The translations under genes were made by a program, and so were the position numbers. 38,759 nt of DNA. Source: Candidatus Dormiibacterota bacterium. Lineage in GTDB: Bacteria; Chloroflexota; Dormibacteria; CF-121. The DNA lies in the NCBI GenBank assembly GCA_035544955.1, contig DASZZN010000027.1, forward strand, positions 1-38,759. Direction: 5' to 3'. Numbering within the stretch: position 1 is the first letter of the stretch; the number at the start of each line of letters is the position of its first letter. A model generated the notes under the pieces. It was not told where the DNA came from. It did no database searches and was given only the letters and a program-made list of their open reading frames with translations. This document shows positions 1 to 38,759 of this stretch, piece after piece.

Positions 1-728
1 TCTTTGCCCGGCGTGAGGATCCGAACAGCGCCGGCCGGCAGATGCCCGGACACTTCGGCAGCCGCCGGCTCCACATCGTGACCGGCGGCAGTCCGGTGGC
101 CACCCAGTTGCTGCACGCCGCCGGCGTGGCGCTCGCCTCCAAGCAACGGAAGGAGGATGCGGTCACGGCCGTCTACTTTGGCGAGGGGAGCGCCAGCCAG
201 GGCGACACCCACGAGGCGATGAACTTCGCCGGTATCCATAAGCTGGCCGTGGTCTTTGTCTGCGAGAACAACGGCTACGCCATCTCGGTGCCGCAGTCCC
301 ACCAGATGGCCATCGAGAACGTTGCGGACCGCGCGGCGGGATATGGCTTCCCCGGGGTTGTGGTCGACGGCAACGACGTCCTCGCCTGCTACGAAGCCGC
401 GCGGCAGGCGGTCGAGCGCGCCCGCCGCGGCGAGGGGCCGACCCTGATCGAGGTCAAGACCTACCGCTTCACCGCTCACTCCAGCGACGATGACGACAAG
501 CGGTACCGGCCGGCGGAAGAGGTTGCGATCTGGCGGCAGAAGGATCCGATCCATCGCTACGCCACCTACCTTCGCGACGCCGGCATCCTCCGCGATGCCG
601 TCGAGGAGGAGATCACCGAGCGGGTCAGCCAGCAGGTCGACGAGGCCACCGAATACGCCGAGCAGGCGCCCGACCCAACGGCCGACGACCTCACCACCTT
701 TGTCTACAAGCAGGAGCTGACGCCCTGA
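1..728 (+). CDS. 2-oxoacid dehydrogenase E1 component, alpha subunit (5' truncated)
   Basis: This is the thiamine-diphosphate-dependent decarboxylating subunit of a 2-oxoacid dehydrogenase complex. The frame is open from base 3, and the family motif GRQMPGHFG spans the first in-frame ATG (42), so the gene clearly begins before the window. The ThDP/Mg site is visible as GEGSASQGDTHEAMNFA followed by CENNGYAIS. The loop AHSSDDDDKRYR resembles the phosphorylation loop of branched-chain E1alpha enzymes, which favours a branched-chain or broad 2-oxoacid substrate over pyruvate, though that is inference. The stop codon overlaps the start of the beta subunit by one base (TGATG), indicating translational coupling. 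Confidence 0.93.
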   Translation, partial: FARREDPNSAGRQMPGHFGSRRLHIVTGGSPVATQLLHAAGVALASKQRKEDAVTAVYFGEGSASQGDTHEAMNFAGIHKLAVVFVCENNGYAISVPQSHQMAIENVADRAAGYGFPGVVVDGNDVLACYEAARQAVERARRGEGPTLIEVKTYRFTAHSSDDDDKRYRPAEEVAIWRQKDPIHRYATYLRDAGILRDAVEEEITERVSQQVDEATEYAEQAPDPTADDLTTFVYKQELTP

Positions 729-1711
729 TGGCCGTCAAGACCGTGATCGAGGCGATCCGCGAGGGCATGGACGAGGAGATGGCGCGTGACCCGAGCGTCT
801 TCCTGATCGGTGAAGACGTCGGCAATCGCGGCGGCGTCTTTCTGGCCACCGACGGCCTGTTTAAGAAATACGGCGAGCTGCGGGTGATCGACTCGCCGCT
901 CGCCGAGTCCTGCATCGTCGGCGTCGCGATTGGCGCGGCAGTCAACGGCATGCGGCCCATCGCCGAGATCCAGTTCGCCGACTTCATCGCGCCGGCGATG
1001 AACCAGATCATCGAAGAAGCGGCCAAGTTCTCCTACCGAACGGCGGGCGACTTCAATCTGCCGATGGTGATCCGCGCGCCGTGGGGCGGCGGCGTGCATG
1101 GCGCTCTATACCACTCGCAGAGCATCGAAGCGACGTTTGCCCACATCCCGGGCCTCAAGGTGGTTGCCCCCGGGACCCCGGCCGATGCCAAGGGTCTGCT
1201 CAAGGCCGCGATCCGGGACCCGGATCCCGTCCTTTACCTCGAGCACAAGCGGACCTACCGGCTGGTCAAAGGCGAGGTCCCAAGCGGGGACCACGTCGTT
1301 CCCATCGGCAAAGCCGACGTGAAGCGCGAGGGGACAGACCTGAGCCTGATTGCCTACGGGCTGATGCTGACGTACTGCCTCGAGGTGGCCGAGAAACTCG
1401 CGGGGGACGGCATCTCGGCGGAAGTGCTCGACCTGCGCACTATCAAGCCCATCGATCGGGATGCGATCATCGCTACGGCGCGCAAGACGGGCAAGGTGTT
1501 GGTGGTGCACGAAGACACGCCCTTCGCCGGGGTCGCCGCCGAGGTGATGGCGATCATCATGGAAAATGCGTTTGACGCGCTCGACGCACCGGTGATGCGC
1601 GTCACCGGCCCGGACGTGCCTGCCATGCCGTTCAATCACATCCTGGAGGAGGCCTTCATGCCGAATCCCGAGAAGATCCTCGTCAAGGCGAAGGAGCTGG
1701 CGGCCGTCTAG
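728..1711 (+). CDS. 2-oxoacid dehydrogenase E1 component, beta subunit
   Basis: This 327-residue protein is the partner of the upstream alpha subunit; together they form the alpha2beta2 E1 that decarboxylates a 2-oxoacid and acylates the lipoyl arm of E2. The N-terminal pyrimidine-binding domain begins TVIEAIREGMDEEM and includes the catalytic-base region GEDVGNRGGVF. HSQSIEATFAHIPGLKVV and LYLEHKRTYR follow, and the C-terminal transketolase domain carries VVHEDTPFAGVAAEV. GGVFLATDGL and LEHKRTYR resemble branched-chain E1beta more than pyruvate E1beta. The length is normal for the family. Eleven bases separate it from E2. Confidence 0.95.
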   Translation: MAVKTVIEAIREGMDEEMARDPSVFLIGEDVGNRGGVFLATDGLFKKYGELRVIDSPLAESCIVGVAIGAAVNGMRPIAEIQFADFIAPAMNQIIEEAAKFSYRTAGDFNLPMVIRAPWGGGVHGALYHSQSIEATFAHIPGLKVVAPGTPADAKGLLKAAIRDPDPVLYLEHKRTYRLVKGEVPSGDHVVPIGKADVKREGTDLSLIAYGLMLTYCLEVAEKLAGDGISAEVLDLRTIKPIDRDAIIATARKTGKVLVVHEDTPFAGVAAEVMAIIMENAFDALDAPVMRVTGPDVPAMPFNHILEEAFMPNPEKILVKAKELAAV

Positions 1712-1722
1712 GCCCGCGTCAG

Positions 1723-2976
1723 ATGGCGACCTCCGTCAAGATGCCGCAGCTCGGTGAGTCGATCACCGAGGGCACCATCTCGAAGTGGCTGAAGAAGCCC
1801 GGCGACCAGGTCAAGAAATACGAAGGACTGGTCGAGATCATTACCGACAAGGTCAACGCCGAGGTCCCGGCGCCGCTGACGGGCGTGCTCAAGGAGATCA
1901 AAGTCCAAGAAGGAGCGACGGTCACGGTCGGCACCGAGATCGCCGTGATCGAGGAATCGGTGGCCGCGACGTCGTCCGCGCCCAAGGCGCAGCCGGCTCC
2001 GCCAGCGGATCTGGTGGCAGTTCCCTCCCCCGTTTCGGGGGAGGGTCAGGGAGGTGGCTTGGAGGCTCGCACGCGGCTGTCACCGGTCGTGCGTGCCCTG
2101 ATCGAAGAGCACCGGATCTCGGATGCTGAGCTCGCGCGGATCGAAGGCTCGGGGATCGGCGGACGGATCAGTAAGAAAGACGTCGAGGATTACGTGGCCA
2201 AGCGAACCCAGCCGGCAGCCGCGAACGGCGAGCGGCAGCAAGCGGCGGCCGGTCCAGCGACCGCGCCGGCGCCAACGCCCGGGACCACCGTGCCGTTGAG
2301 CCCGATGCGACGCGCCATTGCCGCCAATATGCTCAAGAGCAAGCAGACGATCCCGCACGCCTGGACGGTGGCCGAAGTCGACATGACCACCGTGGTGCGC
2401 TTCCGGCAGAAGGTCAAGGAGAGCTTCAAGCAGCGGGAGGGGATCGACCTCACCTACGTGCCGATCATCGTCATGGCGGTGGTCGAGAGTCTGAAGGCGG
2501 TGCCCGTGCTGAACGCTAGTTGGACCGACCAGGGCGTGCTGTTGCACAAGGACATCAATGTTGGCGTCGCCGTCTCGGTCGACGACGGCCTGATCGTGCC
2601 CGTCATCCACCAGGCGGACCGGATGTCGATATCCGGCCTGGCGAAGGCGATCGACGACCTGGCGAAACGGGCACGGGCCGGAAAGCTCGGCATCCCAGAC
2701 GTCCAGGGGGCCACCTTCACCGTCAACAACCCGGGCACCTTCGGCACCATCCTGTCGTACTCGATCATCGCGCCGCCCCAGGCCGGCATCCTGGCGATGG
2801 ACGCGATCGTCAAGCGGCCCGTGGTCGTCGAGGGGGACGCGATCGCGATCCGGTCGATGATGAACCTGTGCCTCAGCTTCGACCACCGCGTGCTTGATGG
2901 GGTGTCCGCCGCCCGCTTCCTGCAGGGCGTCCGCCGCTGGTTGGAAGGCTTCTCGGAGCAGGTGCCGCTGTACTGA
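1723..2976 (+). CDS. Dihydrolipoamide acyltransferase (E2 component)
   Basis: This 417-residue E2 core transfers the acyl group from lipoamide to CoA. The domains in order are one lipoyl domain (about 1-80, lipoyl lysine K43 in ITDKVNAE), a flexible linker, a peripheral subunit-binding domain (about 118-158, [17 protein letters not shown]), an Ala/Pro linker, and the catalytic acyltransferase domain (about 190-417) with the HxxxD site at H388/D392 (DHRVLDG). The first linker contains the in-frame palindromic repeat described separately. No E3 (lipoamide dehydrogenase) is visible in the window; it could be upstream or elsewhere. lipA and lipB follow directly, so the carrier and its cofactor enzymes are grouped. 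Confidence 0.96.
2023..2045. repeat. Palindromic repeat, copy A, in frame inside the E2 linker
   Basis: This is a perfect 10-bp stem (CCCTCCCCCG / CGGGGGAGGG) with a TTT loop, followed by TCAGGGAGGTGG. It is translated in frame as part of the lipoyl-to-E3-binding linker (residues about 101-112, [12 protein letters not shown]). Related copies lie at 21000-21018 and 23425-23448. Confidence 0.85.
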
Positions 2977-3016
2977 AAGAGCCGGATTTCCCCAGGCCTT
3001 TGGGATACTGATAGCA

Positions 3017-3943
3017 ATGGCTGACGTCGCTCCGATCAAGTTCTACGGCCGGTCGAAGCGCAACGCCGTGGTGCCGATCGACACCCGTCGGCCGGAGTGG
3101 CTGCGTGTGCGCCTGCCCGGCGGTGACAACTACTCCGAGTTGAAGGGGATCATGCGCGGCCTGGAGCTCCATACCGTGTGCGAGGAGGCGCGCTGCCCCA
3201 ACATCGGCGAGTGCTGGCAGGCACGCACGGCGACCTTCATGATCCTCGGCGATACCTGCACCCGGGCCTGCGGCTTCTGCGCCGTCAAAACCGGGCGGCC
3301 GGGCACCCTCGACCTTGGGGAGCCGATTCGCGTCGCCGAGGCGGTCGAGCGGATGGGCCTGCACCACGCTGTCATCACCTCGGTCAACCGGGACGAGCTC
3401 CAAGACGGCGGGGCAGCCATCTTTGCCGGGACCATCCGGCAGATCCGCAAGCGGATCCCGAAGTGCAACATCGAGGTCCTCATCCCGGACTTCATGGGCG
3501 ACGAGGCGGCGCTCGCCACCGTGATGCGCGCGCGACCCGAGATCCTCAACCACAACATCGAAACGGTGCCCAGCCTCTATCCACAGGTGCGGCCCAAGGG
3601 CCGTTATCCGCGCTCGCTCGAGCTGCTTAAGCGGGCCAAGCGGATGGACGCGACCGTCTACACCAAGTCGGGAATCATGCTGGGCTTGGGAGAGGAGATC
3701 GACGAGGTGATTCAGGTGTTCCGCGACCTGCGGGCGCACGACGTCGAGATTCTGACGGTTGGACAGTACCTGCGGCCCAGCCCCAACCATCTGCCAATCG
3801 CGCGCTACGTACCTCCGGACGAATTTGCCATGTTGAAAGTCGAGGCGCTCAAGCTCGGCTTCCGGCACGTCGAGTCCGGCCCTCTCGTGCGTAGCTCCTA
3901 TCACGCAGCCAGCCAGGTCCCGGACCGGGCCGCCGCGGGCTGA
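3017..3943 (+). CDS. lipA: Lipoyl synthase
   Basis: This radical-SAM enzyme inserts two sulfur atoms into protein-bound octanoyl groups. With the ATG at 3017 the product is 308 residues. The auxiliary-cluster cysteines are C55, C60 and C66 ([12 protein letters not shown]), and the radical-SAM cluster is C81, C85 and C88 (CTRACGFC). The conserved C-terminal serine motif RSSYHA lies near residue 293. The start was chosen because the open frame extends back into E2 without conserved sequence, and a -10-like GATACT (3004-3009) lies 7 nt before the ATG. lipB follows after 2 nt. Confidence 0.96.
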
Positions 3944-3945
3944 CC

Positions 3946-4596
<651 letters not shown>

Positions 4597-4607
4597 TTAG
4601 TCGCTTC

Positions 4608-4680
4608 GGGCGGTTAGCTCAGCTGGTAGAGCGTCTGCTTTACACGCAGAATGTCGGGAGTTCGAGCCTCTCACCGCCCA
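4608..4680 (+). tRNA. tRNA-Val (anticodon UAC)
   Basis: A full cloverleaf is visible. The acceptor stem GGGCGGT pairs with ACCGCCC (discriminator A), the D-arm contains TAGCTCAGCTGGTAGAGC, the anticodon stem TCTGC/GCAGA encloses loop TTTACAC (anticodon TAC), and the T-arm is GGGAG-TTCGAGC-CTCTC. CCA is not encoded. A -10-like CATAAT (4592-4597) overlaps the lipB stop. Confidence 0.96.
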
Positions 4681-4728
4681 AATCCCACCCAAACGGAACG
4701 GTTGGATCCGCCCTGAGGAAGCTCGACC

Positions 4729-5049
4729 TTAGTGCCTGTTCCTCCAAGCCGCGAGCTGGAGCAGCATCGAGCCGATCAGTAGCGCGACGACGGCCAGGAA
4801 GCCGGACACCTTCAGTGGAGTGGGAACCTGCCGAGAGATAACCGATTGCTCGATGCCAAGCGCAACGAACAGAGCGATCCCACCGAAGGCGGATAGACGG
4901 CGCCCGCGTTCCGTCGCGGGAATATTCTTGGGACGTAGTCGCCGAGGAAAGGGAACCCAGTTGCCAGTCACCGCCGTATATACGCTGATGGTCAGGCCAG
5001 CGACTGTCAGCACCCAGCCGACTGTTTGTATCGTCCCCAAACTGTCCAC
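4729..5049 (-). CDS. Small integral membrane protein, function unknown
   Basis: I do not recognise this 106-residue protein. Three hydrophobic segments are visible: about 8-28 (VGWVLTVAGLTISVYTAV), 54-68 (AFGGIALFVALGI) and 80-99 (VSGFLAVVALLIGSMLL). A basic loop (FPRRLRPKNIP) separates the first two, and the C-terminus is short and basic (AAWRNRH). The start used is GTG at 5049; an ATG two bases upstream is out of frame. The gene sits between tRNA-Val and the acetate-permease terminator and has no obvious operon partner. Confidence 0.6.
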   Translation of the reverse strand: MDSLGTIQTVGWVLTVAGLTISVYTAVTGNWVPFPRRLRPKNIPATERGRRLSAFGGIALFVALGIEQSVISRQVPTPLKVSGFLAVVALLIGSMLLQLAAWRNRH

Positions 5050-5095
5050 ATCAGACTGAGCGTTTCCTCGGCTGGAACCTTGCGCCGTTGTCGAT

Positions 5096-5128
5096 AAATA
5101 GGGGCGGGCGCGAAGCCCACCCCTATTT
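5096..5128 (-). terminator. Rho-independent terminator of the acetate permease operon
   Basis: This is a long hairpin: AAATAGGGG-C-GGGC, a GCGAA loop, then GCCC-A-CCCCTATTT (13 pairs, one mismatch). It lies just past the stop codon of the minus-strand permease gene. On the minus strand the T-rich stem end TATTTAT can serve as the U tract. The stem is symmetrical and could work in both directions. Confidence 0.8.
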
Positions 5129-5140
5129 CGAAATCGAGTC

Positions 5141-6766
5141 TTAGACGGCCGCGGGGACTCGCTCCTCGACTACCGAGCTCGGCTCTGCACCGACGCCGGT
5201 CTGCGAACGTACCGCGATCTCGGGGTACATCGCTTTCGCGCGCTGGTCGCCGCCGAGGGCTTCGCCGATGTAGGTACCGACGATTGCGAAGAGGAACCCG
5301 AGCGGGATGCTCACAATGCCTGGGTTCGATAGCGCGAATGCGGGATGCGCCGCCGGCACCGTATTGAGACCGGGTCCGATCACGATCAGGAGGATCGACA
5401 CGGCCGTCCCGCCGATCAGACCGAAGACGGCGCCGACGGTATTGAACCGCTTCCAGAAAAGCGTGAAGAGGATAACCGGCAGGTTGCCACTGGACGCCAC
5501 CGCGAAGGCCGCGGCGACCAACTGGGCAGCATTGGCCGTGGGCAGGTTGATCGCGACGAGCACGGCGATGACGCCGACCCCGACGGCCGCAATGCGCGCA
5601 ACCGTCACCTGTTCCCGCTCGCTTTCCTTGCCGCCTCGGATGACATTCATCCAGAAGTCGTGCGCAAAGGCGCTGGAGGCCGCGAGAGTGAGACCCGCGA
5701 CCACCGCAAGGATGGTGGCGAAGGCGACCGCCGAGATGAACCCGAGCAGCAGCTCACCACCAAAGGAGTTCGGCCCACCGCCGAGAAACTCCGCCAGCTT
5801 GGGCGCCGCGAGGTTGGAGTTCGGGATCTTCGCCTTGCCGACGAGCACGGCGGCGCCGAATCCCAGGAACGTCGTCATCACGTAAAAGGCGCCGATCAGG
5901 CCCATCGCCCAACCAACCGAAGCCCGCGCCGCACGGGCGGTCGGCACGGTGTAGAAGCGCATCAGGATGTGCGGCAGGCCAGCCGTCCCGAAAATGAGCG
6001 CCATACCGAGAGAGACGTTCTCGATGGTCGACTTGTCGAGCGTCAGGGGCCCGAGGAAGACGTGCTTCCCGTGCGGGTAGAGGATGCCGGGTTGCGTGAA
6101 GTTGAGTCCCGATTTCTTGTCGACGACTTTGGCGATCGCATCGAAGAACCGCAGCGGGTTGAAACCGAAGTGGCTGAGCACCATGATGCTCAAAAGGATG
6201 GCGCCTGCCATCAGCAACGTCGCCTTGACGATCTGGACCCAGGTCGTTGCGATCATGCCGCCGAGCACGACGTAGCCGATCATCAGGATGCCGACGATGA
6301 CCACCGCCAACTGGAACGAGAACCCCGGTACCAGCAGGTGCAGGACGACGCCGGCGCCGACCATCTGGGCGATCATGTAGAAGCCGCTCACCGCCAGCGT
6401 GGAGATGGCGGCAGCGGAGCGCACCGGGCCGGCTGACATGCGATAGGAGAGCACGTCGGCCATGGTGTACTTGCCGGTGTTTCGGATCGGCTCGGCGATC
6501 AGGAGCAGAACGGTCAGGTAGGCGACTAGCCAGCCGACGGAGTACATGAAGCCGTCGTAGCCGTTGAAGGCGATCAGCCCGGCGATTCCGAGGAAGGAGG
6601 CAGCACTCATGTAGTCGCCGGCGATGGCGAGCCCGTTCTGCCAGGCCTTGATCTTGCGGCCGGCGGCGTAGAACTGGACGGTCGTGTGCGTCTGCCGCGC
6701 CGCCCAGACAGTGATACCGAGCGTGATGGCGACGACGACGGCCGTGATCCAAAGGGTGGTGGTCAT
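5141..6766 (-). CDS. actP: Cation/acetate symporter (SSS family, ActP-like)
   Basis: This 541-residue polytopic sodium:solute symporter probably takes up acetate and other short monocarboxylates. The N-terminal part is strongly ActP-like: AGRKIKAWQNGLAIAGDYMSAASFLGIAGLIAF, then GYDGFMYSVGWLVAYL and EPIRNTGKYTMADVLSYRM. About 12-13 hydrophobic helices are visible. The start ATG overlaps the stop of the DUF485 gene (ATGA), the same order as yjcH-actP in enterobacteria. Acetyl-CoA synthetase is transcribed divergently, which supports acetate as substrate. Confidence 0.93.
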   Translation of the reverse strand: MTTTLWITAVVVAITLGITVWAARQTHTTVQFYAAGRKIKAWQNGLAIAGDYMSAASFLGIAGLIAFNGYDGFMYSVGWLVAYLTVLLLIAEPIRNTGKYTMADVLSYRMSAGPVRSAAAISTLAVSGFYMIAQMVGAGVVLHLLVPGFSFQLAVVIVGILMIGYVVLGGMIATTWVQIVKATLLMAGAILLSIMVLSHFGFNPLRFFDAIAKVVDKKSGLNFTQPGILYPHGKHVFLGPLTLDKSTIENVSLGMALIFGTAGLPHILMRFYTVPTARAARASVGWAMGLIGAFYVMTTFLGFGAAVLVGKAKIPNSNLAAPKLAEFLGGGPNSFGGELLLGFISAVAFATILAVVAGLTLAASSAFAHDFWMNVIRGGKESEREQVTVARIAAVGVGVIAVLVAINLPTANAAQLVAAAFAVASSGNLPVILFTLFWKRFNTVGAVFGLIGGTAVSILLIVIGPGLNTVPAAHPAFALSNPGIVSIPLGFLFAIVGTYIGEALGGDQRAKAMYPEIAVRSQTGVGAEPSSVVEERVPAAV

Positions 6767-7155
6767 GCTCCAATCCCCATACGCGCCGCCAATTTGCGGA
6801 CGGCGGCCGCCAACGGATCGAAGACCCGGTTGGCCCGCCGGATGTAGACCGCCGCCAGGATCCAGGCCATCACGAATTCGGAGAGGGCAAACAGGTACGC
6901 CAGGTTGATGTTGCCGATGATCTTGGTGTTCATCAGGTCGGGCGCCAGCCCGTTACCGAGCGGGAGCGCGAAGTAGTAGACGAGGAAGAAGATCACCGCC
7001 GGAATGATGAAGTTTCGCTTCGCCGTGATGAGCCGCCGAAACTCGGGCGAGGCCGCCAGCACCTCCCACTGGGAAGCCCGGGCTTGGGCGGTTTGCTTAC
7101 CCGCCTGGGCATCCATAGCCCCCCGGGTCCCTTGACCCCGATTGCGTGTTTCCAT
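6763..7155 (-). CDS. DUF485 membrane protein (YjcH-like), partner of ActP
   Basis: This 130-residue protein has the DUF485 pattern: a cytoplasmic start with SPEFRRLITAKRNFIIPAV, a first membrane helix (FFLVYYFALPL), a short loop, and a second helix (LAYLFALSEFVMAWILAAVYIRRAN). DUF485 proteins are regularly encoded just upstream of acetate permeases; their exact role is not settled. The first 25 residues are not conserved-looking, but a Shine-Dalgarno GGGAGG sits directly before the 7155 ATG and supports this start over the later Met at 7116. It overlaps actP by 4 nt. Confidence 0.9.
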   Translation of the reverse strand: METRNRGQGTRGAMDAQAGKQTAQARASQWEVLAASPEFRRLITAKRNFIIPAVIFFLVYYFALPLGNGLAPDLMNTKIIGNINLAYLFALSEFVMAWILAAVYIRRANRVFDPLAAAVRKLAARMGIGA

Positions 7156-7200
7156 TGGTCCTCCCTACCTTGAATTTGTGCGCGTTTCCCCTAAGGAATC

Positions 7201-7230
7201 ATTTAGCGCCCGCAAATAGGGTGCTGTCAA
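7201..7230 (-). promoter_or_regulatory. Candidate promoter of the DUF485-actP operon
   Basis: On the minus strand a consensus -35 TTGACA (7230-7225) is followed after 18 nt by CTAAAT (7206-7201), about 45 nt before the DUF485 start. The -35 is perfect and the -10 is weak. Confidence 0.45.
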
Positions 7231-7343
7231 TCATCCAGCGACCTATTTCCGCCGACCTGCTGGCCAGTCCGCTGGGCCGCCGGAGCGCTAATCTGAGCGG
7301 GGACAAGGGCGCGCAATTCGTTTGAAGGAGGCTGGATGAGCCG

Positions 7344-9323
7344 ATGACGATCCAATCCGGCACGCATGCCATCGAGTCGATGCAGCTGGAGGAGCGACGC
7401 TACCCGCCGCCCCCCGAATTTGCGAGGAATGCCAACGCCAAGCCGGACATCTATGCCAAGCCGTTGGAGGACTTCTGGAAGGAAGAGGCGCTGAAGCGCG
7501 TCTCCTGGTTCAAGCCGTTCGACACGGTCCTCGAGTGGAAGCTGCCTTATGCCAAGTGGTTCCTCGGCGGCAAGCTGAACGTCTGTTACAACTGCGTCGA
7601 CAGGCACGTCGAAGCCGGGCGGGGCGACAAGGTCGCCTACTACTGGGAAGGCGAGCCGGTCGACCAAAAGCGCACCATCACCTTCACAGACCTCCTGGCG
7701 GACGTCGTTCGCTTTGCCAACGCGCTCAAGAAACTCGGCGTCAGGAAGGGGACCCCGGTGGGGATCTACATGGGCATGGTGCCCGAGCTCCCGGTCGCGA
7801 TGCTCGCCTGCACCCGGCTCGGCGCCCCCCATACCGTCGTCTTCGGTGGGTTCAGCGCCGACGCGCTCGGCGGGCGGCTCAACGATATGGAGTGTGAGCT
7901 GCTGATTACCCAGAACGAGGGTCTGCGGAAGGGCAATCCGGTGCCCCTCAAGAAGAACGCCGATGCGGCGCTCGAGATGGCGCCCAAGGTCAAGAAGGCG
8001 GTCGTACTCCGCCGGACGCCGATGGACACCCCAATGAAGGACGGCCGCGACGTCTGGTGGCAGGACCTGGTCAAAGATGCCAGTGCTGACCCCGCCTCCT
8101 GTCCCTGCGAGCCGATGGACGCGGAAGACCTGCTCTACCTGCTCTACACGAGTGGGACGACCGCCAAACCCAAGGGGATTGTCCACACCACCGCCGGGTA
8201 CCTGGTGGGGACGGCGACGACCCACCACTACATCTTCGACATCAAGCCTGACTCGGTTTACTGGTGCGCCGCCGACATCGGCTGGGTCACCGGCCACAGC
8301 TATATCGTCTACGGGCCACTTTGCAACGGCACGACCGGCGTCATCTACGAGGGCGTCCCCGACTTCCCCGACAAGGATCGCTGGTGGTCGATCATCGAGC
8401 GCTATAAAATCGACATCCTCTACACGGCGCCGACCGCGATCCGCACCCACATGAAATGGGGGCCGGAGTACGCGAAGAAGCACGACCTCAGCTCGCTCCG
8501 CCTGCTGGGCTCGGTGGGTGAGCCGATCAATCCGGAGGCCTGGATCTGGTATCGGGAGAACATCGGAGGTGGCCGGACGCCGGTGGTCGACACCTGGTGG
8601 CAGACCGAGACCGGGATGATCCTGATCACGCCGCTTCCCGGAGTGACGACGCTGAAGCCCGGCTCTGCGACCAAGCCCTTCCCCACCGTCCAGGCGGCGG
8701 TCTACAACGACGCGGGTGAAGAGGTGGGACCCGGCGGCGGGGGCTACCTGGTGATCAAAGGCCCCTGGCCGGCCATGCTGCGCGGGATCTTCCGGGACCA
8801 CGAGCGCTATGTCCAGACGTACTGGAGCAAGTTCAAGGACGTTTACTTCGCCGGCGACGGGGCACGGATCGACGAGGACGGCGACTTCTGGCTGCTGGGA
8901 CGGGTGGACGACGTCATGAATGTCTCCGCCCACCGCATTTCGACGATCGAGGTGGAGAGCGCCCTGGTCAGCCACCCGAAAGTCGCCGAGGCTGCCGTCG
9001 CCGGCCGCAGCGACAAGCAGACCGGCCAGGCAATCGTTGCCTTCGTCACCCTCAAAGGCGGAGCCGAGGGCTCACCGGAGATGCTGATCGAGTTGCGCGA
9101 GCACGTGGGGAAGAAGATCGGGAAGATCGCGGCACCCGCCAACATCGTCTTCACCCCGGAGCTGCCCAAGACCCGCTCGGGCAAGATCATGCGGCGGCTG
9201 CTTCGTGACGTGGCGGAGAACCGTCCGCTCGGCGACACGACCACGCTGGCCGACCCGGCGGTCGTCAGCGAGATCGACCGGCGCGCCAAGACCGAGGCGG
9301 CCAAGGAGGAATCCTCGGCCTAA
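7344..9323 (+). CDS. acsA: Acetyl-CoA synthetase (AMP-forming)
   Basis: This 659-residue enzyme converts acetate, ATP and CoA to acetyl-CoA, AMP and PPi. The adenylate motif YTSGTTAKPKG lies in the middle. DTWWQTETGMILITPLPG is the Acs-specific A5 region, LLGRVDDVMNVSAHRISTIEVESAL is the hinge and A8 region, and PKTRSGKIMRRLLR carries the catalytic C-terminal lysine that is the known acetylation switch in this family. The Shine-Dalgarno GAAGGAGG (7324-7331) precedes the start. A 3-codon reading frame (ATG 7336, Met-Ser-Arg-stop) overlaps the start codon. It is divergent from the acetate permease, making an acetate-scavenging unit. Confidence 0.96.
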   Translation: MTIQSGTHAIESMQLEERRYPPPPEFARNANAKPDIYAKPLEDFWKEEALKRVSWFKPFDTVLEWKLPYAKWFLGGKLNVCYNCVDRHVEAGRGDKVAYYWEGEPVDQKRTITFTDLLADVVRFANALKKLGVRKGTPVGIYMGMVPELPVAMLACTRLGAPHTVVFGGFSADALGGRLNDMECELLITQNEGLRKGNPVPLKKNADAALEMAPKVKKAVVLRRTPMDTPMKDGRDVWWQDLVKDASADPASCPCEPMDAEDLLYLLYTSGTTAKPKGIVHTTAGYLVGTATTHHYIFDIKPDSVYWCAADIGWVTGHSYIVYGPLCNGTTGVIYEGVPDFPDKDRWWSIIERYKIDILYTAPTAIRTHMKWGPEYAKKHDLSSLRLLGSVGEPINPEAWIWYRENIGGGRTPVVDTWWQTETGMILITPLPGVTTLKPGSATKPFPTVQAAVYNDAGEEVGPGGGGYLVIKGPWPAMLRGIFRDHERYVQTYWSKFKDVYFAGDGARIDEDGDFWLLGRVDDVMNVSAHRISTIEVESALVSHPKVAEAAVAGRSDKQTGQAIVAFVTLKGGAEGSPEMLIELREHVGKKIGKIAAPANIVFTPELPKTRSGKIMRRLLRDVAENRPLGDTTTLADPAVVSEIDRRAKTEAAKEESSA

Positions 9324-9327
9324 GTCG

Positions 9328-9630
9328 TCAGGTGCGAGCCTGCTGGAGGATTCGGTAGAGGGCGCTGAAGTCGAGGTGGGAATCCCGCAGCTGGTCGAGC
9401 TTGTCGCGTAACGCGTAGACGTCGGACTGGAGCCGGTTGATCTCCTCGCCATGATCGACGTTGGTCGCCTCTTGCTGGGCAATCAACTCGCGGCGGAGAC
9501 GCGTTTTTTCGGTGATCGTGCGCTCGACGGTCTCCCATTGATCGGAAAGGTCGCGCAGCTGGCGGTCCAGCGCCGCCAGCTCACTGGTCAATTCCTGATG
9601 GGAGCTGCTGCCGCCGGTCGAGGTCATCAT
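9328..9630 (-). CDS. Coiled-coil protein, function unknown
   Basis: This 100-residue protein is almost entirely predicted coiled coil. A polar start (MMTSTGGSSSHQ) precedes heptad-like charged and leucine runs such as LTSELAALDRQLRDLSDQWETV and INRLQSDVYALRDKLDQLRD. No membrane segment, cysteine or catalytic motif is seen. It converges with acsA, with only four bases between the stops. Residue composition favours this frame over the overlapping plus-strand frames. Function cannot be inferred. Confidence 0.6.
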   Translation of the reverse strand: MMTSTGGSSSHQELTSELAALDRQLRDLSDQWETVERTITEKTRLRRELIAQQEATNVDHGEEINRLQSDVYALRDKLDQLRDSHLDFSALYRILQQART

Positions 9631-9803
9631 TCTCGACGGCGCCGCGGCGGCGCGTAGGGGTTACTCAACACAAACGGCATGGTACGGGCCCTTCCTTGCG
9701 GCGATTGTAACCCGACAGGGGAGGACCCAGCCCCCACCTGTATTCAGCGGCGGCCGCCGAGGCTGGTCCCCGGCGCCGAGGCGCGGCTAGAATACGTCCT
9801 CGT

Positions 9804-9879
9804 GCCGAGGTAGCTCAGTTGGTAGAGCACATGACTGAAAATCATGGTGTCGCCAGTTCGATTCTGGCCCTCGGCACCA
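9804..9879 (+). tRNA. tRNA-Phe (anticodon GAA), CCA encoded
   Basis: The acceptor stem GCCGAGG pairs with CCTCGGC, discriminator A at 9876, with CCA at 9877-9879. The anticodon stem CATGA/TCATG encloses CTGAAAA (anticodon GAA). The T-arm is GCCAG-TTCGATT-CTGGC. A -10-like TAGAAT (9788-9793) lies 10 nt upstream. Its 3' half is duplicated at 11428-11470. Confidence 0.96.
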
Positions 9880-9897
9880 AACCCCGCCGGCGGAAGC

Positions 9898-10395
9898 CTA
9901 CGAACCCGGCGGAATGCCCTGAATGTCGATCGAACTCCCGGAGAACAGGTCGTAGTAGGGCACCCCGAGAGATCGGGCCAGAGCCTTGAGCTGCGTGGTA
10001 CCAAACGGTTTCGCGGACACCCTGAAGGCGGTGTGGCCGTCTTTGCGAACGAAGTCACATGTGTTGCCCCCGCGGCCCGCGAAGCTGATTTGCAGCCGGT
10101 CCAACTGATCGCGCCGGCAGGACGCTCCCCAGGGTAAGCGACTGACTCCTACCCGTTCCGAGTCGACCCACAGGTGCCAGCGGTACAACCCGTAGATGAA
10201 CAACGCGCCGATGCCCAACCAGACGAAGACCGGCACGAGGCTGCGGCCGCTCAGCATGAGCCCAGCCCCGAAGAGCGTGACGGTGCCGATAATCACGCCG
10301 AAGGCGATCAGCGTCGACTGCTGGGGGCGGATCACCAGGCGCTGACTGCCGTCCGCCGGGAGCTGGTCGAGGTTTGCCGCCATCACTACTGGCAA
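9898..10395 (-). CDS. Membrane protein with PH-like C-terminal domain, function unknown
   Basis: This 165-residue protein has two adjacent membrane helices (about 29-48, STLIAFGVIIGTVTLFGAGLML, and 53-70, LVPVFVWLGIGALFIYGLY). A soluble region of about 95 residues follows (WHLWVDSERVGVSRLPWG... DQLDRLQISFAGRG...), whose layout resembles bacterial PH-domain membrane proteins; that match is tentative. The start may be at 10395 or at the Met four codons later. The stop lies 18 nt from the tRNA-Phe 3' end, inside the segment bounded by tRNA-Phe and its 3' copy. Confidence 0.65.
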   Translation of the reverse strand: MPVVMAANLDQLPADGSQRLVIRPQQSTLIAFGVIIGTVTLFGAGLMLSGRSLVPVFVWLGIGALFIYGLYRWHLWVDSERVGVSRLPWGASCRRDQLDRLQISFAGRGGNTCDFVRKDGHTAFRVSAKPFGTTQLKALARSLGVPYYDLFSGSSIDIQGIPPGS

Positions 10396-10477
10396 AACGT
10401 CGCCATATCCGGGCTCCGTGCAGGCTTTACTTTTCTCGCGTGTCTCGTTACGCGGTCGCGTTCGGGCGCGGGCAGGG

Positions 10478-11368
10478 TTACGACGAGATGGTTGGGGCCT
10501 TGATGGTTACCGCGCCGCTGAAGTCGTGGAGGTTGATCACGGCGTGGGCCGTCAGATGCGCCATTGAGCCGGCAGGGATTTGCACGGATTGGCCATTTGA
10601 GCCCGTCCCGTTGGCGAAGGCCGCGGATAGCGCATGCAGATCGGCAGTCACGTCGGCGTCATAGCTGACCCGGCGAATCAGGTGATCGGAGGTGCCTGTC
10701 CAGACATCGGCCGTCAGCTGCGCGTTCTGCAAGATCCCCTCGAGCGCCGCCGCCACTTGCGGATCTTTTGACGATCCTCCGGTCGTGACCTGCGCCAGGA
10801 GTTTGACAAGGTCGGGAACGATCCGGTAATGATCGACGGCGACGCCATTGATCGTCGAGGGTTGATCGTTGATTTCGGACAGCGATTTGGCGGTGTCGAT
10901 CAGGGCCTGATACGAGAGCCCGGTCTTCGACTTCGCCGAGTTTGCCTGGTGGGGCTGCCCGAGAGCCTTCCATTTGCCCGTCATCGGGTCCTTGATATAG
11001 AGCCGGCCGCCGACCGCGATCACTTCCGTGTCCACCGTCAGGCCGCCGAGTTTTGCCTCGACCGTCGCGTCCAGCTGGTCCGGCTTCTTCACCGCCCCGC
11101 TGATGGTGAGATCGACGGTCATGTTGCTGCTCAGAAAGCTGCCTTGCGAGCCGGCCTTGGCCCGCAACTGGTCGACAAGCGACGCGGGCAGGGTCAGGGT
11201 CACGGTCGCTTTCGCGTCGAAGCGAACCGAGGTCAGCTTCCCCATCGCCTTGCCGGTCGCGGCCAGGCTCTGCTGGGGGGTGTCGGTCTTGGACGCGGCC
11301 GGGGCGTTTAGGCCGGCACACGCCGAGAGCAATCCGATCGCCAGGACGGCAACTACGGTTCGCCTCAT
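10478..11368 (-). CDS. Lipoprotein of the LppX/LprAFG type
   Basis: This 296-residue protein has a lipoprotein signal, MRRTVVAVLAIGLLSAC, with lipobox cysteine C17. The mature part alternates strands and helices in the pattern of mycobacterial LprG/LppX carriers: SVRFDAKATVTLTLP, then TVDLTISGAVKKPDQLDATVEAKLGG, IAVGGRLYIKDPMTGKWKALG, and a late VWTGTSDHLIRRVSYDADV. Such proteins bind lipids in the envelope; the assignment is by pattern only. The frame extends upstream to 11605, but that extension is antisense to the tRNA remnant and msrB, so 11368 was chosen as the start. Confidence 0.8.
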   Translation of the reverse strand: MRRTVVAVLAIGLLSACAGLNAPAASKTDTPQQSLAATGKAMGKLTSVRFDAKATVTLTLPASLVDQLRAKAGSQGSFLSSNMTVDLTISGAVKKPDQLDATVEAKLGGLTVDTEVIAVGGRLYIKDPMTGKWKALGQPHQANSAKSKTGLSYQALIDTAKSLSEINDQPSTINGVAVDHYRIVPDLVKLLAQVTTGGSSKDPQVAAALEGILQNAQLTADVWTGTSDHLIRRVSYDADVTADLHALSAAFANGTGSNGQSVQIPAGSMAHLTAHAVINLHDFSGAVTIKAPTISS

Positions 11369-11427
11369 GTTCCTCACGATAATGCACCGCCGGGGCTGGA
11401 AATGTGACACGCGCGCTCTGGATCCCC

Positions 11428-11470
11428 GAAAATCTGGTGTCGCCAGTTCGATTCTGGCCCCCGGCGCCAA
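11428..11470 (+). repeat. Displaced 3' half of tRNA-Phe
   Basis: Positions 11435-11460 are identical (26 nt) to 9845-9870 of tRNA-Phe, and GAAAATC before it matches the anticodon-loop side. The next 10 nt (CCGGCGCCAA) match the acceptor and CCA end with two changes. There is no 5' half, so it cannot be a working tRNA. The arrangement is that of a displaced attachment-site copy left by integration into the tRNA. Confidence 0.88.
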
Positions 11471-11488
11471 ACTGGGTAGACTCCAGAC

Positions 11489-11896
11489 GTGAGCACCAAG
11501 ATCTCGAAAACCGAAGAAGAGTGGCGCGCGGAGCTGACCCCGGAGCAGTACGACATCCTGCGCCGGAAGGGAACGGAGCGGCCGTTCACCGGAAAGTACG
11601 TCCATACCAAGGCGGACGGCACCTACACCTGTGCCGCTTGCGGCGCCGAGCTGTTCAGCTCAAAAACGAAGTTCGAGTCAGGCACCGGCTGGCCGAGCTT
11701 CTGGGAGCCGGCCAATACGGAGAATGTCGAGCTACGGTCCGACAACAGCTTCTTCATGCGCCGGACCGAGGTCCTTTGCCGAAACTGCGGTTCGCACCTC
11801 GGGCACGTGTTCGATGATGGACCTCAGCCGACGGGCCAGCGCTTCTGCATCAACTCGGCATCGCTCGACCTGAAGCCGAACGAGCCGGCAAGCTAG
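11489..11896 (+). CDS. msrB: Peptide-methionine (R)-S-oxide reductase
   Basis: This 135-residue enzyme reduces methionine-R-sulfoxide in oxidised proteins. The structural zinc cysteines are C48 and C51 (CAAC) and C97 and C100 (CRNC); the catalytic cysteine is C120 in GQRFCIN. The motif [11 protein letters not shown] is typical. The start is GTG, with a -10-like TAGACT (11477-11482) 6 nt upstream, implying an mRNA that starts at or near the start codon. The tRNA-Phe remnant ends 18 nt before the gene, so its promoter abuts the inserted segment. Confidence 0.96.
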
Positions 11897-11904
11897 CCGC
11901 CGCT

Positions 11905-12756
11905 CTACCAGTTCGACTCCCGATCGATCAATCCCCGTCGACGTGCCAGGCGATCGGCCCAGGTGAAAACAAGGTGCGCCACGATGAGCGTGACCACCGT
12001 CGCGATCACCAGCCGTAGGGCGACATCGGCGTCCGATAACGTGGGAAACATCCGCATCGCGTGCGAGCCGAGCAGGCTGCGCCGGATCAACTCCATCCAA
12101 TAGACGAGTGGCGACAGGGCGGCGACCGAGGCCAGGATCCCGGGGAGCACGCTGATCGGGAAGATGGCTCCGGAAATAACGTAGAGCACGCTGGCGCCGA
12201 GATCACCATAGCCGTGCGAGTCCCGTGCTAGGAGCAGCAGGAGCCCGTATGCCATGGCCATGGCGATCACCGCCAGCATCGCCAGGAAGGAAGCCGCCAG
12301 CAGCAGGGGATAGTTGACGCGGAGTGGATCGATGGGTAGGCGGAGCGCGATAGTGGCCACGACCAGCACGATCGCGGCCGAAGCTACGGCGGTCGCCAAT
12401 TGCGCCAGGCCCCGGCCGAGCAAGTACACATAGAAATGGACGGGGCTGGTATAGACGTACTTCAACATCCGGTATTCGCCGCGGTCGTCGGCCATGCCGT
12501 TGGCGAGTCCGGCGAAGCCGTACTGCACGAAGGACCAGAACGCCACCCCGCTCACCAGGAACGCCAGGTAGGTGGCCGTGCCCGGCGCGCCTCCGCTGAT
12601 GACGCGATACATCACTACGAGGATGAAGGCGCCCGAGAGTGGTCGCAGCACGGAGTAGATCACGAAGATCAGCGGACTGGTCCAATTGCTAGAAACCTCC
12701 CAGCCGAGCCGGGTCGCGGCCTTGAAGCCGCGCCACTGTGCGACCGCGGCGCTCAT
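11905..12756 (-). CDS. ABC-2 type exporter permease (second permease)
   Basis: This 283-residue membrane protein has six hydrophobic segments, including PLIFVIYSVLRPLSGAFILVVMYRV, YLAFLVSGVAFWSFVQYGF, and the late VLYVISGAIFPISVLPGIL and ALSPLVYWMELIRRSLLG. The pattern is that of ABC-2 permeases for drugs, polysaccharides or heme. A much longer open frame continues to 13839, but only the part from MSAAVAQW is protein-like. Its ATG (12756) overlaps the stop of the first permease (ATGA). It converges with msrB, 8 nt apart. Confidence 0.85.
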   Translation of the reverse strand: MSAAVAQWRGFKAATRLGWEVSSNWTSPLIFVIYSVLRPLSGAFILVVMYRVISGGAPGTATYLAFLVSGVAFWSFVQYGFAGLANGMADDRGEYRMLKYVYTSPVHFYVYLLGRGLAQLATAVASAAIVLVVATIALRLPIDPLRVNYPLLLAASFLAMLAVIAMAMAYGLLLLLARDSHGYGDLGASVLYVISGAIFPISVLPGILASVAALSPLVYWMELIRRSLLGSHAMRMFPTLSDADVALRLVIATVVTLIVAHLVFTWADRLARRRGLIDRESNW

Positions 12757-13567
12757 GTCGAGCGCAGGATGAGTCGCGCATCCTCGCGAGCCCGGCGCTC
12801 CAGGTAGCGCAGGCTGATCTGCGAGAGGATCGCATACCCCGCGATCTGTGCGACGACGGCCAGGATCTCCCATCGCAGCGGGATGAATTGCGGCGTGCCT
12901 GGGAGCACGAGCTGGCGGATGGCGTCCAGGCCCAGCGTCAGCGGGATCAGCGATCCCAGGCCGCCAGCGATCGCCCCCAGGCTCCGAATGGGGAAGTAAA
13001 AGCCGCTGAGGAAGTAGATCGGCTCTTGCATCGCGTCGGCCAGCTGCCAGGCTTCGCGCTGGTAGAAAAGGAAGAGGCTGGCGAGCAGCATGCCGAGGCA
13101 GTAGAGGGCGCAAATCGTCAGCACGAAAACACCCAGCGCGGGTAGTAGCCCGGCGGCCGAGTAACCGACGCCAAACAGGATCGACGCGACCAGCAGGATC
13201 GTGACGGCCCGCGTCAGGCTGACCCAGGCGCCGCCGAACGCCATGCCCAGCAGGATGGCGGCCAGGCTGGTCGGCGCCATGGCGAAGAGCTCCAGGTTTC
13301 CAGCGCCGCGGTCCCAGAAGAATTGCGTGGCCATCGAATAGATCACGTTCTGCCAGAAGGCCAGCAGCACGCCGCCGAGCACCACGAAACCGAGGTAGCG
13401 GGCGGGCGCATGCAGCGCTCGGTAGACGTAGATCATCGAGATCGTCCCGATCAGGGGCAACAGCGTCTCGGTGACGACCCAGGTTCGGTTGCGGTATGTG
13501 GAAACAAAGCGCGGCCAGGCCCGGGCCACGATCGTCTTGAGGAAGATCCGCACCGCGGATGGATGGC

Positions 13568-13571
<4 letters not shown>
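12753..13571 (-). CDS. ABC-2 type exporter permease (first permease)
   Basis: This 272-residue ABC-2 permease begins MSHPSAVRIFLKTIVARAWPRFVSTYRNRTWVVTETLLPLIGTISMIYVYR. About six membrane segments follow, and the conserved late segment PIYFLSGFYFPIRSLGAIAGGLGSLIPLTLGLDAIRQ is present. With the downstream permease it forms a heterodimeric membrane channel driven by the ATPase encoded just upstream. It overlaps both neighbours by 4 nt. The substrate cannot be told from sequence. Confidence 0.86.
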
Positions 13572-14545
<974 letters not shown>

Positions 14546-14575
14546 GGGCTGGAGGATTCTAGCTGTAGCGGTCGG

Positions 14576-15961
14576 TCAGGCGGCCTTGATGGCGGCGACC
14601 AGCTTCATCAGCGAGTCCTTGGCGTCACCGAAGAGCATGACGGTCTTGGGATCGTAAAGCAGCTCGTTGTCGATGCCGGCGAAGCCGGGCCGCATGCTGC
14701 GCTTCATGAAGACGACGTTCTTCGCCTCGTCAGCGTTCAGAATCGGCATGCCGTAGATCGGGCTGCCCGGCGAGCTGCGCGCCGCCGGATTCACGACGTC
14801 GTTGGCCCCCACGACCAGGGCCACGTCCGCGGACTTGAACTCGTCGTTGATCTGGTCCATCTCCTTGAGCTGGTCGTAGGGCACGTTCGCCTCAGCCAAC
14901 AGCACGTTCATGTGCCCGGGCATCCGACCGGCAACGGGGTGGATCGCGTATTCGACCTCGACGCCGCGCTTCTCGAGTTCATCGGCGAGTTCTTTCACCG
15001 CGTGCTGGCCCTGAGCGACCGCCAGGCCATAACCGGGGACGATGATAACCTTCCGCGAATAGGCGAGCAAGGTCGCGATGTCCTCGGGCGTCCCGGACCG
15101 CACCGGTTTCCCTTCGGCACCGGCCACGCCCGCCACTCCCGCCTTCACAGTGCCGAATGCGCCGAACAGCACGTTGCCCAGCGAGCGGCCCATGGCATCG
15201 CTCATGAGCTTGGTGAGTAGCGTGCCGGACGCGCCGACCAGGGTCCCGGCCACGATCAACGCGAAGTTACCGAGCACGAACCCACTGGCGGCCACGGCGA
15301 GGCCGGTAAACGCGTTCAGGAGGGAAATCACGACCGGCATGTCCGCCCCACCGATCGGCAGCACGAAGGCGACGCCAAGGACCAGGCCGAGGACCAGGAG
15401 CGGAACGAAGATGATCGGCGTCGAGGACACCGCGATCAGGTAGACGGCCAGCGCGACGATGGCCAGCGCTAGAGCGCCATTCACGATCTGCTGGCCCGGA
15501 TAGGTGATGGGCGTGCCCGTCAGCAACGCCTGCAGCTTGGCGAATGCGACCAGGCTGCCAGCGAAAGACACGGAGCCGATCACGATGCTGAAGACGCTAG
15601 GAAAGGCAATCGCGAATACTGGGTGCGAACCCTGCAACAGGAGTTCGGAAACGGCGACGACGGCGGCGGCCCCACCGCCGACGCCGTTGAAAAGCGCCAC
15701 CATCTGCGGGATGGCGGTCATCTTCACCCTGCGAGCGCCGACAGCCCCAATTGGCAGACCGATCAGGATGCCAACAATCGTGATTGCGATCCCGGCCGCG
15801 GTGAAATGCAGGAGCGGGATCGTTGCCAGCAATGCGATCACCATCCCGACCGCCGCGATCTGGTTGCCGCGGCGGGCGCTCTTTGGGGAGCTCAACTGGA
15901 TCAAGCCGAAGATGAACAGGGCGGCGGCGAGGAGATAAGCGAGCGCGACCGCGACGGTCAT
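14576..15961 (-). CDS. pntB: NAD(P) transhydrogenase, beta subunit
   Basis: This 461-residue subunit of the proton-translocating transhydrogenase reduces NADP+ with NADH using the proton gradient. The N-terminal two thirds is membrane domain II with many helices and the conserved GAVGARRVKMTAIPQMVALFNGVGGGAA. The C-terminal domain III binds NADP(H): VIIVPGYGLAVAQGQHAV, HPVAGRMPGHMNVLLAEA, VVGANDVVNPAA, and MKRSMRPGFAGIDN. It overlaps pntAB by 4 nt. The three-gene split form is common outside the enterobacteria. Confidence 0.96.
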   Translation of the reverse strand: MTVAVALAYLLAAALFIFGLIQLSSPKSARRGNQIAAVGMVIALLATIPLLHFTAAGIAITIVGILIGLPIGAVGARRVKMTAIPQMVALFNGVGGGAAAVVAVSELLLQGSHPVFAIAFPSVFSIVIGSVSFAGSLVAFAKLQALLTGTPITYPGQQIVNGALALAIVALAVYLIAVSSTPIIFVPLLVLGLVLGVAFVLPIGGADMPVVISLLNAFTGLAVAASGFVLGNFALIVAGTLVGASGTLLTKLMSDAMGRSLGNVLFGAFGTVKAGVAGVAGAEGKPVRSGTPEDIATLLAYSRKVIIVPGYGLAVAQGQHAVKELADELEKRGVEVEYAIHPVAGRMPGHMNVLLAEANVPYDQLKEMDQINDEFKSADVALVVGANDVVNPAARSSPGSPIYGMPILNADEAKNVVFMKRSMRPGFAGIDNELLYDPKTVMLFGDAKDSLMKLVAAIKAA

Positions 15962-16290
15962 CCGGCGGGATTCTCGGGCGGCGTCTTCTCTGCTGGTTTA
16001 GCGGTCGGACGCCCCTTGAACATCTCCAGCATGCGGTCGGTCACGACGAACCCGCCGACGACGTTAATCGTGGCAAGGATGACGGCAACCAGGCCGAGGG
16101 CGATCTGCAGCGGGTCGCGCGCGGTGGCGGCGATAAGAATGGCGCCGACCAGGATGATGCCGTGGATGGCGTTCGTGCCCGACATGAGCGGCGTGTGGAG
16201 AATCGTCGGCACCTTGGAAATGACCTCGAAGCCGATGAAGATCGCGAGCACGAAGACGGTGAACTCGTTGAGCAAGGTGCTGTCGTTCAC
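15958..16290 (-). CDS. pntAB: NAD(P) transhydrogenase, alpha subunit 2 (membrane part)
   Basis: This is the small membrane subunit of about 110 residues with three helices: LLNEFTVFVLAIFIGFEVIS, TNAIHGIILVGAILIAAT and PLQIALGLVAVILATINVVGGFVVTDRML. The start is taken as GTG at 16290, which overlaps the pntAA stop (GTGA). The frame remains open to 16356, but those residues (MRHARWRDREP...) are not family-like and lie inside pntAA. Confidence 0.92.
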   Translation of the reverse strand: MNDSTLLNEFTVFVLAIFIGFEVISKVPTILHTPLMSGTNAIHGIILVGAILIAATARDPLQIALGLVAVILATINVVGGFVVTDRMLEMFKGRPTAKPAEKTPPENPAG

Positions 16291-17417
16291 CGGCTGGCCG
16301 CCTCCACCAGCTCTTTGGCACGCGGGTTCACGATCGCGCCATCGTGCGTGACGCAAGCCCCCTTGACGATCTCATCGTTGAAGTCCAGCTTCAGCGCACC
16401 ATCCTTAACCAGCAACAGCAGTAGCGTCGACACGTTCTTGCTGTACAGCTGGCTGGCATGAACCGGCATGGTGCTGGGGAGGTTGCGGGTGCCGTCGATG
16501 GTGACGCCGCCGACCTCGATGATCTCGCCGGCCTTGGTCAGCTCGCAGTTTCCGCCGGTCTCGGCGGCGAGATCGACGATCACCGAGCCGGCCCGCATCC
16601 GGCGGACCATGTCCGCGGTGACGAGGACGGGCGCCTTGCGGCCGGGGATGGCGGCGGTCGTGATCACCACGTCAGAGGCGGCCACCCGGTCACCGAGCAA
16701 CTCGCGCTGCCGCCGGAGGAAGTCCTCGGACTGCTCGCGGGCGTAGCCGCCCGTCCCCTCCTGGGCCTCGAGCGGGAGTTCCAGGAAGGTGGCGCCCAGG
16801 CTGTGGACCTCGTCCTTCACCGCCGGCCGGACGTCGTACGCTTCCACCACGGCGCCCAGGCGGCGAGCGGTGGCGATCGCCTGCAGTCCCGCGACGCCGG
16901 CTCCCATCACCAGCACACGGGCTGGGGCCACGGTGCCGGCGGCGGTCATCAGCAAGGGGAAGAACTTCGGGAGATGGTTAGCGGCGATCAGGACCGCCTT
17001 GTAGCCGGCAATGCCGGCCTGCGAGGAGAGGGCATCCATGCTCTGCGCCCGGCTGATGCGCGGCACCAGGTCGAGGCTGAAGGCGCTCACCTTCTGTTTT
17101 GCCAGCGCGGTTATGATGTCAGCGCTGGTGGCCGGCTGCAGGAAACTGATCAACACCGCCCCTCCCCGCATGCGGCCGACTTCGTCGAGCGTCGGCGGCT
17201 GGACCTTGAGGACCGCGTCGCTGCCGAGGGCCGTCGTCGCGTCGGTCACGTTCGCTCCGGCGTCGATGTAGGCGGCATCGCCGAAGAACGCCGACGCCCC
17301 GGCACCCGCCTCGACCGCGACCTGGAGATTCGCCTTCACGAGGGCACGGGCCGCTTCCGGAACGAGGGCGACCCGGCGCTCGCCGGCTAGGCTTTCCTTC
17401 GGGACGCCCACCTTCAT
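16287..17417 (-). CDS. pntAA: NAD(P) transhydrogenase, alpha subunit 1 (NAD-binding)
   Basis: This 376-residue soluble NAD(H)-binding domain I is related to alanine dehydrogenase. The N-terminus MKVGVPKESLAGERRVALVPEAA is diagnostic. The NAD fold has VLVMGAGVAGLQAIATARRLGAVVEAYDVRP, and the mobile-loop region is VITTAAIPGRKAPVLVTADMVRRM. With pntAB and pntB it forms the full enzyme. It begins 5 nt after the stop of the NTF2-like gene and is probably co-transcribed with it. Confidence 0.96.
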   Translation of the reverse strand: MKVGVPKESLAGERRVALVPEAARALVKANLQVAVEAGAGASAFFGDAAYIDAGANVTDATTALGSDAVLKVQPPTLDEVGRMRGGAVLISFLQPATSADIITALAKQKVSAFSLDLVPRISRAQSMDALSSQAGIAGYKAVLIAANHLPKFFPLLMTAAGTVAPARVLVMGAGVAGLQAIATARRLGAVVEAYDVRPAVKDEVHSLGATFLELPLEAQEGTGGYAREQSEDFLRRQRELLGDRVAASDVVITTAAIPGRKAPVLVTADMVRRMRAGSVIVDLAAETGGNCELTKAGEIIEVGGVTIDGTRNLPSTMPVHASQLYSKNVSTLLLLLVKDGALKLDFNDEIVKGACVTHDGAIVNPRAKELVEAASR

Positions 17418-17422
17418 GGTGG

Positions 17423-17911
17423 TCAGGTTGGCCGCCTATCGAGGAGAGGCCTGGCCCCGGGCACCTGCCGAGCGAAGTCGGCCAGGTCGAAATACACGCG
17501 CTCGCCCGTGAAAAGCCCGTCGCGGACCGGGAAGAAGATGACGACGCGGTAGCGCAACTGCTGGCCGCTCGGCTCGACGCCGAAGAGCGGCCCATCCATC
17601 CGGCCGATGACCTCGGACTCCTCGACGATGCAGTCGTCCGCGTCGATGCGATTTAGGAGGGTCAGTTTGACGTTCGGGATCCCGCGCCATAGACCTCGGT
17701 AGAACTCGCGGACCTCATCCTTGCCATGCCAGCGCTGCCCGAGTGGCACGACCTCGTACTCACAGTCCTGATGCAGGGTGGCGACCAGCCGCTCGAGCTC
17801 CCGGCGGTTTTCGGCGCGCGCGTGTTCGATCCAGAGTTGATAGTTGGCTTGTGCCAGCGGACTCTGCGCCCGGGTTTCGAAGGGGCTGCTCTGCAGTCCG
17901 GCTTGCGCCAC
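17423..17911 (-). CDS. NTF2/SnoaL-like protein leading the pnt operon
   Basis: This 162-residue protein has the cone-shaped NTF2/SnoaL fold pattern: helix HARAENRRELERLVATL, strand DCEYEVVPLGQRWHGKDEVREFYRGLWRGIPNV, and strands KLTLLNRIDADDCIVEESEVIGR, LRYRVVIFFPVRDGLFTGERVYFDLADFARQ. The family includes cyclases, isomerases and ligand binders, so no reaction can be assigned. The first ~25 residues are low complexity. The start is GTG at 17911; an ATG at 17913 is out of frame. Confidence 0.8.
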   Translation of the reverse strand: MAQAGLQSSPFETRAQSPLAQANYQLWIEHARAENRRELERLVATLHQDCEYEVVPLGQRWHGKDEVREFYRGLWRGIPNVKLTLLNRIDADDCIVEESEVIGRMDGPLFGVEPSGQQLRYRVVIFFPVRDGLFTGERVYFDLADFARQVPGARPLLDRRPT

Positions 17912-17955
17912 ATAAGAAAGGATATCAACGGGGCCGCTGGTAGCATGGGACTGCT

Positions 17956-19062
17956 TTGGCCGTGCATCGCGTGACCTTGATCCCTGGTGATGGGGTCGGT
18001 CCGGAAGTCAGTGAAGCCACCCGGCGGGTACTGGAAGCAACCGGCGTGCAGTTCGAGTGGGATGTCCAGAACGCCGGTCTCGGTGTGATGGAAAAGTACG
18101 GCACGCCGATGCCAGAGCACGTGCTCGAGTCGATCCGGCGGAACAAGGTGGGCATCAAGGGACCGTTGACCACCCCGATCGGGAAGGGAATCCGCTCGGT
18201 CAACGTCGCGCTGCGCAAGGAACTGGACCTCTATGCGCTGGTTCGGCCCTGCAAGAGCTATCCGGGGGTTCGGTCCCGCTACGACAACATCGACCTGATC
18301 ATCGTTCGCGAGAACACCGAGGACATCTACGCCGGTATCGAGTTCCAGGAGGGCAAGCCCGAAACCGAGCGGATGATCAAAGAGATCAGCGCCGCCACGG
18401 GCAAGTCGATCCGCCCCGACTCCGGGCTCAGTATCAAACCGATCTCTGTGACCGCGAGTTCGCGAATCGTGAACTTCGCTTTCAACTACGCCCGCAGCCA
18501 CGGGCGGCGGAAGGTGACCGCGGTGCACAAAGCCAACATCATGAAATTCACCGATGGCCTCTTCCTGCAAGTGGCCCAGGAGATTGCCAAAGAGCATCCG
18601 GACATCCAGTTCAATGACCGCATCGTCGACAACATGACGATGCAGTTGGTCCAGAACCCGAAGGAATACGACGTCATGGTCCTGCCCAACCTCTACGGCG
18701 ACATCCTGTCCGACCTGGCGGCCGGCCTGGTCGGCGGGCTCGGCCTGGCGCCGGGCGCCAACCTGGGCGACGAGATCGCGCTCTTCGAGGCGACGCACGG
18801 CAGCGCCCCGAAGTACGCGGGCACCAACCGGATCAACCCGATGGCGATGATGCTGTCCGGGGTGATGATGCTGCATCACCTGGGCGAAACCTACGCCGCC
18901 AACATGCTGGAGGGCGCCATCGCCGAGACCATTCGCGAAGGGAGGACCGTCACCTACGACATGAAGGCGGAGCGCAACGATCCTTCCGCCGTCGGCACCA
19001 CCCAGGTGACCGACGCGATCGTCGCCCGGCTGGAAAAGGCTCGCACACCTACTACGATCTAG
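17956..19062 (+). CDS. Isocitrate/isopropylmalate dehydrogenase family protein, probably NAD-dependent isocitrate dehydrogenase
   Basis: This 368-residue beta-decarboxylating dehydrogenase begins HRVTLIPGDGVGPEV. The substrate loop is IGKGIRSVNVALRKELDLYALVRPCKSYPG; the Ser-x-Asn pattern with the following arginines is that of isocitrate rather than isopropylmalate enzymes. IIVRENTEDIYAGIEF, the metal-site aspartates near DIQFNDRIVDN and YGDILSDLAAGLVGGLGLAPGAN, and the cofactor region EATHGSAPKYAGTNRINP follow. No NADP-specific basic residues are evident at the cofactor site, so NAD is likely. The start is TTG (17956), 9 nt after a -10-like TAGCAT (17941-17946). The adjacent transhydrogenase would exchange the resulting NADH for NADPH. 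Confidence 0.88.
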   Translation: MAVHRVTLIPGDGVGPEVSEATRRVLEATGVQFEWDVQNAGLGVMEKYGTPMPEHVLESIRRNKVGIKGPLTTPIGKGIRSVNVALRKELDLYALVRPCKSYPGVRSRYDNIDLIIVRENTEDIYAGIEFQEGKPETERMIKEISAATGKSIRPDSGLSIKPISVTASSRIVNFAFNYARSHGRRKVTAVHKANIMKFTDGLFLQVAQEIAKEHPDIQFNDRIVDNMTMQLVQNPKEYDVMVLPNLYGDILSDLAAGLVGGLGLAPGANLGDEIALFEATHGSAPKYAGTNRINPMAMMLSGVMMLHHLGETYAANMLEGAIAETIREGRTVTYDMKAERNDPSAVGTTQVTDAIVARLEKARTPTTI

Positions 19063-19101
19063 GAATACATTCGGCCGGGCGCGGGTAGACTAAAGAGCAA
19101 C

Positions 19102-20271
19102 ATGGCCAGTTATCGCGACATGCTCAAGGACGTCAAGTCACGGATCCGTGAGGTGGATGTCCGGCAGCTGGACGCTTCTCGGAACGGCGCCGGCAAACCC
19201 GTCGTGATCGATGTCCGCGAGCAAGACGAGGTGGAGCAGGGCATCATTCCCGGCGCGATCCATATCCCGCGCGGCTACCTCGAGTCACGCGTGGAGCAGT
19301 ACGTGCCCGACTATGAGACCCCGGTTGTCGCCTACTGCGCGGGCGGAAACCGCTCCGCGTTTGCGGCCGAGACGCTTCAGCAGATGGGTTACAAGAACGT
19401 CACCTCGCTCAAGGGCGGCTTCGGTGCCTGGAAGGACGCCGGCCTCAACTTCGTCGTGCCGCGCGAGTTGACTCCGGCACAGCAGAAGCGATACAGCCGC
19501 CATGTGCTGATCCCCGAAGTGGGGAAGGAGGGGCAGCTCAAGCTGCTCGATGCCAAGGTGCTGATCATCGGGGCCGGGGGCCTCGGCTCACCGGCGGCCT
19601 ACTACCTGGCCGCCGCTGGCGTGGGCACCATTGGGATCGTCGATTCGGACGTCGTCGACGAAAGCAACCTGCAGCGCCAGATCCTTCATAACAGCAAGCG
19701 GATCGGCATGCCCAAGGTCGACTCGGCCAGGCAGACGCTCGAGGACCTGAACCCCGACGTCAAGGTCGTCCCGTACCAGCAGCGGCTGACGCGCGACAAC
19801 ATCATCGACCTCTTCAAGGAGTACGACCTGATCGTCGACGGCAGCGACAACTTCCCGACCCGCTACCTGGTCAACGACGCCAGCGTGCTCCTGAAGAAGA
19901 CCGTCGTGCACGGCAGCATCTTCCGCTTCGATGGCCAGGTCAGTGTCTTCAAGCCGTTCGTGGGACCGTGCTACCGCTGCGTCTTCCCGGAGCCGCCGCC
20001 GCCCGAGCTGGCGCCGAGCTGCGATGAGGCCGGCACGCTCGGGATCCTGCCGGGCATCGTCGGCTTGTTCGAAGCCAATGAGGCCGTCAAGCTGCTGCTT
20101 GGCATCGGGGAGCCGCTGATCGGCCGGCTGCTGATGATCGATGCGCTGACCGACGAGTTTCGGACGCTGCGTCTCAAGCGCGATCCGAAATGCCCGGTCT
20201 GCGGGGAGGGTGCGCACTTCAAGGACTTCGTCGACTACGAAGTCTCGACGGCGATCCCGACGCCCGCCTGA
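19102..20271 (+). CDS. moeB: Rhodanese-MoeB/ThiF fusion (sulfur-carrier adenylyltransferase)
   Basis: This 389-residue protein has an N-terminal rhodanese domain (about 12-118; active-site loop CAGGNRS with C79) fused to an E1-like adenylyltransferase (about 122-389). The ATP site is GAGGLGSP (157-164), the conserved arginine is in NLQRQILH, and the zinc cysteines are CYRC and CPVC. APSCDEAGTLGILPG precedes the activating region. It probably adenylates and then sulfurates a MoaD/ThiS-type carrier. Better-known MoeZ/MOCS3 fusions carry the rhodanese at the C-terminus, so the order here is reversed. TAGACT (19086-19091) lies 10 nt before the ATG. The stop overlaps the next start (TGATG). Confidence 0.92.
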   Translation: MASYRDMLKDVKSRIREVDVRQLDASRNGAGKPVVIDVREQDEVEQGIIPGAIHIPRGYLESRVEQYVPDYETPVVAYCAGGNRSAFAAETLQQMGYKNVTSLKGGFGAWKDAGLNFVVPRELTPAQQKRYSRHVLIPEVGKEGQLKLLDAKVLIIGAGGLGSPAAYYLAAAGVGTIGIVDSDVVDESNLQRQILHNSKRIGMPKVDSARQTLEDLNPDVKVVPYQQRLTRDNIIDLFKEYDLIVDGSDNFPTRYLVNDASVLLKKTVVHGSIFRFDGQVSVFKPFVGPCYRCVFPEPPPPELAPSCDEAGTLGILPGIVGLFEANEAVKLLLGIGEPLIGRLLMIDALTDEFRTLRLKRDPKCPVCGEGAHFKDFVDYEVSTAIPTPA

Positions 20272-20987
20272 TGGCGGACTCGCCGAACGGTCTTGGCCGC
20301 GTGCTCGTCGTGATGGCACATCCGGACGATGCGGAGTTCGGCGCCGCCGGCACGGTGGCGCGATGGGCGAAAGAGGGCCGGCAGGTCACCTACCTGATCC
20401 TCACCGATGGCAACCGTGGCAGCAGTGACCCGGCGATGACGGCCGAGCGCCTGGCCCAGATCCGCCATGCCGAGCAGCGGGCGGCGGCGTTGAAGCTGGG
20501 CGTCAAGGACGTCTTCTTCCTCGGCTACGACGACGGGTCGCTGATGCCGACGCTCGATTTGCGCCGGCAGATTACGCGCTGGATCCGGCGGACCAAGCCC
20601 GACGTCGTCGTGGCGCCGGACCCCACACGCCGCTGGACCGGGCAGCGATATATCAATCATCCGGACCATCGTGCTGCCGGCGAAGCAACCCTGGACGCGA
20701 TCATCCCGGGATCCGACACCCGGCTCGTCTTCCCGGAATTGCTCGATGAGGGTCTGGAACCGCACCAGGTCAAAGAGATCTACCTGACCGGGTCAAACGA
20801 GCCCGATGCCTGGGTCGACATCAGCGACACGATCGACCTCAAGATCGCAGCGCTGCGTGAGCACAAGAGCCAGGTCGGCGACTGGTCGGAGCTCGAGCAG
20901 ACGATCCGGGAGCGGGCCAGCGAGATGGCGAAGGGCCAGAGCTTTCCCGTCGCGGAAGGCTTCAAGTACTTCCGGCTGCACGAGTGA
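20271..20987 (+). CDS. PIG-L/LmbE family deacetylase
   Basis: This 238-residue zinc hydrolase has the metal-binding motif AHPDDAEFG (H17, D20) and the later HPDHRAAG. Related enzymes deacetylate N-acetylglucosaminyl compounds such as bacillithiol or mycothiol precursors; the substrate here is unknown. ILTDGNRGSSDP and YDDGSLMP are typical family segments. The start ATG shares its A with the moeB stop codon, so the two are translationally coupled, which hints at sulfur or thiol metabolism but does not prove it. Confidence 0.9.
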   Translation: MADSPNGLGRVLVVMAHPDDAEFGAAGTVARWAKEGRQVTYLILTDGNRGSSDPAMTAERLAQIRHAEQRAAALKLGVKDVFFLGYDDGSLMPTLDLRRQITRWIRRTKPDVVVAPDPTRRWTGQRYINHPDHRAAGEATLDAIIPGSDTRLVFPELLDEGLEPHQVKEIYLTGSNEPDAWVDISDTIDLKIAALREHKSQVGDWSELEQTIRERASEMAKGQSFPVAEGFKYFRLHE

Positions 20988-20999
20988 TCAGACGAGGGC

Positions 21000-21018
21000 C
21001 CTCCCCCTTAGGGGGAGG
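21000..21018. repeat. Palindromic repeat, copy B, intergenic
   Basis: CCTCCCCC-TTA-GGGGGAGG is followed by GAAGGGTGGGGC, between the deacetylase stop and the mrfA promoter. It matches the layout of copies A and C and may act as a hairpin after the upstream gene. Confidence 0.8.
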
Positions 21019-21031
21019 GAAGGGTGGGGCC

Positions 21032-21060
21032 TTGCGCGCCGAACATATGTTCGCTAAGAT
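21032..21060 (+). promoter_or_regulatory. mrfA promoter with LexA operator between -35 and -10
   Basis: The -35 TTGCGC (21032-21037), a 17-nt spacer and the -10 TAAGAT (21055-21060) precede the ATG at 21069 by 8 nt. The perfect palindrome CGAACATATGTTCG occupies 21040-21053 in the spacer. It fits the LexA/DinR box CGAACRNRYGTTCG of Bacillus and actinobacteria at every position, and a bound repressor there would block RNA polymerase. Confidence 0.88.
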
Positions 21061-21068
21061 GCTCGGAC

Positions 21069-23345
21069 ATGTCGGTCGAGATGGCGCTGGATCGACTTCT
21101 CGTTCAGGATGAGTTCCGCCAGCATCTGACGCTCGACCACACCCTGCCGGCCCGCCAGGCCCGCTACGCCGGATTTCCCGATTCGCTCGACATCCGCCTT
21201 GGGCAGGCGCTCGCCGCCCGCGGCATCAGCCGCCTCTACACCCACCAGGCGGAGGCGACCGCTCTGGCGCTGGCCGGCAAAGACCTGGTCGTTGTGACGC
21301 CGACCGCGTCGGGAAAGACCGCCTGCTACAACCTGCCGGTCCTGCAGGCGATGCTCAAGGACCCCGAGGCGCGGGCCCTGTACCTCTTTCCGACCAAGGC
21401 GCTCGCGCAAGACCAGCTGGCTGAGCTCCATGGTCTGGTCGGTGAGATGAAGGTCGATCTCAAGACCTACACCTACGACGGGGACACACCGGTGAGCGCT
21501 CGCCAGGCGATTCGCCAGGCCGGCCATATCGTGGTCACCAACCCCGACATGCTGCACACCGGCGTGCTGCCCCACCACACCCGCTGGGTGAAGCTCTTCG
21601 CCAACCTTCGCTACGTCGTGATCGACGAGCTGCACGCCTACCGCGGCGTCTTCGGCAGCCATCTGGCAAACGTGCTCCGCCGCCTGTGGCGCGTCTGCGC
21701 CTTCTACGACAGCCACCCCGTGGTGATCTGTTGCTCGGCGACGATCGCCAACCCGAAAGAGCTGGCCGAGCGGCTGACGGGACGCGTGATGACGTTGGTC
21801 GACGACAATGGGGCGCCGAGCGGGCCCAAGCGGCTGCTGTTTTACAACCCGCCGGTCATCAATCGCGAGCTCGGCATCCGGCGTTCGTCCACGCTCGAGA
21901 GCCAGCGGATCGCCGAGGCATTTCTGCGCGATGGGGTGCAAACCATCGTCTTTGGCCGCACTCGCCTGCAGGTGGAGATCCTGCTCAGCTATCTGCAGCA
22001 ATCGCTCGCCAATCGACTTGGCAAAACCGGCACGATCCGCGGCTACCGCGGTGGGTACCTTCCGTTGCAGCGGCGCGAGATCGAGCACGGCTTACGCGAC
22101 GGATCGGTGCGTGGCGTGGTCAGCACCAATGCGCTCGAACTCGGGATCGACATCGGGCACCTGGACGCGGCCATTCTCTGTGGCTATCCGGGCACGATCG
22201 CCAGCGCCTGGCAGCAGATCGGGCGCGCGGGGCGGCGCCGTGGTGCCGCGGCCGCGGTCTATGTCGCCTCGAGCAGCCCGCTCGATCAGTATCTGGTCAA
22301 CCATCCGGAATATTTCCTTGGGAGAGACCCCGAACAGGGACTGATCGATCCCGACAACCTGCTGATCCTCAGCGCGCATCTGCAGGCGGCGACCTTTGAA
22401 CTGCCCCTCTCGACGGGGGAACCATTCGGTCAGGCGCCGGTAGCGGAGCTGCTCCGCATTCTGGAAGAGGACGGGGCCGTCCACCAGGCGGGAGATACCT
22501 GGCACTGGAGCGCGGACGCGTTTCCGGCCGAAGGGGTGAGCCTGCGCAGCGCGAACGCGGACAACGTCGTCATCGTCGATGTCACCCGAGGGGCAAGCGT
22601 CGTCGGCGAGATGGATCAATTCTCGGCGCCGGTCTTCCTCCACGAGGAAGCGATCTACCTGCACGAAGGCGCGCAGTACCACGTCGACCGGCTCGACTGG
22701 GAGGAGAAGAAGGCCTACGTGCGGCCGGTCAAGGTCGATTACTACACCGACGCCAACCTGGCGGTCAGCATCAAAGTGCTCGAGACCTTTCAGAGCCGGC
22801 CGGCGGAGCCGCTCGCGGTCCACCACGGCGAGGTGCGGGTCACGGCGCTGCCCACCATCTTCAAGAAGATCCGTTTCCACACCCACGAGAACATCGGGTC
22901 GGGTCCCATCAGCCTGCCCGAACAGCAGTTGCACACGACCGCGTTCTGGCTCGAGATCCCCACCGAGGTAGCCCGCCAGTTTCCGCGTGCGGCGATGCAG
23001 GGCGGGCTGCAGGGGTTGGCGAACGTCGTCACGCAGGTGGCCTGTCTGTTCCTCATGTGCGATGTCCGCGACCTCGGCGCCTATGCGGAGACGCGCGCGC
23101 CGCATACCGGCACGCCGGCGGTGTTCGTCTACGAGCGCTATCCCGGCGGCGTGGGGATGAGCGCGCGCTTGTTCGAGACGGCGGGTGCCGTGATGGCGGC
23201 CGCGCACGACCTGGTGTCGCAATGTGGCTGCGAGAGCGGCTGCCCGTCCTGCGTTGGTCCGTCGCTGGAGGTGGGGGAGGAGGGCAAGGCGGTCGCCCTG
23301 CGCCTACTCGAACTGGCCGCGCTGATTCCCGCGCCGGCGCGTTGA
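21069..23345 (+). CDS. mrfA: MrfA-like superfamily 2 DNA helicase with DUF1998 zinc site
   Basis: This 758-residue DExH helicase resembles Bacillus MrfA (YprA), which works with the MrfB nuclease in a mitomycin-repair pathway. The motifs are TPTASGKTACYNLP (K83), VIDELHAYRG (DELH near 186), CCSATIANPKE, VVSTNALELGIDIG and QQIGRAGRRRG. The C-terminal DUF1998 zinc cluster is C719, C721, C725 and C728. The open frame reaches a GTG at 21024, but that lies inside the promoter; the ATG at 21069 directly follows the -10. The exonuclease gene overlaps the 3' end by 4 nt. Confidence 0.93.
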   Translation: MSVEMALDRLLVQDEFRQHLTLDHTLPARQARYAGFPDSLDIRLGQALAARGISRLYTHQAEATALALAGKDLVVVTPTASGKTACYNLPVLQAMLKDPEARALYLFPTKALAQDQLAELHGLVGEMKVDLKTYTYDGDTPVSARQAIRQAGHIVVTNPDMLHTGVLPHHTRWVKLFANLRYVVIDELHAYRGVFGSHLANVLRRLWRVCAFYDSHPVVICCSATIANPKELAERLTGRVMTLVDDNGAPSGPKRLLFYNPPVINRELGIRRSSTLESQRIAEAFLRDGVQTIVFGRTRLQVEILLSYLQQSLANRLGKTGTIRGYRGGYLPLQRREIEHGLRDGSVRGVVSTNALELGIDIGHLDAAILCGYPGTIASAWQQIGRAGRRRGAAAAVYVASSSPLDQYLVNHPEYFLGRDPEQGLIDPDNLLILSAHLQAATFELPLSTGEPFGQAPVAELLRILEEDGAVHQAGDTWHWSADAFPAEGVSLRSANADNVVIVDVTRGASVVGEMDQFSAPVFLHEEAIYLHEGAQYHVDRLDWEEKKAYVRPVKVDYYTDANLAVSIKVLETFQSRPAEPLAVHHGEVRVTALPTIFKKIRFHTHENIGSGPISLPEQQLHTTAFWLEIPTEVARQFPRAAMQGGLQGLANVVTQVACLFLMCDVRDLGAYAETRAPHTGTPAVFVYERYPGGVGMSARLFETAGAVMAAAHDLVSQCGCESGCPSCVGPSLEVGEEGKAVALRLLELAALIPAPAR

Positions 23346-24574
23346 CGGCCGACCTCGTTGCGCTGCGCGAGCGGATCGCGGCCATTACGGCGCGCCCCAC
23401 CCGACGCAGCGAGCCCCCACCCTACCCTCCCCCGCAAGCGGGGGAAGGAATTTCCAAAGATCTGCCAGCCAATTGCCGCGAAGAGGAGACGCCGTTCGGC
23501 CCAGTTGTCGTGCGTCGTGAATGGTGCCCGGACGACGGCGACCAGGAGGTGGAGGCGCTCTCCACGTGTCTTGGGCTCGCGCCCAGCGACCTGCGACGGC
23601 CGCTCTTCCTCGACACGGAAACGACCGGTCTATCCGGCGGCACTGGCACCGTTGCATTCCTCGTCGGTCTCGCCTGGCGCGAAGCGGGCGGTCTGACGCT
23701 CGCCCAGTACTTCCTTCGCGACTTCAACCAGGAGAGCGCACTGCTCTGGGCGGTCGGCCAGTGCGTGAACGCGGCCGGCGTCCTGGTCAGCTACAACGGC
23801 CGCTGCTTCGACTGGCCGCTCCTGCAGACCCGGCTCGTGATGCGGCGAGCAGTATGGCCGTCACCGCCCCACTTCGACCTCCTCACCCTGGCCCGCCGCA
23901 TTTTCCGGCCGCGCCTGCCGGACTGCGCGTTGCAGACCATTGAGCAGGCGGTGCTCGACCTGCATCGCGCCGATGACCTGCCGGGCAGTTTGATCCCGAG
24001 CCGATACTTCGCCTGGCTACGCGATGGCGATCCCCATGTGCTGGATTCGGTCTTCACTCATAACCGCCAGGACGTGGTATCGATGGCGCTGCTGCTGGCG
24101 CGCTTCGAGGCGGTCCTTCGAGGGTCCGACGATCTTGATCCGCTCGATCGATTCGGGCGGGCTCGCTTTTTAGAGGTGCGTGGCTTCCACGGCCAGGCGA
24201 TCGCTGAATACCGGCAGCTCTGGCTGCATCCTTCCAGGGGAACGCCGCCGAAGATGCGTGGGGCGCTCGGCTTGCGGCTGGCGCGCCTGTTGCGACGGCA
24301 GGGACGATGGGAGGAGGCCCGATCGGTGCTGGAAGAGTGCTGGCGCACGCAGTCTTACCCGTATCTCGTCGCGATCGAGCTGGCGAAACTGCTCGAGCAC
24401 CAGGCACGGGACTTCAACGCGGCTCGACGCATCGTGGGTGACGCGCTGCGCCTGCTCGCGCTGGCGGCGGTGCCCAACCCGCAGTGGCGGATGGATTTGG
24501 AGCGGCGCGTGCAGCGGCTGGACCGCCGGCTGAATCAAGGCCCGGCTTCCCTCAACCTTCTATCTGCTGGCTGA
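23342..24574 (+). CDS. mrfB: MrfB-like exonuclease (RNase H fold plus TPR)
   Basis: This 410-residue partner of the helicase has an RNase H-like exonuclease domain (about 85-260): LFLDTETTGLSGGTGTVAFLVGL (D91, E93), VLVSYNGRCFDWPLLQTRL, and HNRQDVVSMALLLARFEA with the last acidic residue. TPR-like helices follow (LEVRGFHGQAIAEYRQLW and LARLLRRQGRWEEARSVLEECWRTQ). The TTG at 23342 overlaps the helicase stop (TTGA) and is the best start; the frame is open farther back inside mrfA. Residues about 24-38 (SEPPPYPPPQAGEGI) are encoded by the palindromic repeat, so the N-terminal region carries an insertion. Confidence 0.88.
   Translation: MTADLVALRERIAAITARPTRRSEPPPYPPPQAGEGISKDLPANCREEETPFGPVVVRREWCPDDGDQEVEALSTCLGLAPSDLRRPLFLDTETTGLSGGTGTVAFLVGLAWREAGGLTLAQYFLRDFNQESALLWAVGQCVNAAGVLVSYNGRCFDWPLLQTRLVMRRAVWPSPPHFDLLTLARRIFRPRLPDCALQTIEQAVLDLHRADDLPGSLIPSRYFAWLRDGDPHVLDSVFTHNRQDVVSMALLLARFEAVLRGSDDLDPLDRFGRARFLEVRGFHGQAIAEYRQLWLHPSRGTPPKMRGALGLRLARLLRRQGRWEEARSVLEECWRTQSYPYLVAIELAKLLEHQARDFNAARRIVGDALRLLALAAVPNPQWRMDLERRVQRLDRRLNQGPASLNLLSAG
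23425..23448. repeat. Palindromic repeat, copy C, in frame inside mrfB
   Basis: CCCTCCCCCGC-AA-GCGGGGGAAGG (one mismatch in the stem) is preceded by CCCCCACCCTA. It is in the opposite orientation to copies A and B by its flanking G-rich tail, and is translated as PPPYPPPQAGEG between the N-terminal helix and the nuclease domain. Confidence 0.85.
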
Positions 24575-24732
24575 GCCGACCCGGTTTGCAGTTAGACAGC
24601 GAAGCGCGTCAGCGTGACGGCGATGGATCCCCAGGAAGCCCAGAGCTGCAGTCCAGTGCGGCGACCGAGTTGCAATATCTTCATACCCTTCGAGGAGGTA
24701 ACGGCATCGGGGCCCAGGCGGTTACGAGCGCC

Positions 24733-26025
24733 TTACTGGCTGAAGGTGTTGGGGCCGTTCGGCGGCAGGTAGGGGAGGGGATTGGTCGGCTGGCCGCCGT
24801 AGCGGTACTCGAAGTGGACATGCGGACCGGTGGAGTTGCCGGTCGACCCCTCGTAACCGATCAGCTGGCCCTGGTGCACGCTGTCGCCGGCTTTGACCTG
24901 GAAGCCGAGCAGGTGGCCGTAGAGCGAGAAGAAGTTGTTGCGGTGCGCGACGATGATGTAGTTGCCGTAGCCGACCAGCTGGCCGTTGATGAGGCTGGAA
25001 CCAGCCGCCACCACCACGCCGTCGTCGGCGGCGAGGATTGGGGTGCCCTGGTTGTAGGCGACGTCGACCCCCGTATGGAAGTGCGGATAGCCAAAGCCGG
25101 GCGGCTCGAACGCCTGACTGCAGGGGCCGAAGACAAGTGTGATGCTCCCCTGCTGCAGCGGCCAGATCAGCGGGTACTTCGTCGAATGGTTCGCACCAGC
25201 GTTGGGCAACGTGAAGAGGTTGTGCTGCATCCAGAACTGGGCCTGCTGCCATGCGGCTTGCTCCGCCTCGGCGATCAGCTGGTCCTGGCGGGCGATTTCC
25301 ATGTCCGCGATCCGCTGCGCAAGGGCCGCCGACTGGCCATTGATGGCAACCAACTCCCACTTCACCTGGGTGATGCTCTGGCGCAGTCGGTTCTCGAGGT
25401 CCTGCTGGTGCGCCTGCTGCGTGAGCAGCGCGGCTTTCTGGTCGACGAGGTCCGCCCGGTCCTTGTCAGCTTCTTTCTTCTTGCTGATCACCCCTTCCTG
25501 CTGGCTGTGCAGCAGGAGGTCGACCTGCCGGATGTGGTCGATCAGCCGGTTGGACAGGTAGGTCAGGTGCTCGATCGCCACGGCCCGGTTGAGGAAGCCC
25601 TGGAAGTCGGGGGCCGCGAGCAGCTGGGCAAGAGGGTTCGAGTCGCTTTTGTACACGCTACGGACGAAGGTGGCGTACTCGGCCTTGGTCTTGCGCAGTT
25701 CTTGCTGCTCCTCGGCGATCTGGGCGTCGAGCGCGGCGATCTGGCGCTCCAGCTCGGCGATCCGCCGCTCCGTGGCGGCGATCTTGTCGATCGTTTGGTT
25801 GATGGTGTCGCGCGTCTCCTGGAGTTGCTGCTGCAACGCAATCTCCTGGGCCTCGGCCTTCTGGAGGTTGTCCTTGAGGACCCCCTTCAGTTTGTTGATG
25901 ATCTGGAGGCGGGCCTGGGCGTCGGAGTAGTCATCGGCAGCCGTCGGCGCGGCGCTGGCGAGCAAAAGGCTGACTCCCACGCCTCCCGCCACGAGCAAGC
26001 GGAAGGCGGTCCCCCTCAGACCCAT
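24733..26025 (-). CDS. M23 (LytM) peptidase with N-terminal coiled coils
   Basis: This 430-residue secreted murein hydrolase has the EnvC/PcsB layout. A signal peptide (1-30, LLVAGGVGVSLLLASAAPTAA) is followed by long coiled coils (about 35-125 and 180-262), and then a LytM domain (about 290-415) with the zinc ligands H317 and D321 (HTGVD) and the H402/H404 pair (HVHFEY). H371 is in SLYGH. It would cleave peptide cross-links, and the coiled coils usually regulate it during division. A -10-like TATCAC lies 7 nt before the ATG on the minus strand. Confidence 0.93.
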   Translation of the reverse strand: MGLRGTAFRLLVAGGVGVSLLLASAAPTAADDYSDAQARLQIINKLKGVLKDNLQKAEAQEIALQQQLQETRDTINQTIDKIAATERRIAELERQIAALDAQIAEEQQELRKTKAEYATFVRSVYKSDSNPLAQLLAAPDFQGFLNRAVAIEHLTYLSNRLIDHIRQVDLLLHSQQEGVISKKKEADKDRADLVDQKAALLTQQAHQQDLENRLRQSITQVKWELVAINGQSAALAQRIADMEIARQDQLIAEAEQAAWQQAQFWMQHNLFTLPNAGANHSTKYPLIWPLQQGSITLVFGPCSQAFEPPGFGYPHFHTGVDVAYNQGTPILAADDGVVVAAGSSLINGQLVGYGNYIIVAHRNNFFSLYGHLLGFQVKAGDSVHQGQLIGYEGSTGNSTGPHVHFEYRYGGQPTNPLPYLPPNGPNTFSQ

Positions 26026-26149
26026 CGTGCCAGTGATAGCGCCGGAGTCTTACGGCCTTTCCTGCGACTATGTGACGGAGCCGCGACGCGCTGGTAACGC
26101 CGAGTTCGGCCGGAGTTCGGATCGGGCCAATCGCGAGATCAGCGCTGGC

Positions 26150-26155
26150 TATAAT
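26150..26155 (+). promoter_or_regulatory. -10 element of tRNA-Gly
   Basis: A consensus TATAAT lies 12 nt before the first base of tRNA-Gly. No clear -35 is seen at the usual distance. Confidence 0.6.
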
Positions 26156-26167
26156 GCGTGACGCAAC

Positions 26168-26240
26168 GCGGGAGTAGCTCAGTTGGTAGAGCGCAACGTT
26201 GCCAACGTTGAGGTCGCGAGTTCGAGACTCGTCTCCCGCT
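26168..26240 (+). tRNA. tRNA-Gly (anticodon GCC)
   Basis: The acceptor stem GCGGGAG pairs with CTCCCGC (discriminator T). The anticodon stem CAACG/CGTTG encloses TTGCCAA (anticodon GCC). The T-arm is GCGAG-TTCGAGA-CTCGT. CCA is not encoded. Its last 23 nt (26218-26240) recur downstream at 29387, 30347 and 35912. Confidence 0.97.
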
Positions 26241-26465
26241 AATTGATCAGCTTGAGCTGGCTTGTTGGAGCGAGTGGCTTCACGACCAAACGGTGGCCCC
26301 AACGAGTTTGAAGTTACAAGGGCTGATTTCCTCGTCGCCAGGGTCGCTATGCGGCGTCCGACATGGCGGTGGGAGGCGGCGGTCCCCAAGGGCCTCTGGC
26401 CGTGGATTATCTTCGAGTTTCACGCGGCATGTAACCTTCTGCTCCTGAAGAGCCCCTTTCCAGTA

Positions 26466-26942
26466 GTGGAGGCGCCAACCGCGGACGAGCGCACTGACAC
26501 GGTCGAGGCGCTCTATCGCACGCATGGGGATCGAATTTGGCGGGCGGTAGCTGTTTATGCCCAGGATCCTGATGTCGCGAGCGATGCGGTGGCGGAAGCA
26601 TTCGCGCAGTTAATGGTTCGGGGCGAAGCTGTTCGGTCGCCGGCTGCCTGGGTGTGGCGGACCGCCTTTCGGATCGCTGCTGGGATGCTCCAGGAGCGCA
26701 CACGATCGGTAGCCCTCGTGGGAACAGAATCCTACACGACACGTGATTCGGCCGGCGAATTGGTGGCGTCTCTGGCCAAGCTGCCGCCGAAGCAGCGTGC
26801 CGCCTTGATTCTCTTCTACTACGGCGACTACCCAATCGGTCAGATTGCCGAGATGTTGCGCTCAAACGCCCTGTCTGTTCGGGTCAACCTGAGCCGCGGA
26901 CGGCGGCGGCTGCGGCGAATCCTGGAGGAAGAGCATGCCTGA
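26466..26942 (+). CDS. ECF-type RNA polymerase sigma factor
   Basis: This protein of about 158 residues has sigma region 2 (about 13-75: VEALYRTHGDRIWRAVAVYAQDPDVASDAVAEAFAQL and SPAAWVWRTAFRIAAG) and region 4 (about 100-150: LPPKQRAALILFYYGDYPIGQIAEMLRSNALSVRVNLSRGRRRLRRIL). It would direct transcription of a small regulon, possibly its own operon. The frame is open upstream to 26262 (ATG at 26349) without family-like residues, so the GTG at 26466 was chosen. Its end overlaps the next gene by 8 nt. TGTAAC at 26430-26435 resembles an ECF -35, but no matching -10 was found. Confidence 0.88.
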   Translation: MEAPTADERTDTVEALYRTHGDRIWRAVAVYAQDPDVASDAVAEAFAQLMVRGEAVRSPAAWVWRTAFRIAAGMLQERTRSVALVGTESYTTRDSAGELVASLAKLPPKQRAALILFYYGDYPIGQIAEMLRSNALSVRVNLSRGRRRLRRILEEEHA

Positions 26943-28368
26943 GCTGAAGCAGCGGTTCGAGGAATTGGAGAGGCTGCCCGCGCCCGACCTCCAGCGGCGC
27001 ATCCAGATCCGGATTCAGCGCCTTCAGCAGCCGGACAACCCCCTGTCCGTTGCGGAACAGGCATGGCGCCGCCGCGAGCGCCTATGGCCTTCGCAGGTGT
27101 TGGCCGCGGCGGCGGTAATCGTCTTTGCCCTCGTCCTGGGGGTTGCACTGCTGCATGCGCGCAGTCGGGCGCCGGTCCAAGTCCATCCAAGTCCTTCCGT
27201 CGCCCCCCAGCCCCTTCCGAGTCCTTCGATCACCGGCACCTATCCGCGCGGCTTTTATCCGGGTTCGCTGCACATGGTGTCGCCAAACGTCGGTTGGAAC
27301 GGCGTTGCTTACGTTGAGACGAGCGATGCCGGACTTCATTGGAGGGTCATTTCATCGCCGCCGGCAATCTCGAATCAGATCAAAGGTGGGCTGGGTAACT
27401 TTGCGCTGGACACGACGCACGCTTGGATGACCGGGGCGACCAGCCACGGGCTCGTCGTGACCTCGACCGTCGACGGCGGTCATACCTGGAGCGCGAGCGC
27501 TCCGCTGCCGGCCCTCATCCAGATCAGGGGAGGAAATGCAGCGGTGCAATTGGACTTTATCGACGCGCAGCACGGCTGGCTGGTCGTAGATACCGCGGGT
27601 AGCGCTTCTCCAAATTCGCGGGCCATCTTTGCCACGAGTGACGGCGGCCGGCGCTGGAGCGAAATCGCCAGGGCCTCCGAATCCGATGGTTCCGTCCTTG
27701 GTCGGCTTGCCGCCGGCTGTACGCCGAGCGGAATAACGTTCATCAGCGCCGATTACGGGTGGTTGACCTACGACTGTACTCGCGCCAGCGGGGTTCTGTC
27801 CCCACACTCCGGTCCTGTCGCAGCGGTTACGCGCGACGGCGGTCGGAGCTGGGAGGCGGTCCCCCTCCCCTCATACCCGTCAGGGTCCGGGTACTTTTCG
27901 GCGAGTGCGCCGATCTTTACGCTGAACAACGGAATCCTTCCCGTGTTTTTCGGCGGTATCGGGCCGTCCTGGACTGGGATTTATAGAACCACCGACTCGG
28001 GCCGAACCTGGAGCTTGAGTCAGCTGCCGTTCTGGCCAGCCGCGCCCCCCGACTTCATCGACGCGCGCACGGGATGGGCCGTCAAGGAAACGGGGCCGAT
28101 CCCGCCAAGCCCGGGTGCCGACTGCTACGTCGTCACGTGTGCTTTCGTTGCCGAGTTGTACGGCACGACAGACGGTGGCGCCACGTGGAAGCTTCTCAGC
28201 CGACTGGTCCCCGCGGCCGGTGCCGTGGCGTTCTTCGATGCCAAAGTTGGCTACTACGCCTGGTCCGAAAATCCGTTCCACGAGGGATCGCCAGGCGGCA
28301 TTATGAAGACAACAGACGGCGGCCGCAGCTGGTCGGTCGTACGGCCGGTCCTGGAGGGTCAAGGGTGA
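26935..28368 (+). CDS. Membrane-anchored Asp-box (BNR/Ycf48-like) propeller protein, candidate anti-sigma sensor
   Basis: This 477-residue protein has a charged cytoplasmic segment of about 50 residues (LKQRFEELERLPAPDLQRRIQIRIQRL), one membrane helix (about 53-73, SQVLAAAAVIVFALVLGVALL), a Pro/Ser linker and an extracytoplasmic beta-propeller. Seven Asp-box motifs are visible, among them TSDAGLHWR, TVDGGHTWS, TSDGGRRWS, TRDGGRSWE, TTDSGRTWS, TTDGGATWK and TTDGGRSWS. It overlaps the sigma gene by 8 nt and the next lipoprotein gene by 4 nt. The position and topology are those of a transmembrane anti-sigma factor, but the cytoplasmic part has no anti-sigma motif I recognise. Confidence 0.85.
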   Translation: MPELKQRFEELERLPAPDLQRRIQIRIQRLQQPDNPLSVAEQAWRRRERLWPSQVLAAAAVIVFALVLGVALLHARSRAPVQVHPSPSVAPQPLPSPSITGTYPRGFYPGSLHMVSPNVGWNGVAYVETSDAGLHWRVISSPPAISNQIKGGLGNFALDTTHAWMTGATSHGLVVTSTVDGGHTWSASAPLPALIQIRGGNAAVQLDFIDAQHGWLVVDTAGSASPNSRAIFATSDGGRRWSEIARASESDGSVLGRLAAGCTPSGITFISADYGWLTYDCTRASGVLSPHSGPVAAVTRDGGRSWEAVPLPSYPSGSGYFSASAPIFTLNNGILPVFFGGIGPSWTGIYRTTDSGRTWSLSQLPFWPAAPPDFIDARTGWAVKETGPIPPSPGADCYVVTCAFVAELYGTTDGGATWKLLSRLVPAAGAVAFFDAKVGYYAWSENPFHEGSPGGIMKTTDGGRSWSVVRPVLEGQG

Positions 28369-29267
28369 AACGGATGGCACGCCTCGGCATTCTCATGATT
28401 GCGCCGCTTTGGTTGGCCGCCTGCGGCGGGACGGCCGCCCGTCCCACGGTTGCCGCGTCCCGGGCCGCCTCTGCCACCGCGGCCGCGAGCGGCCCTTATA
28501 TCTATTGGGCGAACTGGGGCGCCGGACGTGGGACCACGATCGGCCGCGCCAATCTCGACGGTACGGCGGTGAACCCGAGTTTTATCACCGGCGCCAGCAC
28601 CCCCTGCGATGTTGCGATTAACCAGTCGTATATCTACTGGGGAAACAATGGTACGAATTCGATTGGGCGCGCCAACCTCGATGGCACGGCGGTAAACCAA
28701 ACGTTTATCAGCAGTACCGGCTCGCCGTGTCCTCTCACCATTGACCGCTCTCATATCTATTGGGGGAATTGGCAGGCTCCCGTCTCCATTGGCCGAGCCA
28801 ATCTGGACGGCACTGGGGTGAATGAGAATTTCATCACCGGCATCACTGAACCCGCAGATGTCGTGGTAAACGAGACCTACATCTATTGGACCAGCCACGA
28901 TTCCTTGTCGATCGGGCGCGCGAACCTCGATGGAAGGGGCGTCAACCAGACATTCATCAAGACGGAAGCAACTCCAGATGGGATGGCAATTGACGGCTCG
29001 CACATGTATTGGACTGGCATCGACCGGGGCACAATCGGGCGGGCCAATCTTGACGGGACCGGGTTGAACCAGACCTTCATCACCGGCGCGAATGGGCCGA
29101 CTGGGATTAAAGTCGATACCGACCATATTTACTGGTCCCAGGCGGGTCCACCAAACGGACCCGCGGGGACCACCATCGGGCGAGCGAACATTGACGGCAC
29201 CGGGGTAAACCAGCGCTTCATCACCCGGGCATTTATTCCAGCTGGCCTTGCCATTCAACAACCCTAA
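28365..29267 (+). CDS. YWTD-type six-bladed beta-propeller lipoprotein
   Basis: This 300-residue protein starts at a GTG that overlaps the upstream stop (GTGA) and has a lipoprotein signal ending LAAC (C20). The mature protein is six repeats of about 40 residues with the pattern Y/H-IYW...IGRANLDGT.VN..FI, resembling LDL-receptor class B (YWTD) repeats, so a single closed six-bladed propeller is expected outside the membrane. It has no catalytic motif. As third gene of the sigma/propeller operon it may be a ligand-binding partner or a target of the sigma factor. Confidence 0.88.
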   Translation: MKRMARLGILMIAPLWLAACGGTAARPTVAASRAASATAAASGPYIYWANWGAGRGTTIGRANLDGTAVNPSFITGASTPCDVAINQSYIYWGNNGTNSIGRANLDGTAVNQTFISSTGSPCPLTIDRSHIYWGNWQAPVSIGRANLDGTGVNENFITGITEPADVVVNETYIYWTSHDSLSIGRANLDGRGVNQTFIKTEATPDGMAIDGSHMYWTGIDRGTIGRANLDGTGLNQTFITGANGPTGIKVDTDHIYWSQAGPPNGPAGTTIGRANIDGTGVNQRFITRAFIPAGLAIQQP

Positions 29268-29342
29268 TCTGTGCTGGCTGAGCAGGGGCGAGCCTGACGG
29301 CTAGTCGTTACAGCCCGCGAACCCTAAGTTTTCATCTAAGCC

Positions 29343-29373
29343 GCTGGAGGCAATACGCGCTTGCCTCCCCAGC
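29343..29373. repeat. Hairpin just upstream of the tRNA-Gly remnant
   Basis: GCTGG-AGGCAA, 7-nt loop TACGCGC, TTGCCT-CC-CCAGC: 11 pairs with a 2-nt bulge. A similar hairpin (CTGG..GAGGA / TCCTC.CCAG) lies before the remnant at 30347. Confidence 0.75.
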
Positions 29374-29383
29374 TTGCGTCCTC

Positions 29384-29410
29384 CGCGAGTTCGAGACTCG
29401 TCTCCCCGCT
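29384..29410 (+). repeat. tRNA-Gly 3'-end remnant 1
   Basis: It matches the last 26 nt of tRNA-Gly (26215-26240) with a single inserted C in the acceptor strand. The match continues past the tRNA end: the next 18 nt here agree with those after the tRNA at 16 of 18 positions (AATTG.T.AGCTTGAGCT). Confidence 0.9.
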
Positions 29411-29681
29411 AATTGTTGAGCTTGAGCTTGGTGGAGCTCCAACCACCGCCCTTCATGCCTTGACAAGTCTCGTCTGGGTTTAGCGATTGATAGCGAGTTT
29501 TTCAGGATCTATAAGTGTGGCCGAACCAGGTCCGGAACCTAAGCAGCAGGCAGTTCATCTAGTGACATCGTCGACAATTTGCTGATTCACCACAGCGCCT
29601 AGATCAGGAGCACAGTCGGCTTTTTTCATCATGGGGACTTAACATGATGGTTCGAGTAATCCAGACTCGAGGAGAGACAAC

Positions 29682-30145
29682 GTGAGCCCAAAGAAGGCCG
29701 CCCAGAAGTCGGTCCGCCGCACCACTGACAGGGCGTCCCAGTTATTGACGGCCGAGGAACGAGCCGCGATGAGGGAGACCCTCAACGAGCGGAGGCGCGC
29801 TGGCTCGGGTGAGGCGGACGGGGAAAGCGACGTACTCGGAAGATCGCCGAGATGCCGGAAGCGGATCGCGTCATGGCTAAGCGGCTCCACGCCATCATCA
29901 AAGCCAGCGCGCCTACTCTAGCTCCGAGAACCTGGTACGGGATGCCCGCGTACGCCAAGGACGGCAAGGTTGTCTGCTTCTTCCAAAGCGGGCAGAAGTT
30001 CAAAGCAAGATACGCGACCTTCGGTTTCCAACAGGCTGCAAATCTCGACGAGGGTGACATTTGGCCAACCTCCTTTGCCCTGAAAAGATTGACCCCCGCC
30101 GTCGAGAAAATGATCGGCAAGCTTGTCAAGACAGCGACGAGCTGA
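29682..30145 (+). pseudogene. DUF1801 (YdhG-like) gene with a frameshift
   Basis: Two frames together give one recognisable DUF1801-type protein. The first runs from GTG 29682 (Shine-Dalgarno GAGGAGA at 29669-29675) through LLTAEERAAMRETLNERRRA to ADGESDVL. The second continues as [48 protein letters not shown], to 30145. The change occurs near 29838, where one base appears missing between CTCG and GAAGATC. Members of this family are small, poorly understood proteins. This copy is either inactivated or carries a sequencing or assembly error. Confidence 0.82.
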
Positions 30146-30231
30146 GGCCGCGCATCACGCCGAGCGTGCCGAGGGAGGCTTGGCTGGGATGAAACCATCC
30201 GCTGACCGTCCGCTCAATTCGGCACGGACAG

Positions 30232-30288
30232 TATCCGCTTTCCATTCCAGGTTGTGCCCTGCGTGGGTTCGAGTCCACTCGCACCCGC
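30232..30288 (+). repeat. Degenerate tRNA-like 3' fragment of another tRNA type
   Basis: The T-loop-like GGGTTCGAGTCC is followed by CGCACCCGCA, an acceptor end different from tRNA-Gly(GCC). The upstream part (ATCCGCTTTCCATTCCAGG) parallels that before remnant 2. The T stem lacks one base, so it is not a working tRNA. Confidence 0.55.
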
Positions 30289-30346
30289 AGCAAACCTAGG
30301 CCGCCTGGGCGAGGATCCGCTTTCCTCTCCAGCTTGCGTCCTTCAC

Positions 30347-30369
30347 GAGTCCGAGACTCGTCTCCCGCT
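30347..30369 (+). repeat. tRNA-Gly 3'-end remnant 2
   Basis: The 23 nt match 26218-26240 with one change (T to C in the T-loop). It is preceded by the hairpin CTGG..GAGGA/TCCTC.CCAG and by AGCTTGCGTCCT, both shared with remnant 1. Confidence 0.9.
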
Positions 30370-30466
30370 GATTTCCCGCTCGAGTGCGGCCGGCTACCAA
30401 TCCACGATCCTCGGGTCGGGCGCGGAGGTAGGGACAGGCCGGTCGCTGGCCCGTCCCCTGGAATCG

Positions 30467-31636
30467 CTACGGACGCACGGCGACGCCGTGGACCGCGCAT
30501 CCTGAGCAATTGGCCGGATTGAAAACCGAAGCTGGTGCCAGATCGAGGTAGCTAACCGTTCTTTGATTGACATCGATGACCGCGATCTTGCCCGAGGCGC
30601 GAAGCGAAACAAAGGCGGTGTTCCCTTTCACGCCGATGGCATCCGGCTGGTCGTTGGCGGGACCCGGCGTTGGGTCGAGAACTAGGATGTCGGCGACGCT
30701 TACTTGTTCACCCCGAAGGTCGATCAGCACCAGCTCGTCACCGCGCGGAACGGTCCCGAAGCCCAGCTTTTCGTTAGGGCTCATGTTGAAGCTATGCCAG
30801 TCGGGCGCCGGAAGCCTACCGGCGTCTGCGAGCGTTTCGGTGTCGGTGTCGAGCCGATAGATATGGCCCCCAGTGCTTCCGCCGGCCGCAATCGTCACAG
30901 TCTTGCCGTTCTTCGACTTGATCATGCCGCACGCGATGAAGCCGTCAGTATCGAAGGTGCGCACAACGCTCATGCTGCCCACGTCGACGATCGCCAGGCC
31001 GCTGGGAAGCAACGAGACGTAGGCATGCTTGCCGTCGTCGCGATACACGCTGCAAATCGGAGCCTTCCCCAGCGACGCGAACGAGAGGGAACCGACGACA
31101 TCCCAGCGTTGGGTGGCCAGGTTCGCGGCGACCTTGAAGAGGGTTTTGGAGCCAATCTGCGCCACGAGCAGGACCGAACCGTCCGGTGAGGATTTCGCCT
31201 GGTGGGTCCCTACTTGTCCCAGGTGCAGGACATCGACGAGCTGTCGGCTGTCAGCCTGGACGATGTCGAGGTCGCCGTTGCCCATCCCGGAGATGTAGGC
31301 AAAGGCGCCCTGGGGCGAGAAGGTCGTGATGTGCGGACCGGTCCCGGCCGGAAGGTTGATCGTCTCCATTGGCCCTCGGCCGTCCTGGCCGTGAAGGATA
31401 TCGATGCGACTGGTTGCCTGGAGTGTGATCCAGACCTCGCCGCTCTCCGATAGGACAGTTGGTGTTTGGGCTGGCCGGACTACGGTCGCCGCCTGCTTCA
31501 CTGACGCCGGCCCCTCCGCCGGCGTAGTCGCCGACACTGGAGTCCCACACGCGGCTAGGCTGGCGAGCAAGGTCAGGCTAACAAGCGGCCAAAAGGTCGA
31601 GCGACATGATCGCGGAAGCGGCATCATGATCCTCAT
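30467..31636 (-). CDS. YVTN-type beta-propeller lipoprotein
   Basis: This 389-residue protein has a lipoprotein signal ending SLAAC (C30). The mature part has repeats of the YVTN/cytochrome-d1-like propeller type: [95 protein letters not shown] and [26 protein letters not shown]. It ends with [14 protein letters not shown], which is not a canonical CxxCH heme site. The ATG at 31636 has a strong GGAGG upstream; the longer open frame was rejected. It is divergent from the LuxR-NHL regulator, which could control it. Confidence 0.86.
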
Positions 31637-31718
31637 GTCTTTCCTCCGTCGGGGTTTTCCGGCTCGCCGCCACCGTAGGGGGAAAACGGCCGCCACGCAT
31701 CCGCAGAAATACAGGCTC

Positions 31719-31752
31719 CGGTACCCATTTCGGTACCCAATTCCCATCGGGA
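31719..31752. promoter_or_regulatory. Tandem repeat and inverted repeat between the divergent propeller genes
   Basis: Two adjacent 12-nt units (CGGTACCCATTT and CGGTACCCAATT, 31719-31742), each with a GGTACC palindrome, are followed by TCCC-ATC-GGGA (31742-31752). They lie in the 131-nt space between the YVTN lipoprotein and the LuxR-NHL gene and are candidates for a regulator-binding region. Confidence 0.55.
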
Positions 31753-31767
31753 CCTGAGGAGAACGGA

Positions 31768-33183
31768 GTGCCGGCCAGGCAGGAGTCCACGCTGACACCT
31801 CGCGAGCGGGAGGTCGCCGCTCTCGTAGCCGACGGGCTGACGAACCGCCAGATAGCCAGGCGCCTCTTCATTTCGGAGCGGACGGCCGAGCACCACGTTG
31901 AGCAGATCCGAAGCAAGCTCGGCTTCCATTCCCGGGCTCAGGTTGCCGCATGGGTCGTGGGATCGCCGGCGCCTCTCGCGCCCGCCCCAACGGCCGCGGC
32001 GTCTGTGCCAGTCGATGCCTCGTCGAGCCGAGAGTCCACTGCAACTGGAAAGGCCCCTCGATCGCGCTGGGTGACCGCCGTCCCGGTCGCCATGTTGGTG
32101 GCTGCCGGCGCTGCGGCCTTCGCCTTCTGGGCGTCGCGGCAGGGAGGGTCAGCCATGACCATCGTCACGGTGGCCGGCACCGGTCGATCGACGTTCTCGG
32201 CGGACGGCCGGCCCGCAACAGCGACGGATCTCGTCCGCCCGGCGGCGATGGCGGTTGCTCCGAACGGCACGCTCTACTTCATCGACGGCAATCGAGTCAG
32301 GAAGATCACTGGACGAGACACGGTGCAGACCATTGCGGGCACGGGTGATTCCGGGGATGGCGGTGATGGGGGGCCAGCCCTGTCGGCTCAACTCAACTCG
32401 CCAAAAGCGCTGGCCATCGATCCCGACGGAGATGTTTTCATCGCGGATACCGGGAACAATCGGGTTCGTGAGGTTGATCCCAAGGGGAAAATCTTCACGG
32501 TAGCCGGCACAGGCGATGCCGGCTATTCCGGTGATGGCGAACGAGCGGTCCGGGCTCGCCTGAACGCCCCGACGGGACTGGCCGTCGGCTTTAGTGGCAG
32601 CGTATTTATCGCCGACACGCTGAATCATCGTGTGCGAATGGTCACGAGCGAGGGCGTGATCAGCACGGTGGCGGGAACCGGAACCGCCGCGTATACGTTC
32701 GAAGGTGGTCCCGCCACCGCGGCACCCCTCGACTTACCTGAGGCACTTGCCTTCGACAGCGAAGGGTATCTCTACATCGAGGACGTTGGCAACGATCGGG
32801 TGCGGAAGGTCGATCTCGCCGGCGAGATCGTCACCGTCGCCGGAACTGGTGTTCCGGGCTCTTCCGGCGACGGTCAATCGGCTTCAGCCGCTGAGCTGAG
32901 TCTGACGAGCCAAGGGTTGGGAAGTGGTCAGGCGCTGGCCGTTGATAGCCAGGGCAACCTTTATATAGCGGATGCCGGCAACGAGAGGATTCGCGAGGTC
33001 GATCTTCGCGGCACAATTTCGAGCCTGGCGGGGACCGGTCGCGCGGGGTACTCGGCGGACGGTAGCGCGCCGCTGCAGGCAACGCTTAACGATCCTCTCA
33101 GTGTGGCGGTTGACGCCCAGGGAGTCGTGTACATCGCCGACAGCGAGAACAATTTGATCCGGGAGATTGCTCCCAAACGCTAG
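31768..33183 (+). CDS. LuxR-type HTH / transmembrane / NHL six-bladed propeller regulator
   Basis: This 471-residue protein has a GerE/LuxR DNA-binding domain at the N-terminus (about 8-64: [43 protein letters not shown]). A Pro/Ala/Ser linker, one membrane helix (about 102-122, [21 protein letters not shown]) and six NHL repeats (about 133-471, pattern AGTG..GYSGDG...A.L..P..LAVD..G..YIAD..N.RVR.V) follow. The layout suggests a one-component membrane regulator that senses outside and binds DNA inside, in the manner of ToxR/CadC but with different domains. The start is GTG with TGAGGAGA 6 nt upstream. The stop overlaps the convergent neighbour's stop (CTAG). Confidence 0.9.
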
Positions 33184-33950
33184 GGTGACTGATCCACGGG
33201 CGTCTCGAAGGGCTGGCCTGCAGCGGTGACATGAAATGCAAGGAAGGTAGACCGGCCGCTGGCTAGGTTGAAAATCTGTGTCGCCGTCCCGGGCAGCTCG
33301 CTTGCCCCGTGGTCGGCGGCAAGCGTGACCGCCGATTTCCCGGCTGCCCGTACCCGGATCGATCCTTCCAGGACAAAGAGGGCCACGATGCCGCCGTATT
33401 TTGCCGCGCCCGTTCGTCCGCCCGGCTCCAGAGCGACCCATCGTAGGGTTTCGATGTACGGACTGGGTGAGAACGTGGTCAGAGGAAAGTCCAGCGTTTC
33501 GTACGGAACAATGGCGCTCGAGGAGACGAGCGGTGACGACCGAGCGCTCGTCGGCCACAGCGCCACGAAGTACCAGTGGTTCTCCGCCAGTCCCGGGTTG
33601 GTATGTGTGTGCGCCAGCGGACCGAGAAAGAAACCCTGCGCCGGTCCAATGTTTACGGTCGGGCCATCCTGGATGGCGAGCACCTGGCTGCCCTCCGCCT
33701 GAAAGATGAGACCTGGCACGTGCTTGAGCGAGGGAAAGAAGCTGCCAGCCGGCTGATGGAATTCGATTGCGCGGATGAACAAGTTGCCGGTCGGCAAGGC
33801 CGGTAGCGGACCGCCAGCAAGGGGTACAGTCTTGGATCCCTGGGCCTTCGCATCCTGGCTCATCGAGGTCGAGGCGGCCGCGCTGCATGCCGTGGATAGC
33901 AGGGCAAGGACGCAAGCGATCCAAAACCGCCGCCCCGGGCACCCTCCCAT
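33180..33950 (-). CDS. Cupin-like lipoprotein
   Basis: This 256-residue protein has the lipoprotein signal [14 protein letters not shown] (C22). The mature part shows two cupin-like beta regions: [26 protein letters not shown], with a His-rich strand that could hold a metal, and [36 protein letters not shown]. The cupin reading is from pattern only. The ATG at 33950 was chosen for the signal peptide; the upstream open frame to 34220 is Arg/Pro-rich and not protein-like. It is convergent with the NHL regulator, and the two stop codons share CTAG. Confidence 0.75.
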
Positions 33951-34066
33951 CCTCGAAGGGTAGGCTAAACCGGTCCCAGACCTGGCCTGCCCTGGGAGAC
34001 TTCGATGTCTGCGAGCCGGTATCCGAAGCGAACCTGGCCCGTCTGAGTGGGCATTGCGCGGGAAAC

Positions 34067-34079
34067 CTCGTCTCCCGCT
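34067..34079 (+). repeat. Short tRNA-Gly 3'-end match (possible remnant 3)
   Basis: 13 nt are identical to the last 13 nt of tRNA-Gly(GCC). The T-arm before it is not preserved, so it could be an eroded remnant or chance. Confidence 0.4.
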
Positions 34080-34394
34080 CTCTCGTGCATAACTCTTCGA
34101 ACGCCGCCGCGGCGGTGGAGGTAAACGTGGGGATGCCTCCATCCCACGGGCCATCCCGGTGCTGGAGGGCGAGTAACCGTGCGCCCCAGCCCTCAGTGGC
34201 AACGCGGGCACGCCTGGCACAGCCGGGCTGGCCTACGCCACATCTGCCATCTGGTAGCTGAACCGAATTGGTAGGGCGTCGGTGGAACGCCTCCTGGCGT
34301 AGACGCTGGTCTCTTTGGCGCAGTCTGTTTGGCGGGCCTCGTTGAGCGCAGCGGTAGGCAGGCACCGCCCGAGTTCCTCTCCGGCGTATCCGCA

Positions 34395-34423
34395 TTGACG
34401 GAGGGCCGCCCGCCCGTTAGTCT
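34395..34423 (+). promoter_or_regulatory. Promoter of the secreted Asp-box gene
   Basis: TTGACG (34395-34400), a 17-nt spacer and TAGTCT (34418-34423) precede the GTG at 34433 by 9 nt. The expected +1 falls at or within a few bases of the start codon. Confidence 0.65.
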
Positions 34424-34432
34424 TCTTCGCGG

Positions 34433-35899
34433 GTGAGGGGAACAACGACGAGGTCGCTGACGCTCGTGACAGCGAGCGTGATCATGATGGCTTCCCTGGC
34501 GCCAGGGGCAGGCATCGCTGCTTTGGCCAGCGACCAGGGGAGCGTGCGCTTCAGCCTCCAGCACCGGGTCGGTTTCGTCTCCGGCGACGACTGGGAACCG
34601 GCCATCGCAGCCGACCGGTTTGGCCATGAGTACGTCCTGTACAAGCACTACGACGTCCCGGGCGGCGGCACCTGCCCCGCCTGCGATGTCCACCTCCTTG
34701 TACAGCGCAGCAGCAATGGTGGGCGTAGCTGGACCGTGCCCAGGGCCATTGCCCCAGTAGCCGTTGACGGTGGGCAGTACGATCCGCAGATCGCGGTCGA
34801 CCCCGTGGACGGCCGCACCGTGTGGGCCTCCTTCCTGCAGAACGCCAACTCCGTGATCGGCGTGGTCGAATCCACCGACTTCGGCGAGACCTGGTCCCCC
34901 GTTCGGATCGTAAGTGATGGCCTCATCGGGCTGGACAAGGACTCGCTCGTGGTCCGCGGCCGGACCGTGGCGGTGGCGTACGACGACGGCTTCAGCACCT
35001 ACGCGTCAATCTCGCAAGACGGCGGTCGGCAGTGGACTACCCGCCTGGTTACGCCCGGCAGCAACCGCTTCAACCTGCCGTTGTCGGCAGGCGGCGGAAT
35101 CGATTCCAAGGGCAATCTGTATTTTGCCTGGAACAGCTTTGACGCAGCCCATTCGGCTAACGGGGACGGACCGGTTACGCTCTGGCTCACCCGCTCCAGC
35201 GACGAGGGAAAAACCTGGCAACGAGTCGTGATCGCTGTCAGTGGCGCTCCCCCGCCCTGCAGTGGTTGCGGCTTCGCCTATCTAAGTGCGCAGATGACCA
35301 TGAGGATCGGGCCCGACGACGCAGTCTATCTCCTCTGGAATGGAACGGTCGACCGCACGGACTTTGCACCCGAGCGCATCTTTTTCAGCCGCTCGGTTGA
35401 TCACGGCCGAACCTTCTCATCGCGCCGCGAGGTGTCCACTGCTCCGGCTGGGGCAGAACATGCTTTTCCGGCGATCACCGTCGGCGATCGAGCGGGCGAC
35501 GTACGGTTGGCCTGGATGGACACGCCGCAGGTGGCTGCGGACGGAACCGGCACCTGGAACGTTCGTTACCGGGCCACTGAAGATAATGGGCAGACGCTGG
35601 GGCCGGAGGTACGCATCTCCCGATTCGTGCCTGGCTATCCTTATCTCACGCCAGCCGGGTTCACGTCGCCATACGGCGACTACTTTCAGATGGCGATTGA
35701 TGCAAACGACGCCACCGTGCTGGCGTTTGGCGAAGGCCCGAACTACGCGGGGCCGGGCAACATCTGGGTCTCGCATGAGCTTCAGACCGGCGAACCGGAC
35801 ATAGCCGCCGGGGGCCCGGATGAAAGCTCCGCGGCGACCTGGCAGCGCGCGCTCCACGGAACTACTGAGCGGACGCATGCAGGTGTCGGCGACCGCTAG
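34433..35899 (+). CDS. Secreted Asp-box (BNR/sialidase-fold) protein
   Basis: This 488-residue protein has a signal peptide (1-33, LTLVTASVIMMASLAPGAGIAALAS). Its mature part is a sialidase-fold propeller with repeated Asp boxes: SSNGGRSWT, STDFGETWS, SQDGGRQWT, SSDEGKTWQ, SVDHGRTFS and a weak TEDNGQTLG. Two cysteine pairs (CPAC, CSGC) may form disulfides. I do not see enough of the sialidase arginine triad to call an enzyme; exo-alpha-sialidase annotation would be over-reach. The last ~30 residues look unstructured. The stop lies 12 nt before the distal tRNA-Gly copy. Confidence 0.85.
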   Translation: MRGTTTRSLTLVTASVIMMASLAPGAGIAALASDQGSVRFSLQHRVGFVSGDDWEPAIAADRFGHEYVLYKHYDVPGGGTCPACDVHLLVQRSSNGGRSWTVPRAIAPVAVDGGQYDPQIAVDPVDGRTVWASFLQNANSVIGVVESTDFGETWSPVRIVSDGLIGLDKDSLVVRGRTVAVAYDDGFSTYASISQDGGRQWTTRLVTPGSNRFNLPLSAGGGIDSKGNLYFAWNSFDAAHSANGDGPVTLWLTRSSDEGKTWQRVVIAVSGAPPPCSGCGFAYLSAQMTMRIGPDDAVYLLWNGTVDRTDFAPERIFFSRSVDHGRTFSSRREVSTAPAGAEHAFPAITVGDRAGDVRLAWMDTPQVAADGTGTWNVRYRATEDNGQTLGPEVRISRFVPGYPYLTPAGFTSPYGDYFQMAIDANDATVLAFGEGPNYAGPGNIWVSHELQTGEPDIAAGGPDESSAATWQRALHGTTERTHAGVGDR

Positions 35900-35911
35900 C
35901 TACTCTACGGA

Positions 35912-35934
35912 GAGTTCGAGACTCGTCTCCCGCT
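35912..35934 (+). repeat. tRNA-Gly 3'-end copy (distal boundary)
   Basis: A perfect 23-nt copy of 26218-26240, 9.69 kb from the tRNA. It abuts the promoter of the UvrA-like gene. It is the best candidate for the original tRNA end displaced by integration. Confidence 0.93.
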
Positions 35935-35955
35935 GATCGCGACTATCATTCCCGG

Positions 35956-38274
<2,319 letters not shown>

Positions 38275-38317
38275 TGGCTTGTACGCACGGCTTGTAAAGC
38301 ATATGAGCGGGCTAACC

Positions 38318-38346
38318 TTGCTCGTCTACCCCATCGGCGGTACGCT
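38318..38346 (+). promoter_or_regulatory. Candidate promoter of the DHFR-like gene
   Basis: TTGCTC (38318-38323), a 17-nt spacer and TACGCT (38341-38346) lie 6 nt before the ATG at 38353. Confidence 0.5.
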
Positions 38347-38352
38347 TGCGCA

Positions 38353-38759
<407 letters not shown>

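Follow-up and report, generated by a model that had tools for sequence, protein, structure and literature searches.

In the genome analyzed here, part of a tRNA-Phe gene is found a second time shortly before msrB, and two genes lie between the intact tRNA and this second copy. The locus thus raises the question of how the copy arose and whether the enclosed genes were inserted between tRNA-Phe and msrB. The window referred to below is the complete stretch of DNA that was analyzed, with a length of 38,759 nt.

The repeated tRNA-Phe end and the genes it encloses

An intact tRNA-Phe gene (anticodon GAA) with an encoded CCA end is located at positions 9804-9879 on the plus strand (ARAGORN; RF00005, 75 bits) and is 100% identical to the tRNA-Phe of G017, a representative of another genus. 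The sequence TGGTGTCGCCAGTTCGATTCTGGCCC, which corresponds to nt 42-67 of tRNA-Phe, is present at 9845-9870 and again at 11435-11460. This exact recurrence of 26 nt had been reported in the preliminary description of the locus and was confirmed; it is the sole 26-mer with two occurrences in the 38.8-kb window. The near match through the CCA end, which had also been reported, was reproduced as an ungapped match of 36 out of 38 positions (9845-9882 versus 11435-11472), but the start given there lies 7 nt too late and the block begins in the anticodon loop. If one deleted base is allowed, the copy starts at 11428 and covers nt 34-76 of tRNA-Phe, from the anticodon to CCA, with 93% identity (E 7.6e-11, whole genome). 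The two putative attachment-site repeats are accordingly the segment 9837-9879 within the intact gene and the displaced 3' end at 11428-11469, both on the plus strand; the latter marks the far end of the islet. It is oriented as the tRNA-Phe gene, its deleted base falls in the anticodon arm, and it was the sole displaced piece of tRNA-Phe in a search of the whole genome. Upstream of the copy, 8 of 33 positions match the 5' half of tRNA-Phe, and the best local alignment resembles those of shuffled sequences (P 0.91). Because the preceding sequence is unlike the tRNA 5' half, the copy can be regarded as a fragment of the 3' end that breaks off abruptly at the anticodon.

The islet extends over about 1.55-1.6 kb from tRNA-Phe to the fragment and comprises the two envelope genes described earlier, a membrane protein and a lipoprotein, which are both encoded on the minus strand. 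The small membrane protein (about 9898-10395, about 162-165 aa) has two hydrophobic stretches and no confident family assignment, as no significant match was obtained in Pfam or NCBIfam, and is 75% identical to the product of a gene adjoining tRNA-Phe in G017. The lipoprotein gene (10478-11368) encodes 296 aa with the lipobox LLSAC. Its product is distantly like the SCO4651 lipoprotein family (NF053532, E 1.5e-6, which is below the family cut-off) and shows identities of 85% to a protein of G010 and of 55-59% to proteins of G011, G013, G014, and G015. The predicted structures of both proteins are of low confidence (pLDDT 42 and 46), and a profile search of solved structures yielded nothing credible. 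The longest frame of the lipoprotein gene (window 10478-11605, minus strand) continues upstream across the tRNA fragment, which it reads in antisense (GARIELATPDF...), and automatic calling could set the start of this gene too early. Inverted repeats at the ends of the islet were not significant (P 0.14), and the islet ends showed no resemblance to the ends of the tRNA-Cys blocks described below.

Beyond the fragment follows msrB (11489-11896, plus strand; SelR domain, 2e-53), the conserved right-hand neighbor of the slot, which starts 19 nt behind the CCA of the fragment. As to the promoter of its own that had been attributed to msrB, TAGACT at 11477-11482 on the plus strand is the probable -10 box. 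In most of the genus msrB is preceded by CTGGGTA(g/c/a)ACTC, and the TA(g/c/a)ACT box, about 7 nt from the start codon, is likewise conserved in most of the genus. The spacing between box and start codon suggests that the msrB mRNA is probably leaderless.

The slot between tRNA-Phe and msrB in related genomes

A relative in which tRNA-Phe directly precedes msrB had been proposed as a check of the insertion and does exist. In G008, another species of the genus, the CCA of the tRNA is followed by 19 nt and then by the GTG of msrB, and this spacing and register are the same as between fragment and msrB here. A query of 117 nt spanning the G008 junction was compared with 110 genomes of the class, and full-length matches were obtained only in G008 itself and in the window, where it aligns to 11437-11553 at 86%. 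In the other nine matching genomes the alignment starts at query position 26 or further on and covers mainly the promoter and gene of msrB. Since the junction matches from end to end, the fragment is collinear with it and therefore occupies the position expected for the end of a tRNA-Phe immediately adjacent to msrB. The unoccupied junction is known from this one genome, a draft assembly which is 87% complete and 6% contaminated.

It is conceivable that the fragment is a functional site, either part of the msrB promoter or a regulatory RNA-like element, which would be compatible with an integration scar. Its identity of 93% despite the deep split from the sister species and its location at the place expected for a -35 region belonging to the TAGACT box are in line with such a role; however, other species retain msrB and the -10 box without the fragment, and one base has been lost in the anticodon arm, and we consider a function of this kind improbable.

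In nine genomes tRNA-Phe and msrB were found on one contig, with distances ranging from 19 nt to 3.2 kb. The gap comprises 19 nt in G008, 261 nt in G001, 1512 nt in G004, 1609 nt in the genome analyzed here and about 1700 nt in G002, and is larger in G017 (2230 nt), G012 (2333 nt), G014 (3219 nt), and G011 (3230 nt). The slots of G006, G007, G010, G013, and G015 were seen in part because msrB was not detected or is on a different contig from the tRNA. A gene encoding a lipase maturation factor occupies the slot in G002, G004, G007, G011, G013, and G014, with an additional gene of the erythromycin esterase family in G011 and G014. The slot of G017 contains a sigma-factor gene and the membrane protein, those of G010 and G006 a LacI regulator and a glycoside-hydrolase gene, and that of G012 a large gene of the same cluster. 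No gene was called within the 261 nt of G001. G015 is the only genome with an integrase at this position, namely an N-terminal domain directly behind tRNA-Phe in a tyrosine-integrase reading frame (PF02899, 1e-6); this gene is cut off by the end of its contig. As judged from the assemblies compared, the slot is a hotspot that takes up different genes in almost every related species. The patchy distribution presumed for the two islet genes was also found, as among the slots of relatives the membrane protein occurs only in G017 and the lipoprotein only in G010; an invariable presence of both genes, which had been named as evidence against an insertion, does not apply to relatives with other contents or to G008 with none. 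In this comparison, no further occupied slot had a tRNA fragment adjoining msrB. In the sister species G010 and G012 decayed traces of a tRNA end precede msrB in the right place, but these are not significant (P 0.06 and 0.11, respectively).

The origin of the cargo was examined by comparison with the backbone. The membrane-protein segment, from the tRNA to position 10404, is 84% identical to DNA of G017. At fourfold sites the gene agrees with its G017 counterpart in 71%, compared with about 44% for the backbone, a figure pooled by hand over five backbone genes, and this difference points to transfer of the segment rather than common descent, although the fourfold sites may be under constraint. 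Of the relatives, G010 alone has the lipoprotein gene next to msrB; the fourfold agreement is 76% versus about 61% for the backbone, and more distant relatives of the gene (55-59%) sit elsewhere in their four genomes. Because the two genes differ in their distribution, the cargo of the islet is probably composite and not one intact element. In a five-gene tree, the closest relatives of this genome are G010 and G012 (support 95), followed by G008 (97) and G001 (100). The fragment, with its 93% identity, looks younger than the split from G010, and the lipoprotein is nonetheless common to G010; the history of the locus therefore involves more than one simple insertion.

These comparisons make it very probable that the 1.55-kb stretch is an integrase-less remnant islet derived from site-specific integration into the anticodon loop of tRNA-Phe, at a hotspot of the additive-island type. 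The ancestral tRNA-Phe would have abutted msrB and would have recombined in its anticodon loop with an element that brought its own copy of the tRNA 3' end. The copy of the element would have rebuilt the tRNA, the gene at 9804-9879 being the regenerated target, and the original 3' end would have been displaced to the far side, 19 nt before msrB. The slot would then have been filled with different genes lineage by lineage. From these data we infer the recombinase class and the crossover point. An insertion here is presumed, but an excision in G008, which requires the same repeat, would account for the data equally well. Since the islet contains no integrase, the enzyme would either have been lost or have acted in trans.

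Displaced tRNA ends and integrases elsewhere in the genome and family

Displaced tRNA ends had been regarded as a recurrent feature of this genome, and besides the tRNA-Gly ends in the window such ends were found at tRNA-Cys and tRNA-Ser(gga). The tRNA-Gly gene (26168-26240) is accompanied by displaced 3' ends at 29384-29406, 30343-30369, and 35912-35934. Downstream of the tRNA-Ser(gga) gene, its 3' end recurs twice as identical copies of 64 nt (L188, G000:C49; 9109-9172 and 10902-10965). Four tRNA-Cys 3' ends occur in tandem (L189, G000:C33; 8091-8143, 6719-6765, 2897-2945, and 1226-1250) and further ones on a second and third contig (L191, 3633-3681 and 4798-4851; L192, 3838-3893). These ends bound blocks of 1.3-3.8 kb, mostly with one large gene each. 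Like the tRNA-Phe copy, the tRNA-Cys and tRNA-Ser copies run from the anticodon arm to CCA; for most displaced copies the start lies within the anticodon arm or close to it, whereas the Gly copies start later. The first tRNA-Ser(gga) island and the tRNA-Gly island each contain a sigma-factor gene, and the two genes share 76% identity. The concatenated tRNA search scored 40 of 107 candidates, so that the displaced ends listed here represent a minimum. The Gly copies at 29384 and 30343 are preceded by a common stretch resembling GGATCCGCTTTCCTCTCCAGCTTGCGTCC, and a similar stretch precedes a further tRNA-like 3' end near 30255-30290.

Neither an integrase nor a remnant of one was detected inside the islet, and a search of the genome with PF00589 yielded three matches, none of them on this contig. 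Neighborhoods of recombinase matches were judged within flanks of about 1.5 kb, and for at least seven of the non-Xer tyrosine-recombinase matches in the family these flanks contain a tRNA or the displaced 3' end of one. Recombinase matches of G015 are located at tRNA-Lys, tRNA-Gly, and tRNA-Cys and beside a tRNA-Gln fragment, and one of G008 at tRNA-Ser. The flanks of the remaining matches contain no tRNA or displaced end; these include the top-scoring group of most genomes, which is probably XerC/D. A second very small islet is present in G007 (L294), where an integrase C-terminal piece lies between tRNA-Thr and its displaced 3' end (786-830 and 1806-1880, about 1 kb apart). In the genome analyzed here, a 58-nt 3' end of tRNA-Ser(tga) was found near a tyrosine-recombinase frame with an internal stop (L304, G000:C38; 9023-9080).

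Homologous recombination or gene turnover in a permissive slot, with the fragment carried along or made by chance and no site-specific recombinase involved, would agree with an islet without integrase, with its mosaic contents, each half of which is common to a different relative, and with the lack of tRNA fragments next to msrB in the rest of the occupied slots that were compared. However, edges from anticodon to CCA and their recurrence at several tRNAs fit tRNA-targeting integrases, and the family possesses such integrases at tRNA genes, tRNA-Phe included; we attribute little probability to turnover of this kind. An ordinary duplication, by which a second tRNA-Phe once stood before msrB and lost its 5' half by decay, is consistent with the remaining 3' half being oriented as the intact gene but highly improbable given the sharp stop of the copy at the anticodon, before which no trace of the 5' half is left (P 0.91), the start of the tRNA-Cys, tRNA-Ser, and other copies in the same region (nt 19-34), and the single intact tRNA of G008, which itself occupies the place of the fragment. 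The reading of the preliminary description, a displaced-tRNA pattern that recurs in this genome, is supported by the G008 junction, the patchy genes, and the variable slot, with the refinement that the islet lacks an integrase and is probably composite.

A broader and rather unlikely possibility is that tRNA 3' ends serve as recombination sites of a cassette system, in which integrase-less cassettes of 1-2 genes would be added at tRNA-Phe, Cys, Ser, and Gly and mobilized in trans by a small number of tRNA-specific integrases located elsewhere. Such a system would be somewhat like an integron, with tRNA ends replacing attC. The best hint is given by the tandem tRNA-Cys blocks because of their common conserved end sequence, which was found in three Cys blocks and the C5 block and lies above background in most pairwise comparisons.

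Relation to known tRNA-targeted islands

When tyrosine integrases insert DNA at tRNA genes, they leave this very signature, a reconstituted tRNA plus a displaced piece that usually stems from the 3' end, and the anticodon loop is one recognized crossover subsite (PMC4383910). The locus shares with Islander islands the intact tRNA, the fragment at the opposite end, which has the same orientation and includes the tRNA end, and the putative crossover in the anticodon loop. The Islander definition requires an integrase and a size of 2-200 kb (PMC4383910), and the islet fails this stricter definition because it has no integrase and, with 1.6 kb, is smaller than 2 kb. Tycheposons are likewise tRNA-anchored blocks of cargo but have been described with a size of 4-200 kb and a tyrosine recombinase (PMC10872708), and the islet has neither this size nor a tyrosine recombinase of its own.

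Additive flexible islands, as described for Alteromonas (PMC4119200) and Methylophilaceae (PMC10872708), arise where cassettes of genes insert at a conserved tRNA. The similarities comprise the tRNA target, variable cassettes, tRNA 3'-end repeats, and sizes down to a few hundred bases. The slot described here is one location in which gene content varies or is absent between relatives, and in this genome a tRNA 3'-end repeat borders the cassette. Additive islands were compared mostly between strains or close species, whereas here the contents differ between most species examined; moreover, the slot ends at msrB. The islet behaves as a tRNA-targeted island and can be grouped with the additive flexible islands. 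As a case of a process that is already known, it is new and well supported, and it comes from a bacterial group that has been little studied.

Comparison with the unoccupied site of a related species shows that the slot next to tRNA-Phe has acquired different genes repeatedly within the genus. Displaced tRNA ends can be used to trace the history of insertions in fragmented genomes, and a standard island finder demanding an integrase and 2 kb would miss islets of this type. More interesting than the single islet is the presence of many small, mostly integrase-less blocks at tRNA genes (Cys, Ser, Gly, and Phe) in one genome. If this genome-wide pattern holds, it would provide a tractable route to study the spread of small cassettes without integrases.

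Follow-up and report, generated by a model that had tools for sequence, protein, structure and literature searches.

The DNA behind a tRNA-Gly(GCC) gene in the genome of this soil-dwelling member of the Dormibacteria is probably a series of mostly decayed genomic islands, arrayed in tandem, that were inserted by serine recombinases; that site-specific integration occurred behind this gene is well supported. In our window (the whole 38,759-nt stretch of DNA that was analysed), the tRNA gene is followed by displaced copies of its own 3' end, with units of cargo DNA between them:

26168–26240, + strand: tRNA-Gly(GCC), the target gene
26218–26240, + strand: attachment-site core, from the T-arm to the 3' end of the tRNA; left junction of the array
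26241–29383: unit 1, with an ECF-type sigma factor, a BNR beta-propeller protein and an Ldl/Vgb-type repeat protein; no recombinase
29384–29410, + strand: displaced copy with one inserted C
29411–30261: unit 2, with a DUF1801-like gene (29852–30145)
about 30262–30290, + strand: a different tRNA-like 3' end, not of tRNA-Gly(GCC)
30347–30369, + strand: displaced copy with one mismatch to the 23-nt tRNA-Gly end
30370–34066: unit 3, with a Lactonase-like propeller lipoprotein, a LuxR-HTH/NHL propeller protein and a protein without a Pfam match
33180–34220, minus strand: the unit 3 protein without a Pfam match
34067–34079, + strand: short displaced copy of 13 nt
34080–35911: unit 4, with a secreted-type BNR_2 protein (34433–35899)
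35912–35934, + strand: exact displaced copy, the last one seen
35956–38759, + strand: UvrA-like gene and DHFR-like gene, probably still island DNA

Displaced tRNA ends and the DNA between them

The 23-nt core (GAGTTCGA..CGCT) is a direct repeat that starts in the T-arm. We confirmed the recurrences reported in a first-pass annotation, namely an exact one (35912–35934), one with a single mismatch (30347–30369) and one with an inserted C (29384–29410), and all displaced tRNA-Gly ends in the window lie on the same strand (+) as tRNA-Gly itself. Except for the copy at 35912, the displaced copies are imperfect. Window-sized dinucleotide shuffles produced no matches to the 23-nt end. Allowing up to three mismatches, we found eight sites in the 3.67-Mb genome, three of which are tRNA-Gly genes, versus none for a reversed-pattern control, indicating that the sequence is not randomly scattered. 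No second tRNA with a GCC anticodon was found in the assembly, and tRNA-Gly was the only credible match to an RNA family across the island.

The sequences flanking these sites are conserved between genomes beyond what shuffles produce, with key pairs at z-scores of 6–15. Downstream of 29384–29410, the flank matches both a tRNA-Gly flank and a copy flank in relative G013 (z of 6.7 and 7.8), as well as the flank of the window's own tRNA-Gly (z of 5.8); downstream of 30347–30369, it matches a copy in G015 (z=8.3). The 13-nt piece at 34067–34079 is too short to carry weight alone, but its flanks match true sites: the 24 nt upstream resemble a copy in G013 (z=6.2) and the downstream flank resembles what follows tRNA-Gly in G001 (z=7.1), which bears out its earlier listing as a copy. 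The tRNA-like end at about 30262–30290, whose top match is Leu(TAG) with a weak score, is preceded by 30 nt that are common to the copies at 29384 and 30347.

Alignment across related soil Chloroflexi showed that gene order is not fixed at this locus. On the left, the order helicase, 23057 gene, M23 peptidase, tRNA-Gly is kept in the genus genomes whose contig spans that side, and the DNA after tRNA-Gly is different in every genome compared. Shared blocks occur behind tRNA-Gly at differing distances between relatives, and flanks of displaced copies reappear beside tRNA-Gly in other genomes. G003, G007 and G016, for instance, have the DUF1801-like gene of unit 2 at a short distance behind tRNA-Gly itself. 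Together, the rare repeats and the variable downstream DNA bear out the proposal of site-specific integration into the tRNA-Gly 3' end in tandem units. None of the genomes showed a tRNA-Gly(GCC) site that was empty, so the Gly insertions have no before/after pair; the empty-site order predicted earlier, with tRNA-Gly next to the UvrA-like gene, was likewise seen in no genome compared.

As first described, the region from 26241 to 38759 contains no recombinase gene and no phage structural genes among its proteins, and the window contig gave no recombinase match. A defence function for the island was considered and rejected, the only matches being to generic ATPase and HTH domains.

The right boundary originally placed at 35934 is not supported. 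No ortholog of the UvrA-like gene was found in the 11 genus members searched, which gave ordinary UvrA-type matches only, and the DHFR-like gene has a 90%-identical counterpart next to the tRNA-Gly(TCC) array in G022, a member of another family whose true UvrA is 69% identical to that of this genome. Because of the missing ortholog and the 90%-identical gene, the island probably runs on past 35934 to the contig edge. Two candidates for a shared right flank were thus discarded: the UvrA-like gene, for want of that ortholog, and a glyoxalase-like gene, whose orientation and distance vary in relatives.

A large serine recombinase at tRNA-Gly

The first-pass annotation had expected a tyrosine recombinase; the T-arm signature at the Gly sites and a serine recombinase beside tRNA-Gly point elsewhere. 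A large serine recombinase adjoins tRNA-Gly(GCC) in family member G015, and another, on contig C12 of this genome, adjoins tRNA-Gly(CCC). The two proteins are 51% identical and have Resolvase, Recombinase and Zn-ribbon domains. G015 also has a serine recombinase remnant at its displaced copy, and recombinase fragments adjoin tRNA-Gly(GCC) in G001 and G003.

In this arrangement the recombinase C-terminus is read antisense to the tRNA end, and similar traces occur in the window. At the 30347 site, the antisense strand encodes a relic, 31 residues long, of the C-terminus of the G015 recombinase (52% identity, E=4e-4). At the 34067 site, the downstream antisense codes FEELCTRERET, resembling the serine recombinase C-terminus FEELLTTIGSRERET, a relic that is weak when taken singly (E=0.05). 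The sequences after 26240 and 29410 gave no recombinase relic, and these flanks may belong to another integrase. Given the genes at tRNA-Gly in G015 and this genome and the C-terminal relics, the inserting enzyme was most likely a large serine recombinase.

Among 30 serine recombinase loci examined in the class, 15 have a tRNA gene on the opposite strand at the 3' end of the recombinase gene; the share expected is about 4%, and none of 29 UvrA control loci has such a neighbour. At the tRNA-adjoining loci the recombinase reading frame usually runs into the tRNA. The C12 recombinase was also considered as a current helper of the window's units, which was unsupported as the flanks differ. A viral origin was rejected, viral contigs containing no relative of this enzyme; plasmid and phage records gave distant matches only (25–30% among the matches listed).

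We propose that large serine recombinases targeting the tRNA T-arm inserted circular elements, each of which would have carried the last 23 nt of tRNA-Gly in its attachment site. With each insertion the tRNA would have been made whole again and earlier elements moved further out, every element accounting for a single displaced copy. In this genome the units no longer have a recombinase gene, and attachment sites and cargo are all that remain, as the absent recombinase, the conserved site flanks and the C-terminus relics at two sites show. They would now be cis-mobilizable-type remnants, presumably movable only with a matching recombinase from elsewhere. Tyrosine or serine integrases probably acted in this way on other tRNA genes of the genome too.

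Other tRNA genes and competing explanations

For 52 tRNA calls made by ARAGORN, of which a few were duplicates, we compared the 3' end with the DNA that follows the same gene. The sequence read consisted of the regions behind tRNA genes and those surrounding matches, with displaced copies sought within about 13 kb. Copies were found on the same strand only, all opposite-strand columns being empty, and a reversed query gave one match, at the threshold score. Similar displaced ends occur at the Cys, Lys(TTT), Ser(GGA), Phe and Gly(CCC) tRNA genes, where most of them enclose units without an integrase. The lack of an integrase is therefore not the local oddity it had seemed, as most tRNA-anchored units here have none. 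One such unit lies in our window, behind tRNA-Phe, and an empty site in relative G008 provides its before/after pair:

9804–9879: tRNA-Phe
9880–11427: second integrase-free unit of the window
11428–11469: displaced 3' half of tRNA-Phe

These results bear on three other explanations. Chance, tRNA-derived retro-insertions or ordinary duplications, with no site-specific integration, would fit those copies that have an insertion or, at 13 nt, are short, but we consider this extremely improbable, as copies lie on the strand of their cognate tRNA, have defined starts and enclose unrelated DNA, in addition to the single reversed-control match and the tRNA-Phe empty site. The displaced ends might instead be scars of tyrosine integrases, the nearby serine recombinases being unrelated. 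Tyrosine integrases do adjoin tRNA-Gly 3' ends in G032, G020 and G015:C115, and the Cys, Lys, Ser and Phe copies in this genome, which extend as far as the anticodon arm or in its direction, fit such enzymes. The Gly(GCC) copies, however, start in the T-arm, whereas the copies beside the G032 tyrosine integrase are long; G015, G001 and G003 each have a serine recombinase gene or its remnant immediately at tRNA-Gly(GCC), and two window sites have serine recombinase relics. We find this reading quite unlikely.

It is also conceivable, if on balance unlikely, that no decay of islands took place and that the units form a standing population of non-autonomous cassettes. Integrases encoded at other tRNA loci, or in other cells, would then move them in trans, in the way that integron integrases located elsewhere serve integron cassette arrays with no integrase of their own. 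The genome has only three tyrosine and three serine recombinase loci for units that mostly have no integrase. The flank of integrase-free tRNA-Cys copies (CTTCTAACAATTGAC..CTGAC) is found in G015 immediately ahead of a tyrosine integrase of 409 aa (z of 10.6–11.8), and the sigma factor of the Ser(GGA) array is 76% identical to that of unit 1, all other homologs being about 24–37% identical. Similar integrase-poor arrays also occur in G022, G024 and G036. Against this, recombinase relics or fragments at several sites suggest decay, and a matching helper for the Gly units was not found in this genome. A genome-wide cassette system in these soil Chloroflexi, with the 3' ends of several tRNA genes as recombination sites for small integrase-free units served in trans, seems to us a doubtful but possible extension; if it existed, a few tRNA-specific serine and tyrosine integrases would serve the units, and sigma-factor/propeller modules would shift between arrays at different tRNA genes.

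Published tRNA-island surveys require an integrase on the island and take the tyrosine class as the sole tRNA-targeting one. As most tRNA-anchored units in this genome are integrase-free and half of the serine recombinase loci examined in the class adjoin a tRNA gene, our results point to a considerable share of mobile DNA in uncultured Chloroflexi going undetected. They also supply concrete, testable recombinase/site pairs.

Comparison with known systems

To be listed by Islander an island must contain an integrase gene, for which tyrosine integrases alone are counted, its authors stating that serine recombinases were not known to target tRNA genes (PMC4383910). Bounding by a tRNA and a same-orientation displaced 3' fragment is also seen here, but the array has no integrase and would go unlisted by Islander's stated rules. 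CALINs, integron cassette arrays without an integrase (mentioned in PMC11389934), offer an analogy only: in both, cargo units with recombination sites would be strung together and the enzyme missing, but CALIN sites are attC and those of the tRNA-Gly array are tRNA 3' ends.

Cis-mobilizable elements (CIMEs) arise from accretion and decay (reviewed in PMC5704250). Like them, the tRNA-Gly units have kept att sites (displaced cores with conserved flanks), lost integration genes and accumulated in tandem at one target; unlike them, no conjugative or mobilizable partner element is seen beside the units, whose mobilization is putative. The closest known kind is tandem cis-mobilizable elements such as the ssrA-specific islands of Dehalococcoides, which lie in tandem with ~20-bp copies of the RNA gene 3' end after T-loop insertion (McMurdie 2011, PMC3146451). 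A large serine recombinase adjoins their left end and a six-gene integration module is described for them; about half (15 of 31) have no integration module and were read as possible cis-mobilizable elements (PMC3146451). The tRNA-Gly array comes from the same phylum and shares the tandem layout and the ~20-bp T-arm repeat. The Dehalococcoides target is the tmRNA gene ssrA, whereas here it is tRNA-Gly and several other tRNA genes, and the cargo is dehalogenases there but beta-propeller and sigma-factor genes here, in mostly small units (about 0.9–9 kb). No counterpart of the left-end serine recombinase of Dehalococcoides occurs in the window, but G015 has one at this tRNA and the present genome has one at tRNA-Gly(CCC).

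Tandem units behind tRNA-Gly(GCC)

The 3′ end of tRNA-Gly(GCC), a gene placed by ARAGORN, recurs downstream in the window:

26168-26240: tRNA-Gly(GCC)
near 29384-29410: copy of the tRNA end with one inserted C
30347-30369: copy of the final 23 nt with one mismatch
35912-35934: exact recurrence of the final 23 nt

Dinucleotide shuffles of the window gave zero matches to this 23-nt end. In the 52 contigs of the 3.67-Mb genome, just 8 sites match it with at most three mismatches, 3 of them being the tRNA-Gly genes GCC, CCC and TCC, and the reversed 23-nt pattern produced none at the same threshold. Taken by itself, a 13-nt piece at 34067 carries little weight; its flanks are common to true sites in relatives. 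At 30262-30290, 82 nt ahead of the 30347 copy, lies a tRNA-like 3′ end from another tRNA, with the same upstream flank as that copy.

In the relatives compared (soil Chloroflexi MAGs), the M23 peptidase gene precedes tRNA-Gly(GCC) in genus and family genomes with contigs covering the left side, mostly accompanied by the helicase gene and the gene at 23057. The DNA behind the tRNA is different in each relative, with common blocks at varying distances, and the DUF1801-like gene of unit 2 (29411-30261) lies close behind tRNA-Gly in the related genomes G003, G007 and G016. This combination of a conserved left side, differing DNA behind the tRNA and a gene that shifts place argues that the locus is an integration hotspot with exchangeable units.

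The first-pass annotation had predicted an empty site with tRNA-Gly beside the UvrA-like gene (35956). This prediction found no support, as no ortholog of that gene was found in the 11 genus genomes searched, where its matches were ordinary UvrA-type genes (about 48% identity or less); beyond the genus we found only fragments, 74–88% identical, in two genomes of other families. The DHFR-like gene (38353) shares 90% identity with a gene adjoining the tRNA-Gly(TCC) array of G022, a genome of another family, compared with 69% identity between the true UvrA proteins of the two genomes. Given these two observations, the island probably reaches the contig edge.

Unit 1 (26241-29383) carries a sigma factor and propeller proteins. 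Its sigma factor has its closest homolog in this genome, at 76% identity, in the first tRNA-Ser(GGA) unit, where the next protein has an N-terminus like that of the unit 1 partner protein. Arrays at two different tRNA genes thus have one sigma-factor/partner module in common:

26262-28368, window: sigma factor and partner protein, tRNA-Gly array
4291-5926, L099 (a stretch of this genome): sigma factor and partner protein, tRNA-Ser(GGA) array

Displaced ends at other tRNA genes

Scanning the DNA behind each tRNA of this genome with 44-nt tRNA 3′ ends revealed displaced copies behind Cys (three full, one partial), Lys(TTT) (two), Ser(GGA) (two), Phe (one) and Gly(CCC) (one), while Gly(TCC), Lys(CTT) and Pro(GGG) gave weaker copies; the scan found none on the opposite strand. 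The displaced ends of tRNA-Gly(GCC) are not an isolated case in the genome. The copies begin at different points: in or close to the anticodon arm at Cys, Lys and Phe, at least as far back as that arm at Ser, and in the T-arm at Gly. Ser(TGA) copies sit on contig C38 (L051), where a tyrosine integrase with an internal stop (~7853-9065, minus strand) lies directly behind a displaced tRNA-Ser(TGA) 3′ half. Further Cys copies also occur apart from tRNA-Cys, on contigs C5 and C28; these are possibly secondary-site insertions or rearranged parts of the array.

Stretches L077 (contig C33, minus strand), L105 and L159 hold tRNA-Cys 3′ halves, with three to four recurrences behind tRNA-Cys. Contig C16 of G022 (L062) carries four 46-nt near-exact tRNA-Gly(TCC) 3′ halves, tRNA included, and one diverged copy; a conserved flank of ~60 nt follows each full half, and most of these flanks contain a second partial anticodon-arm copy.

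The tRNA-Phe unit could be compared with its empty site:

9880-11469, window: integrase-free unit of 1.55 kb behind tRNA-Phe, with displaced 3′ half

Its membrane/PH-like gene and its lipoprotein gene both lack a Pfam match. Joined to the displaced copy, the 5′ part of tRNA-Phe aligns with the related genome G008 over 962 columns (81% identity), and the insert of roughly 1.55 kb has no counterpart there. The two loci therefore form a before/after pair for an insertion, and Phe is the only tRNA for which such a pair demonstrates insertion.

Serine recombinases and the probable origin of the array

Recombinase loci in the genome number three of the tyrosine and three of the serine type; the window contig carries none. 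Contig C12 encodes a serine recombinase of 538 aa (Resolvase, Recombinase and Zn-ribbon domains) directly behind tRNA-Gly(CCC), and a copy of that tRNA's 3′ end lies 5.2 kb further along. In the related genome G015, a serine recombinase 51% identical to the C12 enzyme follows tRNA-Gly(GCC), and a remnant of another lies at the displaced copy; G001 and G003 have serine recombinase fragments behind the same tRNA. These enzymes have their C-terminus encoded within the tRNA end, on its antisense strand. In the window, 31 codons resembling the C-terminal end of the second G015 recombinase follow the 30347 copy (52%, E=4e-4, small search); the codons after the 34067 copy give FEELCTRERET, which the C12 enzyme shares, a match weak by itself (E=0.05). 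Of the 30 serine recombinase loci examined in the class (L197-L226), 15 have an opposite-strand tRNA gene at the recombinase 3′ end, and in nearly all of these the recombinase frame extends into the tRNA. In a wider phylum sample, 9/27 such loci have a tRNA gene. The expectation from tRNA density is about 4%, and control UvrA loci gave 0/29. For tRNA-Cys, the enzyme is a tyrosine integrase: G015 has one behind a flank that also follows integrase-free Cys copies here.

The best reading of the array is that T-arm-specific serine recombinases inserted repeatedly at tRNA-Gly, each element restoring the tRNA and pushing older ones outward, and that the recombinase genes would then have been lost. 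The unit structure, conserved site flanks and enzyme relics are shown by the sequence itself; how events followed one another at Gly, and whether the units are mobile today, is inferred.

The Islander paper (PMC4383910) states that serine recombinases were not known to target tRNA genes, and in a Mycobacterium survey tyrosine integrases are the users of the tRNA sites; in this partial literature comparison, an earlier description of tRNA-targeting serine integrases may exist. The nearest precedent for the tRNA-Gly array is the ssrA islands of Dehalococcoides, which use a serine recombinase, insert in the T-loop and are arranged in tandem, half of them without an integration module.

Follow-up and report, generated by a model that had tools for sequence, protein, structure and literature searches.

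A membrane protein that carries a β-propeller outside the cell and only a short tail inside it, encoded immediately behind an ECF sigma factor gene, raises the question of whether so small a tail could serve as an anti-sigma factor. We examined this question for an operon in the window, the whole 38,759-nucleotide stretch of Candidatus Dormiibacterota DNA that was analyzed; the host of the operon is a soil bacterium. An earlier note, made from the sequence alone, had described a sigma factor, a single-pass protein with seven Asp boxes, and a six-blade lipoprotein, encoded by three overlapping genes, and had likened the layout to a sigma/anti-sigma pair. Our analyses indicate that the anti-sigma factor of this operon's sigma factor is most likely the membrane protein. 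Taken as a whole, the locus is very probably best explained as a self-inducing cassette of ECF sigma factor, membrane anti-sigma factor, and lipoprotein, with a propeller as its input.

Organization of the operon

The open reading frames confirm the three genes on the forward strand at the place described (Table 1). The sigma and membrane protein genes share an 8-bp overlap, ATGCCTGA, and the membrane protein and lipoprotein genes overlap by 4 bp. The identity of the first gene product is borne out by profile matches to Pfam Sigma70_r4_2 (E = 2e-12) and to the NCBIfam ECF superfamily model TIGR02937 (45.3 bits; cut-off 42.9), together with a weak match to Sigma70_r2 that lies under its cut-off. 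Consisting of sigma2 and sigma4 only and matching the ECF profile, the protein is a sigma factor of the ECF type. Its GTG start is backed by the spacing to a promoter-like element, which is 35-38 nt in five loci.

Table 1. Positions of the operon and its associated features in the window
Feature	Position	Strand	Remarks
Promoter-like element TGTAACCTT-N13-GCCCC	26430..26456	+	Starts 36 nt before sigma start codon; near-leaderless
ECF sigma factor gene (sigma2 + sigma4)	26466..26942	+	158 aa, GTG start, TGA stop; profile matches
Bitopic membrane protein gene	26935..28368	+	477 aa, ATG start; predicted anti-sigma factor with extracellular YCF48/BNR-type propeller
Cytoplasmic tail, residues 1-52	26935..27090	+	AF2 helices, family alignments, coupling to sigma4/sigma2; predicted minimal anti-sigma domain
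Transmembrane helix, residues about 55-77	27097..27165	+	Hydropathy; AF2 helix 40-77
Asp-box (BNR/YCF48-like) β-propeller, extracellular	27268..28344	+	Seven boxes, Pfam; predicted sensor
Lipoprotein gene	28365..29267	+	GTG start; six-bladed YWTD/LDLR-class-B-like propeller; predicted co-induced partner
45-bp direct repeat (93%) of tRNA-Gly 3' end	29384..29428	+	Closes segment holding the operon; att-like boundary

The membrane protein has one transmembrane helix, with its N terminus placed inside by hydropathy and the basic flank only, and its ectodomain matches YCF48/BNR models in Pfam. The seven Asp boxes are located at residues 129, 178, 234, 299, 352, 411, and 459, in agreement with the earlier description. 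In the AF2 model, the tail forms two helices, at residues 2-12 and 16-31, of which the second includes the sequence PAPDLxxRI (pLDDT ≈67); confidence in the tail is modest, and the propeller is modeled poorly, too weakly for a blade count. The tail contains no cysteine and matches no Pfam model. A role for the propeller as sensor is plausible.

The third gene encodes the six-blade lipoprotein as anticipated, with the lipobox LAAC, six IGRAN[LI]DG repeats, and a match to Pfam Ldl_recept_b (E = 2e-17). The folds closest to its AF2 model (single-sequence, pLDDT 71) are the YWTD propellers of LRP4 and LRP6. In this operon, the putative sensor and the lipoprotein, both with propellers, may act together as a receptor pair.

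The cytoplasmic tail is linked to ECF sigma factor genes

Among 43 matches to the window protein, 26 have a transmembrane helix and a tail of 39-62 residues, and every one of these lies directly after an ECF gene; three of them match through the tail and transmembrane helix only. Two further matches are at contig edges, and the remaining 15, which are mostly lipoproteins, secreted or short-tailed proteins, or broken frames, have no sigma gene at that position. The earlier note had expected relatives with the propeller gene and without the sigma gene to speak against a regulatory pair. Such genes do occur, in 15 of the 43 matches, but in none of the 26 that carry the 39-62-residue tail.

Profile searches gave a similar picture. 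Full-length matches to the tail profile adjoin an ECF gene in 60 of 64 cases by script, or 61 with one more locus, in a count that left out the six weakest rows of one search, four listed places, and all but two of the rows of another search that did not recur later. Among the top-scoring matches listed for the sigma factor alone, 115 of 118 ECF loci have a similar partner, with a profile that was built mostly from tail-linked sigma factors. The sigma and partner genes overlap by 8 bp in 53 of 75 loci and by 4 bp in 15, and the tails of these relatives have a median length of 45 residues.

The outer parts of these proteins are far more variable. The genome that holds the window contains a second copy, whose sigma factor is 76% identical to that of the window and whose tail and transmembrane segment are 51% identical across 82 columns; its ectodomain has no detectable similarity to the window protein. 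Within this one genome, tails are joined to YCF48, NHL, PD40, AMIN-like, and unknown ectodomains; as read from these comparisons, the ectodomains of tail-bearing proteins are evidently swapped freely. The tail would then be an exchangeable cytoplasmic plug, joined in this lineage to many ectodomains. Related bacteria combine tails of this kind with a wide range of outer domains, which looks like a widely reused, little-noticed signaling design. A search of viral contigs found no match.

Covariation between the sigma factor and the tail

Overlapping neighbors are inherited together, and the tRNA-bounded segment around this operon may be mobile as a whole. The two genes could merely be co-transcribed and travel together, and any covariation between their products could reflect shared ancestry. 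We weighed covariation against several controls, using 218 sigma/tail pairs after 4 of 222 were dropped for gaps. Twelve sigma-tail column pairs exceed Z 3.5, some of them involving columns that are gapped in the window. Random re-pairing over 20 runs left a mean of 0.15 such pairs (largest 1), and swaps that preserve clades, also over 20 runs, cut the 12 pairs to a mean of 1.25 (largest 3). The transmembrane segment of the same protein couples less than the tail, with 1 of 2700 column pairs above the threshold versus 12 of 6000.

Part of the signal does depend on clade. The top pair, Phe8 of the tail and Leu114 of the sigma factor, follows a size-matched hydrophobic pattern (L-F 59, V-L 36, I-L 29) and is strongly coupled among the 53 pairs of the actinobacterial side; in the window's own class, represented by 165 pairs, its coupling is weak (Z 1.9). 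The pair equivalent to RpoE178 has the reverse clade pattern. Helix 1 leans toward sigma4 and helix 2 toward sigma2, with Fisher p values of 0.026 at Z > 2.5 and 0.14 at Z > 3.

At the best register between the tail and RseA, the coupling coincides in part with published RseA/RpoE contacts. At an offset of 36, the RseA helix-4 contacts 23-56, 27-56, and 58-63 have Z values of 3.75, 3.53, and 3.59. This offset, which was noticed before testing and is thus post hoc, is the best of 30 (permutation p = 0.0012, or ≈0.04 allowing for the 30 offsets). These three, all at offset 36, are the only ones of 18 published contact pairs above Z 3.5, and strong coupling is absent in the other 15. Together with the clade-preserving swaps, the transmembrane control, and the occurrence of tail-less propellers without a sigma gene, this register makes mere co-transcription a very improbable account. 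Binding of the tail to the sigma factor, and with it the sigma/anti-sigma layout proposed earlier, is supported by linkage and by the covariation between the two proteins.

Linkage and covariation speak for a partnership and not for its sign. The membrane protein might instead be a positive partner or tether, with a tail that recruits the sigma factor to the membrane or bears it as a co-activator and a propeller that acts as a YCF48-like envelope assembly factor, as the YCF48 homology of the ectodomain would allow. Helix 2, however, covaries with sigma2.1/2.2 positions that are used by RseA. That sigma2.1/2.2 surface binds the clamp helices of RNA polymerase, so a tail bound there should inhibit. 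We consider the positive role unlikely and the anti-sigma role the better reading. To our knowledge, sigma-bound single-pass proteins of such a layout are anti-sigma factors.

Relationship to known anti-sigma factors

The earlier claim of a tail with no recognizable anti-sigma motif, and possibly of a new class, is right in part. The tail looks like helices 1 and 4 of a class I domain with helices 2 and 3 missing, in a plan close to that of class II (CnrY), and 12 of 35 tails have a weak match, at an E limit of 0.1 and with a best E of 3.9e-6, to the NCBIfam model NF052375, named "anti-sigma factor." With class I proteins (ASDI: RseA, RskA, RsiW, ChrR), the family shares a membrane partner adjoining the ECF gene and, by covariation, a first helix that leans toward sigma4 and a last helix that leans toward sigma2.1/2.2. 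At the best register, the D-I-x-x-R-V of RseA falls under the D-L-x-x-R-I of the tail. Unlike the ASDI, which averages 101 residues in four helices, the tails here have two predicted helices and a median length of less than half that, and they lack helices 2-3 as well as the HxxxCxxC zinc motif often present in class I. Sequence homology to RseA was considered and set aside, the match of the tail helix-2 profile being not significant. In four longer ECF partners (L023, L096, L155, and L283), the best helix-2 match lies beyond the cysteine region, at the position anticipated for helix 4, a match that is only suggestive given that control sigma ORFs reach 15 bits.

Class II proteins (CnrY, NepR) likewise have two helices only, the first to sigma4 and the second to sigma2, a likeness that for the tail rests on a modest-confidence prediction. 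They differ in that their ectodomains are unlike those here and sequence similarity is not detectable. Searched against the PDB with an E limit of 10, the tail profile had 21 listed matches; none is a CnrY chain, and none is meaningful.

Other systems share parts of the design. RsgI-type anti-sigma factors of Clostridium thermocellum combine a single type of cytoplasmic plug with many extracellular sensor domains, in several copies per genome. This plan of one plug and varied sensors is like that of the window family, although RsgI-type proteins act with sigma-I rather than with this ECF type and their sensors are carbohydrate-binding. ECF57 links an ECF sigma factor to a propeller-type repeat, as WD40-like C-terminal extensions; those repeats are fused to the sigma factor, whereas in the present operon a distinct membrane protein carries the propeller. 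The Streptomyces SigE-CseA system pairs an ECF sigma factor with a regulatory lipoprotein but is controlled by a two-component system rather than by a membrane anti-sigma factor.

The operon could also belong to a catalogued ECF group with an unclassified anti-sigma partner, and contain nothing new, a possibility in keeping with the NF052375 matches that we rate as real but somewhat below even. The window tail itself scores 27 bits against a curated NF052375 cut-off of 100 and, as noted, lies outside Pfam; no paper listed in our literature searches, which did not reach the 2021 ECF reclassification and its groups, reports the design. On balanced odds, a stripped-down anti-sigma domain of ≈45 residues, corresponding to class I helices 1 and 4 after loss of the middle bundle, may be the standard ECF-partner plug of a whole class and of an actinobacterial order. 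Shuffled onto many ectodomains, including YCF48, NHL, kelch, and PD40 propellers, this plug would define a large family of ECF surface sensors that induce themselves and escape recognition by domain libraries, here with a possible receptor pair in a tRNA cassette.

Promoter-like element and proposed mechanism

The promoter-like element occurs upstream of six sigma genes of the window's clade, with G008 carrying a variant. A pattern search of nine genomes returned seven matches, five before sigma genes of the clade, one before the G008 lipoprotein gene, and one at a contig end; the reversed pattern returned none, and 100 shuffled versions of the window did not contain the pattern either. The element is probably an autoregulated ECF promoter. 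A scan for an AAC-N14-18-CGT promoter gave nothing at the expected place.

For this operon we infer sigma inhibition, self-induction, and sensing, as follows. The sigma factor would turn on its own operon from the near-leaderless, TGTAACC-type promoter suggested by the conserved element. The short tail of the co-translated membrane protein would bind it, as linkage and covariation predict, with helix 1 mainly on sigma4 and helix 2 (PxPDLxxRI) on sigma2.1/2.2, the surface to which core RNA polymerase would otherwise dock, and would thereby hold the sigma factor at the membrane. The outer propeller may bind some ligand or partner, with the operon's own lipoprotein propeller perhaps among them, and this binding would alter or destroy the anti-sigma factor, free the sigma factor, and raise the output of the operon.

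If correct, this model would provide a rule by which many "hypothetical" neighbors of ECF genes in uncultured soil bacteria could be read as anti-sigma factors, and it would show that a small part of the class I domain is enough to hold an ECF sigma factor. The family would also constitute a natural series of sensor swaps on one short plug, and what surface propellers sense in these bacteria would be directly testable by reporter.

Distribution of the lipoprotein gene and tRNA-Gly repeats

The lipoprotein as third gene is retained here for the clade of the window only, where a script found it in four of five loci and the fifth, L037, was recognized by eye. As a general third gene it was rejected as weak (15 of 132 loci versus 21 of 660 in the control). 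The original tRNA-Gly 3' end lies upstream of the operon, at 26215-26258, and its repeat lies downstream (Table 1). That these copies bracket the operon suggests that it was acquired in the form of a cassette, next to a tRNA gene.

Organization of the operon

The three overlapping genes described in the earlier note, encoding an ECF sigma factor, a membrane protein with seven Asp boxes, and a six-blade lipoprotein, are confirmed by their coordinates (Table), by Pfam and NCBIfam, and by a sequence scan that recovers every Asp box and, in the lipoprotein, six IGRAN[LI]DG repeats. The propellers of LRP4 and LRP6 are the best structural matches of the lipoprotein model (pLDDT 71). The membrane protein model, poor overall (mean pLDDT 49), places helices at residues 2-12, 16-31, and 40-77; the first two (helix 1 and helix 2) lie in the cytoplasmic tail. 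The genome, 3.67 Mb in size, contains the window as contig 27.

Table. Features of the sigma operon and its surroundings
Feature	Position	Strand	Remarks
tRNA-Gly gene	26168-26240		Operon begins 225 bp after it
tRNA-Gly 3′ end with flank	26215-26258		First repeat copy
ECF sigma gene	26466-26942	+	Gene layout; Pfam and NCBIfam
Membrane protein gene, Asp-box/YCF48 propeller	26935-28368	+	8-bp overlap with sigma gene; Pfam and NCBIfam
Lipoprotein gene, LDL-receptor class B (YWTD) propeller	28365-29267	+	4-bp overlap with membrane protein gene; Pfam and NCBIfam
45-bp direct repeat	29384-29428	same as first copy	93%; just behind lipoprotein gene
19-bp core	30347-30365	same as first copy	One mismatch
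Lactonase-like lipoprotein, propeller-like	30467-31798	-	Weak Pfam match
Membrane-bound transcription factor	31768-33183	+	N-terminal LuxR-type (GerE) HTH, one TM near residue 101, then NHL propeller
BNR_2 repeat protein, propeller-like	34433-35899	+	Pfam
19-bp core	35912-35930	same as first copy	

Linkage of the tail to ECF genes

With the window membrane protein as query, 43 places were found across 61 genomes. A TM segment with a tail of 39-62 residues is encoded at 26 of them, and a script places an ECF gene before every one; two others lie at contig edges, and 15 have no sigma gene at that position. The earlier note had regarded relatives with the propeller gene and no sigma gene as evidence against an anti-sigma role. 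Such relatives do occur, yet the association with an ECF gene holds for all 26 proteins with a TM segment and a tail of 39-62 residues. Read by eye, the 15 are mainly lipobox or signal-peptide proteins; besides these there are two with tails of about 20 residues, two unclear cases, and three broken frames, of which the one in genome G011 represents the C-terminal part of a tail protein whose sigma gene is present.

By script, an ECF gene also precedes 60 of 64 full-length matches to the tail profile. Among the four exceptions, locus L082 is a script miss whose sigma gene is seen in the locus view, and the other three (L136, L159, and L162) are weak profile matches. Searching by the sigma alone finds such a partner at 115 of 118 loci among the matches listed (16 of 18 in the window's own genome), although the sigma profile derives mostly from tail-linked sigmas and the figure is no census of all ECFs. 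The median tail length is 45 residues, with 40 and 55 as the tenth and ninetieth percentiles.

Covariation between sigma factor and tail

Sigma factor and tail covary above the controls used. Mean-field direct coupling with APC, applied to 218 of 222 sigma/tail pairs (effective number 175), puts 12 of 6000 column pairs above Z 3.5, some of them in columns where the window sequences have gaps. Over 20 runs each, such pairs average 0.15 on random re-pairing (largest 1) and 1.25 when related sigmas are swapped (largest 3); the sigma-TM control gives 1 of 2700. The top pair, tail F8 with sigma L114, reaches Z 6.46, compared with maxima of 4.27 on random re-pairing and 5.65 on swapping. Above Z 2.5, 15 pairs join helix 1 to sigma4 and 12 join it to sigma2, as against 3 and 13 for helix 2, a preference with Fisher p 0.026 that weakens to p 0.14 at Z > 3. 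Coupling ranks shift little with settings. Within the window's class (165 pairs), the RpoE178-equivalent pair ranks first of 6450 and F8-L114 ranks 223rd; outside it (53 pairs), F8-L114 is fifth and the RpoE178-equivalent pair is lost.

Comparison with known anti-sigma domains

Anti-sigma factors fall into three classes, according to PMC8103513. As described in PMC7406223, class I domains contact sigma2.1/2.2 through helix 4 and sigma4 through helix 1, CnrY makes sigma2.1/2.2 and sigma4 contacts with two helices, and RseA helix 1 (D11) covaries with RpoE 149 and R178. We mapped the sigma alignment columns onto E. coli RpoE for comparison with the contact table of that paper. The RpoE 178-equivalent position couples to a helix-1 column at Z 5.07. 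Three of the 18 helix-4/linker contacts in the table exceed Z 3.5: 23-56 (Z 3.75) and 27-56 (Z 3.53), both through tail residue 20, and 58-63 (Z 3.59), through tail residue 27. All three share offset 36, and the remaining 15 stay under Z 2. Of the 30 offsets scanned, 36 has the highest mean Z (0.72, against 0.28 for the runner-up; post hoc permutation p 0.0012) and sets tail DLQRRI over RseA DISSRV, but the match of RseA to the tail profile is not significant in a profile test. Relative to other sigma2 sites, the tabulated sigma2 sites couple more strongly to helix 2 (p 0.009) and also to helix 1 (p 0.001), with no excess toward the TM control (p 0.12); the excess for tabulated sigma4 sites is not significant (p 0.11).

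By its length and by the four-helix definition, the window tail is not a member of class I. We infer that it acts in the manner of a class I/II anti-sigma domain. The membrane protein would inhibit the sigma factor, the ectodomain propeller would act as the sensor, and a release step would free the sigma. Among the papers listed by searches of one literature collection, none describes such a design, which may already be cataloged in the 2021 ECF reclassification. Among related systems, PMC8999054 mentions WD40-like extensions in ECF57 and the SigE-CseA lipoprotein, and PMC10766802 mentions C. thermocellum sigma/anti-sigma systems.

Exchange of ectodomains

The ectodomain is exchanged among loci. 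The window's own genome carries a second operon copy, again with a lipoprotein gene after the membrane protein gene, whose sigma is 76% identical to that of the window and whose tail plus TM is 51% identical over 82 columns; similarity between the two ectodomains is not detectable. Of 14 own-genome partners scanned, window included, four have YCF48-type ectodomains, one each has NHL, PD40, AMIN-like, DUF4179, and DUF4232 (the last below cut-off), and five have no domain match. The sigma also occurs in four other genomes of the window's family (G006, G008, G014, and G017). In G017 the locus is interrupted by a contig end; in the other three, the sigma is followed by a tail of type MxDLKxRFxxxDxxPxPDL, differing ectodomains, and a lipoprotein. 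Because the G014 ectodomain (L037, G014:C99) and the G008 lipoprotein (L027, G008:C449) have an unnamed domain in common (47% over 76 residues), domains move between sensor and lipoprotein. An actinobacterial relative (L030) has kelch, as does the lipoprotein of G006.

One actinobacterial MAG holds four copies. Within that phylum the tail profile has matches in 27 of 396 genomes, and it also matches 19 of 27 genomes of one order and 24 of 296 of another class; by our reading, the TM segment drives many of the weak matches.

A common upstream element

The element TGTAACCTTT or a near form, plus GCCCC/GCTCC just 5′ of the GTG start, is seen before six sigma genes of the clade; the window form is TGTAACCTTC and that of G008 is GGTAACGTTT. 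A search of nine genomes for TGTAACCTTN12-14GCYCC returned seven matches (reversed control, 0); G001, G002, and G010 lack both this sigma and any match. Five of the seven matches begin 35-38 nt 5′ of a sigma start codon and one begins 43 nt 5′ of the G008 lipoprotein gene. These positions support self-induction of the operon through its sigma and mark the lipoprotein as a probable target, a predicted co-induced partner. The seventh match, in G012 (L344, G012:C54:5899-5924), is at the edge of a contig and suggests a further operon copy lost in an assembly gap.

Setting of the operon at a tRNA-Gly gene

The tRNA-Gly 3′ end occurs four times on the same strand, dividing 26.2-35.9 kb into three segments: the sigma operon, a short second segment, and a third with propeller genes. 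The 19-bp core appeared in none of 100 shuffles and is absent from all other loci among 349 examined. No integrase was found among the larger island ORFs, which were scanned with Pfam. Because repeat copies bracket it, the operon occupies one segment of a stepwise series resembling successive insertions at a tRNA gene. The sigma is patchily distributed, occurring in 3 of 14 further genomes of the genus, and this pattern together with the repeats suggests acquisition as a cassette; the operon may be mobile. The series is propeller-rich, given the lactonase-like and BNR_2 genes. The membrane-bound transcription factor in the same stretch has the sensing plan of the operon membrane protein, with an outside propeller, and a different output.

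What the first reader, a model, noticed from the sequence alone, without database searches (positions are those of the whole stretch)
29343..30369. Two tandem cassettes with shared ends but different cargo
Segments 26241-29410 and 29411-30369 both begin with nearly the same 18 nt (AATTG.T.AGCTTGAGCT). Both end with a hairpin, then CCAGCTTGCGTCCT, then the tRNA-Gly 3' core. One carries a sigma/propeller operon, the other a DUF1801 gene. Common ends with exchangeable cargo and no recombinase recall integron cassettes, but with a tRNA 3' end as recombination core and a hairpin beside it. I know of no named system with this layout.
Basis: partly seen in the sequence, partly recalled or inferred. 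Interest (0 to 1): 0.8.

Follow-up and report, generated by a model that had tools for sequence, protein, structure and literature searches.

The report
Stacked gene islands at a tRNA
At a glycine tRNA gene, several short foreign DNA segments have been inserted one after another, each leaving a copy of the tRNA's tail; this is a known way for bacteria to collect genes, and here it recurs at nine or more tRNA genes of one uncultured bacterium, with the inserting enzymes mostly lost.

Summary
Downstream of tRNA-Gly(GCC) (26168-26240) lie three copies of its 3' end (29385, 30345, 35910), so there are at least three stacked segments. Segments 1 and 2 share a left end (17/21) and a right end (35/47), both beyond chance, and carry different genes. 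In seven related species homology runs through the upstream gene and the tRNA and, in six, stops exactly at the tRNA's last base. The same stacking occurs at eight further tRNA genes of this genome and in relatives. This is serial site-specific integration at a tRNA 3' end with the recombinase gene lost: an additive island, or cis-mobilizable-element-like array. It is not an integron-like system. Relatives carry large serine recombinases, intact or decayed, running into the same tRNA-Gly; this genome has an intact one at tRNA-Gly(CCC). Known kind; the extent and the nearly recombinase-free state are of moderate interest. Excision and mobility are not shown.

The parts
26168..26240 (+). tRNA-Gly(GCC), the insertion target; left boundary (attL) of the array
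   Evidence: ARAGORN and Rfam; in six relatives, homology through the upstream M23 gene and the tRNA stops at 26240
26241..26261 (+). left end of segment 1, AATTGATCAGCTTGAGCTGGC
   Evidence: 17/21 to the left end of segment 2; related end after tRNA-Gly(GCC) in G013 and tRNA-Gly(TCC) in G004
26262..26942 (+). segment 1 cargo: sigma-70-like factor
   Evidence: PF08281 4e-12; 77% nt identical to a gene in the tRNA-Ser(GGA) array of the same genome
26935..28368 (+). segment 1 cargo: membrane protein with BNR/YCF48-like propeller
   Evidence: PF14870, PF02012
28365..29267 (+). segment 1 cargo: LDLR-b / Vgb-like propeller lipoprotein
   Evidence: PF00058 2e-17
29336..29384 (+). right end of segment 1: hairpin, then CCAGCTTGCGTCCT
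   Evidence: 35/47 to the right end of segment 2; fold z -2.3
29385..29410 (+). copy 1 of the tRNA-Gly 3' end (junction of segments 1 and 2)
   Evidence: 22/25
29411..29431 (+). left end of segment 2, AATTGTTGAGCTTGAGCTTGG
29682..30145 (+). segment 2 cargo: DUF1801 gene, frameshifted near 29840 (open part 29852-30145)
   Evidence: PF08818 21.3 bits; 71-79% nt identity to genes in relatives; the same gene lies just downstream of tRNA-Gly(GCC) in G003, G007 and G016
30220..30290 (+). degenerate extra right end followed by a non-Gly tRNA-like T-arm
   Evidence: 30/41 to the right end of segment 2; best tRNA match weak (Leu-TAG 20/26)
30296..30344 (+). right end of segment 2, CCAGCTTGCGTCCT; hairpin weak
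30345..30369 (+). copy 2 of the tRNA-Gly 3' end
   Evidence: 23/25
30370..30402 (+). left end of segment 3, GATTTCCCGCTCGAGTGCGG...
   Evidence: 53 nt at 89% with a junction in the tRNA-Gly(GCC) array of another genus, G015
30467..35899 (.). segment 3 cargo: lactonase-like propeller (-), LuxR-NHL protein (+), unknown (-), BNR protein (+)
   Evidence: Pfam
35910..35934 (+). copy 3 of the tRNA-Gly 3' end, right boundary of segment 3
   Evidence: 24/25; 36 nt at 97% with the G015 junction
35956..38759 (+). possible further segment: UvrA-like ABC protein and RibD_C gene (from 38353); contig ends, array border not reached
   Evidence: no close copy of the UvrA-like gene in its genus, 74% in G026; 38338-38759 is 90% identical to DNA beyond the last repeat of a tRNA-Gly array in G022

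Best explanation
This is an additive genomic island: several elements integrated one after another at the 3' end of tRNA-Gly(GCC) by site-specific recombination. Each arriving element carries its own version of the tRNA 3' end in its attachment site, restores the gene, and leaves a copy at its far border. The left and right ends shared by segments 1 and 2 are the two halves of the same attachment site, so both elements came in with the same or a closely related recombinase. The gene for that recombinase has since been lost, leaving att-bounded cargo (cis-mobilizable-element-like). The best candidate for the enzyme is a large serine recombinase of the kind whose gene runs antisense into tRNA-Gly in relatives and at tRNA-Gly(CCC) in this genome. 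Shown: repeats, shared ends, site conservation in relatives, absence of a recombinase, intact and decayed recombinases at the same site in relatives. Inferred: which recombinase, and that the segments could still be moved in trans or together with a neighbour.
For: Copies of the tRNA 3' end lie downstream of 9 tRNA genes in this genome at 21-25/25, against at most 18/25 on the control strand; some arrays hold two or three. Homology with G001, G003, G007, G010, G011 and G015 runs through the M23 gene and the tRNA and stops at 26240; in G013 it continues through the left end. Chromosomal backbone shared between pairs of relatives begins 0.5 to 9 kb after this tRNA. Segment 3's two ends recur in another genus with different cargo. 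Large serine recombinases: three in this genome, each directly downstream of a tRNA (Gly-CCC, Gln-CTG, Asp-GTC), antisense, with the stop codon inside the tRNA; intact at tRNA-Gly(GCC) in G015 and G025; decayed in G001 and reduced to a C-terminal tail in G003 and G007. A same-genus element sharing the window's left end holds a serine-recombinase remnant (L244, E 5e-7). In the same genome, integrase-less tRNA-Cys elements share the direct repeat TGACGGCAAnnGTGACGGCAA with tRNA-Ser(TGA) copies on contig 38, where a broken tyrosine integrase starts right after a copy.
Against: No recombinase remnant was found inside the window's own segments. The window's exact right end was not found with an intact recombinase anywhere. 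The genome's intact serine-recombinase element (L092) has only a loosely similar right end. The far border of the array is not in the contig, so no clean empty site could be shown for this species. The DUF1801 gene lies next to this tRNA in three other species, so it could be an old resident rather than imported cargo.
Confidence: 0.86

Rival explanations
1. The elements were placed by a tyrosine integrase rather than a serine recombinase.
For: Tyrosine integrases sit 0.1-0.3 kb after tRNA-Gly in class relatives G020, G031, G032, G040 and in G015; L244, which shares the window's left end, also has the TGACGGC direct repeat seen beside tyrosine integrases.
Against: The copies at tyrosine-type sites inspected here start at or before the anticodon stem, whereas the window's start in the T-arm, as does that of the intact serine-recombinase element L092. 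At tRNA-Gly(GCC) itself, relatives in the family have serine recombinases or their tails. Some junctions next to serine recombinases (G020, G036) start earlier, so this criterion is not clean.
Confidence: 0.3
2. A true trans-acting cassette system: recombinase-less cassettes are routinely excised and inserted by one or a few resident recombinases, functionally like an integron with a tRNA as attI.
For: Nearly all segments delimited by tRNA 3' copies in this genome carry no intact recombinase gene; segments share ends but not cargo; similar cargo recurs in arrays at other tRNAs (77% identical sigma gene) and in another family (90% identical RibD_C gene).
Against: Decayed recombinases in several arrays show that loss from ordinary self-mobile islands is enough to explain the pattern. 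The ends are diverged and of several types. The specific end model finds only two copies.
Confidence: 0.13
3. Segmental duplication of the tRNA-Gly region followed by decay and unrelated gene insertion, without site-specific recombination.
For: The repeats are short and near one tRNA gene.
Against: Only the 3' end is copied, at nine different tRNA genes and in many species, with flanking ends that recur in other genera.
Confidence: 0.02
4. Integron or integron-like array with tRNA-derived attC.
For: Cargo in tandem with similar ends.
Against: No integron integrase: the only tyrosine recombinases in the genome are a Xer-like one, one phage-type and one broken. The repeats are tRNA 3' ends in direct orientation, and the hairpin is not conserved.
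Confidence: 0.02

Closest known systems
Dehalococcoides ssrA genomic islands (PMC3146451)
   Same: Tandem islands bounded by direct repeats of an RNA gene's 3' end; insertion in the T-loop; a short conserved motif just before each repeat; serine-recombinase gene carrying the attachment site (dsiB); many islands without an integration module, called possible cis-mobilizable elements.
   Different: Target there is tmRNA at one locus; here nine or more tRNA genes. The integration module is missing from the window's segments. Cargo is sigma/propeller, DUF1801 and similar, not dehalogenases.
Cis-mobilizable elements (CIMEs) and tandem accretion of ICEs/IMEs (PMC5704250)
   Same: att-bounded, no recombination genes, stacked at a tRNA 3' end.
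   Different: No functional ICE/IME partner seen next to them; descent from one is not shown for these segments.
Additive flexible genomic islands with tRNA targets (Alteromonas PMC4119200; Methylophilaceae tRNA-Lys repeats PMC10872708)
   Same: A conserved tRNA collects cassettes; repeats of the tRNA's last bases; size varies between strains or species.
   Different: Small segments (0.4-9 kb), many tRNAs in one genome, uncultured lineage related to soil Chloroflexi MAGs.
Tycheposons (as described in PMC10872708)
   Same: tRNA-bordered cargo islands.
   Different: Tycheposons carry a tyrosine recombinase and are 4-200 kb; these segments carry none.
Integrons
   Same: Tandem cassettes with shared ends.
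   Different: No IntI, no attC; core is a tRNA 3' end.

Membership tests
tRNA-targeted tandem (additive) genomic islands | Direct repeats of the tRNA 3' end delimit each segment | tested here: met
   Three copies downstream of tRNA-Gly(GCC); control at most 17/25
tRNA-targeted tandem (additive) genomic islands | Upstream side conserved, downstream content variable between relatives | tested here: met
   Homology ends at 26240 in six relatives; backbone resumes 0.5-9 kb on, between pairs of relatives
tRNA-targeted tandem (additive) genomic islands | Empty site without insertion in a relative | tested here: inconclusive
   Contig ends inside the variable region; G006 has at most 0.5 kb between tRNA and shared backbone
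Cis-mobilizable element (CIME) | Retains functional attL and attR | tested here: inconclusive
   Repeats and shared ends present; function not testable
Cis-mobilizable element (CIME) | Lacks integration genes | tested here: met
   No tyrosine or serine recombinase or remnant in the segments
Cis-mobilizable element (CIME) | Lacks transfer genes | tested here: met
   Pfam on the main ORFs shows none; small ORFs not scanned
Cis-mobilizable element (CIME) | Derived by deletion from an ICE or IME | tested here: inconclusive
   Decayed recombinases at the same tRNA in relatives, none in the window
Cis-mobilizable element (CIME) | Can be moved together with an adjacent functional element | not testable with these tools
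   No active partner in the contig; needs experiment
Integron | Integron integrase gene | tested here: not met
   PF00589 search of the genome: Xer-like, one phage-type, one broken
Integron | attC sites with conserved secondary structure | tested here: not met
   Hairpin not conserved in copy 2; end model finds only two copies
Tycheposon | Encodes its own tyrosine recombinase | tested here: not met
   None in the segments
ssrA-GI type (serine recombinase, DsiB/CcrB-like) | Serine recombinase gene at the left end carrying the attachment site | tested here: not met
   Absent from the window's segments, though present at tRNA-Gly(CCC) of this genome and at tRNA-Gly(GCC) of relatives

The most novel reading that the evidence does not exclude
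In this lineage tRNA 3' ends work as genome-wide capture sites for small recombinase-less cassettes that a few resident recombinases keep exchanging in trans between tRNA genes and species, a functional counterpart of the integron without an integron integrase.
Probability: 0.13. Interest if true: 0.7.

Novelty: new member of a known kind. Interest (0 to 1): 0.38.

Why it matters
It shows a nearly recombinase-free genome in which at least nine tRNA genes collect foreign genes, with recombinases of two unrelated classes (large serine and tyrosine) at different tRNAs, and with intact, decayed and missing recombinase stages visible at the same tRNA-Gly site across species. That makes the decay from self-mobile island to bare cassette traceable. 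If bare cassettes are still moved in trans, it would be an integron-like route of gene capture.

Tried and rejected
Exact pattern CCAGCTTGCGTCCT in the own genome: two exact hits only, and near-matches no more frequent than the backward control. Left-end pattern in 84,980 species: one related soil MAG (VBHQ01000003, both junctions) and one chance cyanobacterial hit. Covariance model of the right end: no further copies. Integron reading rejected. Conserved C-terminal codons of a recombinase in the window's left ends: reading frames are open but there is no similarity beyond the antisense tRNA itself, so not claimed. A tRNA-Leu origin for the extra end at 30220-30290 is not supported (20/26). 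A TGGTTCC-type motif before the T-arm in other Gly right ends of this genome is suggestive, but the pattern was tuned by eye and its backward control gave 3 hits against 5.

Full report
Observation. The window is contig 27, complete, of an unnamed 3.67 Mb genome. tRNA-Gly(GCC) ends at 26240. Its last 25 bases recur at 29385 (22/25), 30345 (23/25) and 35910 (24/25); the best chance match on the opposite strand is 17/25. Segments 1 and 2 share the first 21 bases at 17 positions and the 47 bases before the core at 35; in 300,000 random pairs from the window these values were reached once and never. Segment 3 has different ends. The hairpin is good in copy 1 and no better than shuffled in copy 2.

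Cargo. Segment 1 carries a sigma factor and two propeller proteins. Segment 2 carries a DUF1801 gene with a frameshift. Segment 3 carries propeller and LuxR-NHL proteins. No tyrosine or serine recombinase or remnant was found in them.

Site test. In G001, G003, G007, G010, G011 and G015 the upstream peptidase gene and the tRNA are conserved (73-93%), and homology with the window stops at the last base of the tRNA. In G013 it continues through the left end of segment 1; there the tRNA is followed by the same kind of left end, 2.2 kb of other cargo (an NAD-binding protein), a degraded tRNA 3' end and the same left end again. Among same-genus species, backbone shared between pairs starts 0.5 to 9 kb after the tRNA, while the window reaches 12.5 kb without meeting it. 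In G015, another genus, a junction has the right and left ends of segment 3 at 97% and 89% with otherwise unrelated cargo. This is the pattern of repeated site-specific insertion.

Genome-wide. Scanning 20 kb (or to the contig end) downstream of about 49 tRNA genes found 3'-end copies at nine: Phe, Gly-GCC (3), Lys-TTT (2), Gly-TCC, Cys (3), Gly-CCC, SeC, Pro-GGG (weak) and Ser-GGA (2). Contig 38 adds two copies of the Ser-TGA 3' half. Copies at Lys, Cys, SeC and Ser start at or before the anticodon arm, those at Gly in the T-arm. The integrase-less Cys elements carry direct repeats TGACGGCAAnnGTGACGGCAA, which also precede both Ser-TGA copies on contig 38, one of them directly before a broken tyrosine integrase, and follow tRNA-Ser(TGA) itself. 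The pattern occurs 10 times in 1.3 Mb against none in the reversed control; 8 of the 10 are at such ends, in elements with them, or beside an integrase. A tyrosine-integrase remnant also sits at the start of the second Cys element.

Recombinase for the Gly arrays. The genome has three large serine recombinases, each beside a tRNA (Gly-CCC, Gln-CTG, Asp-GTC), antisense to it, with the stop codon within the tRNA. The Gly-CCC one lies in an element that ends in a T-arm-type copy 5.2 kb away. At tRNA-Gly(GCC), G015 and G025 have intact serine recombinases in the same geometry; G001 has a broken one; G003 and G007 have only the C-terminal tail. A same-genus element with the window's left end holds a remnant. 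I therefore favour a serine recombinase. Tyrosine integrases also occur after tRNA-Gly in the class, and this part stays inferential.

The covariance model of hairpin + motif + core gave 104 and 94 bits for the two copies and at most 32 bits elsewhere in 61 genomes; those inspected are tRNA-Gly genes or plain 3'-end copies, apart from one coding-region match. The specific end is thus not a general signature. The tRNA-end array is.

Comparison. Dehalococcoides, in Chloroflexota, has the same architecture at tmRNA: tandem islands, T-loop insertion, a 15-base motif before each repeat, a serine recombinase holding the attachment site, and 15 islands without the module that the authors suggest may be cis-mobilizable elements (PMC3146451). 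IME reviews describe decay to CIMEs and tandem accretion (PMC5704250). Additive islands at tRNAs are known in Alteromonas (PMC4119200) and with repeated tRNA-Lys ends in Methylophilaceae (PMC10872708). So the kind is known. New here is only the host lineage, the number of tRNA genes used in one genome, and the visible series from intact to missing recombinase.

Limits. No cultured strain, no reads, no empty site for this species; mobility is not shown. The comparisons rest on draft genomes with many contigs.

Noticed in passing
window 11445-11469: A copy of the tRNA-Phe 3' end (23/25) lies 1.57 kb downstream of tRNA-Phe (9804-9879): another one-segment island in the window.
   Followed up: partly
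L192 (contig 38) 15699, 9022, 7814-8967, minus strand: Two tRNA-Ser(TGA) 3'-half copies, each preceded by near-identical long arrays of TGACGGCAA / GGCGAACGTT repeats, the second directly before a broken tyrosine integrase; no tRNA gene on the contig part read.
   Followed up: partly
L266, L258, L276: All three large serine recombinases of the genome end inside a tRNA gene on the opposite strand, so their C-terminal tail is antisense tRNA.
   Followed up: partly
L109 (contig 49), tRNA-Ser(GGA) array: Sigma factor plus membrane propeller operon paralogous to that of segment 1 (77% nt identity over the sigma gene) in an array at a different tRNA.
   Followed up: partly
window 38338-38759: RibD_C (dihydrofolate reductase-like) gene 90% identical at DNA level to one lying just beyond the last repeat of a four-copy tRNA-Gly(TCC) array in another family (G022, L202).
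   Followed up: partly
L202 (G022) tRNA-Gly(TCC) array: Four stacked 3' ends; the left ends also contain a second partial copy of the tRNA anticodon stem (such as CTTTCCAAGCTGGATGTCG).
   Followed up: no
L098, tRNA-SeC: A selenocysteine tRNA bounds an 8.6 kb segment with a full 3'-half repeat.
   Followed up: no
window 35956-38274: UvrA-like ABC protein with no close homologue in its genus (best 48%) but 74% in G026 of another family: probably horizontally acquired.
   Followed up: no

Follow-up and report, generated by a model that had tools for sequence, protein, structure and literature searches.

A predicted single-span transmembrane regulator combining a GerE-type DNA-binding domain with an NHL propeller, and its conserved bicupin lipoprotein neighbour

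One gene of the window (the whole stretch of 38,759 nucleotides that was analysed) encodes a chain in which a GerE/LuxR-type helix–turn–helix (HTH) domain is followed by a single predicted membrane helix and an NHL propeller (Table 1). The reading preferred here, to which a probability of about two in three is given, is that of a bitopic one-component regulator. The GerE domain would lie in the cytoplasm and act on tandem GGTACC-type sites, and the propeller would lie outside, together with a bicupin lipoprotein encoded by the adjoining gene.

Membrane-integrated one-component regulators are few, accounting for ~3% of one-component systems (PMC5936718), and little is understood of how a DNA-binding domain receives a signal through just one helix. 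The family with this order of parts (GerE-TM-NHL) supplies a matched set: a sensor, an exclusive partner, a predicted operator and an apparent natural replacement of the output. With this set it becomes directly testable which of the parts carries the signal. The family also suggests that NHL propellers can act as docking platforms in signalling by bacteria, and the parts could serve as modular extracellular biosensors.

Table 1. Features of the regulator locus (positions in the window)
Feature	Position	Strand	Remarks
Divergent propeller lipoprotein gene	30467..31636	-	Weak Lactonase/YVTN-type similarity
Predicted operator, TACAGG-N6-TACCCA-N6-TACCCA	31710..31739	.	Tandem half-sites 12 bp apart; conserved across loci
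GAGGAG, likely ribosome-binding sequence	31756..31761	+	Read from the sequence, 6 nt 5′ of GTG
GerE-TM-NHL transmembrane regulator gene (predicted)	31768..33183	+	471 aa, GTG start; 11 full-length homologues
GerE/LuxR (NarL-type) HTH, aa 8–62	31789..31953	+	Pfam PF00196, E=2.2e-18
Linker, aa 72–104	31981..32079	+	Predicted disordered (pLDDT <50); Arg/Lys-rich next to membrane helix
Single transmembrane helix (predicted), aa ~105–125	32080..32142	+	Hydropathy core 102–120; N-terminus predicted inside; 18/18 homologues
Six-bladed NHL propeller ectodomain, aa ~130–469	32155..33174	+	Pfam, AlphaFold2 and fold matches; probably closed by strand 130–136
Bicupin lipoprotein gene, proposed extracytoplasmic partner	33180..33950	-	Tail-to-tail with regulator, stop codons overlapping

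Domain architecture and membrane topology

A first-pass annotation had proposed a GerE-type HTH, one membrane helix and an NHL propeller in one chain, and this order is borne out by Pfam, AlphaFold2 and homologues. The GerE domain scores 66 bits against a Pfam cut-off of 23.5, which places it in the GerE/LuxR-type HTH superfamily, and it matches the C-domain of NarL (1je8, E=1.2e-10). The C-terminal part matches the Pfam families TEN_NHL (E=2.1e-38, 132.7 bits) and NHL (E=8e-29, 98.7 bits); with repeats above the cut-off and a six-bladed fold, it is an NHL propeller. Only ~7 residues lie ahead of GerE. No receiver or kinase family was matched anywhere in the chain in Pfam, and no winged-HTH (OmpR/PhoB-type) family scored above its cut-off.

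An AlphaFold2 model generated from an 18-sequence alignment (mean pLDDT 87) contains four GerE helices (residues 11–21, 26–33, 37–51 and 56–65), a low-confidence linker (72–104) and then a helix (105–125). In the propeller, a strand at 130–136 precedes five contiguous four-stranded blades, and the last set has three strands. The domain is therefore read as a six-bladed ring that its N-terminal strand closes, one blade probably being split between this strand and the last set. The 'six complete NHL repeats' of the first-pass annotation thus give the right number of blades in the model, one of them probably divided. PDB fold matches include a bacterial Teneurin-like protein (9ifo; Z 45.4, 48% identity) and the sensor of PknD (1rwi; Z 31.8, rmsd 1.8 over 242 residues).

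Eleven full-length homologues from three families of the same class, 52–54% identical, each occupy a single open frame, and the same order of parts is present in more distant clades (L003/L065, L072–L074/L064, L132 and L134). A phylum search with the regulator protein scored four candidates per genome, and the architecture may also occur outside the class. A frame error joining two genes, which had been named beforehand as one way in which the reading could fail, is ruled out by these one-frame copies. The other, that the hydrophobic stretch is no membrane helix, is contradicted by a hydrophobic 19-mer (mean hydropathy 2.06–2.82) at the same position in 18/18 aligned homologues. In these 18 proteins, two to seven Lys or Arg residues occur in the 15 residues before the 19-mer and none to three after it. 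An inside-positive bias is found in 17, the exception being L074 (two before, three after). This excess ahead of the helix fits an HTH inside the cell. A single span with the HTH inside and the propeller outside, as first suggested, is supported by the homologues at the level of prediction.

A lipoprotein neighbour that follows the sensor

The bicupin lipoprotein gene is convergent to that of the regulator and not in an operon with it. The window protein itself has no Pfam domain match; Cupin_2 is above the cut-off in its homologues L079 (E=3e-9) and L080. The fold predicted for the protein resembles that of bicupins, MncA and oxalate decarboxylase among them, at high rmsd. It is 35–43% identical to 12 aligned homologues, all encoded at the same locus position.

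In a census of 110 genomes of the class (homologue threshold E<=1e-15), the cupin lipoprotein was present in 17, exactly those with a closely related NHL ectodomain, and in 0/93 others. Genomes without it contain the next-best NHL proteins (E ~1e-53 and weaker). In all 17 the cupin gene adjoins the NHL-ectodomain gene tail-to-tail, and a single weak additional copy turned up (G025:C26, E=3e-16). Agreement this complete would arise by chance with a probability of 1/C(110,17)=2.6e-20 if kinship is ignored, the true figure being larger; cupin and ectodomain are patchily distributed among the genomes of the class. By this count the bicupin lipoprotein is, in genomic terms, an obligate neighbour of the regulator and probably its sensing partner. 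In L085 (G004, of the window's genus), the regulator clusters with copies of another family and not with the window, and so does the cupin gene; either the cassette was transferred as a unit or the contig is misbinned.

More distant relatives are paired with, or fused to, solute-binding proteins. In L091 a gene for an SBP_bac_5 lipoprotein lies directly 3′ of the GerE-TM-NHL gene, 13 nt apart, and in L132 the two genes overlap by 4 nt. The same overlap joins the GerE-TM-NHL gene to one for a Peripla_BP_6 lipoprotein in L092 and L134. On contig C5 of the window's own genome, GerE, a membrane helix, a Vgb-type propeller and SBP_bac_5 form one chain of ~1019 aa (L095:6093–9119), with counterparts (L038 and L039; ~1020 aa, 52–54% identical) in two MAGs labelled Chloroflexi. 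This fusion provides support of the Rosetta-stone type for joint action of propeller and binding protein. Taken with the obligate cupin neighbour, these pairings and fusions suggest that a separate lipoprotein may supply the signal. The first-pass annotation had envisaged direct transfer from propeller to HTH with neither kinase nor response regulator. The absence of receiver and kinase domains agrees with this, but a propeller acting alone looks incomplete beside a cupin gene kept in 17/17 genomes. In a further protein of the own genome (C21, L124:6761–7900), GerE is joined to a binding domain of the Bmp/PnrA type (E=2.2e-47); neither a signal peptide nor a membrane helix is evident.

Conserved DNA site upstream of the regulator gene

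Alignment of the upstream regions reveals a conserved block against poorly conserved flanks, resembling GTAGAA-TACCGGGATCGGTACCGGAATTCGGTACCGGTTT in relatives and reading CAGGCTCCGGTACCCATTTCGGTACCCAATT in the window. The core of the window site, CGGTACCCATTTCGGTACCC (31719–31738), is the only exact copy in its own genome. For counting, a site was defined as GGTACC-N6/7-GGTACC with at most one mismatch, within 110 bases upstream. By this definition a paired site is present in 14 of the 15 GerE-TM-NHL loci (expected 0.002 per locus, 0.03 overall), comprising 11/12 in the group of the window copy, L080 being the one GerE locus without it, and 3/3 in a clade ~40% identical. L134, a further locus of this second clade, also has it. 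The background was four in 214,064 bases, and shuffles averaged 0.006 loci.

The site was absent from several other groups of loci. Two genes in which a cyclase takes the place of the HTH (L088 and L089; see below) have no GGTACC in the surrounding 700 bases, and the paired site is absent throughout the L088, L089 and L096 loci. It was also looked for, and not found, near the genes of the clades linked to solute-binding proteins around L090, L132 and L095. A pattern search of the own genome for a regulon gave no other convincing site, weaker matches being no more frequent than with a reversed-pattern control. Two candidates were not counted. In G021 a site with one mismatch falls within a predicted gene that has no regulator of this kind nearby, and in G039 a match with two mismatches lies upstream of a separate gene of 796 aa with a GerE-type HTH.

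Because the site is conserved with the HTH, absent from the cyclase loci examined and unique in the own genome, the HTH probably binds beside its own gene, and the tandem half-sites of Table 1 are a probable operator, as judged from sequence. The DNA site suspected at 31719–31752 has thus proved real as a conserved motif, and is a predicted site next to the gene. The TACC-type half-sites resemble the NarL heptamer TACYYMT.

Just 16 bp separate the window site from the ribosome-binding sequence downstream of it; most relatives have the site at a greater distance, upstream of a TATGCT box. As it abuts the ribosome-binding region, the sign of regulation may differ there, and the site may serve repression of the regulator's own promoter rather than activation. 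Upstream of the gene in L077–L087 there is a TATGCT or TATCCT box, then ~14–18 nt and a GTG without an evident Shine–Dalgarno sequence; a short-leader start is possible in most relatives, unlike the window. L086 has a second GGTACC pair shortly before the cupin gene, at +2194 relative to the regulator, with more half-sites of the GGTAC type after it. This indicates that cupin genes can be targets, the HTH probably binding before the cupin gene too in this one relative.

Probable replacement of the output domain

In genus g17, the same ectodomain and cupin neighbour occur with a different N-terminal part, a class III adenylate/guanylate cyclase (PF00211, E=5.4e-8 in L088; L061/L062 are of the same sequence type). 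L060 (G080) was placed with this group although its contig begins inside the propeller; in L096 ectodomain and cupin are kept and the N-terminal part is off the contig. In the ectodomain tree, the cyclase group is nested among GerE copies (support of the joining branch 85/98) and all outlying clades are GerE; the cupin tree broadly agrees. The simplest reading is that the HTH was replaced by the cyclase, and such a swap of output domain, from GerE HTH to class III cyclase, is likely but not proven. The cupin gene is retained beside the cyclase-type proteins L088 and L089, and also in L096, which indicates that the partner follows the sensor and not the output.

Proposed signal transfer and alternatives

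In the proposed scheme the cupin lipoprotein, perhaps binding a small molecule or metal, would dock on the propeller or be released from it, both contact and ligand being conjectural. Docking or release might then alter the pairing of the regulator within the membrane, a putative dimer switch, and on this pairing would depend the ability of the GerE domains to bind the tandem GGTACC-type intergenic sites. The direct targets would be the regulator's own gene and the divergent gene for an extracytoplasmic protein, presumably by activation rather than repression. Among worked-out systems, CadC with LysP and ToxR with ToxS come closest to this scheme.

A more general modular receptor design may be envisaged for these genomes, although we rate it somewhat short of an even chance. 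A binding protein with a lipid anchor (bicupin, SBP_bac_5 or Peripla_BP_6) would signal its ligand state to the propeller of a single-span protein. The cytoplasmic output of the latter would be exchangeable, being either a class III cyclase or a GerE HTH that acts at the regulator's own promoter, and neither kinase nor response regulator would be needed.

Alternatively, the propeller of the same transmembrane regulator could sense a ligand directly, with the cupin lipoprotein a regulated effector only. The second GGTACC pair before the cupin start in L086 would be expected on this view, and genes flanking the other side often encode additional exported cupins. However, the pre-cupin site occurs in that one locus only, and the cyclase versions, although they lack both a DNA-binding domain and the site, retain the cupin gene; direct sensing is consequently considered unlikely. 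Regulated proteolysis, in which a signal would trigger cleavage and free the GerE domain from the membrane into the cytoplasm, would make use of the long, low-confidence linker between GerE and the membrane helix, which is also poorly conserved in sequence among homologues. With no protease gene among the conserved neighbours, and CadC binding DNA as a full-length membrane protein (PMC5936718), cleavage appears improbable.

NHL propellers are frequent in other proteins of these genomes, and this one might serve independently in adhesion or catalysis, its fusion to a membrane-tethered HTH being incidental. Conservation of the architecture in three families, the probable swap to a cyclase output with the partner kept and the conserved site beside the gene make this very improbable. 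An artefact, either a frame error that fused two genes or a hydrophobic stretch mistaken for a membrane helix, has a negligible probability, as no supporting point was found and the full-length homologues, the AlphaFold2 helix and the conserved 19-mer all counter it.

Relation to described systems

No description of GerE, one membrane helix and NHL in one chain was found in full-text literature searches, and to that extent the earlier remark that the domain pairing is not known as characterized holds. It needs qualifying in that transmembrane LuxR-type regulators as such are known, namely DadR and its relatives in Eggerthella, with 10–12 helices and a C-terminal HTH (PMC9734109). DadR is likewise a transcription-regulating membrane protein with a LuxR-type HTH; its HTH, however, lies C-terminal, behind 10–12 helices, and no propeller is described, whereas here an N-terminal HTH is followed by one helix and a propeller.

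Some ToxR-like regulators (ToxR, CadC, TcpP and PsaE) use a membrane partner (ToxS, LysP). The regulator described here is ToxR-like in its predicted topology, N-in and bitopic with a C-terminal sensor, and the view that a ToxR/CadC-like topology is workable here is supported by the single-span, HTH-in/propeller-out order of the homologues. CadC is reported to dimerize via its outer domain, to bind DNA as a full-length membrane protein and to depend on its partner LysP for sensing (PMC5936718). The regulator differs from this group in that its DNA-binding domain is a GerE/NarL-type and not a winged HTH, in having an NHL propeller in place of the ToxR/CadC sensor folds, and in its exported cupin lipoprotein neighbour.

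PknD of Mycobacterium tuberculosis also places a propeller outside a membrane signalling protein (PMC3322341), and the likeness extends to the six-bladed fold (Z 31.8). The output of PknD is a cytoplasmic Ser/Thr kinase domain, whereas here it is a DNA-binding domain. The GerE domain is shared with NarL/FixJ response regulators, which have an N-terminal receiver domain; the regulator lacks this and a cognate kinase, and is membrane-anchored. The Bacteroidetes Reg_prop/Y_Y_Y sensors, some of which end in GerE, also have a propeller outside and a DNA-binding output inside, but their propeller is of another family and their HTH is C-terminal.

Genetic context in the window

The divergent lipoprotein gene likely shares the regulated intergenic region with the regulator. 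Its product has matches below cut-off to Pfam Lactonase (E=2.6e-4) and NCBIfam TIGR03866 (E=3.8e-10). In most relatives a cupin protein is encoded at this position instead.

The locus lies within an island of low-GC3 genes (26262–35899; 0.68–0.76, against 0.87–0.89 in the flanking M23 and UvrA-like genes). Five different propeller proteins are encoded here: a TM-BNR protein, a YWTD lipoprotein, the lactonase-like lipoprotein, GerE-TM-NHL and a BNR protein. At 26262–28368, a sigma-70 region 4 (ECF-like) gene overlaps by 8 nt a gene for a one-helix protein with a BNR/Ycf48-type propeller outside. The latter may be an anti-sigma factor that senses through its propeller, which would give the window another transmembrane regulator based on a propeller.
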